This document shows positions 1 to 35,957 of a DNA stretch of 35,957 bases, piece after piece. The notes under the pieces are model-generated. The model was not told the DNA's origin and made no database searches. It saw nothing but the letters and a program-made list of their open reading frames with translations. Numbering within the stretch: the stretch's first letter is position 1; the number at the start of each line of letters is the position of its first letter. The translations under genes and the position numbers were made by a program. Source of the DNA: Thauera phenylacetica B4P (lineage in GTDB: Bacteria; Pseudomonadota; Gammaproteobacteria; Burkholderiales; Rhodocyclaceae); the NCBI RefSeq assembly GCF_000310225.1, contig NZ_AMXF01000021.1, positions 1 through 35,957 of the forward strand. The letters run 5' to 3'.

Positions 1-2
1 GC

Positions 3-515
3 GGCTATCGCCCGCTCGGAGGCGAGGCCCGCCTCGCGCTCGACGCCGCGACCCTGCGCCTGGCGGTGACCGAGACCGTGACCGCGCCGCGCCACGACCG
101 CCGCCGCCTCGCCCGCGACCAGGCCTGGAAGCTCGGCTTCATCGCCCTGCGCCAGGCCATCGAGGGCGGCCCCGTGCCCAGCTTCCGCCCGGTGCCGCCC
201 GCCTGGCTCAACGGCCGCTTCGAGGACTTCTGCCGCCACCTCGCCGAGCGCGAGGGCGTGCGCCTGCCCGCGGCGGTGGATTGGGCGCAGTGGGAGGCCA
301 TCGGCGAGCGCCGGCGCGACGAGGTGCGCCGCCTGGAGCTGGTGCGCCACGCCTTCCGGCGCGCGCTCGAGGTGTGGCTCGCGCTCGACCTCGCGCTCGG
401 CTTCGAGGCGCGCGGCTTCACGGCACGGATCGGCACCTTCTGCGAGCGCACGCTGACGCCGCGCAACCTGCTGGTCCTCGCCAGCCGGCGCGGCGCGGGG
501 ACGCTTCAGCCGTAG
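3..515 (+). CDS. C-terminal part of a possible SAM-dependent methyltransferase (partial)
   Basis: The reading frame is open from the left window edge and ends at a TAG at 513-515, so only the last 170 or so codons are present. The GTG at 66 is probably internal. The segment is rich in Arg, Ala and Leu and ends with a Cys-Glu-Arg-Thr-Leu-Thr-Pro-Arg-Asn-Leu-Leu motif. This recalls the C-terminal end of the Methyltransf_32/TRM13-like SAM-dependent methyltransferases, where a TPRN motif precedes a hydrophobic strand. The SAM-binding half lies outside the window, so the assignment is tentative. Its last 10 bases overlap the end of the convergent YegD-like gene, which makes an independent terminator between them impossible. 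Confidence 0.4.
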   Translation, partial: GYRPLGGEARLALDAATLRLAVTETVTAPRHDRRRLARDQAWKLGFIALRQAIEGGPVPSFRPVPPAWLNGRFEDFCRHLAEREGVRLPAAVDWAQWEAIGERRRDEVRRLELVRHAFRRALEVWLALDLALGFEARGFTARIGTFCERTLTPRNLLVLASRRGAGTLQP

Positions 516-1765
516 CGCCGCGCCGCCTCGACCGCGAGGCCGGCGCCGATGCTGCCGTACAGGTCACCCTCGACGCTGCGTGCCCGCGGCAGCTCGGCCG
601 CGATACGCGCGCGCAGCTGCGGCACGCCGCTCGCCCCGCCGGTGAAATAGATCGTGTCGATGCGTTCCCGGTCCACGCCCGAGGCCGCGAGCAGGCCGGC
701 GACGCAGCCGCCGACACGCTCGACCAGCCCCTGCGTCGCCGCGGTGAAGGCCGCGCGCGAAAGATCGAGCGCCAGCCCGGGCTCGATGCGCTCGAGCGCC
801 ACCTGCGTGCGCTCCGCCGCGGACAGCGCGATCTTGGCCTCCTCCACCTGCATCGCCAGCCAGTGCCCCTCGCGCAGGTTGATGAGCCGGCACAGGCGGT
901 CGAGCTCGGTGCGCGCAAGCGCGTCGCGGTAGACCTGCTGCAGGTCGGCCCAGGCCTGGCGGGTGTAGGCGAAGTTGATCGTGTGCCAGGCGGCGAGCTG
1001 GAAATACACGCTCGCCGGCATCGTGGCCCCGTTGCGCAGGCGGCTGCGGTAGCCGAGCAGCGGCATCACGCAGTCCAGGCTCAGGACGCGGTCGAAGTCG
1101 GTGCCGCCGATGTGGATGCCCGCGTTGCCGAGGAGGTCCTCGCGGCGCTCGGCGGCGCGCGCGCGCTGCGGCGACAGGCGCACGATGGAGAAGTCGGCCG
1201 TGCCGCCGCCGATGTCGGCGATCAGCACCAGCTCCTCGCGGCTCAGGGTGCGCTCGTAGTGCAGCGCGGCGCCGATCGGCTCGAACTGGAAGCCGATCTC
1301 GCGAAAGCCCACCTGGCGCGCGATGGCCTCGAGCGTGTCCTGGGCCTTGCGGTCGGCGGCCTCGTCCTCATCGACGAAGTGCACCGGGCGGCCGAACACC
1401 GCGTGGTCGAAGGCGCGCCCGGTCGCGCGCTCGGCGCGCGCCTTGAGCTCGCCGATGAAGCTCGCGAGCAGCTCGCGAAACCCGAGCGCGCGTCCATTCA
1501 CCTCGGTCTGGCCGTCGATCAGGCTGGTGCCGAGCAGGCTCTTGAGCGCGCGCATCAGGCGGCCTTCGTAGCCCTCCAGGTATTCGGCGAGCGCCGCGCG
1601 CCCGTAGTGGATCGAGTCCTCGTCGGCGTTGAAGAACACCGCCGAGGGCAGCGTCGCCCGGCCGTCCTCCAGCGGGACGAGGACGGCCGCGTCAGGGCGC
1701 AGCCAGCCGACGGTGGAGTTGGAGGTGCCGAAGTCGATGCCGCAGGCGCGGGGAGGCTGGGTCAT
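506..1765 (-). CDS. yegD: Hsp70-like ATPase, YegD family
   Basis: A 419-residue actin/Hsp70-fold ATPase. The phosphate-1 loop DFGTSNS is at residues 11-17, the second phosphate loop DIGGGTADFS at about 184-193, and a TGGAS adenosine-binding motif lies near the C-terminus. It ends soon after the nucleotide-binding domain and has no canonical DnaK substrate-binding domain, as in E. coli YegD (about 450 residues). YegD-type proteins are putative chaperones of unknown client. I chose the ATG at 1765, because the frame's upstream extension to a TTG at 1804 lacks family character and the ATP-binding fold begins at residue 9. It lies downstream of and codirectional with the NAGGN operon, separated by 170 bp that holds a REP-like palindrome, so it may be a separate transcription unit. 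Confidence 0.85.
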   Translation of the reverse strand: MTQPPRACGIDFGTSNSTVGWLRPDAAVLVPLEDGRATLPSAVFFNADEDSIHYGRAALAEYLEGYEGRLMRALKSLLGTSLIDGQTEVNGRALGFRELLASFIGELKARAERATGRAFDHAVFGRPVHFVDEDEAADRKAQDTLEAIARQVGFREIGFQFEPIGAALHYERTLSREELVLIADIGGGTADFSIVRLSPQRARAAERREDLLGNAGIHIGGTDFDRVLSLDCVMPLLGYRSRLRNGATMPASVYFQLAAWHTINFAYTRQAWADLQQVYRDALARTELDRLCRLINLREGHWLAMQVEEAKIALSAAERTQVALERIEPGLALDLSRAAFTAATQGLVERVGGCVAGLLAASGVDRERIDTIYFTGGASGVPQLRARIAAELPRARSVEGDLYGSIGAGLAVEAARRYG

Positions 1766-1849
1766 GGGGTCGCTCGCGGGACGGGACGCGCTCGGCGCGC
1801 ACAAACGGAGAGGCGGCGATTATGCGTCCCCTCGGGCCCGCGCGCGACA

Positions 1850-1875
1850 GTGGGAGCGGACAAGCCCGCTCCCAC
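1850..1875. repeat. REP-like palindrome
   Basis: A perfect 10-bp inverted repeat (GTGGGAGCGG at 1850-1859, CCGCTCCCAC at 1866-1875) with a 6-base loop, in the gap between the M42 peptidase and yegD. Read on the minus strand, GGGAGCGGGCTTGTCCGC resembles the well known REP (repetitive extragenic palindrome) consensus of Pseudomonas. It has no T-run, so it is more likely an extragenic repeat or mRNA-stabilising hairpin than a classical intrinsic terminator. Confidence 0.6.
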
Positions 1876-1935
1876 CATCGCACAAGTCACCCCTGCCGTT
1901 CGCGCGCAGGCGCGGTTTCCTGGGGCCAGCGCCGA

Positions 1936-3129
1936 TCAGCGCTCCCCGAGGAAGCTCTCGGGCGCCGGGAGCGGCGTGGCGGGCACCGCCATGTCGCCAG
2001 GGCAGAGCTGCTCGGTGAAGCCATCGAGCGAGCCCATCGAGCGGCAGTCGCGACGCGCCACCGGCTCGCTGGTCATGTAGGCGATGACGAGCCGCGTGAG
2101 CGCCTCGAGCGCGTCGCGGTGGGTGCGCTCCTGGGCGTGCGAGGCGTCGGCGCCGAAGCCGATCAGGGCGGTGCGGAGGTCGTTGCCCGCCTCCACCGCG
2201 GCGGCCGAGTCCGAGCGGTAATAGCGGAAGATGTCGCGGCGGTGGGCGATGCCGTGCGCCTTGGCGAGCGCGATCAGCTTGTGGGTGAGGTGGTAGTCGA
2301 AGGGGCCGGACATGTCCTGCATGCAGATCGTCGCCGCATGCTCCGAGGTGTTCTGCCCGGGCGCGGCGATCGAGATGTCCAGGCTGACCATCTCGGCGAT
2401 CTCGCCGTGCAGCGCGGCCGAGGCGCCGGAGCCGATCTCCTCGGTGATGGTGAGCAGCGGATGCACGTCCACCGGCAGCGGCAGGCCGTGGTCGCGCACC
2501 GCCTTGCAGGCGGTCAGCAGCGCGGCCACCGCAGCCTTGTCATCGAGGTAGCGCGAGTTGATGTAGCCGTCGGGCTGGATCTCGGGCTGCGGATCGAACG
2601 CGATCCAGTCGCCGACGTTGAGGCCCGCCGCCTCCAGCCCGGCATGATCATCGACTGGCAGGTCAACGCGGATCTCGACATGCTCCCAGCCCACCGGCTG
2701 GGTGTCGATCTCGCCGCCGAAGGCGTGGCCCGAGGTCTTGAGCGGCAGGCAGGTGCCGCGCACCTGGCCGTGGTCGGTGAAGATGGTGAGCCGCCCGCCC
2801 TCGGCGAAGCGCGCCGACCAGTGGCCGATGGGCACGATCTCGAGCCGGCCGTTGGGCTTCAGCGACTTCACCATCGCCCCCAGCGTGTCGAGGTGGGCGA
2901 CCACCGCGCGCGCCGGCTGCGCGGCCTGGCCCTTGAGCGTGGCGCGGATGGCGCCGCGGCGGGTGATCTCGTAGGGGATGCCGAGCACCTCGAGGCGGCC
3001 GGCGGTGTAGCGCACCGCGGCGTCGGTCAGGCCGACCGGGCTGGGGATGGCGAGCAGCTGCAGCATCGTCTCCTCCAGATAGGCGTAGTCGATCGCGGGC
3101 AGGGGAATGCCTCGGGCCGGGTCGTTCAT
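1936..3129 (-). CDS. NAGGN-system M42 family metallopeptidase
   Basis: A 397-residue aminopeptidase of clan MH, family M42, in the subgroup annotated as osmoprotectant NAGGN system peptidase. The dinuclear metal ligands and catalytic residues of the family can be seen: H79 in AHLDT, D196/D197 in RYLDDKAA, the EE pair at 230-231 in ITEEIGSG, D251 in SLDIS and H331 in DASHAQERTH. It is the last gene of the asnO-ngg-peptidase operon and starts 117 bp after the ligase gene, with a good Shine-Dalgarno (GAGGAG) about 8 bases before its ATG. Conserved linkage in Pseudomonas and other proteobacteria suggests a role in turnover or maturation of the dipeptide N-acetylglutaminylglutamine amide. The actual substrate is not shown by the sequence. 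Confidence 0.9.
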   Translation of the reverse strand: MNDPARGIPLPAIDYAYLEETMLQLLAIPSPVGLTDAAVRYTAGRLEVLGIPYEITRRGAIRATLKGQAAQPARAVVAHLDTLGAMVKSLKPNGRLEIVPIGHWSARFAEGGRLTIFTDHGQVRGTCLPLKTSGHAFGGEIDTQPVGWEHVEIRVDLPVDDHAGLEAAGLNVGDWIAFDPQPEIQPDGYINSRYLDDKAAVAALLTACKAVRDHGLPLPVDVHPLLTITEEIGSGASAALHGEIAEMVSLDISIAAPGQNTSEHAATICMQDMSGPFDYHLTHKLIALAKAHGIAHRRDIFRYYRSDSAAAVEAGNDLRTALIGFGADASHAQERTHRDALEALTRLVIAYMTSEPVARRDCRSMGSLDGFTEQLCPGDMAVPATPLPAPESFLGER

Positions 3130-3246
3130 GGGGGCGTCTCCTCTCTTGTCGGTGGATTGGGCGCGCGACGGGGAATGGCGCTCGCGGCGGGCTTCAGCCG
3201 CAGGCTGCTCGCGCGCTTGCCCGCGAGGGCGGCGGCATCGGCGCGA

Positions 3247-5001
3247 TCAAGCCGTCGCCGCGCGCGAGCGCGGAAAGAGCAGGTCGATGAAGCGCTCGGC
3301 GGTGGGCTGCGGTTCGTGGTTGGCCAGGCCCGGGCGCTCGTTGGCCTCGATGATCACGTACTCGGGCCCGTCGACCGCGGGCACCAGGAAGTCCAGCCCG
3401 GTGACCGGGATGTCGAGCGTGCGCGCGGCCTTTTCGGCGGCCTCGCGCAGGGCCGGGTGCAAGGCCGCGGTAACGTCGTGGATGGTGCCGCCGGTGTGCA
3501 GGTTGGCGGTGTTGCGCACTTGCAGGCGTTGCTCGGGCGGCAGCACGGCGTCGAGCGTGAAGCCCTGCGCGGCGAGGCAGCGCGCGGTCTCCGCGTCGAG
3601 CGGGATGCGCGACTCGCCGCCGGTAGCTGCGGCACGTCGGCGGCTCTGGCGCTCGATCAGCGCACGCACCGTGCTGCGGCCATCGCCCACCACCTCCGGC
3701 GGCCGCCGCACCGCCGCCGCCACGACCTGGTGGTCGATGACGACGATGCGCAGGTCCTCGCCCTTGCAGAACTGCTCGACGATGACGCGATCGCAGAACT
3801 GGCGCGCACGCTCGATCGCAGCGCGCACCTCCTCCGCGCTGCGCAGGTCGACGCTGATGCCCTTGCCCTGCTCGCCCTCGACCGGCTTGACCACCACCGC
3901 GCCGAGCTCGGCGAGCAGCACCTGCCAGCCCGCCTCGTGGTCCCCATCGGCCTGGCGTGGCACCGCGAGCCCCTCGCCGGCGAGCAGCTTCAGGGTCACG
4001 CGCTTGTCCTGGCAGCGGCTCATCGCCACCGCGCTGGTGAGCTCGGACAGGGACTCGCGACACACGATGCTGCGCCCACCGAGGGTGAGGCGGAAGTAGC
4101 CGTTGTCGGCGTCGATGACTTCGGCGTGGATGCCGCGCCGGATCGCCTCGTCCACCAGCAGCCGCGCGTAGGGGTTGAGATCCTGCAGCGCTTCGCCGCC
4201 GCCGATGAACAGCGGCTCGTTGATCGCGTTGCGGCGCTTTACCGCGAACGCGGGGATGCGCTGGAAGCCGAGCTTGTCGTAGAGCGCGATCGCCTGCTCG
4301 TTGTCGTGCAGCACCGACACGTCCATCCACTCGCGCCCGCGCGCCTGGTAGTGCTCGGCCAGATAGCGCACCAGCGCCTCGCCCACGCCCGGGTGCGCCG
4401 CCTGCGGCGCCACCGCCAGCGCCCACAGGCTGGCGCCGTGCTGCGGGTCGGCGAAGGCCTCGACGTGATCCAGGCCCATCGCCACGCCGATCACCTCGCC
4501 GCTCGCGCGATCCTCGGCGAGCGCGTAGCTGATCGCCCGGCTGGCGCGCGCCTTCCACACCGCCTGCGCATCCACCGGCACCATGCGGCGCGCGCGGTAG
4601 AGCACGTTGATCGCCGCCACATCGGCGCGCGTGCGCAGCCGGCGCAGGGTGAAACCGCTGCGCCCGGTGCGCTGCGGGGCGCCGCGATAGGTGGCGAGCT
4701 TGAGGCGGAAGGCCTCGGACGGATCGAGGAAGAGCTGCTGCGGTGCGAGCGCCACGACCACGTGCGGCTTCTCGACGTAGAAGGCGATGTCGCGCTGGCC
4801 GGGGCGCTCGGCGAGCAGGGCCTCGGCCAGGCTCGCGGCATCGCGCCAGGTCTGCGCCGGCAGCAGCCGCCCCCAGCCGCATTCGATGACGACGTCCGTG
4901 GGCGCGCCCGCCGGCTCGGGCTGGCCGGCGGGGCGGTGCACGGCCAGTTGTGCGCTGCGCTGCTCGGCGCGCAGGGCGCGCGCGATGTGCTTGCGGATCA
5001 T
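3247..5001 (-). CDS. ngg: N-acetylglutaminylglutamine synthetase (GNAT + ATP-grasp)
   Basis: A 584-residue two-domain enzyme. Residues about 117-255 form a GNAT acetyltransferase with a pyrophosphate loop at HPGVGEALV (203-211). Residues about 300-575 form an ATP-grasp ligase of the cyanophycin-synthetase type, with the nucleotide-binding lysine in KPVEGEQGKG (372-381) and a late EANERPGL metal/ATP motif. In the known NAGGN pathway this protein acetylates glutamine and ligates a second glutamine to give N-acetylglutaminylglutamine, which AsnO then amidates. The gene follows asnO by only 12 bases, consistent with translational coupling. The product is a compatible solute made under high osmolarity. 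Length and domain order match the family with no sign of damage. Confidence 0.93.
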   Translation of the reverse strand: MIRKHIARALRAEQRSAQLAVHRPAGQPEPAGAPTDVVIECGWGRLLPAQTWRDAASLAEALLAERPGQRDIAFYVEKPHVVVALAPQQLFLDPSEAFRLKLATYRGAPQRTGRSGFTLRRLRTRADVAAINVLYRARRMVPVDAQAVWKARASRAISYALAEDRASGEVIGVAMGLDHVEAFADPQHGASLWALAVAPQAAHPGVGEALVRYLAEHYQARGREWMDVSVLHDNEQAIALYDKLGFQRIPAFAVKRRNAINEPLFIGGGEALQDLNPYARLLVDEAIRRGIHAEVIDADNGYFRLTLGGRSIVCRESLSELTSAVAMSRCQDKRVTLKLLAGEGLAVPRQADGDHEAGWQVLLAELGAVVVKPVEGEQGKGISVDLRSAEEVRAAIERARQFCDRVIVEQFCKGEDLRIVVIDHQVVAAAVRRPPEVVGDGRSTVRALIERQSRRRAAATGGESRIPLDAETARCLAAQGFTLDAVLPPEQRLQVRNTANLHTGGTIHDVTAALHPALREAAEKAARTLDIPVTGLDFLVPAVDGPEYVIIEANERPGLANHEPQPTAERFIDLLFPRSRAATA

Positions 5002-5013
5002 CGTGCCTTGCCC

Positions 5014-6786
5014 TCAGCCCACATGGGTCTGCAGCCACCACTCCAGCAGGCCCAGCTGCCAGAGCTTGGAGCCGCGCAGCGGCGTGATGTGGGCGGACGG
5101 GTCGGCGAGCAGCGTGTCGACGTAGTCCTTGCGGAACAGCCCGCGCTCGCGCGCCGACTGGCTGGACAGCGCGTCGCGCACTCGCTCGAGCACCGGCCCC
5201 TGCAGGTACTTGAGCGCCGGCACCGGGAAGTAGCCCTTGGGGCGGTCAATGACCTCGTCGGGGATCAGCTTGCGCGCGGCCTCCTTCAGCACGCCCTTGC
5301 CGCCGTGCGCGAGCTTGTGGCGCGCCGGGATGCGCGCGGCGAGCTCGACCAGCGCGTGGTCGAGGAAGGGCACGCGCGCCTCCAGGCCGAAGGCCATGGT
5401 CATGTTGTCCACGCGCTTGACCGGGTCGTCGACCAGCATCACCGTGGTGTCCAGACGCAGCGCCTTCTCCACCGGGTCATCCGCGCCCGGCGCGCTGAAG
5501 TTCGCCGCGACGAAGGCCGCGCTCGCATCGACGCCGTGCCACTGCGGATTCACCGTGGCGAGGTATTCCTCGTAGTAGCGGTCGCGAAAGGCGGCGAGGT
5601 AGTCCGCCACCGGGTCGGCGCTGCCGGCGAGCTTCGGGTACCAGTGGTAGCCGCCGAACACCTCGTCCGCGCCCTGCCCGCTCTGCACCACCTTGCTGTG
5701 CCGGCTCACCGCCTCGGAGAGCAGGTAGAAGCCGATGCAGTCGTGGCTCACCATGGGCTCGTTCATCGCCGCCACCGCCTCGGGCAGGCGGGTGAGCAAT
5801 TCCTGCTCGGGCACGAAGATGCGCTCGTGCACCGTGCCGAACTCGCGCGCGACGATGTCGGCGTATTCGAACTCGTTGCCCTTCTCGCCGCCCACATCGG
5901 CGAAGCCGACGTTGTAGGTGCGCAGATCCTTCACACCCGCCTCGGCCATCAGGCCGACGATGAGGCTGGAGTCCACGCCGCCCGAGAGCAGCGCGCCCAC
6001 CGGCACGTCCGCCACCAGGCGGCGCCTGACCGCGGCGCGCAGGCCGTCGAGCAGGATCTCGGTCCAGTCCTCGAAGCTGCGTGACTCATCGGCGGCGTCG
6101 CGGGCGTAGTCCAGCCCCCAGAAGCTGCGCTCGCTGCGGCGGCCGTCGGGCTCGATGCGCATCAGCGTGCCCGGGGCGAGCTTGCGCACGCCGGCCAGCA
6201 GCGTATGCGGCGCCGGTACCACGGCGTGGAAGGAGAGGTAATGGTTGAGCGCCGCCGGGTCGATCGCGGTGTCCACCCCACCCGCCGCGAGCAGCGCCGG
6301 CAAGGCGGAGGCGAAGCGCAGCCCGCCCGCGATCGGCGCGTAGTAAAGCGGCTTGATGCCCAGGCGGTCGCGGCCGAGCAGCACGCGGCCGCTGTCGCGC
6401 TCCCAGATCGCGAACGCGAACATGCCGTTGAGCCGGCTGACGAAGTCCTCGCCCCAGGCGTGATAGGCCTTGAGCAGCACCTCGGTGTCGCCGTGGGAGT
6501 AAAAGCGGTAGCCCTTGGCCTCGAGCTCGCGGCGCAGCTCGGGGTGGTTGTAGACGGCGCCGTTGAACACGATGCCCAGGCCGAGCTCGGGGTCGACCAT
6601 GGGCTGCTGCGCCGATTCGGACAGGTCCATGATCTTCAGCCGACGATGGCCCCAGGCCTGCGCGCCCTGCGCAATTACGCCGCCGCTGTCCGGGCCGCGC
6701 GCCTGCTGCTGCGCGTTCATGCGGGCCAAAGCCGCGAGGTCCGGGGGGGTGTCGTCGAATCTCAGCTCACCTGCAATTCCACACAT
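5014..6786 (-). CDS. asnO: N-acetylglutaminylglutamine amidotransferase (asparagine-synthetase type)
   Basis: A 590-residue class II glutamine amidotransferase. The start MCGIAG exposes the N-terminal nucleophile Cys2 after Met removal. The glutaminase half has the usual RGPDSGG and NGAVYN motifs (about 30-80). The synthetase half carries the PP-loop LSGGVDSS at 267-274. It resembles AsnB, but its position directly before the GNAT/ATP-grasp gene and M42 peptidase identifies it as the NAGGN amidotransferase, which converts the C-terminal carboxylate of N-acetylglutaminylglutamine into an amide using glutamine and ATP. The ATG at 6786 has an AGGAAG ribosome-binding site four bases upstream (6791-6796) and an extended -10 promoter just beyond it. 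It is the first gene of the osmolyte operon. Confidence 0.93.
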   Translation of the reverse strand: MCGIAGELRFDDTPPDLAALARMNAQQQARGPDSGGVIAQGAQAWGHRRLKIMDLSESAQQPMVDPELGLGIVFNGAVYNHPELRRELEAKGYRFYSHGDTEVLLKAYHAWGEDFVSRLNGMFAFAIWERDSGRVLLGRDRLGIKPLYYAPIAGGLRFASALPALLAAGGVDTAIDPAALNHYLSFHAVVPAPHTLLAGVRKLAPGTLMRIEPDGRRSERSFWGLDYARDAADESRSFEDWTEILLDGLRAAVRRRLVADVPVGALLSGGVDSSLIVGLMAEAGVKDLRTYNVGFADVGGEKGNEFEYADIVAREFGTVHERIFVPEQELLTRLPEAVAAMNEPMVSHDCIGFYLLSEAVSRHSKVVQSGQGADEVFGGYHWYPKLAGSADPVADYLAAFRDRYYEEYLATVNPQWHGVDASAAFVAANFSAPGADDPVEKALRLDTTVMLVDDPVKRVDNMTMAFGLEARVPFLDHALVELAARIPARHKLAHGGKGVLKEAARKLIPDEVIDRPKGYFPVPALKYLQGPVLERVRDALSSQSARERGLFRKDYVDTLLADPSAHITPLRGSKLWQLGLLEWWLQTHVG

Positions 6787-6816
6787 CGCACTTCCTGATC
6801 TGCTCGAAGAAAGTGC

Positions 6817-6825
6817 ATTGTAGCA
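6817..6825 (-). promoter_or_regulatory. Extended -10 promoter of the NAGGN operon
   Basis: On the minus strand the AT-rich patch before asnO reads TGCTACAAT (6825-6817), an extended -10 (TG-N-TACAAT). The -35 region is weak, as is usual for extended -10 promoters. Transcription would start near 6810, about 25 bases before the asnO ATG. The island of A+T around 6820-6845 stands out from the surrounding GC-rich coding DNA. Confidence 0.55.
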
Positions 6826-6898
6826 AATTTAATTTTCGCAAATGTTCATGCAGCACCCGCGCTCGAGGCGTGACGGTGACCTGGCCTCTCGCCCGCGC

Positions 6899-8710
6899 TC
6901 AGAACGCCGCCTCGGGGAAGCGTTCCAGGGACGGCCCTGCCCGGCAGACGGTCGCCGCATGCGCAGCCGCCTGGGGACCGAAGGTGGCGAAATAGAAGCG
7001 CACGAGTTCCACGACGCCCTGCAGGTAGGTCGGATCGCTCCCCTCCCCGCCTCCCTCGGCCGCCCCACCCTGCAGCCGCCGCTGCGCCGCCAGCGCCGCG
7101 CGCGCCAGTTGCCATCCGCCACAGACCGTGCCGAGCAGCATCAGGAAGGGCACCGCGCCGGCGAGCACCTCGCCGGGTCGTTCGCCGCCCTCGCCCAGCA
7201 CCCAGTCCATGGCCAGCCTCAGGGCCGCGAGGTTCTCGGCGAGGCCGGCCGCGATCTCGTCCAGCCCCCCCGCCACGTGTAGCGCTTCCAGTGTCGTCCC
7301 CATGTCGGCGACGAGCTCGTGCAGGGTCTCGCCCTTCTCGCGCAAGATCTTGCGCCCGATCAGATCGTTGCCCTGGATGCCGGTGGTGCCCTCGTAGATG
7401 GTGATGATGCGGGCATCGCGGAAGAACTGCGCGATGCCGGTCTCCTCGACGAAGCCCATGCCACCGAAGACCTGGATGGCGTCGTCGCAGACCTCGTTGC
7501 CGACCTCGGTGCACCAGCCCTTGGCGACCGGCATCAGCAGGTCGACATAGCGCCGGCACTTGGCGGCCACCTCGGCGTCGGGATGATGGCGGGCGCGATC
7601 GAACCAGCCCGCGGCGGCGTACAGCAGCGCCCGCATCGCCATCACCCGGGCGCGCATCGACAGCATCATGCGCTTGACGTCTGGATGGCACAGGATCGGC
7701 CGCCCGCTCTCCCCGCTCACCGCGTCGCGCCCCTGCACGCGCTCGCGCGCATGCGCGAGGGCGAACTGGTAGGCGCGCTCGCCCAGTCCCACGCCCTGGA
7801 TACCGACACCGAAGCGGGCCTCGTTCATCATGATGAACATGGTCTCGAGGCCGCGGTTGGGCGCGCCGAGCAGGTAACCCACGGCGCCGCCGCCGTCCCC
7901 GTAGCTCATGGTGCAGGTGGGGCTGCCGTGGATGCCGAGCTTGTGCTCGATCGAGATGCAGCGCACGTCGTTGCGCGCGCCCGGCTCGCCGTCGGCGCCG
8001 AGCAGGTACTTGGGGACGATGAACAGGGACAGCCCCTTCACCCCCGCGGGCGCATCGGGCAGGCGCGCCAGCACCAGGTGCACGATGTTGCCGGTGAGCT
8101 CGTGCTCGCCGTAGGAAATGAAGATCTTCTGCCCGAAGACGCGATAGCTGCCGTCGGCCTGCGGCTCGGCCCGGCAGCGCGTGGCGGCGAGATCGGAGCC
8201 CGCCTGCGGCTCGGTGAGGTTCATCGTGCTCCCCCACTCGCCGCTCACCACCTTGCGCAGCCAGGTCTCCTTCTGCGCCGCATCGCCGGCGATCAGCAGC
8301 GCCTCGGCCTGGCTGACGTTGAGCTGGGGCAGCATCGCAAACGCCATGTTGGTCGAGAACCACATCTCCCACACTGCGGTCGAGAGCACGCGCGGCAAGC
8401 CCTGGCCACCCCACGCCTGCGGTAGCGACAGGCCGATCCAGCCCGCCTCGGAAAAGCGCTCGTAGGCCGCTTTCCAGCCATCGGGCAGATGCACGCGGCC
8501 ATCGCCATCGAGGCGGCAGCCCTGCACGTCGCCCGCGCGGTTGATCGGAGCGAGCACGCCGGCGGCGAAGCGGCCCGCCTCTTCCAGCACGGCGGCCACC
8601 AGGTCGCCGGAGGCCTCCTCGCAGCCGGGCAGGCCGGCGATCTCGTCGAGGCCGGCGAGTTCCTCGAGCAGGAACTGCATGTCGCGCAGCGGCGCCTTGT
8701 AATCGACCAT
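6899..8710 (-). CDS. Acyl-CoA dehydrogenase, long form with DmdC-type C-terminal domain
   Basis: A 603-residue flavoprotein, longer than the usual 380-400 residue acyl-CoA dehydrogenases. It has an N-terminal extension, then the central FAD domain (motif MNLTEPQAGSDL), the C-terminal helical domain with IYEGTTGIQGNDL, where Glu is the expected catalytic base, and an extra C-terminal tail of about 120 residues. This architecture is that of the FadE/DmdC group (PF12418/PF12806 type), which includes 3-methylmercaptopropionyl-CoA dehydrogenase and many aryl- or long-chain-specific enzymes. It is the last gene of the six-gene minus-strand operon and starts 30 bases after the SDR gene. In this context it likely introduces the alpha,beta double bond into a saturated arylpropionyl-CoA or a similar acyl-CoA. 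The exact substrate is not visible. Confidence 0.87.
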   Translation of the reverse strand: MVDYKAPLRDMQFLLEELAGLDEIAGLPGCEEASGDLVAAVLEEAGRFAAGVLAPINRAGDVQGCRLDGDGRVHLPDGWKAAYERFSEAGWIGLSLPQAWGGQGLPRVLSTAVWEMWFSTNMAFAMLPQLNVSQAEALLIAGDAAQKETWLRKVVSGEWGSTMNLTEPQAGSDLAATRCRAEPQADGSYRVFGQKIFISYGEHELTGNIVHLVLARLPDAPAGVKGLSLFIVPKYLLGADGEPGARNDVRCISIEHKLGIHGSPTCTMSYGDGGGAVGYLLGAPNRGLETMFIMMNEARFGVGIQGVGLGERAYQFALAHARERVQGRDAVSGESGRPILCHPDVKRMMLSMRARVMAMRALLYAAAGWFDRARHHPDAEVAAKCRRYVDLLMPVAKGWCTEVGNEVCDDAIQVFGGMGFVEETGIAQFFRDARIITIYEGTTGIQGNDLIGRKILREKGETLHELVADMGTTLEALHVAGGLDEIAAGLAENLAALRLAMDWVLGEGGERPGEVLAGAVPFLMLLGTVCGGWQLARAALAAQRRLQGGAAEGGGEGSDPTYLQGVVELVRFYFATFGPQAAAHAATVCRAGPSLERFPEAAF

Positions 8711-8740
8711 GTTCGACCTTCTCCTGTTCGTCCTGCGGGT

Positions 8741-9508
8741 TCAGCGCGGTGCCAGCCGGATCGCGCCGTCGAGGCGGATGGTCTCGCCGTTGATCATGAC
8801 GTTGTCGACGATGCTGCACACCAGGCGCGCGTATTCGGCCGGCTGCCCCAGGCGCTGCGGGAAGGGCACCGAGGCGGCGAGCGACTCCTGCACCTCGGGC
8901 GGCAGCGTGTGCATCATCGGGGTCAGGAACAGCCCGGGCGCGATGGTGACGACGCGGATGCCGTTCTTCGCGAGTTCGCGCGCGATCGGCAGCGTCATCG
9001 ACACGATGCCGCCCTTGGAGGCGGCGTACGCGGCCTGGCCGATCTGGCCGTCGAAGGCCGCCACCGAGGCGGTATTGACGATCACCCCGCGCTCGCCGTC
9101 GTCCTGAGGCGCGCCTTCCGCCATCGCCGCGGCGGCGAGGCGGATCATGTTGAAGGTTCCGACCAGGTTCACCTGGATCGAGCGTGCGAAGTCGGCGAGC
9201 GGGAGCGGGCCGTTCTTGCCCAGCACCTTGCCGGCGCTACCGATGCCGGCGCAGTTGACCAGCCCGTTGAGGCCGCCGAAGCGGGATTTCGCCAGCTCGA
9301 CCGCGGACTGCGCATCGCCTTCGTCGGCGACGTTGGTGCGGGCGAACACGGCGCGCTCGCCGAGCGCTGCCGCGAGGCGCTCGCCGGCCTCGACGTTGAG
9401 GTCGGCAATCACGACGCAGGCGCCGCCGTCGTGTAGCGCGCGCACGCTCGCCTCGCCGAGGCCGGAGGCGCCGCCGGTGACGATGAAGATGCTGCCTTGC
9501 AGTTTCAT
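8741..9508 (-). CDS. SDR family 3-hydroxyacyl-CoA dehydrogenase (HSD10-like)
   Basis: A 255-residue short-chain dehydrogenase with the NAD-binding TGGASGLG motif at about residue 11, NCAG in the NNAG position, a catalytic Ser, and YAASKGG giving the Tyr and Lys of the active site. Sequences such as [24 protein letters not shown] and the APGLFLTPM loop are typical of type II 3-hydroxyacyl-CoA dehydrogenases, which oxidise 3-hydroxyacyl-CoA with NAD. I chose the ATG at 9508 because a GGGAGA ribosome-binding site precedes it and the protein starts directly with the first beta strand. It follows the thiolase gene by 16 bases. Within the operon it supplies the oxidation step between hydratase and thiolase. 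Confidence 0.88.
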
Positions 9509-9524
9509 GCCCTGTTCTCCCTTG

Positions 9525-10784
9525 TCAGCCGACGTTCTCGAGCACGATCGCGACACCCTGTCCGCCACCGCAGCATGCGGACGAGACGCCGTACTGCAGC
9601 CCGGCCTCCTTCAGCTCACGCGCCACCGTGGTGGTGAGCCGCACACCGGAAGTGCCGAGCGGATGTCCAATCGCGATCGCGCCACCATGGACGTTGACCT
9701 TGTCGCGGTCGAGCCCGAGTTCGCGTTCGCAGGCCAGGTACTGCGCCCCGAAGGCCTCGTTGATCTCGATGCGGCCGAAGTCGCCCACGCCGAGACCCGC
9801 GGCGCGCGCCGCGGCGCGGATCGCGGGCGCCGGCCCGATCCCCATGATCTCCGGCGGCACCGCCACCGCGGCGCCGGAGACGATGCGCGCCAGCGGCACG
9901 AGGCCGTGGGCGCGCACCCAGTCGCCGCGGGCGACGATCACCGCCGCGGCGCCATCGACGATCGCCGAGCTGTTGCCGCCGGTCTGCACGCCGCCGAAGG
10001 CGGGCTTGAGCTTCTGCAAGGTCTCCAGGCTCGTCGGGCGCACGTGACCGTCGCGCTCCACGCGCTCGACGCGGTCGGCCAGCTTCAGCCCGCGCGGCTG
10101 GTAGCCGTCCAGCGTCCAGCTTGCATTGGTGACGGCACACACCTCGCCGTCGAAGTAGCCGCTCTCCCAGCCCGCGAGCGCGCGCGCGAAGCTCTGCGCA
10201 GCGAAGCGGTCGACCTCCTCGCGGCCGATGCCGTAGCGGCGGGCGAGGTTCTCGGCGGTATCGCCCATGCTGGCTGCGGGCGCGGTGTCCTTGGTGGCCT
10301 CCCAGAGGAAGTCGCGGAAGTCGACCTGGCCCATGCGAAAGCCGGCACGGTGGGTGTAGGCCGCGATCGGGTTGCGCGACATCGACTCGGTGCCTACGCA
10401 CAGGACGACGCCGGCCTTGCCGAGGGTGATCTGGTCGGCGGCGTTCAGGATGGTCTCGAAACCGGTGCCGCACAGCCGCTGCACGAGCACCGCCGGCACA
10501 TTGGGGTTTACCCCGGCGTAGAGGCCGACGTGGCGCGGCAGGAAATAGGCGTCGAAGCTCGCCTGCGCCATGTTGCCGGCGACGATGCCGTCGACCTCGG
10601 TGGCGGGAATGCCGCTGCGCTCGAACAACGCGCGCGCGGCGTAGATGCCCATGTCGGTGGGCGAGACGTCACGCAGCGGGCCGTTATAGTCGGCAAACGG
10701 CGTGCGTCGGCCCGCCACCAGCCAGATGTCGTCGTAGGCACGGGCTTGCGCCGAGGCTTCGGACGCGGAGTACGGATTGCTCAT
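9525..10784 (-). CDS. Acetyl-CoA acyltransferase (beta-ketothiolase)
   Basis: A 419-residue thiolase. The nucleophilic Cys is C105 in RLCGTGFET. The His of the GHP motif is H374 in [13 protein letters not shown], and the second Cys is C404 in SACCGGGQG. All three catalytic positions are therefore intact. The family splits a 3-ketoacyl-CoA with CoA to release acetyl-CoA. Its ATG overlaps the stop of the upstream enoyl-CoA hydratase by four bases (ATGA), a sign of translational coupling. With the Fcs-type ligase, hydratase and SDR of the same operon it would release acetyl-CoA and an aroyl-CoA from a hydroxycinnamate. It is the only thiolase in the window, so the second CoA operon at 23776-30577 may depend on it or on a distant gene. 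Confidence 0.92.
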
Positions 10785-11557
10785 CGCTGGGGTCCCTTTC
10801 CTTTGCGCTCCAGGAAGTGACCGATGCGCTCGGCGACCTCCGGGCTCGTCTGGGTGAGTGCGGCGGTCAGCGATTCGACGAAGAGCCCGTCGTCGCTGGC
10901 CATGTTGTCGATGCGCGAGATCGCCGAGACCATCGCCCAGTTCGCCATCGGGGCGTTCTCGGCGATCCGGCGCGCGAGCTGCTGCGCCTTGGCGAGGCTC
11001 TCGCCGGCGCCCACAAGATAGTGCGACAGGCCCAGCCGCTGCCCCTCCTCGGCATCGAGGATGCGTCCGGTCAGCATCATCTCGCACATCCGCCCCGCGC
11101 CGATGATGCCGGCCACGCGCACCGAGCCGCCGCCGCCGACGAAGATGCCGTGGCGGCCTTCGGGGAGCTGGTAGATCGTGCTCGGCTCGGCCACGCGCAC
11201 ATGGGTCGCCGTCGCGAGTTCGAGCCCGCCGCCGATCACCGCACCCTGGATCGCAGCCACCACCGGGATGCCGCCGTTCTGGATGCGGTCGAAAATGCGG
11301 TGCCAGCCGCGCGAGTGCTGCATCACCCCGAAGGGCTCACGGTGCTGGTGCTCGGAGAGATCCAATCCGGCGCAGAAATGCGCGCCATCGCCGGCGAGGA
11401 CGATCGCCCGCGTACCCTCCGGGGTCGCGATCAGGGCCTGCTCCAGCGCAGCGAGCAGGCGATCGCTGACCGCGTTGCGCTTTTCCGGGCGCGCCAGCGT
11501 GATGGTGTAGATGTGCTCCTCCGAGGAGGTCCTGACCAGTTGTTCGCTCATCGTCAT
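10781..11557 (-). CDS. Enoyl-CoA hydratase (crotonase family)
   Basis: A 258-residue crotonase. The two glutamates that activate water in enoyl-CoA hydratases are present: E113 in GGGLELA and E133 in QLPEGRHG. It also has the oxyanion-hole region HFCAGLDLSE. The segment FVGGGGSVRVAGIIG replaces the more usual PGAGGTQRL, and places it in a subgroup often found with feruloyl-CoA-synthase-like ligases. It starts 18 bases after the ligase gene. Likely role: hydration of an aryl-enoyl-CoA such as feruloyl- or coumaroyl-CoA. A hydratase/lyase (vanillin-forming) reaction cannot be excluded from sequence alone, but no vanillin dehydrogenase is nearby and a thiolase is, which favours beta-oxidation. 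Confidence 0.87.
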   Translation of the reverse strand: MTMSEQLVRTSSEEHIYTITLARPEKRNAVSDRLLAALEQALIATPEGTRAIVLAGDGAHFCAGLDLSEHQHREPFGVMQHSRGWHRIFDRIQNGGIPVVAAIQGAVIGGGLELATATHVRVAEPSTIYQLPEGRHGIFVGGGGSVRVAGIIGAGRMCEMMLTGRILDAEEGQRLGLSHYLVGAGESLAKAQQLARRIAENAPMANWAMVSAISRIDNMASDDGLFVESLTAALTQTSPEVAERIGHFLERKGKGPQR

Positions 11558-11575
11558 TTGTTTCGTTCCGGTCGT

Positions 11576-13441
11576 TCAGATTGCGGGATGCACCGTGATC
11601 ACGGACTTGTCCGCGATGTCGGCATGGAGGAACTCGACCAGGTCGGCACGCCGAGCGAGCGTGAGGCGCTGGTTGATGTAGCCCTTGTCGGTGATTTCTC
11701 CCGCCTCCACGGAGGGCGGCTCGGCCATCAGGAGCGCGCGCGAGGGGTAGGTGGACGTGCCGCCGCCGCCGCTGCGAAGCATCGCCATGCCCTGGCGGAT
11801 GCGACTGCGGATGTCCGGGTTGAGCAGCACGTCCACCAGCGCTGCGTCCGGCGGCAGGCCGGGACACAGGCGGCGACATTCGGGGAGGTTGGGGAAGATG
11901 AGGAAGCCGATCTCGTCGCGGTCGTGGCCGGTGACGACGATGTCCTGCGCGATCGGCTTCATCGCGTCGATGCCGGCGACGCGCAGCGAGCCGACATGGA
12001 CCCAGGTCCCGGTGAGCAGCTTGAAGTCCTCGCCGATGCGACCGTCGAAGCGCAGGCCGAGCTCCGGCCGTTGCGGGTCGACGAACTCGACCGCATCGCC
12101 GATCAGGTAGAAGCCTTCCTCGTCGAAGGACTTCGCGGTGATCTCGGGCTGCTTCCAGTAGCCCGGGAACACGTTCGGCCCCTTTACCCGCACTTCCAGC
12201 TTGTCCGCCGAGGGGACCAGCTTGAGGGAGGTGCCCGGAACCGGCACACCGATCACCCCGGGCCCGATCGCGTCGAAATGGCAGTCGGTGGCCATCGGTG
12301 CGGTCTCGGTCGAGCCCCACGACGACACGATCATGACCTTCCTGCCGGTGGCGGCCTCGGAGAGGTCCTCCAGCGCCGACCAAAGGTGGTGCGGAAGTGC
12401 AGCGCCCGCATAGAAGAGGAATTTGAGCCTGCGGAAGAAGCTCTCGCGCAGGGCGGCATCCTCGCGCAGCAGCGGCACCAGCATGTCGTAGGCGCGCGGG
12501 ACGTTGAAGTACATCGTCGGCGAAACCTCCTTGAGGTTCTTCACCGTGCGCTCGAGCAGCGCCGGGGTCGGCTTGCCGTCGTCGATGTACACCGCGCCGC
12601 CCCAGCGCAGGACCATGTTCAGGTTGTGGTTGCTGCCGAAGGTGTGGCTCCACGGCAGCCATTCGACCAGCACGGGCGGTTCGCCGGCCAGGAAGGGCCA
12701 CATCAGCTCCTTGGCGAGCTGGTTCGAGCACATCATGCGCTGGGTATTGACGACCGCCTTGGGCGTACCCACCGAGCCCGAGGTGAACAGGAACTTCCCG
12801 ATCGTGTCGGGCGTCACCTCTGCGAACGCCGCCATCACGGCGGCCTCGTTCGTGGCGGCCTCGATGCCGGCGAACGCCTGCACGCCGTCGCTCGGCGCGC
12901 TGTTGCCACCCGCCACCACGACGGCGTCGTGCAGCTCGCGGATGGCCTCGAGCGCGGGTGCGAAGCGTTCCGCGGGATCGGCGTAGATGACGCCGGGGCG
13001 AAGCAGCGCGATGTTGCCCTTGAGCTTGGCGAAATCCTTCGACATCAGCGAGTTGCCCGGCGAGATCGAGCACACCGGCACGCCGACGTGCATCGCCGCC
13101 AGCATCAGCAGGGCATGCTCGATCGAATTGTCGGACAGGATCACCACCGGCCGTTCGGCCGAGAGACCCTGCCCGAGCAGCCAAGTGGCGACCGCCACCA
13201 TGCGGCGCCTCGCCTCCCCGTAGGTCAGCCGCGACCAGCCGCCGTCACGATCGCGTTCGGCCAGGAACAGGCGATCGGGCGCGGCCGTTGCCCAGTGCTC
13301 GAACCAGTCGCCCACGCAGCGGGCATAGGTTTCGGGAAAGGGAATTCCCGAGCGCAGCACCTGCGTGCCGTCCGGCCGCCGTTCCACCTCCACGACCGGG
13401 GGGGTGAACATGCGCTCCATCTTCCGGGTATCTGCGGTCAT
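11576..13441 (-). CDS. fcs: Feruloyl-CoA synthase-type acid-CoA ligase
   Basis: A 621-residue AMP-forming ligase. The ATP-binding loop FTSGSVGTPK is at residues 219-228, the A5 motif is SSWGSTETAPM, and a C-terminal GEITDKGYINQR supplies the Lys that completes adenylation. The N-terminal stretch with PPVVEVERRPDGT, ARCVGDWFEHWA and RPVVILSDNSIEHALLMLAAMHVG is typical of the feruloyl-CoA synthase family, which has an unusually long N-terminal part. The ATG at 13441 has a GGAGGG ribosome-binding site with 5-base spacing. It converts a carboxylic acid, probably a hydroxycinnamate or related aromatic acid, to its CoA thioester. It lies 27 bases after the binding-protein gene and begins the enzymatic part of the operon. 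Confidence 0.85.
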   Translation of the reverse strand: MTADTRKMERMFTPPVVEVERRPDGTQVLRSGIPFPETYARCVGDWFEHWATAAPDRLFLAERDRDGGWSRLTYGEARRRMVAVATWLLGQGLSAERPVVILSDNSIEHALLMLAAMHVGVPVCSISPGNSLMSKDFAKLKGNIALLRPGVIYADPAERFAPALEAIRELHDAVVVAGGNSAPSDGVQAFAGIEAATNEAAVMAAFAEVTPDTIGKFLFTSGSVGTPKAVVNTQRMMCSNQLAKELMWPFLAGEPPVLVEWLPWSHTFGSNHNLNMVLRWGGAVYIDDGKPTPALLERTVKNLKEVSPTMYFNVPRAYDMLVPLLREDAALRESFFRRLKFLFYAGAALPHHLWSALEDLSEAATGRKVMIVSSWGSTETAPMATDCHFDAIGPGVIGVPVPGTSLKLVPSADKLEVRVKGPNVFPGYWKQPEITAKSFDEEGFYLIGDAVEFVDPQRPELGLRFDGRIGEDFKLLTGTWVHVGSLRVAGIDAMKPIAQDIVVTGHDRDEIGFLIFPNLPECRRLCPGLPPDAALVDVLLNPDIRSRIRQGMAMLRSGGGGTSTYPSRALLMAEPPSVEAGEITDKGYINQRLTLARRADLVEFLHADIADKSVITVHPAI

Positions 13442-13468
13442 GACGACCCTCCTGCCTGTTCCGGCCAA

Positions 13469-14614
13469 TTACTGTCCGATCATGGAGTAGCCGCCGTTCT
13501 CGATACGGACGAGGACGCGACCCCGCGTGTCGAGACCGAAATGATCCTCGGCGCTCATGTTGTACACACCATGCGCGCCGACGACCTCCTTGTTGGTCTC
13601 GAGGGCGTCGCGCAGGGCCAGGCGAAACTCCGCCGTTCCCGGTGCCGCGGTCTTCAGCGCGACCGGCACGGCCGCCTCGAGCAGCCGGAACACGTCGTGC
13701 GCATGACCGGCAAACGACGAGAAGGTGCCGGCACCGTATTTCTCCTCGTAGCGACGCACGAAGGCCGATCCGATCTCCTTGGACGGATGGTCCGCGGGGA
13801 TCTGGTCCACCACCACGACCGGCCCGACCGGCAGGATCACCCCCTCTGCGGCCTTGCCCGCCACGCTGAGGAAGGCCTGGTTGGCGACCGCATGGGTCTG
13901 GTAGACCTGCCCCTTGTAGCCGCGCTCGACCAGCGTGGTCTGCGGCAGGGCGGCAGGACTGCCGGAGCCGACGACGATGATCGCATCGGGCTTCGCGCCC
14001 ACCAGCTTGAGGACCTGCCCGGTGACGGAGGTGTCGTTGCGTGCGAAGCGCTCGGCCTGCACGATCTTGATGCCGGCCTTCTGCAACAGCGGCTCGAGCG
14101 CAGCCAGCCATTCGTCGCCGTAGGCATCGGCAAAGCCGATGAAGCCCAGCGTCTTCACCCCAGCGGACTGCATGTGACCGACGAGCGCTCCGGCCATCAC
14201 GCTGTTGTGCTGCGGCGTGCGGAACACCCAGTGCCCGCGATCGGCCGGAAGGGTCACCGGCGAGAGCGCGATGTGCGGGGTCCCGGTCTCGAATGCGACC
14301 TGCGCGATCGCGGCACTGGCCGGTGTCACCGCCGAACCCACGAGTACGTCGGCCTTCTCCTCCGAGACGAACTTGCGGGCGTTCTTGGTCGCAGTGGACG
14401 GATCGGAACCGTCGTCGAGGACGACGTAGCGCACCGTCTCTCCCGCGATCGTGGTCGGAAACAGCGCGACCGCATTCTTTTCGGGAATTCCGAGCGAGGC
14501 GCCCGGCCCCGTTGTGGACACGGAAACGCCCACAACCACTTCCGCCAGTGCCGGCGGACTGCCGAGCACGCCGAGGGTGGCACACAGCATTACGAGATTC
14601 TTGATCTTGTTCAT
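13469..14614 (-). CDS. ABC-type branched-chain-amino-acid-like substrate-binding protein
   Basis: A 381-residue periplasmic binding protein of the LivK/HAAT type. It begins with a signal peptide (Lys-rich start, hydrophobic core VMLCATLGVLG, cleavage expected after ALA at residue 24), followed by the type I periplasmic fold. Two adjacent ATGs exist (14617 and 14614). With GGAGGA ending eight or so bases away, the second has the better spacing. Such proteins bind aromatic and other carboxylates as well as amino acids. No Liv-type permease or ATPase gene is in the window, so it is an orphan that must use a distant transporter or serve as a sensor. It leads the fcs operon, which suggests that its ligand is the pathway substrate. 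A 9-bp palindrome sits just upstream of its ribosome-binding site. Confidence 0.88.
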   Translation of the reverse strand: MNKIKNLVMLCATLGVLGSPPALAEVVVGVSVSTTGPGASLGIPEKNAVALFPTTIAGETVRYVVLDDGSDPSTATKNARKFVSEEKADVLVGSAVTPASAAIAQVAFETGTPHIALSPVTLPADRGHWVFRTPQHNSVMAGALVGHMQSAGVKTLGFIGFADAYGDEWLAALEPLLQKAGIKIVQAERFARNDTSVTGQVLKLVGAKPDAIIVVGSGSPAALPQTTLVERGYKGQVYQTHAVANQAFLSVAGKAAEGVILPVGPVVVVDQIPADHPSKEIGSAFVRRYEEKYGAGTFSSFAGHAHDVFRLLEAAVPVALKTAAPGTAEFRLALRDALETNKEVVGAHGVYNMSAEDHFGLDTRGRVLVRIENGGYSMIGQ

Positions 14615-14636
14615 CATCCCTCCTCCTGATTGCGAA

Positions 14637-14658
14637 TCCGGATCCTTAGGGATCCGGA
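14637..14658. promoter_or_regulatory. Palindrome upstream of the fcs operon start (possible operator or leader hairpin)
   Basis: Perfect 9-bp arms TCCGGATCC (14637-14645) and GGATCCGGA (14650-14658) around TTAG. It ends about ten bases before the GGAGGA ribosome-binding site of the binding-protein gene. It would lie within the mRNA leader if the -35/-10 at 14827-14855 is used, so it could fold as an RNA hairpin next to the ribosome site or act as a repressor roadblock site. Confidence 0.5.
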
Positions 14659-14826
14659 AGACTGCGTTGGATGAAACCTGGAGCCGGCCGTCGCACGACC
14701 CGCCCTCACGCTGCACAACCTGCTCCACGACTTCTTGCCCGACCTGCTGCCCTCTCCACCACCCCGCCCCGTATGCCGGCGATCAGGTCTCCGCCGATCC
14801 CGCCGGGCGGTGGTGGCGCAGGGGCA

Positions 14827-14855
14827 AAGCTACGCCTGACGAACTAACTTGTCAA
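14827..14855 (-). promoter_or_regulatory. Candidate promoter of the fcs operon
   Basis: On the minus strand a consensus -35 TTGACA (14855-14850) is followed, after 17 bases, by TAGCTT (14832-14827), which matches the -10 consensus only at its outer bases. Transcription would begin near 14820, giving a leader of about 200 bases. A second TTGAC lies 12 bases upstream of the -35. Confidence 0.4.
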
Positions 14856-14908
14856 ACGTCCGGTCAAAAGATCAGCTACCCTTCCCCACGGGCTGCGCCT
14901 CGATGCAC

Positions 14909-14934
14909 GGAGGCTTCGCCCGGACGAAGCCTCC
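14909..14934. promoter_or_regulatory. Palindrome before the HTH-TetR gene (possible autoregulatory operator)
   Basis: Perfect 10-bp arms GGAGGCTTCG (14909-14918) and CGAAGCCTCC (14925-14934) with a 6-base centre. It lies 10 bases before the -10-like TAGAAT at 14945-14950, so it covers the -35 position of the regulator's promoter. This is a common arrangement for autorepression. A hairpin role is also possible. Confidence 0.5.
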
Positions 14935-14989
14935 ACAAGGCGGCTAGAATCCGCTCCCGCCCTAAGCCGAAGCTGCCTGCGACGATCCG

Positions 14990-15883
14990 ATGACCTCGCC
15001 CTCCCCTTCTCCCGCCGCCGAGACGGCCGAATCCGCCATCCTCCGGCTCGCCCGCAGCGAGCCGACGCTCGGCCAGGCTGCCGTCGCCGAACGCCTGCGC
15101 CGGGATGGGCTCGACATCTCCGCCTCGGGTGTGCGCTATATCTGGCAGCGGCACGGGCTGGAGACTGCGGTGAAGCGCCTGCAGGCCCTGGCGGCATCGG
15201 CGCCCGAAGGGATCGATGCGCTGAACGCGAACCAGCAGGCGCTGCTCGCGCGCGGCAGGCGCAGCGACCGACTGGCCGGCGCCATGCGCTCGAGCGTCCA
15301 ACGCAGCCCGAGCGAAGCCAGCGAGCCCCCCGACCGTCGCCAGCTGATCCTGCACGCGGCGGCACGGTTGTTCTCGCAGCAAGGCTACGACCGCACCTCG
15401 ATCCGGGACATCTCGCGCGAAGCCGGACTGCTCCCCGGCTCGGTCTATCACCACTTCCCTTCCAAGGACGCGCTCTTCCTGGCCGTGCATCGGGAGGGCT
15501 TCCGGCGCGTACGCGAACGCGCCAGCGCCGCCGCGGCGCTCGGCAGCGACCCATGGGACAGCCTGCGTCGCGCCTGCGAAGTGCACGTCTCAGGCATGGT
15601 CGGCGACTCGCCGATCGACCGGATCACCGGACGCAGCATCGGCCTGACGGACCACCAGAACCTGCTGGCGATGACGCTGGAGGATCGCGAGGCCTTCGAG
15701 AATCTCTACCGCGAACTGATCGCCGCGCTCCCGCTGGCGCCGAACGCCGACCGCAGCCTGCTGCGCCTCGTCCTGCTGGGCGCGCTCAACTGGGTGTTCA
15801 TCTGGTACCGCGAAGGGCGACGGACACCCGAAGCGATCGCGGCCGGCATCGTCGACATCGTGCGCCGCGGGGTCCAGGCCTGA
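14990..15883 (+). CDS. TetR-family regulator with an extra N-terminal integrase-like HTH domain
   Basis: A 297-residue protein, about 90 residues longer than ordinary TetR regulators. Residues about 14-66 (ILRLARSEPTLGQAAVAERL and following, with SASGVRYIWQRHGLETAVKRL) look like the helix-turn-helix found at the N-terminus of IS481-type integrases and related winged-HTH proteins. A charged linker with a QQALLARGRR stretch follows, then a standard TetR DNA-binding domain (about 116-163, with the signature SVYHHFPSKDALF). The C-terminal part is helical and would bind the effector. It is divergent from the fcs operon and most simply is its repressor, responding to an acyl- or aroyl-CoA. No transposase catalytic domain is present. 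Confidence 0.8.
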   Translation: MTSPSPSPAAETAESAILRLARSEPTLGQAAVAERLRRDGLDISASGVRYIWQRHGLETAVKRLQALAASAPEGIDALNANQQALLARGRRSDRLAGAMRSSVQRSPSEASEPPDRRQLILHAAARLFSQQGYDRTSIRDISREAGLLPGSVYHHFPSKDALFLAVHREGFRRVRERASAAAALGSDPWDSLRRACEVHVSGMVGDSPIDRITGRSIGLTDHQNLLAMTLEDREAFENLYRELIAALPLAPNADRSLLRLVLLGALNWVFIWYREGRRTPEAIAAGIVDIVRRGVQA

Positions 15884-16048
15884 ACCACCCGGGCGGCGCC
15901 TGCGCTCGCCGAAGGCCGCGCCGGGCCCGGGCGCCAGCGGCCGCGCCCTTGTGCCGACGAGCCTCCCCGGGCAGACCACGCATGGACGCTCCAGATCCCC
16001 GCCCCCGATGGCCTCGGACAGTAGACGGGACTCGGGTTTTGGCTATAC

Positions 16049-16057
16049 TGGTATAAC
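16049..16057 (+). promoter_or_regulatory. Extended -10 promoter of the first dctP gene
   Basis: TGGTATAAC (16049-16057) fits an extended -10 element (TG-N-TATAAc). It lies in an AT-rich patch and touches the operator that starts at 16058. An alternative -10, TATACT, overlaps at 16044-16049. No convincing -35 is visible. Confidence 0.5.
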
Positions 16058-16075
16058 TGAATAATCGTTCATTCA
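16058..16075. promoter_or_regulatory. TetR-type operator, site 1
   Basis: TGAATAATCGTTCA (16058-16071), continued by TTCA to 16075. The outer CTGAAT/ATTCAG arms (16057-16076) form a second, wider inverted repeat. The same core occurs at three other promoters in the window (20313, 21603, 23645). It directly follows the -10 of the dctP gene at 16113, so a bound repressor would block transcription start. Confidence 0.7.
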
Positions 16076-16112
16076 GCTATGGCCACAAGGCCTTTCCCGG
16101 AGGAGACACAAG

Positions 16113-17144
16113 ATGAAGATCCGCACCACGACGCTCGGGCTCGTTTCGGCCCTGTTGCTCCCTGCCGTCGGCCACGCACAGGAAGTGACGCTGAAGGTCG
16201 CCCACTTCCTGCCCCCGACGACGCCGATGCACGCCAAGGTGATCGCGCCATGGTGCGACAAGATCGCGGCCGAATCCCAGGGAAGGCTGAAATGCCAGAT
16301 CTACCCTGCGATGCAGCTCGGCGGCACGCCGCCCCAGCTACTCGGACAGGTACGCGACGGCGTCGCCGACGTGGTGTGGACGCTGCCGGGCTACACCCCC
16401 GGCCGCTTCCCGATGACCGAGATCTTCGAGCTCCCCTTCATCACCACCACGCACGAGCCCTCCGCGCGCGCGGTGTGGGATTTCGTACAAGCGAACGCGA
16501 GCAAGGAATTCGCCGGCCTGAAGCCGATCGCGGTGTGGGCCAACGGGCCGAATATCCTGCACATGCGCGACAAGGAGATCCGTAGCCTGGAGGACCTGAA
16601 GGGCGTCAAGGTGCGCGCTCCCTCCCGCCTGGGCACCAAGCTGCTCGCAGCGCTGGGGGCCACCCCGGTGGGCATGCCGGTTCCGCAGATGACCGAGAGC
16701 CTGTCCAAGGGTGTCATCGACGGTGCGCTGATCCCCTGGGAAGTCGTTCCCCCGACCAAGGCCCACGAGTTGACCAAGTTCCACGCGGAGTCCGGCGTCG
16801 AGCGCGCGATGACCACGGCGACGATGATCTACGTCATGAACCAGAAGAAGTACGACAGCCTGCCGGACGACCTCAAGAAGGTGATCGATGCCAACAGCGG
16901 GCGCGAGTTTTCCGCCTGGGTCGCCGCGCAGCACGTCGCCGCCGATGCCGTCGGACGAGACATGACGATCGCCAGGGGCAACAAGGTCTATTCCATCCCC
17001 GCCGATGAAATGACGCGTTGGGAGCAGGCCGCCAAGCCGGTGACCGCCGAGTGGATCAAGGAGGTTACCGCGAGCGGCGCCGACGGCCAGAAGCTCTACG
17101 ACGATGCCGTCGCGCTGGTCGCCAAGTACAGCGCCGCAAGGTAA
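16113..17144 (+). CDS. dctP: TRAP transporter substrate-binding protein (DctP), paralogue 1
   Basis: A 343-residue periplasmic DctP-family protein with a signal peptide (cleavage expected after GHAQ, residue 23). The family core includes YPAMQLGGTPPQLLGQVRDG and the KVRAPSRLGTKLLAALGATP region, where the conserved Arg normally makes a salt bridge to a carboxylate ligand. A strong GGAGGAG ribosome-binding site precedes the ATG. It is transcribed alone and ends at a bidirectional terminator, facing dctM. It is closely similar along its whole length to the paralogues at 19157 and 20528 and more distantly to the one at 30681. It probably shares the DctQM pair encoded on the opposite strand. The ligand is unknown; context suggests an aromatic or alicyclic acid. 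Confidence 0.9.
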   Translation: MKIRTTTLGLVSALLLPAVGHAQEVTLKVAHFLPPTTPMHAKVIAPWCDKIAAESQGRLKCQIYPAMQLGGTPPQLLGQVRDGVADVVWTLPGYTPGRFPMTEIFELPFITTTHEPSARAVWDFVQANASKEFAGLKPIAVWANGPNILHMRDKEIRSLEDLKGVKVRAPSRLGTKLLAALGATPVGMPVPQMTESLSKGVIDGALIPWEVVPPTKAHELTKFHAESGVERAMTTATMIYVMNQKKYDSLPDDLKKVIDANSGREFSAWVAAQHVAADAVGRDMTIARGNKVYSIPADEMTRWEQAAKPVTAEWIKEVTASGADGQKLYDDAVALVAKYSAAR

Positions 17145-17171
17145 TCGGCGACAGCACGCCGCATGGATCGG

Positions 17172-17208
17172 AAAAAGGGGCGAGCGGTTTAACCGCTCGC
17201 CCCTTTTT
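17172..17208. terminator. Bidirectional intrinsic terminator between dctP1 and dctM
   Basis: Arms GGGGCGAGCGG (17177-17187) and CCGCTCGCCCC (17193-17203) are flanked by five A residues on the left and five T residues on the right, so the hairpin has a T-run in both directions. It serves the convergent dctP1 (ending at 17144) and dctM (ending at 17231). This is the clearest terminator in the window. Confidence 0.9.
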
Positions 17209-17230
17209 CATTCTCTGGCGAAGATCGTGC

Positions 17231-18556
17231 TCAGCCGACCACCCAAAGCGCGACCAGAGAGATGCTGGGGAAAAGCACGAGCACCAGGACCCGCAGGATG
17301 TCTGAAACCAGGAAGGGCGCCACGCCGCGGAAGATCGTGCCCATCGGGATATCCCGGGCAACGCCGTTGATGATGTAGACGTTCATGCCGACCGGCGGCG
17401 TGATCAGGCCGATTTCCATCACCACCAGCGCCACCATGCCGAACCAGATCGCCTTGTCGTCCGCGCTCAGGCCCCAGTAGTCCATGCCGAGGACGATGGG
17501 CAGGAAGATCGGCACCGTCAGCAGGATCATCGACAGGCTGTCCATTACGCATCCGAGCACCAGATAGATGCAGATGATTGCGAAGAGCACCGTGAAGGGC
17601 CCGAAGCCCATGCCGTCGACCCAGGCCGCAGCCTCCGCAGGCAGCTGCGACAGCGCCATGAAGGAGTTCAGCGTGTCGGCACCGAGCAGGATCAGGAACA
17701 TCATCCCGGTGCTCGTGGCCGTGCCCTGGATGCAGGCCATGAATCCGCCCTTGGCGAGGCCTCCTGTGCGCCAGGCGGCGATCCCGGTGGCGAGCGCACC
17801 GACTGCGGCGGCTTCGGTCGGGGTGAACAAGCCGCCATAGATGCCGCCGATCACCACGAGGAAGATCAGCAACACCGGCCAGGTATCGATGATCGTCGCA
17901 AGACGCTCCGACCAGCTGTGCCGCGGCGTGCCCGGACCACCCGCCGCCGGATCGAGCCGGCAGACGATGCCGACGACCACCATGTAGCCGATGGCGGCGA
18001 GGATGCCGGGGATGAAGGCGGCCAGGAACAGCTTCGCGATGTTCTGCTCGGCCAGGATGGCGTAAATCACCAGCGGCACCGAGGGCGGGATCAGGATGCC
18101 CAGCGTGCCGCCGGCCGCCAGCGAGCCGGCAGCCAGGCTGGGTTTGTACTGGTGGCGCTTGAGCTCGGGCAGCACGACGTGGGCCATCGTGGCCGCCGTC
18201 GCCAGCGACGAGCCGCAGATCGCGCCGAAGCCGGCGCACGAGGCGATCCCCGCCATCGCCATGCCCCCCTTCCAGTGCCCGATGAAGGCGTTGCCCGCCT
18301 TGAACAGCGCGCGCGACAGCCCACCGTGCGTGGCGAACTGCCCCATGAGCAGGAAGAGCGGCACGACCGACAGGTCGTACAGCGAAAAACGCCCGTAGGG
18401 GGCGTTCTTCAGGTACGCGAAAAAGGGGTCGAGTCCGGAAATCCACACGTAGCCGATGGCACCGGTCAGGAACATGGCGATGCCGATCTGCACGCGCAGC
18501 GCGAGCATCCCCATCATGACGGCGCCCATGGTCAGGCCGATCAGGCTGCTGGTCAT
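17231..18556 (-). CDS. dctM: TRAP transporter large permease subunit (DctM)
   Basis: A 441-residue membrane protein made almost entirely of hydrophobic segments, as expected for the roughly 12-helix DctM subunit (family length about 425-440). Typical motifs include GAICGSSLATAATMAHVVLPE, GGTLGILIPPSVPLVIYA and GLITPPVGMNVYIING, which belong to the ion-transporter superfamily fold. It drives uptake using a sodium or proton gradient together with DctQ. Its ATG overlaps the dctQ stop by four bases, so translation is coupled. Together they form the only membrane pair in the window for four binding proteins. Transcription runs from the promoter at about 20330 through dctP2 and dctQ. Confidence 0.94.
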   Translation of the reverse strand: MTSSLIGLTMGAVMMGMLALRVQIGIAMFLTGAIGYVWISGLDPFFAYLKNAPYGRFSLYDLSVVPLFLLMGQFATHGGLSRALFKAGNAFIGHWKGGMAMAGIASCAGFGAICGSSLATAATMAHVVLPELKRHQYKPSLAAGSLAAGGTLGILIPPSVPLVIYAILAEQNIAKLFLAAFIPGILAAIGYMVVVGIVCRLDPAAGGPGTPRHSWSERLATIIDTWPVLLIFLVVIGGIYGGLFTPTEAAAVGALATGIAAWRTGGLAKGGFMACIQGTATSTGMMFLILLGADTLNSFMALSQLPAEAAAWVDGMGFGPFTVLFAIICIYLVLGCVMDSLSMILLTVPIFLPIVLGMDYWGLSADDKAIWFGMVALVVMEIGLITPPVGMNVYIINGVARDIPMGTIFRGVAPFLVSDILRVLVLVLFPSISLVALWVVG

Positions 18557-19077
18557 TTCGAACCCTCCTCGCCGATCTCCAGCGCGAACGTGCGAAGGGC
18601 CGTGATGCCCAGCAGCACGAAGGCGGGCACCACCGGGATGTAGCCCCACCAGATCGGCAGGGAGATCACCATCGAGGTCTCGCCGTATTCGCGCATCTCC
18701 ATCATGCCGACCCAGATGCGCCAGGCCAGCAAGAAGGCACACGAGGCCATCAGCAATGCAGCCATCGCATCGAGAACGCGTTTCAGCCCGCGCGGCGCCC
18801 ACAAGGTGAAGAAGTCCACGAACACGTGCCCCTTGCGCAACTGGCAATAAGGCAGGCACATCGCGATCCCCATCGCCGACAGCATCTGCACGAGCTCGTA
18901 GTCGCCTGGGACCGGCAGGTCGAACAGCGCCCGCCCGATCACGCTGGCGACGGACATCACCGCCTCGGCGCAGAACATGAGGCCCGCGAGCACGGCCATC
19001 GCCACGCAAGCCCATTCCACGGATCTACCGATTGCGCCACTGGGCCGGCTCACCGGCGCGGCAATGGATTCAGCCAT
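18553..19077 (-). CDS. dctQ: TRAP transporter small permease subunit (DctQ)
   Basis: A 174-residue protein with four hydrophobic helices, the normal size and topology for DctQ. Signatures are ASVIGRALFDLPVPGDYELVQ in the first loop and QLRKGHVFVDFF before the third helix. It partners DctM in the inner membrane. An AGGAGG ribosome-binding site lies about six bases before the ATG. The gene starts 79 bases after dctP2 and its end overlaps dctM. Confidence 0.92.
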   Translation of the reverse strand: MAESIAAPVSRPSGAIGRSVEWACVAMAVLAGLMFCAEAVMSVASVIGRALFDLPVPGDYELVQMLSAMGIAMCLPYCQLRKGHVFVDFFTLWAPRGLKRVLDAMAALLMASCAFLLAWRIWVGMMEMREYGETSMVISLPIWWGYIPVVPAFVLLGITALRTFALEIGEEGSK

Positions 19078-19156
19078 GTCATCCTCCTTGTCTTGATCGC
19101 GCTCGTCGTTTGCACCGGGCCGTTCCGCGCTATCGGGCCCGGATTGTGCTGCCGTC

Positions 19157-20182
19157 CTACTTCGAATACTTGTCGATGAGGGCCCTCGCCTCCTCGTGCA
19201 GGCTGCGGCCGTCCATGCCCTTCGCGGTGATCTCTTCCACCCACCCTGCCGTCACCGGGCCCGCCGCAGCCTGCCACTTTGCCACCTCGTCCGCCGCGAG
19301 CGCACGCACGGCATTGCCGCGCTCCTGCGCACGCTTGCGCCCGTCCTCGTCCGGCTCGACGAACTGCGCCGACACCCAGGCCGAAGTCTCGCGCCCGCTG
19401 TTGGCATCGATCACCTTCTTCAGATCGATCGGCAGGCTGTCGTACTTCTTCTCGTTCATCACGAAGATCATCGTGGCGGCAAGCAACGCGCGATCGCCGC
19501 TCACCTCGACGTGGAAGCGGGTGAGCTCGTGGACCTTGGTCGCGGGCAACACCTCCCAGGGCAGCAAGGCACCGTCGATGACGCGCTTGGACAGGCTCTC
19601 CGCCATCTGCGGCACGGGCATGCCGACCGGGGTGGCGCCGAGCGCGGCGAGCAGCTTGGTGCCGAGTCGCGACGGCGCGCGCACCTTGAGGCCCGCCAGG
19701 CCCTCCAGCGTGCTCACGTCGTGGTCGCGCAGGTGCAGGGCATACGGCCCCGTCACCCAGGTCGCGATCGGCTTCATGCCGGCGAACTCCTGGCTCGCCC
19801 GGGACTGGGAAAAATCCCACAGCGCACGGGACGAGGCCTCGCGCCCGGTGGTGATGAAGGGCAGCTCGAACACTTCCGACACCGGGAATCGGCCAGCCGT
19901 ATAGCCAGGCAGCGTCCACACCACGTCGGCGACGCCATCACGCACCTGGGTGAGCAATTGCGGCGGCGTGCCGCCGAGCTGCATGGCGGGATAGATCTGG
20001 CACTCTAGTCCGCCCTTCGACTCGGCCTTGATCCTTTCGCACCAGGGCACGATGAACTTGGTGTGCGCCGGCGACGCCGGAGGCAGGAAGTGCGCGACCT
20101 TCAGCACCACCGCCTCGGCCTGCGCGGTGGCGGGCATGAGCACGGAGGCGAGGACTCCGAGGGCAAGCGTGCGGACCTTCAT
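19157..20182 (-). CDS. dctP: TRAP transporter substrate-binding protein (DctP), paralogue 2
   Basis: A 341-residue DctP protein with a signal peptide (start MKVRTLALGVLASVLMPATA, cleavage after AQA). It shares YPAMQLGGTPPQLLTQVRDG and KVRAPSRLGTKLLAALGATP with paralogue 1, so the two are recent duplicates. I chose the ATG at 20182, which has an AAGGAG ribosome-binding site and starts the signal peptide directly. The longer frame to 20299 is non-homologous leader. It is the first gene of the dctP-dctQ-dctM operon and is probably the native partner of that membrane pair. The mRNA leader is about 140 bases, with a TetR-type operator at its start. Confidence 0.9.
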   Translation of the reverse strand: MKVRTLALGVLASVLMPATAQAEAVVLKVAHFLPPASPAHTKFIVPWCERIKAESKGGLECQIYPAMQLGGTPPQLLTQVRDGVADVVWTLPGYTAGRFPVSEVFELPFITTGREASSRALWDFSQSRASQEFAGMKPIATWVTGPYALHLRDHDVSTLEGLAGLKVRAPSRLGTKLLAALGATPVGMPVPQMAESLSKRVIDGALLPWEVLPATKVHELTRFHVEVSGDRALLAATMIFVMNEKKYDSLPIDLKKVIDANSGRETSAWVSAQFVEPDEDGRKRAQERGNAVRALAADEVAKWQAAAGPVTAGWVEEITAKGMDGRSLHEEARALIDKYSK

Positions 20183-20312
20183 GTGAATCTCCTTGTGGTG
20201 ACCGATCGACGAGCGGGCCAGGATATCGATGCGCGACGGGCGGCGATCTCCTGGGCGGGATGCCATTCTCCGTGCAGCCGGACGCGAGCGAATTTTCACG
20301 ACGACCGATATA

Positions 20313-20330
20313 TGAACGACTGTTCATTCA
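20313..20330. promoter_or_regulatory. TetR-type operator, site 2
   Basis: Core TGAACGACTGTTCA (20313-20326), inside a perfect ATGAAC-GACT-GTTCAT inverted repeat at 20312-20327. On the minus strand it begins three bases after a consensus -10, exactly the spacing seen at site 3. Confidence 0.75.
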
Positions 20331-20357
20331 TTATACGCACCGACCACGCATCCGCAA
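20330..20357 (-). promoter_or_regulatory. Promoter of the dctP2-dctQM operon
   Basis: On the minus strand TTGCGG (20357-20352) is followed after 16 bases by a perfect -10 TATAAT (20335-20330). The operator lies directly downstream, over the expected transcription start. Confidence 0.65.
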
Positions 20358-20479
20358 GCACGTTCATCCCCGACCGCCCCGGCTGCGGGACGCGGGACGC
20401 GGCGCCCATCGTCGGCCACGGAGCCCCCTGCGGCCCGCCTGGCGCGGACGGCAGCCACGCCAGGCGTCCCCCAAAGCAA

Positions 20480-20509
20480 ATCGGCCGGGCCCAAGGGGCG
20501 CCGGCCGAT
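20480..20509 (-). terminator. Intrinsic terminator of dctP3
   Basis: Arms ATCGGCCGG (20480-20488) and CCGGCCGAT (20501-20509), with additional pairing of CCC and GGG inside. On the minus strand it is followed by TTTGCTTT. It lies 19 bases after the stop of the dctP gene at 20528. Confidence 0.65.
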
Positions 20510-20527
20510 CCTCACGCGCTGCGCCGC

Positions 20528-21550
20528 TCAGTTCCGGGAATGCTTCTCTACGAGCTCGACGGCGCGCTCGTAGAGCTTCCGACCGTCGTGTCCCTTGCTC
20601 GTAACCTCGGCGATCCATTCATCGACGACCGGTTGCGACGCATCCTTCCAGCGCTTGACCTCGTCGGCCGGGATCTCGGTGATCTTGTTCCCGCGCCCGA
20701 GCGCCGCCGCACGCCCGCCTTCATCGCCCACCTTGAACTCTGCCGCGACCCAGGCCGACACCTCGCGCCCGCTGTTGTCGTCGATGACCTTCTTCAGCTC
20801 GGGCGGCAGGCTGTCGTACCGCTTCTGGTTCATGACGTAGATCGACGTCGCAGTGGTCAGGGAACGCCCGCCGCTGACCTCGACGTGAAACTTCGTCAGT
20901 TCATGCGCCTTGGTCGCGGGCACGACCTCCCAGGGCACGATCGCCGCATCGATCACGCCACGCGACAGCGACTCCGAGATCTGCGGCACCGGCATGCCGA
21001 CGGGCGTGGCGCCGAGCGCGGTCAGCATGCGATTGCCCAGCCGCGACGGCGCACGGATCTTCATGCCGCGGAAATCCTCGATCGTCTTGAGATCCTTATC
21101 GCGCAGGTGAATCACATACGGACCGACGACCCAGTTGGCGATGCGCTTGACGCCCTCGAACTCGCTCGCGGCGTGTTCGTCGATGAAATCCCACACCGCG
21201 CGCGCGCTGGCCTCGTGCGTCGTCGTCATGAACGGCAGCTCGAACACCTCCGAGATCGGGAACCGCCCGGGGGTGTAGCCCGAGATGGTCCATACGATGT
21301 CGGCCACGCCGTCGCGCACCTGGCTGAGCAATTGCGGCGGCGTGCCGCCCAGCTGCATCGCCGGATAGATCTGGCACTTCATGCGACCTTTCGACTCCGC
21401 CTCGATCTTGTCGCACCACGGCACGATGAACCTGGAATGCATCGTGGACATCGGCGGAAGGAAGTGCGCGACCTTCAGCACGACCTCCTGGGCTTGAGCG
21501 GACGACATCATGGCCGTGGCGGCCAGTCCGAAAGCGATTTTCCTGAGCAT
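20528..21550 (-). CDS. dctP: TRAP transporter substrate-binding protein (DctP), paralogue 3
   Basis: A 340-residue DctP protein with a signal peptide (MLRKIAFGLAATAMMSSAQA, cleavage before QEVV). It has YPAMQLGGTPPQLLSQVRDG and KIRAPSRLGNRMLTALGATP like the two neighbouring paralogues, plus a similar C-terminal half (NQKRYDSLPPELKKVIDDNSG). A GAGGAG ribosome-binding site lies about nine bases before the ATG. It is transcribed alone from a promoter with a perfect TATAAT and ends at its own terminator. Since no membrane subunits follow it, it presumably uses the DctQM pair of the neighbouring operon, widening the ligand range of one transporter. Confidence 0.9.
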   Translation of the reverse strand: MLRKIAFGLAATAMMSSAQAQEVVLKVAHFLPPMSTMHSRFIVPWCDKIEAESKGRMKCQIYPAMQLGGTPPQLLSQVRDGVADIVWTISGYTPGRFPISEVFELPFMTTTHEASARAVWDFIDEHAASEFEGVKRIANWVVGPYVIHLRDKDLKTIEDFRGMKIRAPSRLGNRMLTALGATPVGMPVPQISESLSRGVIDAAIVPWEVVPATKAHELTKFHVEVSGGRSLTTATSIYVMNQKRYDSLPPELKKVIDDNSGREVSAWVAAEFKVGDEGGRAAALGRGNKITEIPADEVKRWKDASQPVVDEWIAEVTSKGHDGRKLYERAVELVEKHSRN

Positions 21551-21602
21551 CGCCGGCGTCTCCTCTGTCTATATGTCTGGGGTCACGATCGGGCATCTGT
21601 AA

Positions 21603-21616
21603 TGAACGATCGTTCA
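21603..21616. promoter_or_regulatory. TetR-type operator, site 3
   Basis: A perfect 14-bp palindrome, TGAACGATCGTTCA. On the minus strand it starts three bases after the consensus -10 TATAAT (21625-21620) of the dctP3 promoter, so a bound protein would cover the transcription start. It is the most symmetrical of four related sites. Confidence 0.8.
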
Positions 21617-21619
21617 GCC

Positions 21620-21647
21620 ATTATAGGACAGCCCCTTCGCTCCACAA
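21620..21647 (-). promoter_or_regulatory. Promoter of dctP3
   Basis: On the minus strand TTGTGG (21647-21642), 16 bases, then a perfect TATAAT (21625-21620). The layout is the same as at the dctP2 promoter (TTGCGG, 16 bases, TATAAT, three bases, operator). Confidence 0.65.
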
Positions 21648-21801
21648 TTGCGGAAGCCCCTTACCCTCGGCGCCAGCGGGCACGAAAGGCGTGGATCCGA
21701 TTGCCGGGCTCGCTCGCCGCCCATCGGCGGAGATCCCGGACCAGCGGAAGGCCCGTGAGTGGATCACGCAGGTGAAGCCGTTCGGTGCGACCGGTGCAGC
21801 C

Positions 21802-22491
21802 TCAATCCACCGGCAGGTCCGCGCCCGGCACCTCGTCCCTGGCGCGCTTGCTCGCCAGCGCGAGACGCCCCTTCGCGGTCAGGAAGGGATCGACGAGGAG
21901 CTGGATCCCCTCCTCGACGTATTCGTCGAGCGCGTAGCGCTCGCGGTAGGACCAGTGCTTGAGCGCCCAGGAGTGGGCGAACATGACGTACTGGTAGGCG
22001 AGCAGGTGCTCGGCAACCGGGCGCATGAAGCCTCCGGTGGTGCAGTCGCGCACGCAGGCCTCGATCAGGCGGTTGGTGCGCGTCTCGCCCTCCTTGATGA
22101 GTGCCCGGCGCTCGGCGCGCAGGGACATCGTGGAGCGGTAGGCCAGCACGGTGGCGTCCCGCAGGCGATCGACCACCCCGCAATACGCCGACAAGGCCGT
22201 GCACAGGCGCTCGACCGGATGGACCACCCCGTCCAGGCGAAAGGGGATCTCGTTCTCGTAGGAGTCGATGACGAGCTTGAGCGTCAGGAAGAGCACGTCC
22301 TCCTTGTCGCCGAAATACTGGTAGATCAACCCGGTGCTCGTTCCCGCCCGGCGCGCGATCTGCTGGATCGTCGTGGTGTGGTAGCCCTCCTTGGAGAAGA
22401 GCTCCACCGCCGCAAGAATGATCTGTCGCCGTCGCTCCTCGACCAGCCTAGGATCCGACACCACGCTCTTGACCTCGCCCGCTGCACTCAT
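21802..22491 (-). CDS. TetR/AcrR family transcriptional regulator
   Basis: A 229-residue regulator. The TetR DNA-binding domain is at about residues 22-65, with the characteristic end TSTGLIYQYFGDKEDVLF. The C-terminal ligand domain is helical (about 70-229). I chose the ATG at 22491, because AGGAAG lies eight or so bases upstream; another ATG six bases earlier would sit almost on that site. TetR repressors normally bind short near-perfect palindromes over promoters. Four such sites are found at the dctP genes and at the SDR-led CoA operon on both sides of this gene, so it is the best candidate for their repressor. The likely effector is an acyl-CoA or acid of the pathway. It follows the crotonase gene at 22670 on the same strand, 178 bases downstream. 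Confidence 0.85.
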   Translation of the reverse strand: MSAAGEVKSVVSDPRLVEERRRQIILAAVELFSKEGYHTTTIQQIARRAGTSTGLIYQYFGDKEDVLFLTLKLVIDSYENEIPFRLDGVVHPVERLCTALSAYCGVVDRLRDATVLAYRSTMSLRAERRALIKEGETRTNRLIEACVRDCTTGGFMRPVAEHLLAYQYVMFAHSWALKHWSYRERYALDEYVEEGIQLLVDPFLTAKGRLALASKRARDEVPGADLPVD

Positions 22492-22669
22492 CGTCATTCT
22501 TCCTGTGATCTTCCCCGCTCCCGCGCGGTGCCCAGACGCTCCGCGGCCGCCGGCAGCATGCCGGCTACTCCGCGCCCCGCGCCCCGCGCCCAAGGCGCGA
22601 AGGGTACACGCATGTCTTCGATCTGGCGCATGCTTCCCGGCGACAGGGCGCCGACACGTTCGCGCCGGA

Positions 22670-23428
22670 TCATTTCTGCCGGGAGAGGAAGCGCTGCACG
22701 CGCTCCTGGGTGTCCGCCGCCGCCAGCAGGGCCGCGCTGCCCTCGAGTTCGATCTCGTAGCCGTCTTCGAAACCGTCCACCGCCGCGAAGATGCAGCGCT
22801 TGCAGGCCGCCAGCGCAGGTGCAGGCAGGGCCGCCAGACGGTCGACCTGCTCGCGCGCGACGCGTTCGAGCTCGGCCGCCGGCGCGCTTCGATGCGCCAG
22901 GCCGAGCGCTACCGCCTGGGCGCCTCCGACCAGCTCCGCACCGAGGATCAGCCGTCTCGCAACCGCCTCGCCGCAGATCCGCGTCATGCGCTGCGTGCCC
23001 CCGGCAGCGGGAAGCAGCCCCAGCCTCGCCTCGGGAAGACCGACGCTTGCCTCCTCGGCGACCACACGCAGGTCGCACGCCAGCGCCAGCTCGAAGCCGC
23101 CCCCCATCGCGGCGCCGCCGATTTCGGCCACCGACACCTTGGCAGAACGCTCCAGGCGCGCGAAGACCTCCTGCATCCGGCGCGTGGTCTCGATCATCCG
23201 CGCGCGCCCGGCGTCGGATGCGAACAGGGTGCGCATCATCTCCAGATCGGCGCCGGCGCAGAAAACGCGTTGATCGCTGCGGATCCATAGCACCGCGATG
23301 CGTTCGTCGGCCTCGACGCGGTCCAGCACTTCCTCGAGGCGATCGAGCCACTCGTCGTTGATGGCGTTGACCGGGGGGCGGCAAAGCGTTGCGGTGGCGA
23401 CCGCTCCATCGATATGCAGGGAGATCAT
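22670..23428 (-). CDS. Enoyl-CoA hydratase/isomerase family protein
   Basis: A 252-residue crotonase with both hydratase glutamates in place (E113 in GGGFELALACD and E133 in GLPEARLG) and the later motif PAAGGTQRMTRICG. I chose the ATG at 23428, where the first beta strand begins and an AAAGGAA ribosome-binding site lies a few bases upstream. The frame extends to 23521 but that part is not family-like. It precedes the TetR gene on the same strand and is divergent from the seven-gene CoA operon. Probable role: hydration of an enoyl-CoA in the pathway controlled by the neighbouring TetR. The substrate cannot be read from the sequence. Confidence 0.85.
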   Translation of the reverse strand: MISLHIDGAVATATLCRPPVNAINDEWLDRLEEVLDRVEADERIAVLWIRSDQRVFCAGADLEMMRTLFASDAGRARMIETTRRMQEVFARLERSAKVSVAEIGGAAMGGGFELALACDLRVVAEEASVGLPEARLGLLPAAGGTQRMTRICGEAVARRLILGAELVGGAQAVALGLAHRSAPAAELERVAREQVDRLAALPAPALAACKRCIFAAVDGFEDGYEIELEGSAALLAAADTQERVQRFLSRQK

Positions 23429-23626
23429 GATTTCCTTTCGCTTGCGTGGGTCGAGAGGGCGGAGCCAGTCACGCGGCTCGATGCGAGTTTGAATACCGGT
23501 CACACTTGACTGACTCCCCATTCATTTTCAGCGTGGCACGTCGATCCATGAAAATCAAGTAGCCAATCGCCCACAATCCAGCCTTAAAGGGAAAATACGC
23601 TCTGCCCTGCCGCCTTCAAATTCCGG

Positions 23627-23655
23627 TTGACTTCAAAATCTGACTGAACGATCAT
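23627..23655 (+). promoter_or_regulatory. Promoter of the seven-gene CoA operon
   Basis: TTGACT (23627-23632) and, after 17 bases, GATCAT (23650-23655), which matches the -10 consensus at four of six positions. The -10 lies inside operator site 4, so repressor and RNA polymerase would compete directly. Confidence 0.5.
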
Positions 23656-23658
23656 TCA
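23645..23658. promoter_or_regulatory. TetR-type operator, site 4
   Basis: TGAACGATCATTCA differs by one base from the perfect palindrome at site 3 and is followed by TTCG. It overlaps the -10 of the promoter of the operon starting at 23776. Confidence 0.7.
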
Positions 23659-23775
23659 TTCGACGCAGGGCCGACCCGAGGCCCCGGCGGCACCCACGGG
23701 CACACCGACCGGGCACCAAGCCTGGATATGCGCGGTCGGCGGCAAAACATCGATTCCGATCCGGAGATCAAGAAA

Positions 23776-24525
23776 ATGCGACTTGAGGGAAAAACAGCGG
23801 TAGTCACCGGCGGGGCGTCCGGTATCGGTCGTGCAACGGCCGAAACCCTGGCGGCGGCCGGCGCACATGTGGTCATCGGCGATCTCGACCAGGACAAGGG
23901 CGCGACGGTCGCCGCCGCAATCCGCGATGGTGGCGGCAAGGCCAGCTATTTCTCGCTCGACGTCACCAGCCAGGACTCGGTCGGTGCGTTCGCCAGGAGC
24001 GTGGAAACCCAGGGGCTGGAGGTCGACATCGTGGTCAACGTCGCCGGCTGGGGAAAGATCCAGCCCTTCATGGAGAACAGCCCCGATTTCTGGCGCAAGG
24101 TCATCGACCTCAACCTGCTCGGGCCGGTCCTCGTCACCCACGCTTTCCTCGGCGGCATGATCGCCCGCGGTCGCGGCGGCAAGGTCGTCACCGTGGCGAG
24201 CGACGCCGGCCGCGTGGGCAGCAGCGGCGAGACGGTCTACTCGGGGGCCAAGGGCGGCGCGATCGCCTTCGGCAAGGCGCTTGCCCGCGAGATGGCGCGC
24301 TACAAGATCAACGTCAATAGTGTCTGCCCCGGCCCCACCGACACTCCGCTGCTTGCCGCCGTGCCGGAAAAGCACCAGGAGGCCTTCGTCAAGGCCACGC
24401 CGATGCGCCGCCTCGGCAAGCCGAAGGAGATCGCCGACGCGGTGCTGTTCTTCGCCAGCAGCGACTCCGACTTCATCACCGGCCAGGTGCTGAGCGTCAG
24501 CGGCGGCATGACCATGGTCGGCTGA
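23776..24525 (+). CDS. SDR dehydrogenase, BadH-like (2-hydroxycyclohexanecarboxyl-CoA dehydrogenase type)
   Basis: A 249-residue short-chain dehydrogenase. The NAD-binding motif is TGGASGIG, and the catalytic YSGAKGG supplies Tyr and Lys. Several stretches recall Rhodopseudomonas BadH, which oxidises 2-hydroxycyclohexanecarboxyl-CoA: an AGW motif in the NNAG position, [32 protein letters not shown] and the end [16 protein letters not shown] chose the ATG at 23776, which begins [13 protein letters not shown] and has GGAG nine bases before it. It opens the seven-gene operon, whose promoter carries operator site 4. An alicyclic or branched 3-hydroxyacyl-CoA substrate is therefore plausible. The similarity is judged by eye and needs alignment. 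Confidence 0.82.
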
Positions 24526-24562
24526 ACGCCAGACCTCCCCCACTCGAACCCTGGAGACAGAA

Positions 24563-25381
24563 ATGTACAAACTGAAAGCCGCCGACTGGCATCCCGAGCA
24601 CTTCAAGCTGGAAGTGGCCGACCGTGTCGCCACCATCACGCTGAACCGCCCCGACCGCAAGAACCCGCTGACCTTCGAGAGCTACGCGGAACTGCGCGAC
24701 ACCTTCCACAAGTTCCAGTACGTCGACGACGTGCGCTCGATCGTGATCACCGGCGCCGGCGGAAACTTCTGCTCGGGTGGCGACGTGCATGACATCATCG
24801 GGCCGCTCACCAAGATGGACATGAACGGGCTGCTCACCTTCACGCGCATGACCGGCAACCTCGTCAAGGAGATGCGTACCTGCCCGCAGCCGATCATCTC
24901 GGCGATCGATGGCATCTGCGCCGGTGCCGGCGCGATCGTCTCCATGGCCTCGGACATGCGCTACGCCACGCCGGACGCGAAGACCGCCTTCCTGTTCGTG
25001 CGTGTCGGCCTCGCCGGCTGCGACATGGGCGCCTGCGCGATCCTCCCGCGCATCATCGGCCACGGCCGGGCCTCCGAGCTGCTCTACACCGGCCGGGTCA
25101 TGAGCGCGCAGGATGGCCTCGCCTGGGGTTACTTCAACGACGTCGTCGCGCCCGATCAGGTCCTCGCCAAGGCCCGGGACATGGCCCTTTCGCTGGCGAA
25201 CGGCCCCGCCTTCGCCCACGCCATGACGAAGAAGTGCCTTCACCAGGAATGGGACATGAGCATCGAGCAGGCGCTGGAAACAGAAGCCGAAGCCCAGGCC
25301 ATCTGCATGCAGACGCAGGATTTCACCCGCGCCTACAATGCCTTCGTGGCCAAGCAGAAGCCGGTGTTCGAAGGCAACTGA
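24563..25381 (+). CDS. Atypical crotonase-family protein lacking both hydratase glutamates
   Basis: A 272-residue crotonase-fold protein with the usual oxyanion segment ([10 protein letters not shown]). The positions of the two hydratase glutamates hold Ile125 (GAGAIVSM) and Phe145 (TAFLFVRVG), so ordinary water addition is unlikely. An Asp (D154 in LAGCDMGAC) lies where MenB and the ring-cleaving BadI carry a functional Asp. I recall very similar proteins next to 2-aminobenzoyl-CoA or salicylyl-CoA gene clusters, where they are annotated only as enoyl-CoA hydratase family. It starts 37 bases after the BadH-like gene, with GGAGA ahead of the ATG. Possible roles are C-C bond hydrolysis, isomerisation or ring cleavage. 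The function is not established. Confidence 0.85.
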
Positions 25382-25390
25382 CGGCGGACC

Positions 25391-25421
25391 GGGGCGGGCC
25401 ATGCCCTGGCGCGCCCGCCCC
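25391..25421 (+). other. Intra-operon hairpin between crotonase and second SDR
   Basis: Perfect 9-bp arms GGGGCGGGC (25391-25399) and GCCCGCCCC (25413-25421) with a 13-base loop, ten bases after the upstream stop codon. There is no T-run. It may stabilise or process the mRNA, or reduce read-through. Confidence 0.4.
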
Positions 25422-25468
25422 GACGGATCACGGAACCCGATTCACCCCGACTGCAAGGACGGCTGTCG

Positions 25469-26251
25469 ATGAACGCCACACCAGCATTGAGCGGAAGACA
25501 CGCGGTGATCACGGGCGGTGGACGCGGCATCGGCGCTGCGATCGCACGTGCCCTGGCCGAGCAGGGTGCCAGGGTGACCTTGATGGGAAGGACGCTGGCC
25601 CCCCTGGAAGAACAGGCCGGCGCGCTGCGCGAGATCACCGAAGTCCATTGCGAGCGTGCGGACGTCGCCCGCCCCGACTCGGTCGACGCCGCATTTGCCG
25701 GCGCCGTCGCACGACTCGGCCGGGTGGACATTCTGGTCAACAACGCCGGCCAGGCGCTCAGCGCCCCCTTCGTCAAGACCGAATTCTCGCTCTGGCAGCA
25801 GATGCTGGATGTCAACCTCACCGGCGTCTTCCTCGGCACGCGCGCGGTCCTTCCCGGAATGCTGGAGGCGGGCTGGGGGCGGGTCATCAACGTCACCAGC
25901 ACCGCGGGACAGAAGGGCTATCCCTACGTCAGCGCGTATTGCGCGGCGAAGCACGGGGTGATCGGCCTGACCCGGGCGCTCGCGCTCGAGACGGCGAGGA
26001 AGAACGTCACGGTCAACGCCGTCTGCCCGGGCTACACCGACACCGACCTCGTGCGCGACTCGATCGCGAACATCGAGGCCAAGACCGGGCGCAGCCATGC
26101 CGAGGCGCTGGCCGAGCTGACCCGATTCAACCCCCAGGGCCGCCTGATCGATCCCGGCGAGGTCGCCAACGCCGCACTCTGGCTGTGCCTACCGGGCTCG
26201 GAGGCGATTACCGGCCAGTCGATCTCGGTGTGCGGCGGCGAAGTGATGTGA
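25469..26251 (+). CDS. SDR family 3-hydroxyacyl-CoA dehydrogenase
   Basis: A 260-residue short-chain dehydrogenase with TGGGRGIG for NAD binding, NNAG, a Ser in INVTSTAG and the catalytic YCAAKHG. The C-terminus ITGQSISVCGGEVM is the usual SDR ending. This is the second SDR of the operon, 87 bases after the atypical crotonase. Two SDRs in one operon suggest two separate hydroxyacyl-CoA oxidations, for example before and after ring opening. The segment SNIEAKTGRS-like insertion before FNPQGRLIDPGE is also seen in hydroxyacyl-CoA dehydrogenases of aromatic gene clusters. The substrate is unknown. Confidence 0.87.
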   Translation: MNATPALSGRHAVITGGGRGIGAAIARALAEQGARVTLMGRTLAPLEEQAGALREITEVHCERADVARPDSVDAAFAGAVARLGRVDILVNNAGQALSAPFVKTEFSLWQQMLDVNLTGVFLGTRAVLPGMLEAGWGRVINVTSTAGQKGYPYVSAYCAAKHGVIGLTRALALETARKNVTVNAVCPGYTDTDLVRDSIANIEAKTGRSHAEALAELTRFNPQGRLIDPGEVANAALWLCLPGSEAITGQSISVCGGEVM

Positions 26252-26314
26252 TGCGGGCAACGGTGCCGGCACCGCCGCGAAAGCGGCCGATTCAATGAGC
26301 GAATGGAGCATGCA

Positions 26315-27481
26315 GTGAGCGACAAATCCTATCTCGAGTGGCCCTTCTTCGAGGAGCGTCACCGCAAGCTGGAAGCCGAGCTCGACGCATGGGCCCGGGA
26401 CAATGTCACCGCGGAACATGGTGATCTCGACTCCGCCTGCCGCGAACTGGTCGCCAAGCTGGGCGCCGCCGGCTGGCTGCGCTACAGCGTCGGGGGCACG
26501 GCCTACGGCGGCGCGCACGAAACCATCGACACGCGCTCGATCTGCCTGCTGCGCGAGACCCTCGCGCGCCACTCGAGCCTGGCCGACTTCGCCTTCGCGA
26601 TGCAGGGCCTGGGCTCCGGCGCGGTGACGCTGTATGGCAACGACGAGCAAAAGCGCCGGTATCTCACCCGGGTCGCCCGCGGCGAGGCCTTGCCCGCCTT
26701 CGCCCTGTCCGAACCGGGTTCCGGCTCGGATGTCGCGGCGATGGCCTGCAGTGCCCGCCTGGACGGCGACCACTACGTGCTCGAAGGCGAGAAGAGCTGG
26801 ATCTCCAATGGGGGCATCGCCGACTTCTACGTCGTCTTCGCACGCACCGGCGAGGCGCCGGGCGCGCGCGGCCTCTCCGCCTTCATCGTAGATGCGGACA
26901 CCCCCGGACTCGAGATCGCCGAGCGCATCGAGGTGATCGCCCCCCACCCGCTCGCCCGCCTGCGCTTCACCGACTGCCGGGTTCCCCGGTCGGCGATGCT
27001 CGGCACTCCCGGACTTGGCTTCAAGGTGGCGATGCAGACCCTCGACATCTTCCGCACCTCGGTGGCGGCCGCGTCGCTGGGTTTCGCCCGCCATGCCCTC
27101 GACGAGGCGCTGCGCCGCGCCACCACCCGGGACATGTTCCAGCAGAAGCTGGCGGACTTCCAGATCACCCAGGTCAAGCTCGCGCAGATGGCGACCAGCG
27201 TGGACAGCTCCGCCCTGCTGACCTACCGCGCCGCCTGGCGCCGCGACCAGGGTCACAAGGTGACACGCGAAGCCGCGATGGCCAAGATGACCGCGACCGA
27301 GAGCGCACAGCAGGTCATCGACGCCGCGGTGCAGATCTGGGGCGGCTGCGGCGTCGTCAGCAACCATCCGGTCGAACGCCTGTATCGTGAGATCCGCGCG
27401 CTGCGCATCTATGAGGGCGCGACCGAAGTGCAGCAGCTGATCATCGCCCGGCAGACGCTCAAGGCCTACGAAGAGGGCTGA
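26315..27481 (+). CDS. Acyl-CoA dehydrogenase
   Basis: A 388-residue flavoprotein of normal length. It has the FAD/substrate motif [13 protein letters not shown], the loop KSWISNGG, and a C-terminal [16 protein letters not shown], where Glu is the expected catalytic base. Two starts are possible: an ATG at 26303 and a GTG at 26315. I prefer the GTG because GGAG (26305-26308) lies six bases before it and the protein then begins (M)[12 protein letters not shown], which is how relatives start. It is the fourth gene of the operon, 63 bases after the second SDR. The likely step is dehydrogenation of an alicyclic or short aryl-acyl-CoA. An electron-transfer flavoprotein acceptor is not encoded here. 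Confidence 0.9.
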
Positions 27482-27532
27482 GCGCGCCCCGGGCAGCGAA
27501 TGCCGCAAGCCGTGCCTCGATCCCGGGCACCC

Positions 27533-27576
27533 GGCACGCCGAGGGCGTGCCGCGGTCCGCGGACGAAGCCCTCGGC
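27533..27576 (+). other. Competing hairpins between acyl-CoA dehydrogenase and ligase genes
   Basis: Two overlapping perfect stems: GGCACGCC/GGCGTGCC (27533-27540 with 27544-27551) and GCCGAGGGC/GCCCTCGGC (27538-27546 with 27568-27576). They cannot form together. They lie 30-60 bases before the ligase start in a 127-base gap, the longest within the operon. Confidence 0.4.
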
Positions 27577-27608
27577 GCCGATCGAAACCGTGTTTCGGAG
27601 CACGCACC

Positions 27609-29177
27609 ATGCCTGAAGAACTGCAGCCACAACACACCATGAACGCCGCCGACGAGATCATCGGCCGAGCCATCGGACGAGGCCTGGGCGAGCAGACCGC
27701 CATGCTGTGCCGCGAACGCTCGACGAGCTATCGCGAACTCGACGCCGCGACCAACCGCAATGGCCACGCCCAGCGCGCCAATGGGGTCGGTCGTGGCGAC
27801 CGCATCCTCATCCTGATGGACGACTCGCCCGAGCTCGCCGCGGCCTATCTCGGCGCGCTGCGCATCGGCGCGGTCGCGGTCGCGCTCAACGTGCGCCTGG
27901 CCCCGCGCGATCTCCTCTACGTCATCCAGGACAGCGCCTGCAAGCTGCTCTACGTGGATGCGGAGTTCCTCCACCTCTATGAACAGATCGTCGGCGAACT
28001 CGCCGCGCCGCCGCAGGTGGTCGTCCGCGGCGGCGAGGCAAGCGCCCCCGCCCTGACACTGGAGCGCTTCCTCACCGACCAGCCCGAGACGCTCGAATCG
28101 GTGCAGGTCGATCCCGAAGAAATGGCGTTCTGGGTGTATTCGTCGGGCACCACCGGGCGCCCGAAGGCGGTGGTGCACGGGCACCGCTCCGTGCTCAACA
28201 GCGACCAGATGGAGCGCGAGTACTTCGGTGTCCAGCCCGGCGACCGCGTGTACAACACCTCCAAGCTCTTCTTCGCGTGGTCCCTCGGCCACTCCCTGCT
28301 CGGCGCCCTGCGTTGCTGCGCGACCGTGATCGTCGCCCCCGGCTGGCCCGACCCGGAGAACGTACTCGCCACGGTCGACCGGCATCGCCCGACCATCCTG
28401 TTCAGCACGCCCGTGATGTATCGCAACCTGTTGCGCGAGGGTGCGGCGAACTCGGCCGGCATGCGCGGCGTCCGCCATTTCGTGTCGGCCGGCGAGAAGC
28501 TGCCCGAGAACATCGCCCAGCAGTGGGCGGACAACTTCGGCGTCCCCATCTGCGAGGGGATCGGCGCTTCGGAGACCATCTCCCTCTTCCTGTCTTCGCA
28601 TCCCGATGCCCACCGGATAGGCTCCTGCGGCAAGCGCGTCCCGTGGGCGGAGGTCCGCCTGATCGACGAGTCTGGCGAGGAGATCACCACTCCCGACACG
28701 CCGGGGGTGATCGCCATCCACACCGACTCGCAGCTCGTCGGCTATTGGAACCTGCCCGACACCACGGCGAAGGCCTTGCGCAGCGGCTGGTACTACCCCG
28801 GCGACATGTTCAGCTTCGACGCCGACGGTTTCTGGTACCACTGCGGGCGGGCGGACGACATGCTCAAGATTTCCGGCCAGTGGGTGAGCCCTTCCGAAAT
28901 CGAGAGCTGCGCCGCCACCGTGCCCGGCGTCGGCGAGGCGATCGTGGTGGCCGAACCCAACGAAGACGGCCTCACCCGCCTCGCGCTGTTCGTCGTTCCC
29001 AAGGACGAGTGGGTGAACCCACGCAAGCTGGAAGAGGAGCTGACCACGACCCTGCGCAACACGCTGTCGATCTACAAGTGTCCGCGCACGATCCGCTTCC
29101 TCGAGGAACTGCCCCGCACAGCGACGGGCAAGGTGCAGAAGTACCGCCTGCGCGAGTTCCTGCGCGCGCAAGCCTGA
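27609..29177 (+). CDS. Benzoate-CoA ligase family acid-CoA ligase
   Basis: A 522-residue AMP-forming ligase with the ATP loop YSSGTTGRPK at 177-186, the A5 motif GIGASETISLF, GDMFSFDADGFWYHCGRADDML for the hinge region, and the C-terminal catalytic Lys at 508 (TATGKVQK). Length, SAGEKLP and KISGQWVSPSEIE fit the benzoate-CoA/2-aminobenzoate-CoA ligase family rather than the Fcs-type enzyme at 11576. It activates a carboxylic acid, probably aromatic or alicyclic, at the expense of ATP to AMP. A GGAG site lies eight bases before the ATG. It is the fifth gene of the operon. Its presence means this operon has its own entry step, independent of the fcs operon. Confidence 0.88.
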   Translation: MPEELQPQHTMNAADEIIGRAIGRGLGEQTAMLCRERSTSYRELDAATNRNGHAQRANGVGRGDRILILMDDSPELAAAYLGALRIGAVAVALNVRLAPRDLLYVIQDSACKLLYVDAEFLHLYEQIVGELAAPPQVVVRGGEASAPALTLERFLTDQPETLESVQVDPEEMAFWVYSSGTTGRPKAVVHGHRSVLNSDQMEREYFGVQPGDRVYNTSKLFFAWSLGHSLLGALRCCATVIVAPGWPDPENVLATVDRHRPTILFSTPVMYRNLLREGAANSAGMRGVRHFVSAGEKLPENIAQQWADNFGVPICEGIGASETISLFLSSHPDAHRIGSCGKRVPWAEVRLIDESGEEITTPDTPGVIAIHTDSQLVGYWNLPDTTAKALRSGWYYPGDMFSFDADGFWYHCGRADDMLKISGQWVSPSEIESCAATVPGVGEAIVVAEPNEDGLTRLALFVVPKDEWVNPRKLEEELTTTLRNTLSIYKCPRTIRFLEELPRTATGKVQKYRLREFLRAQA

Positions 29178-29244
29178 GTCCGGGCCCGCGGCGCCCCGGT
29201 CGGGTGCGTCGCGCTTTCGCCACCCCCCTCGAAGGAAGTCCCCC

Positions 29245-30015
29245 ATGAGCGCAGTCCTGGTCGAGCAGCCCACGCCGGAGATCGCCCTTGTCCGCCTGAA
29301 CCGTCCCGAGGCGCGCAACGCCCTGGACCAGGAAACCCGCGGCCAGCTGGCCGAGCACTTCGACCGCCTCGGCCGCTCCGGCGAAGTGCGCTGCATCGTC
29401 CTCACCGGGGGTGAGCGCTGCTTCGCGGCTGGCGCCGACCTGCGCGCGCTGGCCGAGGCCGGCGCGATCGAGATCCTGCTGCGGCAAACCCATCGCCTGT
29501 GGCAGACGATCGCCAGCTGCCCCAAGCCCATCATCGCCGCGGTCAACGGCTATGCGTGGGGCGGCGGTTGCGAGCTCGCCATGCACGCGGACATCATCGT
29601 CGCCGGAGAAGGCGCCTCGTTCTGCCAGCCCGAGGTGAAGGTGGGCATCATGCCCGGCGCGGGCGGGACGCAGCGCCTGACGCGGGCGGTGGGCAAGTTC
29701 CAGGCGATGAAGATGGTCCTCACCGGCCTCCCCGTGAGCGCCGCCGAAGCCCTCGCCATGGGCCTGGCCAGCGAGGTCGTCGCGGACGCCGCCGTCCAGG
29801 CGCGCGCGCTCGAGCTCGCCCGTCACATCGCCGCCCTGCCCCCGCTGGCCATCGCGCAGATCAAGGAGGTGCTGCTCGCCGGCCAGGACGCCTCGCTGGA
29901 GACCGCGCTGATGCTCGAGCGCAAGGCCTTCCAGCTGCTGTTCGCGAGCTCGGACCAGAAGGAAGGCATGCGTGCCTTCCTGGACAAGCGCCCTGCCGTG
30001 TTCCACGGGCATTGA
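29245..30015 (+). CDS. Enoyl-CoA hydratase (classical)
   Basis: A 256-residue crotonase with textbook motifs: GGGCELAMHADI containing E110, FCQPEVKVGIMPGAGGTQRL containing E130, and the C-terminal end with EGMRAFLDKRPAVFHGH. All residues for syn-hydration of an enoyl-CoA are present. It resembles both PaaF-type hydratases and BadK. It starts 67 bases after the ligase gene, with GAAGGAAG ahead of the ATG. Together with the two SDRs and the acyl-CoA dehydrogenase it gives the operon a nearly complete beta-oxidation set, but no thiolase. Confidence 0.92.
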   Translation: MSAVLVEQPTPEIALVRLNRPEARNALDQETRGQLAEHFDRLGRSGEVRCIVLTGGERCFAAGADLRALAEAGAIEILLRQTHRLWQTIASCPKPIIAAVNGYAWGGGCELAMHADIIVAGEGASFCQPEVKVGIMPGAGGTQRLTRAVGKFQAMKMVLTGLPVSAAEALAMGLASEVVADAAVQARALELARHIAALPPLAIAQIKEVLLAGQDASLETALMLERKAFQLLFASSDQKEGMRAFLDKRPAVFHGH

Positions 30016-30067
30016 GCCAGACCCCGGGCTCGGGCATCCTTCGAAAAAAACTGCGCCAGACCCCCCA

Positions 30068-30577
30068 ATGACGAAGACACCGGCCGCCCCTCGCCCCTAC
30101 GACCACTTTGCCAGCCCGATCGACGACCGCTATTTCGAGGACTACGTCCCCGGCGCGGTGCATCGCTTCGGCGAGATCCGCGTCACCGCGCAGGACATCA
30201 TCGATTTCGCCCGTCGCTACGACCCGCAGGACTTCCACACCGACCCCGAAAAGGCGGCGCAGACGATCTTCGGCGGGATCATCGCCAGCGGCTGGATGAC
30301 CGGCTCGCTGATGATGCGGATGTACGCGGACCATTACCTCACCCACAACGCCAGCCTGGCCTCGCCCGGCATCGACGAGTTGCGCTGGCCCGCCCCGGTG
30401 CGTCCCGGCGACGTGCTCGGCACGCGGGTCACGATCGTCGAGGCACGCCGCTCGACGACCAAGCCCGACCGTGGGATCGTGCGCTCGAAGATCGAGGTGC
30501 TCAACCAGCGCGACGAGGTGGTCATGAGCATGCTCGCGATGAACCTCATCGCCTGTCGCACGCCCTCTCCGGCGTAG
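30068..30577 (+). CDS. MaoC-like (R)-enoyl-CoA hydratase
   Basis: A 169-residue hot-dog-fold protein. The hydratase-2 motif is present: D52 and H57 in YDPQDFHTDP, followed by IFGGIIASGWMTGSLMMR. The family hydrates enoyl-CoA with R stereochemistry, though some members act as thioesterases or dehydratases on branched acyl-CoA. The ATG at 30068 is the natural start, since family similarity begins at residue 11. No clear Shine-Dalgarno precedes it, so it may rely on coupling with the upstream hydratase (52 bases away). It is the last gene of the operon and converges with dctP4. Having both a crotonase and a MaoC hydratase suggests two different enoyl-CoA intermediates. Confidence 0.85.
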   Translation: MTKTPAAPRPYDHFASPIDDRYFEDYVPGAVHRFGEIRVTAQDIIDFARRYDPQDFHTDPEKAAQTIFGGIIASGWMTGSLMMRMYADHYLTHNASLASPGIDELRWPAPVRPGDVLGTRVTIVEARRSTTKPDRGIVRSKIEVLNQRDEVVMSMLAMNLIACRTPSPA

Positions 30578-30643
30578 GCCGGGCTCGCGCGGAGCGCCCT
30601 CGCACCGGCTCCCGGCCACCGAACGACGAAAACGCGGCCGGCA

Positions 30644-30669
30644 GCCGGCGCCCCGCTCGGGGCGCCGGC
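30644..30669. terminator. Hairpin between the convergent CoA and C1 operons
   Basis: Perfect 11-bp arms GCCGGCGCCCC (30644-30654) and GGGGCGCCGGC (30659-30669) with the loop GCTC. It sits between the ends of the MaoC gene (30577) and dctP4 (30681). There is no T-run, so it may be a weak terminator or an mRNA end protector for either side. Confidence 0.5.
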
Positions 30670-30680
30670 GTCGCACAGGC

Positions 30681-31715
30681 TCAGGGGGCGGAATGCTTCG
30701 CGAGCAGGCGCCGCGCCTCGTCCAGCATCTCCTGTCCCGGATAGCCCTTCGCGGTTACCTCGCCCACCCATTCAACCGCGATCTTGTCCCCGACGGCTCG
30801 CCAGCTCGCCGTTTCGGACGCGGGAATGGAATTGAACTGGTTGCCGTTGCCGACCGCGAGCTGGCGCGCCGGGGCGGCGGACTCGTCCCACGCCCTGCCG
30901 ATCGCCGCCGACAGCGCGACCCCCGAGTTGGCGTCGATCACACGCTTCAGCTCGGGGGGCAGGCCTTCGTATCTCGCCTTGTTCATGGCGAGCACGAATA
31001 CCGCGGTATAGAGCGCAGGCTCGCCCGCGGCGGTTTCCGAATGGTAGCGAGTGAGCTCGTGCAGCTTCATCGCCGGCACGATCTCCCAGGGCAGCAGGTA
31101 GCCATCGACCACGCCCTTGGACACGGCCTCCACGACCGCCGGCATCGGCATGCCGACCGCCGAGGCACCGAGCTGGGACAGCATCCTGTTGGTCAGCCGG
31201 GTCGGCGCCCTCATCTTCAGTCCCTTGAAATCCGCCATCGTCCGAATCGGATGGCGATTGTTGTGGGCTTGTCCGTTGTCATGCACATGGAACGCAAGCG
31301 GTTTCACCTGGGCGAAATCGCCCGCGCCGTATCTTTCGTAGTACTCCCACAGCGCACGGGAGGTGGTCTCCGCCTTCCTGGACATGAAAGGCAGCTCGAA
31401 CACCTCGACGGAAGGGAAGCGCCCGGGGTTGTAACCCGGCAGCGTCCAGCCGATGTCGGCGATCCCGTCGACGACCTGCTGGTAGACCTGCGCCGGCGTC
31501 CCGCCGATCTGCATCGCCGGATAGATCTGGCACTTCATCCGGTTGTCGGACTCGGCAGCGATCTTTTCGCACCACGGGACGATCTGTCGGTGTCCCAGCG
31601 CCGCCGTGGGCCACATGTGCGAAACCTTCAGAATCACCTCTTGGCTTTGCGCAGCCGTGGAAGAAAGTGCGGCCGTCATCGCGACCAGACCGGCCCCAAG
31701 GTATCGTCTCTGCAT
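30681..31715 (-). CDS. dctP: TRAP transporter substrate-binding protein (DctP), paralogue 4
   Basis: A 344-residue DctP protein with a signal peptide (MQRRYLGAGLVAMTAALSST, cleavage near AQSQ). The core YPAMQIGGTPAQVYQQVVDG and KMRAPTRLTNRMLSQLGASA is related to, but clearly more divergent than, the three paralogues at 16-22 kb. I chose the ATG at 31715, which starts the signal peptide and has GGAG nine bases upstream. It follows the methylenetetrahydrofolate reductase gene by 43 bases and so belongs to the C1 operon. This links uptake of a specific carboxylate with the methyl-transfer enzymes, which is a strong hint that the ligand is a methoxylated or N/S-methylated acid. No membrane subunits are next to it. 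Confidence 0.9.
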   Translation of the reverse strand: MQRRYLGAGLVAMTAALSSTAAQSQEVILKVSHMWPTAALGHRQIVPWCEKIAAESDNRMKCQIYPAMQIGGTPAQVYQQVVDGIADIGWTLPGYNPGRFPSVEVFELPFMSRKAETTSRALWEYYERYGAGDFAQVKPLAFHVHDNGQAHNNRHPIRTMADFKGLKMRAPTRLTNRMLSQLGASAVGMPMPAVVEAVSKGVVDGYLLPWEIVPAMKLHELTRYHSETAAGEPALYTAVFVLAMNKARYEGLPPELKRVIDANSGVALSAAIGRAWDESAAPARQLAVGNGNQFNSIPASETASWRAVGDKIAVEWVGEVTAKGYPGQEMLDEARRLLAKHSAP

Positions 31716-31758
31716 TTTTCGTGTCTCCTCGCTCTTGCCACGCTGGATGGAACGCCGA

Positions 31759-33210
31759 CTAACCCCGTGGCCCGGGTAGTCCTGGAAAACCGCCTCCCGC
31801 CGCACCGCCGCCAGTCCGTGCGGGCAATCCTGCCCGGCGGATGATGTCCGCCAGGGCCTCCTCGTTCCTGTGCCCCATCAGGTGGATGCCGGCCACGCCC
31901 TCGATGCCTCGAATCGCCTCGATCGTCTCCAGGCACACGCGTGCGGCCTCGGCCTTCTGGTCGGTCGCGCTGCCGATGCGCTGGAGTACGGCCTCGGGAA
32001 CATGGACGCCGGGCACGTGTGCCCCCATCCAGCGCAAGGCCTTTGCCGAGGACAAGGTGCCGACGCCGACGAGGATGTGCGCCCGGCGATGCAAGCCGCG
32101 GGCGCGGACGCCGTCCATGAAGGCCTCCAGCAGCGGCAGGTCGAAACAGAACTGGGTCTGGATGAAGCACGCGCCGGCGACGACCTTCTTTTCCAGATTG
32201 GCGATGCGGTCGACGAAGGGTGGCACGAAGGGGTTGCAGGTCGCGCCGATGAACAGCCGGGGCGCACTTTCGAGCTTGCGCCCGGAGGCGAATTCGCCCC
32301 GGTCGACCATGCCCCGAGCCACGTGCAGCAGGGACACTGCATCCAGATCGAACACCGGCTTGGCCTGGGGGTGATCGCCCTGGCTGACGTCATCGCCGGT
32401 AAGGCAGAGGATGTTCTTCACCCCCAGCGCCGCCGCCCCGAGGATGTCGCCCTGAATGGCGATGCGGTTGCGGTCGCGGCAGGCGACCTGATACACCGGG
32501 TTGAAGCCCGCATGGGCGAGGATGGCCGAGGCGGCCACGCTCGACATGTGGCAGTTGCCCCCGGCGCCATCGGTGACGTTCATCGCATCCACCAGTCCGC
32601 GGAAGCGCTCGGCGCGGGCCAGCAAGACGGACGGATCGGCGGAATCCGGCGGCGCGATCTCGACGGTGACGACGAAGCGGCCCGAGCGGCAGGCCGCCTC
32701 CAGCGCGCTCTCCTCGGCCTCCCGGGTGGAATCGTGCGCGACCGGCGGCTGGAACGCAGGCTCCTTGTGACCATGGATGACCTGGATCCAGGTGGACTGC
32801 CCGCGCCTGCGCTGGTCCACCGCGGGCAGCAATGGCGTGGGGTGGGCCTTGTGGTCGGGCGCGATCCGCTTGGTGCCCGCGGTGGCCTCGACCCAGGCGC
32901 AGCGCATCTCGGGCCGGACTTCGCAATGACCGTCGGGCCGCACGCCACCGCAAGGGCCGTTGCGCATCTCCTTCGCGCAGTTCATCGGGCAGGCCATGCC
33001 GGTGGCCGAGAGCACGCACTGACCGCACATCCTGCAGTCGAACAGGAAGCCCTTGGCGTGGCGTTCCAGGGGACGCAGCACCGCGGCGGTCCGGTCGACA
33101 CCGAGGACCCGGGCTACGGGCCGCATCAGGGGGGCGAGCCGGGAGAAGAGCTCGTAGAGGCTCCTCAGCCGACGCGCATGGCGCACGGACCACAGACGGA
33201 CGCGATACAT
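31759..33210 (-). CDS. Methylenetetrahydrofolate reductase with N-terminal Cys-rich (MetV-like) domain
   Basis: A 483-residue fusion. Residues about 55-110 hold eight cysteines (59, 62, 65, 74, 78, 87, 96, 104), typical of the MetV/MTHFR-C metal- or Fe-S-binding domain (PF12225 type) that accompanies MetF in acetogens. Residues about 175-440 are a MetF TIM barrel with the expected Glu (E184 in TVEIAPP), Asp (D273 in CLTGDD) and Gln (Q353 in IQTQFCFD). The reaction is interconversion of methylene- and methyl-tetrahydrofolate. In this operon it would probably run in the oxidative direction, passing methyl groups from the corrinoid/pterin methyltransferase into the C1 pool. The ATG at 33210 starts family-like sequence and has GGAG 11 bases upstream. 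It begins 73 bases after the amidohydrolase gene. Confidence 0.87.
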   Translation of the reverse strand: MYRVRLWSVRHARRLRSLYELFSRLAPLMRPVARVLGVDRTAAVLRPLERHAKGFLFDCRMCGQCVLSATGMACPMNCAKEMRNGPCGGVRPDGHCEVRPEMRCAWVEATAGTKRIAPDHKAHPTPLLPAVDQRRRGQSTWIQVIHGHKEPAFQPPVAHDSTREAEESALEAACRSGRFVVTVEIAPPDSADPSVLLARAERFRGLVDAMNVTDGAGGNCHMSSVAASAILAHAGFNPVYQVACRDRNRIAIQGDILGAAALGVKNILCLTGDDVSQGDHPQAKPVFDLDAVSLLHVARGMVDRGEFASGRKLESAPRLFIGATCNPFVPPFVDRIANLEKKVVAGACFIQTQFCFDLPLLEAFMDGVRARGLHRRAHILVGVGTLSSAKALRWMGAHVPGVHVPEAVLQRIGSATDQKAEAARVCLETIEAIRGIEGVAGIHLMGHRNEEALADIIRRAGLPARTGGGAAGGGFPGLPGPRG

Positions 33211-33283
33211 CAGGCCGGCACTCCGTCCGTCCCGCGTACGGCGCGTCCGCGGGACGCTCGCGCACGCCGCGCGACAGGGCGCG

Positions 33284-34516
33284 TCATGCCTCGGCGTCCT
33301 CTCGGCCTGCCGGCGCGCACGCCGGGTCGGGCGGCGCGGTCCACGCGCGCAGGGGCTTGCGCAGCGCACCGATGTCGGCGAACGGCGAGCGTTCGAGCAA
33401 CATCGCATCGAAGGGCGCACCACGCTCCAGGCGCGGACGGGCGTGGCCGAAATGACGGCGCGCGGCGGCGGTGGCCGACTGCAGCACTTCCAGGGTAGAC
33501 AGGCCGGCCTCGAGGTAGCGTGCGATCTCCTCATGCACCGCGTGCCCATGCTCGACTCCCATGCTGCCGGCGTCGGTGCCGAACAGCAGTCGCACCCCCA
33601 GCTCGCGCGCGATCAGCAGGTGGCGGGCGTGTTCGTCGAGAATGCGGCGCAGATTGCCCACGGTCTGCGCCGACCACCCCACCGCCTCGGGGTGCGCCCA
33701 CTGGAAATGCACCGGGCAGAAGGTCGGCGTCCAGGCCACGTCGTGCTCGGCCATCCGCGCGAGCAGGTCGCGGCGCATGAAGAAGCCGTGCTCGATCGAA
33801 CCGACCCCGGCGCGGGCGGCGATCTCGAGTCCGGTGGCCCCGCTGCAATGGACCATGGTCTTGCGCCCGCAGGCGCGCGCGCTATCGACCACCAGGCGCG
33901 TCGCGGCGAGGTCGAACTGCGGCTCGTCGGTGACCGCGCCGGCCTCGAAGTCGATGATCCCGGTCAGGATCAACTTGATCTCGTCGCTGTCGCGCGCCAG
34001 TTCGCGCACCGAGTCGCGGATCGCGGCGTCGTCGGCGACGTCGCGCGCCATGAAGGCGCCGTAACGCTTGGGGCGCTTGACCCCGAGCCCGGCCGAGCGC
34101 ACCCGCGCCAGCGCAGGATCGGCCGCGGCCTCGTCGCGCAGACGGTGGTTGATGCCGTGGCGGTCGCCCGCGTCGCGCACCAGGGTCACGCCGCACGCGA
34201 GCGCCTGGCGGGCGCTCGCGCGTGCCGTGTCGAACAGCGCTTCCACCGGCTTCTTGAGATGGGCTGCGCGCTGCGCGCCGTCGGTGGGAGCGCCGTCCAG
34301 AAACAGATGGACGTGGGCATCGACCAGCCCGGGCAGCACGAAGCCGCCGCGCAGGATCTCCATTCCCTGGGTGGCGAGCGTCGCACCGAAGTCGCCCGCG
34401 ACGATGTCGCTGATCCGGCCGTGCTCGATGCGGAAGGTGAAGGGGCCGTGCGCGTGCAGGCGCTCGCCGTCGAACCAGCCGTCGGCGACGATGGCGAAGC
34501 GATCGGTCGGCGTCAT
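33284..34516 (-). CDS. Amidohydrolase family protein
   Basis: A 410-residue metal-dependent hydrolase with the usual TIM-barrel ligands: HVH at 68-70 (LVDAHVHLF), a candidate bridging Lys in DEIKLILTG, His in TMVHCSG, His in GSIEHGFF, and Asp in LLFGTDAGSMG. The N-terminal beta domain and the ending ERGAPFDAMLL are typical of imidazolonepropionase/dipeptidase-like amidohydrolases. Its ATG follows the methyltransferase stop by just two bases, so it is part of the C1 operon. The function is unknown. Candidates are a folate-linked hydrolase (for example opening of methenyl-tetrahydrofolate) or hydrolysis of an amide or lactone of the imported substrate. Neither is shown by the sequence. Confidence 0.85.
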   Translation of the reverse strand: MTPTDRFAIVADGWFDGERLHAHGPFTFRIEHGRISDIVAGDFGATLATQGMEILRGGFVLPGLVDAHVHLFLDGAPTDGAQRAAHLKKPVEALFDTARASARQALACGVTLVRDAGDRHGINHRLRDEAAADPALARVRSAGLGVKRPKRYGAFMARDVADDAAIRDSVRELARDSDEIKLILTGIIDFEAGAVTDEPQFDLAATRLVVDSARACGRKTMVHCSGATGLEIAARAGVGSIEHGFFMRRDLLARMAEHDVAWTPTFCPVHFQWAHPEAVGWSAQTVGNLRRILDEHARHLLIARELGVRLLFGTDAGSMGVEHGHAVHEEIARYLEAGLSTLEVLQSATAAARRHFGHARPRLERGAPFDAMLLERSPFADIGALRKPLRAWTAPPDPACAPAGREDAEA

Positions 34517-34518
34517 GT

Positions 34519-35406
34519 TCAGGCCTTGTAGAGCTTGCGCACCGCACGCAGCGCGTTGCTGCCGGTGGTGCCGAGGAAGTTGCGGTAGGCGGTGAGCACG
34601 TAGTCGTCCTCGGGCAGCGGCGCGTAGCCGCGCCACGGGGTACCGAGCACGGTGTCGAAGCCGTACGGCACCGCCAGGGTGAGGAAGGCGTTCTCCAGCC
34701 CGTGCTTGAGGTCCGAGCCGTCGGCGGCCCTGACCGGGAGCTGCTGGCCGATGTTGGACAGTCCGCCCATCATGTGCAGGCCTTTCAAGTCCGGGTCGGC
34801 GCCGATCAGGCGCACCGCGTCGAGGGTCGCGCGGTTCAGACCCTCCGTATCGGCGATGATCGCGCTCACCGACAGGTCCACGAAGACATGATCGAGCGGC
34901 ATGCGGTACTCGTCGCGCAGGCGCAGCGCGGCACGCCGCGCGGTCGCGGCGATGTCCTCGGCAGTCTTGTTGTTCATCGCCACCCCGTCGATGACGCGCT
35001 CGGAGGCCATCACCATGACCCGGAACGGCAGGTCGCGGTAGAGCTGCATCGCCTCCCAGCGGTGCTCGGTGATCGAATTGACGATCGCCAGCTCGCCGCC
35101 GGCGCGGCCGCGGTCGTAGGTGGTGAGGCACAGCGCGAAGAGCTCGGCGGTGGGCACGTCGAACGACAGCGGCACCGTAACCACGTCCTGGATGGCGCGG
35201 ATCACATCGACCAGAAAGCCGCGGTCGGTCATCGCCTGCGGGCCGATGTTGACGTTGAGGGCGAAGGCGCCGGCCTCGACCTGCTTGAGCGCGAGCGCCT
35301 GGATGGCGCCGAGGTCCTTGTCCTCGAACATCGCCCGCGTGCTCTTGAAGCCCGGATTGATGCGCTCGCCGATGATGCGGATGCCAAAGCGGTTGGTTTC
35401 GTTCAT
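34519..35406 (-). CDS. Pterin-dependent (tetrahydrofolate) corrinoid methyltransferase, AcsE/MtvA-like
   Basis: A 295-residue protein of the dihydropteroate-synthase/pterin-binding fold. The motifs IGERINPG at the start, ALNVNIG, AIVNSIT, VDLSVSAI and MMGGLSNIG match methyltetrahydrofolate:corrinoid methyltransferases (AcsE, MtvA, MtgA) rather than folate-synthesis FolP. FolP is shorter and has a different sulfonamide-binding loop. It transfers a methyl group between a corrinoid protein and tetrahydrofolate. I chose the ATG at 35406 because it gives the family N-terminus and overlaps the upstream RACo stop by four bases (ATGA). The corrinoid partner is not in the window. With the activator and reductase it forms the core of an O- or N-demethylase system. 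Confidence 0.88.
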   Translation of the reverse strand: MNETNRFGIRIIGERINPGFKSTRAMFEDKDLGAIQALALKQVEAGAFALNVNIGPQAMTDRGFLVDVIRAIQDVVTVPLSFDVPTAELFALCLTTYDRGRAGGELAIVNSITEHRWEAMQLYRDLPFRVMVMASERVIDGVAMNNKTAEDIAATARRAALRLRDEYRMPLDHVFVDLSVSAIIADTEGLNRATLDAVRLIGADPDLKGLHMMGGLSNIGQQLPVRAADGSDLKHGLENAFLTLAVPYGFDTVLGTPWRGYAPLPEDDYVLTAYRNFLGTTGSNALRAVRKLYKA

Positions 35407-35957
35407 GACGGACTCTCTTCGGTGACGGTTCTTGGAGAAAGGGCGCAGACGGGGGGGGAGGCGGAATCGGAAGCGGGGGCGAAGCCGATGTGGCCGAGAA
35501 AGACCTTCTGGAAGTCGGCGCGCGCGTTGAGCGCGCACGCGCGACTCGCGCGCGCCAGTTCGCGCGCGCGGGCGCGCTCGACGCACGACAGCAGCAGCCG
35601 GCGCACGCCCTCGCCGGCGGCGTTGCCGACCTGGACGAAGCGCTCGCGCGGCAGCGGCGGGAACAGGCCGATCTCGATACCGCTCGCGATGTCGATATAG
35701 GCGCCGAAGGCACCCGCAAGGACGAAGCGCTCGATGCTGTCCGCGGCAAGCCCGGCCTCGGCCAGCAGCAACTCGGTGCAGCTGCGGATGGCGGCCTTGG
35801 CCAGCTGCACCGCGCGCACGTCGGCCTGGGTGAACAGCACCTCGGGTGCGAGCCGCGCGGCCCGCTGCCCGCCCTCGTCGGTGACGATGTCGGGGTGATC
35901 GGCGCGCAGGCGGCCGCGCGCATCGACCAGGCCGCCGCGGCGCAGCGCGGCCACGGT
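35403..35957 (-). CDS. RACo-type reductive activator of corrinoid proteins, C-terminal part (partial)
   Basis: The frame is open through the right window edge; only the last 180 or so residues are present. The segments VQLAKAAIRSCTELLLAEAG, FVLAGAFGAYIDIASGIEIG and FVQVGNAAGEGVRRLLLS match the DUF4445/ASKHA C-terminal domain of RACo proteins. RACo proteins use an N-terminal [2Fe-2S] ferredoxin-like domain and ATP to reduce inactive Co(II) corrinoids to Co(I). That N-terminal domain would lie beyond the edge. It overlaps the methyltransferase gene by four bases. Its presence implies an oxygen-sensitive corrinoid enzyme in this organism and so anaerobic or microaerobic methyl transfer. Confidence 0.85.
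   Translation of the reverse strand, partial: TVAALRRGGLVDARGRLRADHPDIVTDEGGQRAARLAPEVLFTQADVRAVQLAKAAIRSCTELLLAEAGLAADSIERFVLAGAFGAYIDIASGIEIGLFPPLPRERFVQVGNAAGEGVRRLLLSCVERARARELARASRACALNARADFQKVFLGHIGFAPASDSASPPVCALSPRTVTEESPS

Follow-up and report, generated by a model that had tools for sequence, protein, structure and literature searches.

The window, which is the whole of contig C21 (35,957 nucleotides), carries a five-gene operon on the minus strand, running from position 35957 to 30681 and encoding, in order, a RACo-type activator, a pterin methyltransferase, an amidohydrolase, a MetV-MetF fusion and a DctP protein. A Pfam scan of the window hit all five on one strand in the order first described by the sequence-only reading, and the close packing it described holds, with a 4-base overlap followed by gaps of 2, 73 and 43 bases. 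The activator (35403..35957, minus strand) matches PF14574 RACo_C_ter at 6.8e-34, which bears out its RACo type for the last 184 codons only, since the contig ends within the gene. Over 189 residues it shares 76% identity with the full-length RACo encoded at the homologous locus L018. In the L017 copy (98% identical), Pfam recognises the Fer2, linker, middle and C-terminal domains, with the linker slightly below cut-off; the Fer2, middle and C-terminal domains are over cut-off in L017, L020 and L021, and the window shows the C-terminal domain only.

The pterin-binding methyltransferase, MT-II (34519..35406, minus strand), matches PF00809 Pterin_bind over cut-off (3.5e-7) and the methyl-THF:corrinoid protein methyltransferase model PRK07535 at 2.2e-27, below that model's cut-off. 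With MeTr enzymes, methionine synthases and 4o0q as its PDB relatives, it is expected to hand the corrinoid protein's CH3 group on to tetrahydrofolate (THF). Directly after it lies an amidohydrolase-family hydrolase (33284..34516, minus strand; PF01979 Amidohydro_1, 4.2e-21) with the motifs HxH, IKL, HCSG, IEHG and GTDAG, which we take to be the metal site of the family. No NCBIfam model scored over cut-off for this protein, which is encoded directly 3' of MT-II in 27 of the 31 loci with both activator and MT-II. The MetV-MetF fusion (31759..33210, minus strand) matches PF12225 DUF5981 (3.8e-24) and PF02219 MTHFR (8.3e-30), both scored on a slice without the last 39 codons (stop included). It shares 76% identity over 464 residues with its L018 homologue and would be expected to oxidise methyl-THF to methylene-THF. 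The last gene encodes a DctP-type TRAP solute-binding protein (30681..31715, minus strand; PF03480 DctP, 1.6e-44; best PDB relative 5im2, 1e-98), present in 8/31 of these loci, the window locus counted. An Rfam search of seven loci found no riboswitch; tRNA and rRNA were the only matches.

The sequence-only reading had predicted a corrinoid protein and a substrate methyltransferase for this operon, and had named the lack of either as evidence against it. Contig C193, from the same genome, encodes both at its 3' end, the methyltransferase being of UroD fold. This end has 90% DNA identity to one operon of the same-genus genome G012, and the RACo end of the window matches that operon some 2.1 kb farther along. 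In same-genus relatives the two genes lie directly upstream of the window's operon genes, and two such genomes, assembled in one and two contigs, hold them all as a single operon. We infer that C193 and C21 are two halves of one operon, with about 2.1 kb missing between them. The C193 UroD-fold enzyme is 94% identical to the L018 copy. Its corrinoid neighbour, 90% identical to that of L018, reads GDLHDIG; DxHxxG is the motif of cognate corrinoid proteins with B12-binding domains. Pfam found PF02310 (B12-binding) and PF02607 over cut-off in the corrinoid proteins of L017, L018 and L021, UroD superfamily PF01208 over cut-off in four homologues (L017, L018, L020 and L021), and RACo and MTHFR/MetV domains in relatives' operons. 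Corrinoid protein, UroD enzyme and a MetH-activation-like protein are all present in 27 of the 31 loci; no NCBIfam model exceeded its cut-off for the UroD enzyme or the activation-like protein. The pair on C193, together with the single operon of relatives, points to a corrinoid methyltransferase system feeding tetrahydrofolate. Carriers are rare (2/399 order-wide at 1e-40 and 2/369 class-wide at 1e-80, the window genome counted in each sample), and the UroD enzyme had no match in plasmid records at 1e-20.

Gene content, gene order and protein families are directly observed for the operon, as is its co-occurrence in relatives with O-demethylase and ring genes. A VanA/DdmC-class Rieske O-demethylase gene adjoins the operon in seven of the 31 loci, five of which have a vanB-like gene; the other 24, some of which lack flanking sequence, show no VanA-class gene. 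Eight of 17 VanA-class matches have a UroD gene within 6 kb, against 0.12 expected (19 of 20 carriers searched; relatedness not corrected). For the Rieske copy of L045, a locus at the same place as L160, the best PDB match was DdmC, dicamba O-demethylase (2e-56). No NCBIfam model scored over cut-off for the VanA-class genes, and plasmid records gave no more precise name, since 14 of 15 listed entries (of 183) carry the annotation ring-hydroxylating dioxygenase. In L177, a glutathione-independent formaldehyde dehydrogenase, over cut-off, lies between the vanA-like gene and the MetVF-corrinoid pair. Upstream of the operon in L165, from a Sulfuritalea metagenome-assembled genome (MAG), LigA and PobA exceed equivalog cut-offs and LigB a subfamily cut-off. 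The alphaproteobacterial MAG locus L051 reads GntR-VanA-MetVF-Corr-UroD-UroD-Act-RACo-MeTr-AmH. Relatives also hold fcs-like genes beside the operon, and some genomes carry several UroD paralogues. The window genome gave no VanA match at 1e-40, and thus no vanA lies beside its operon. The suggestion that the corrinoid route is an alternative to VanAB has to be qualified, as several relatives have both systems next to each other.

By its genes, the host appears to be a denitrifier with a benzoyl-CoA pathway. In its genome (G000), bcrC, bcrB, bcrA and oah exceed equivalog cut-offs, and there are four cytochrome-d1 matches (PF02239 also matches in two control genomes, over cut-off in one). The benzoyl-CoA-reductase-type family PF06050, which also matches in the control genomes of E. 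coli and M. jannaschii, was found in 18 of 20 carriers, G454 and G717 being without it, versus 62 of 326 non-carriers (80/346 overall; relatedness not corrected). Together with the Rieske O-demethylase, formaldehyde dehydrogenase, pobA and ligAB near the operon in relatives, the bcr and cytochrome-d1 genes support corrinoid removal of methyl groups from lignin-type acids, as the sequence-only reading proposed, with the exact substrate inferred.

Some observations on the UroD-fold enzyme bear on other possible substrates. The zinc motif E-X14-E-X20-H, which occurs in some O-demethylases, is absent in 36/36 UroD sequences. O-demethylases exist with and without zinc, a Moorella enzyme without it being described in the available text of PMC13222342, so the motif was not treated as defining. 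The nearest solved relative found was CdmB (9.5e-35 with the L018 copy, 1e-53 with a profile), which that same text presents as dehalogenating chloromethane and as not accepting methoxyaromatics (PMC13222342). This would suit a haloalkane dehalogenase like CdmBCA: the UroD-fold enzyme would transfer the methyl group from a methyl halide onto Co(I), and oxidation would then fall to the same set of downstream genes. However, the PDB-relative searches found no solved methoxyaromatic O-demethylase first methyltransferase (MT-I), so CdmB's top rank says little, and chloromethane would leave unexplained the Rieske, formaldehyde dehydrogenase, pobA, ligAB and fcs-like neighbours in relatives, the paralogues in some genomes and the tie to benzoyl-CoA reductase; we consider this reading unlikely. 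A quaternary-amine or methylamine system of the glycine betaine type, which the sequence-only reading had named as a possible contrary outcome, is more improbable still. Among NCBIfam models, MtgC and MtbC come closest to the corrinoid protein, but both score far below their cut-offs, and the operon's neighbours in relatives are aromatic-acid genes. Moreover, the Pfam scan of the L017, L018 and window operons found no MttB-fold MT-I, that of L017 and L018 being URO-D (PF01208). An AlphaFold model of the L056 UroD copy (pLDDT 89) also matches UROD-type folds; the best 50 Foldseek matches listed, from a library ending April 2026, comprise UROD decarboxylases and MtaA-type 4ay7/4ay8 at 13–18% identity, CdmB not being among them.

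A narrower version of the O-demethylase reading is suggested by the neighbouring clusters. Convergent with the operon, a plus-strand cluster (23869..30577) encodes an SDR, an enoyl-CoA hydratase, a second SDR, an acyl-CoA dehydrogenase, an HbdA-type ligase, another enoyl-CoA hydratase and a MaoC dehydratase (names at 23869-27481 assigned by eye from translations). The 3-hydroxybenzoate-CoA ligase at 27609-29177 scores 1047 with NF053567 (cut-off 1000), PRK08138 scores 423 (cut-off 355), and Pfam found MaoC and ECH domains. The fcs-type (PRK12582-type) ligase that the sequence-only reading had placed in an operon lies at 11576-13441, about 17 kb from the methyl-transfer genes, with 763 bits against a subfamily cut-off of 777; the ligase that adjoins the operon is of HbdA type. 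The minus-strand cluster of the fcs-type ligase (6899..14617) encodes an acyl-CoA dehydrogenase (6899-8710, all models below cut-offs), an SDR, a thiolase, an enoyl-CoA hydratase, the feruloyl-CoA-synthetase-like ligase and an ABC binding protein, the remaining names assigned by eye from translations. Either cluster may be functionally tied to the operon. If the convergent one is, 3-methoxybenzoate (m-anisate) would be demethylated to 3-hydroxybenzoate for the adjoining ligase. The lack of a VanA match is in keeping with this, as is the tree, where the UroD enzyme of the window genome and two same-genus copies form their own branch with no settled place among the others; it did not fall within the vanA-linked group, whose copies need at least five label changes. 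Against it, the same-genus genomes G012 and G025 hold 94% identical UroD enzymes in different neighbourhoods, so the closeness to the HbdA-type ligase may be accidental, and we regard m-anisate as a possible but doubtful substrate.

The window's genes very probably form the downstream part of an aromatic O-demethylase operon that depends on a corrinoid, carried by a bacterium that by its genes denitrifies and has the benzoyl-CoA pathway, with the rest on C193. The operon's most likely role would be anaerobic B12-dependent O-demethylation of lignin-type aromatic acids, most likely vanillate or a close methoxybenzoate. For this copy the exact substrate is less certain, since its UroD enzyme branches separately and the closest solved relative is a chloromethane dehalogenase. 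The O-demethylase, formaldehyde dehydrogenase, pobA and ligAB neighbours in some relatives are the basis for predicting methyl transfer from a methoxyaromatic to the corrinoid. The reactions, their direction and their anoxic role would be as follows. ATP-driven RACo, perhaps aided by the MetH-activation-domain-like protein, would reduce the corrinoid protein to Co(I), to which the UroD-fold methyltransferase would move the methyl of a methoxylated aromatic acid, leaving a phenol. The pterin methyltransferase would load the methyl onto tetrahydrofolate. The MetV-MetF fusion would convert methyl-THF to methylene-THF, and FolD-type steps would lead onward to formate and CO2; nitrate would be the terminal electron acceptor. 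After demethylation, the hydroxylated acid would undergo CoA ligation and reach benzoyl-CoA reductase; the TRAP protein probably imports the aromatic acid. We give roughly even chances to a broader proposal, that denitrifying Sulfuritalea relatives and some alphaproteobacteria hold a two-way demethylation island, with Rieske VanAB used with oxygen beside a complete corrinoid demethylase used without it, under common GntR-type regulators and with common ring-degradation genes. The corrinoid branch's amidohydrolase would then be dedicated to folate C1 (e.g. as a methenyl- or formyl-THF hydrolase), methoxy groups would be burned to CO2 by denitrification, and the window bacterium would retain the oxygen-free half only.

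Lignin decay yields methoxylated aromatics in large amounts, and their oxygen-free demethylation is known at the enzyme level from acetogens, Desulfitobacterium and archaea. A Pseudomonas strain was reportedly shown in 1983 to catabolise vanillate anaerobically while respiring nitrate, and we found no enzyme for anaerobic vanillate demethylation in a denitrifier among the open-licence papers listed by our searches. The operon supplies candidate genes for demethylation in denitrifiers, also in complete same-genus genomes, and raises the possibility that these bacteria respire the methyl carbon of lignin, which would then not be made into acetate or methane. In an anoxic well probed with 13C-veratrate, Sulfuritalea was one of three dominant labelled groups, and the available text names Pseudomonas (under 1.1%) as the sole known degrader (PMC10602745). 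A Sulfuritalea MAG, not the labelled strain, carries this operon, which is one possible explanation for the labelling. The authors regard Sulfuritalea as an autotroph dependent on veratrate-stimulated bacteria, so cross-feeding could also explain its label (PMC10602745, available text).

Among known systems, Mtv, Odm and Vdm of acetogens and Desulfitobacterium, as described in the available text of PMC13222342, likewise combine a UroD-superfamily MT-I, a corrinoid protein, an MT-II and an ATP-dependent activator and pass methyl to tetrahydrofolate; the likeness to MtvB, OdmB and VdmB is drawn from these descriptions. Unlike them, the present host is by its genes a denitrifying benzoyl-CoA-pathway proteobacterium, the operon adds a MetV-MetF fusion, a MetH-activation-like protein and an amidohydrolase, in some loci also DctP, and some relatives have O2-dependent demethylase genes next to it. 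CdmBCA of Acetobacterium dehalogenans has the UroD-fold MT-I that is the closest solved relative found, but its named cluster is without an activator, which the present operon includes, and its substrate is a haloalkane. The Rieske enzymes, VanAB vanillate O-demethylase and dicamba DdmC, act on the same presumed substrate class, and such genes adjoin the operon in some relatives. VanAB-type demethylases need O2, release formaldehyde and use no corrinoid. Archaeal methoxydotrophy in Methermicoccus (Mto) uses an MtvB-related MT-I, a corrinoid protein and an activator for methoxyaromatics, and the route proposed for the methyl group there leads to tetrahydromethanopterin and methane (PMC8630106, available text), whereas here it would lead to tetrahydrofolate.

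The genes at the right end of the window belong to a real corrinoid methyltransferase operon, the other half of which probably lies on a second contig of the same genome (C193). The sequence-only reading had placed a RACo-type activator, a pterin methyltransferase, an amidohydrolase, a MetV-MetF fusion (MetVF) and DctP on one strand with overlaps or short gaps, and both Pfam, for each gene, and the spacing agreed. On the minus strand, the last 184 codons of the activator (35957-35403, at the contig end) are followed by the pterin-binding methyltransferase (35406-34519), the amidohydrolase (34516-33284), MetVF (33210-31759) and a DctP-type TRAP binding protein (31715-30681), the junctions being a 4-base overlap and then gaps of 2, 73 and 43 bases. 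The genome comprises 5.0 Mb in 681 contigs, and the window is one of these, C21, in its entirety. Elsewhere in the window, one DctQM pair, named by eye, has three DctP-type paralogues around it (16113-21550), which share 64-67% identity with one another and 46-49% with the DctP of the operon, and an N-acetylglutaminylglutamine synthetase and amidotransferase pair, both above NCBIfam cut-offs, represents an osmoprotectant route at 3247-6786.

Using a relative's operon as a DNA query against the window's own genome, we found a match of 90% identity at 5774-7846 of C193, which stops at 7846. The penultimate gene of this contig (5792-6472) encodes a corrinoid protein 90% identical to the copy in G012, a genome of the same genus, and the last gene (6469-7737) encodes a UroD-fold methyltransferase of 422 residues, 94% identical to its G012 copy. 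Since both are encoded at the C193 end, what had been forecast beyond the right edge, a corrinoid protein with a UroD-fold methyltransferase, is borne out, given a C193-C21 join that we infer. In searches of this genome, the UroD enzyme and the methyltransferase each gave a single match of this kind. Mapped on the G012 operon, the ends of C193 and C21 lie ~2.1 kb apart, and this gap should contain the bulk of RACo and of a 224-residue protein; with C193 counted, the operon would be complete save for the gap.

In G012 (two contigs) and G025 (same genus, one contig), the gene order is MetVF, corrinoid protein, UroD enzyme, 224-residue protein, RACo, pterin methyltransferase, amidohydrolase. The 224-residue protein (L018 of G012, 6003-6677, and homologues) thus sits between the UroD enzyme and RACo, and its C-terminal Cys cluster is conserved. 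It had no match in Pfam or NCBIfam; we read it as MetH-activation-domain-like because a profile of 11 homologues matches the methionine synthase entry 1j6r (5.5e-4). G012 carries a second set with a FolD gene and a different UroD enzyme. Its two cassettes (L017 3389-10276 and L018 4029-10886) share identical activation-like protein, methyltransferase and amidohydrolase, with UroD enzymes only 62% identical, and so point to a duplication or conversion of recent date in which the substrate enzymes differ. Pfam domains in the relatives include B12-binding, URO-D, RACo, MTHFR with MetV, and FolD. RACo and the pterin methyltransferase were both present in 31 of 49 loci scanned; among these 31, the trio of corrinoid protein, UroD enzyme and activation-like protein was present in 27, an amidohydrolase downstream of the methyltransferase in 27, MetVF in 25 (in one case as a fragment), DctP in eight and a VanA-class gene in seven. 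These counts are not independent because the loci are mutually related, and loci without some part often stop at a contig edge. A different corrinoid system occurs at L022 (genome G046, 3137-12771), which combines RACo, MetVF and a UroD enzyme of 361 residues with a TRAP DctM, an FAD oxidoreductase and a DUF1638-like protein, several of these being presumed names given by eye.

The amidohydrolase may act in the folate branch as a candidate folate hydrolase, a guess based on motifs in the window copy that we take to be its metal site and on its position after the methyltransferase even beyond proteobacteria (L053 10867-12141, in a Planctomycetota MAG; likewise L054 4242-5834). To our knowledge, no role for an amidohydrolase in corrinoid systems has been described. 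From the parts found and the known chemistry of such systems (PMC13222342), the reaction course, every reaction of it predicted, would most likely be as follows. RACo would bring the cobalt of the corrinoid protein to the Co(I) state by reduction, the UroD-fold enzyme would present a methoxylated aromatic acid whose methyl moves onto cobalt, and the pterin methyltransferase would pass the methyl from cobalt to tetrahydrofolate. MetV-MetF would then oxidise methyl-THF, with further folate steps leading to formate or CO2, and the hydroxy acid product would enter the benzoyl-CoA route.

The UroD query matched 20 of 346 family genomes at 1e-40 (window genome counted), spread over 10 of the family's 68 genera; the match in G703, which is counted among the 20, is distant at 29%. 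Several carriers had multiple copies: five match rows in G594 (two partial), four in G034 and three in G496. Counting the window genome, 2 of 399 genomes matched in the order sample at 1e-40 and 2 of 369 in the class sample at 1e-80. Named operon loci include those of a Sulfuritalea MAG (L056), a Sterolibacterium MAG (L041), Burkholderiaceae, a Terriglobia and a Geobacter MAG. PF06050, a family that has benzoyl-CoA reductase subunits among its members and also matches in E. coli and M. jannaschii, occurred in 18 of 20 carriers versus 62 of the 326 non-carriers (P = 9e-11 in a one-sided Fisher test that ignores relatedness). The matches in the window genome are bcrC and bcrB, with bcrA after and oah before, each above its equivalog cut-off. 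Four cytochrome d1 matches, in a family also above cut-off in one control genome, point to denitrification.

Aromatic neighbours bear on the substrate. In five loci (L160, L164, L165, L166, L167) the genes directly upstream of MetVF encode a Rieske oxygenase with a vanB-like reductase, these two being separated by a GntR gene in L165 and L166; the L045 oxygenase, in the same place as that of L160, has the dicamba O-demethylase DdmC as its best solved relative (2e-56). Rieske demethylases release formaldehyde. L177 has a VanA-like gene with a formaldehyde dehydrogenase (above the fdhA_non_GSH cut-off) and GntR, adjoining MetVF and a corrinoid-protein fragment, and L161 is arranged likewise, with a dehydrogenase identified by eye through its nearly identical start. 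In L165 (Sulfuritalea), LigA and PobA above equivalog cut-offs and LigB above a subfamily cut-off precede vanA, and DctP, a TIM-barrel hydrolase (by eye) and a feruloyl-CoA-synthetase-like ligase below its cut-off lie downstream of the operon. L051, in a Rhodospirillaceae MAG, has GntR, VanA-like, MetVF, corrinoid protein, two UroD enzymes, activation-like protein, RACo, methyltransferase and amidohydrolase in a row. Across the 19 of 20 carriers searched, 12 genomes held 17 VanA-class matches, eight of them no more than 6 kb from a UroD gene (0.12 expected under chance placement); a ninth, in L177, adjoins the MetVF-corrinoid pair, and its contig has no UroD match. The vanA-linked UroD copies are scattered on the tree, requiring 5 changes, a number that was as low in 8 of 500 shuffles.

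The window genome had no VanA match at 1e-40, and its UroD enzyme and two same-genus copies form a separate branch without a settled place on the tree. For its system 3-methoxybenzoate is a fair alternative substrate to the lignin-type acids suggested earlier, favoured by an HbdA-type ligase that adjoins the operon. The closest solved structure to the UroD enzyme is the chloromethane dehalogenase CdmB; searches of solved structures listed no aromatic O-demethylase substrate methyltransferase among the matches. For the Sulfuritalea copy, an AlphaFold model (pLDDT 89, pTM 0.87) matches UROD folds and 4ay7/4ay8, which fits the UroD family, saying nothing on substrate. According to PMC13222342, CdmB rejects methoxyaromatics and is placed near O-demethylases, the nearest being MtoB at 31% identity. 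Taken together, the operon most probably gives a denitrifier an anaerobic O-demethylase, a putative activity, that acts on methoxylated aromatic acids.

Earlier work reportedly includes that of Taylor (1983) on anaerobic vanillate with Pseudomonas PN-1, of Mechichi (2005) on Thauera Cin3,4 and of Sperfeld (2018) on Sulfuritalea. Titles and abstract openings among the matches listed held no description of corrinoid O-demethylation in denitrifiers, Thauera, Aromatoleum, Sulfuritalea or Betaproteobacteria. In the study PMC10602745, 13C-veratrate given in an anoxic well labelled three dominant groups, Sulfuritalea among them, and Pseudomonas, at <1.1% of labelled sequences, was the only known degrader; its authors took Sulfuritalea as an autotroph needing veratrate-stimulated bacteria. 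The operon in a Sulfuritalea MAG, of a different strain, offers another explanation of this labelling. In peatland MAGs of many bacterial phyla, methyltransferase genes have been inferred for methoxylated compounds, with Acidobacteriota expressing them and Proteobacteria expressing MttB-type genes (PMC10805028); such genes in non-acetogens are therefore not new as annotations. The individual parts are of known kinds, and the new features are the host, the make-up of the operon and, among the relatives, its occasional pairing with VanAB.
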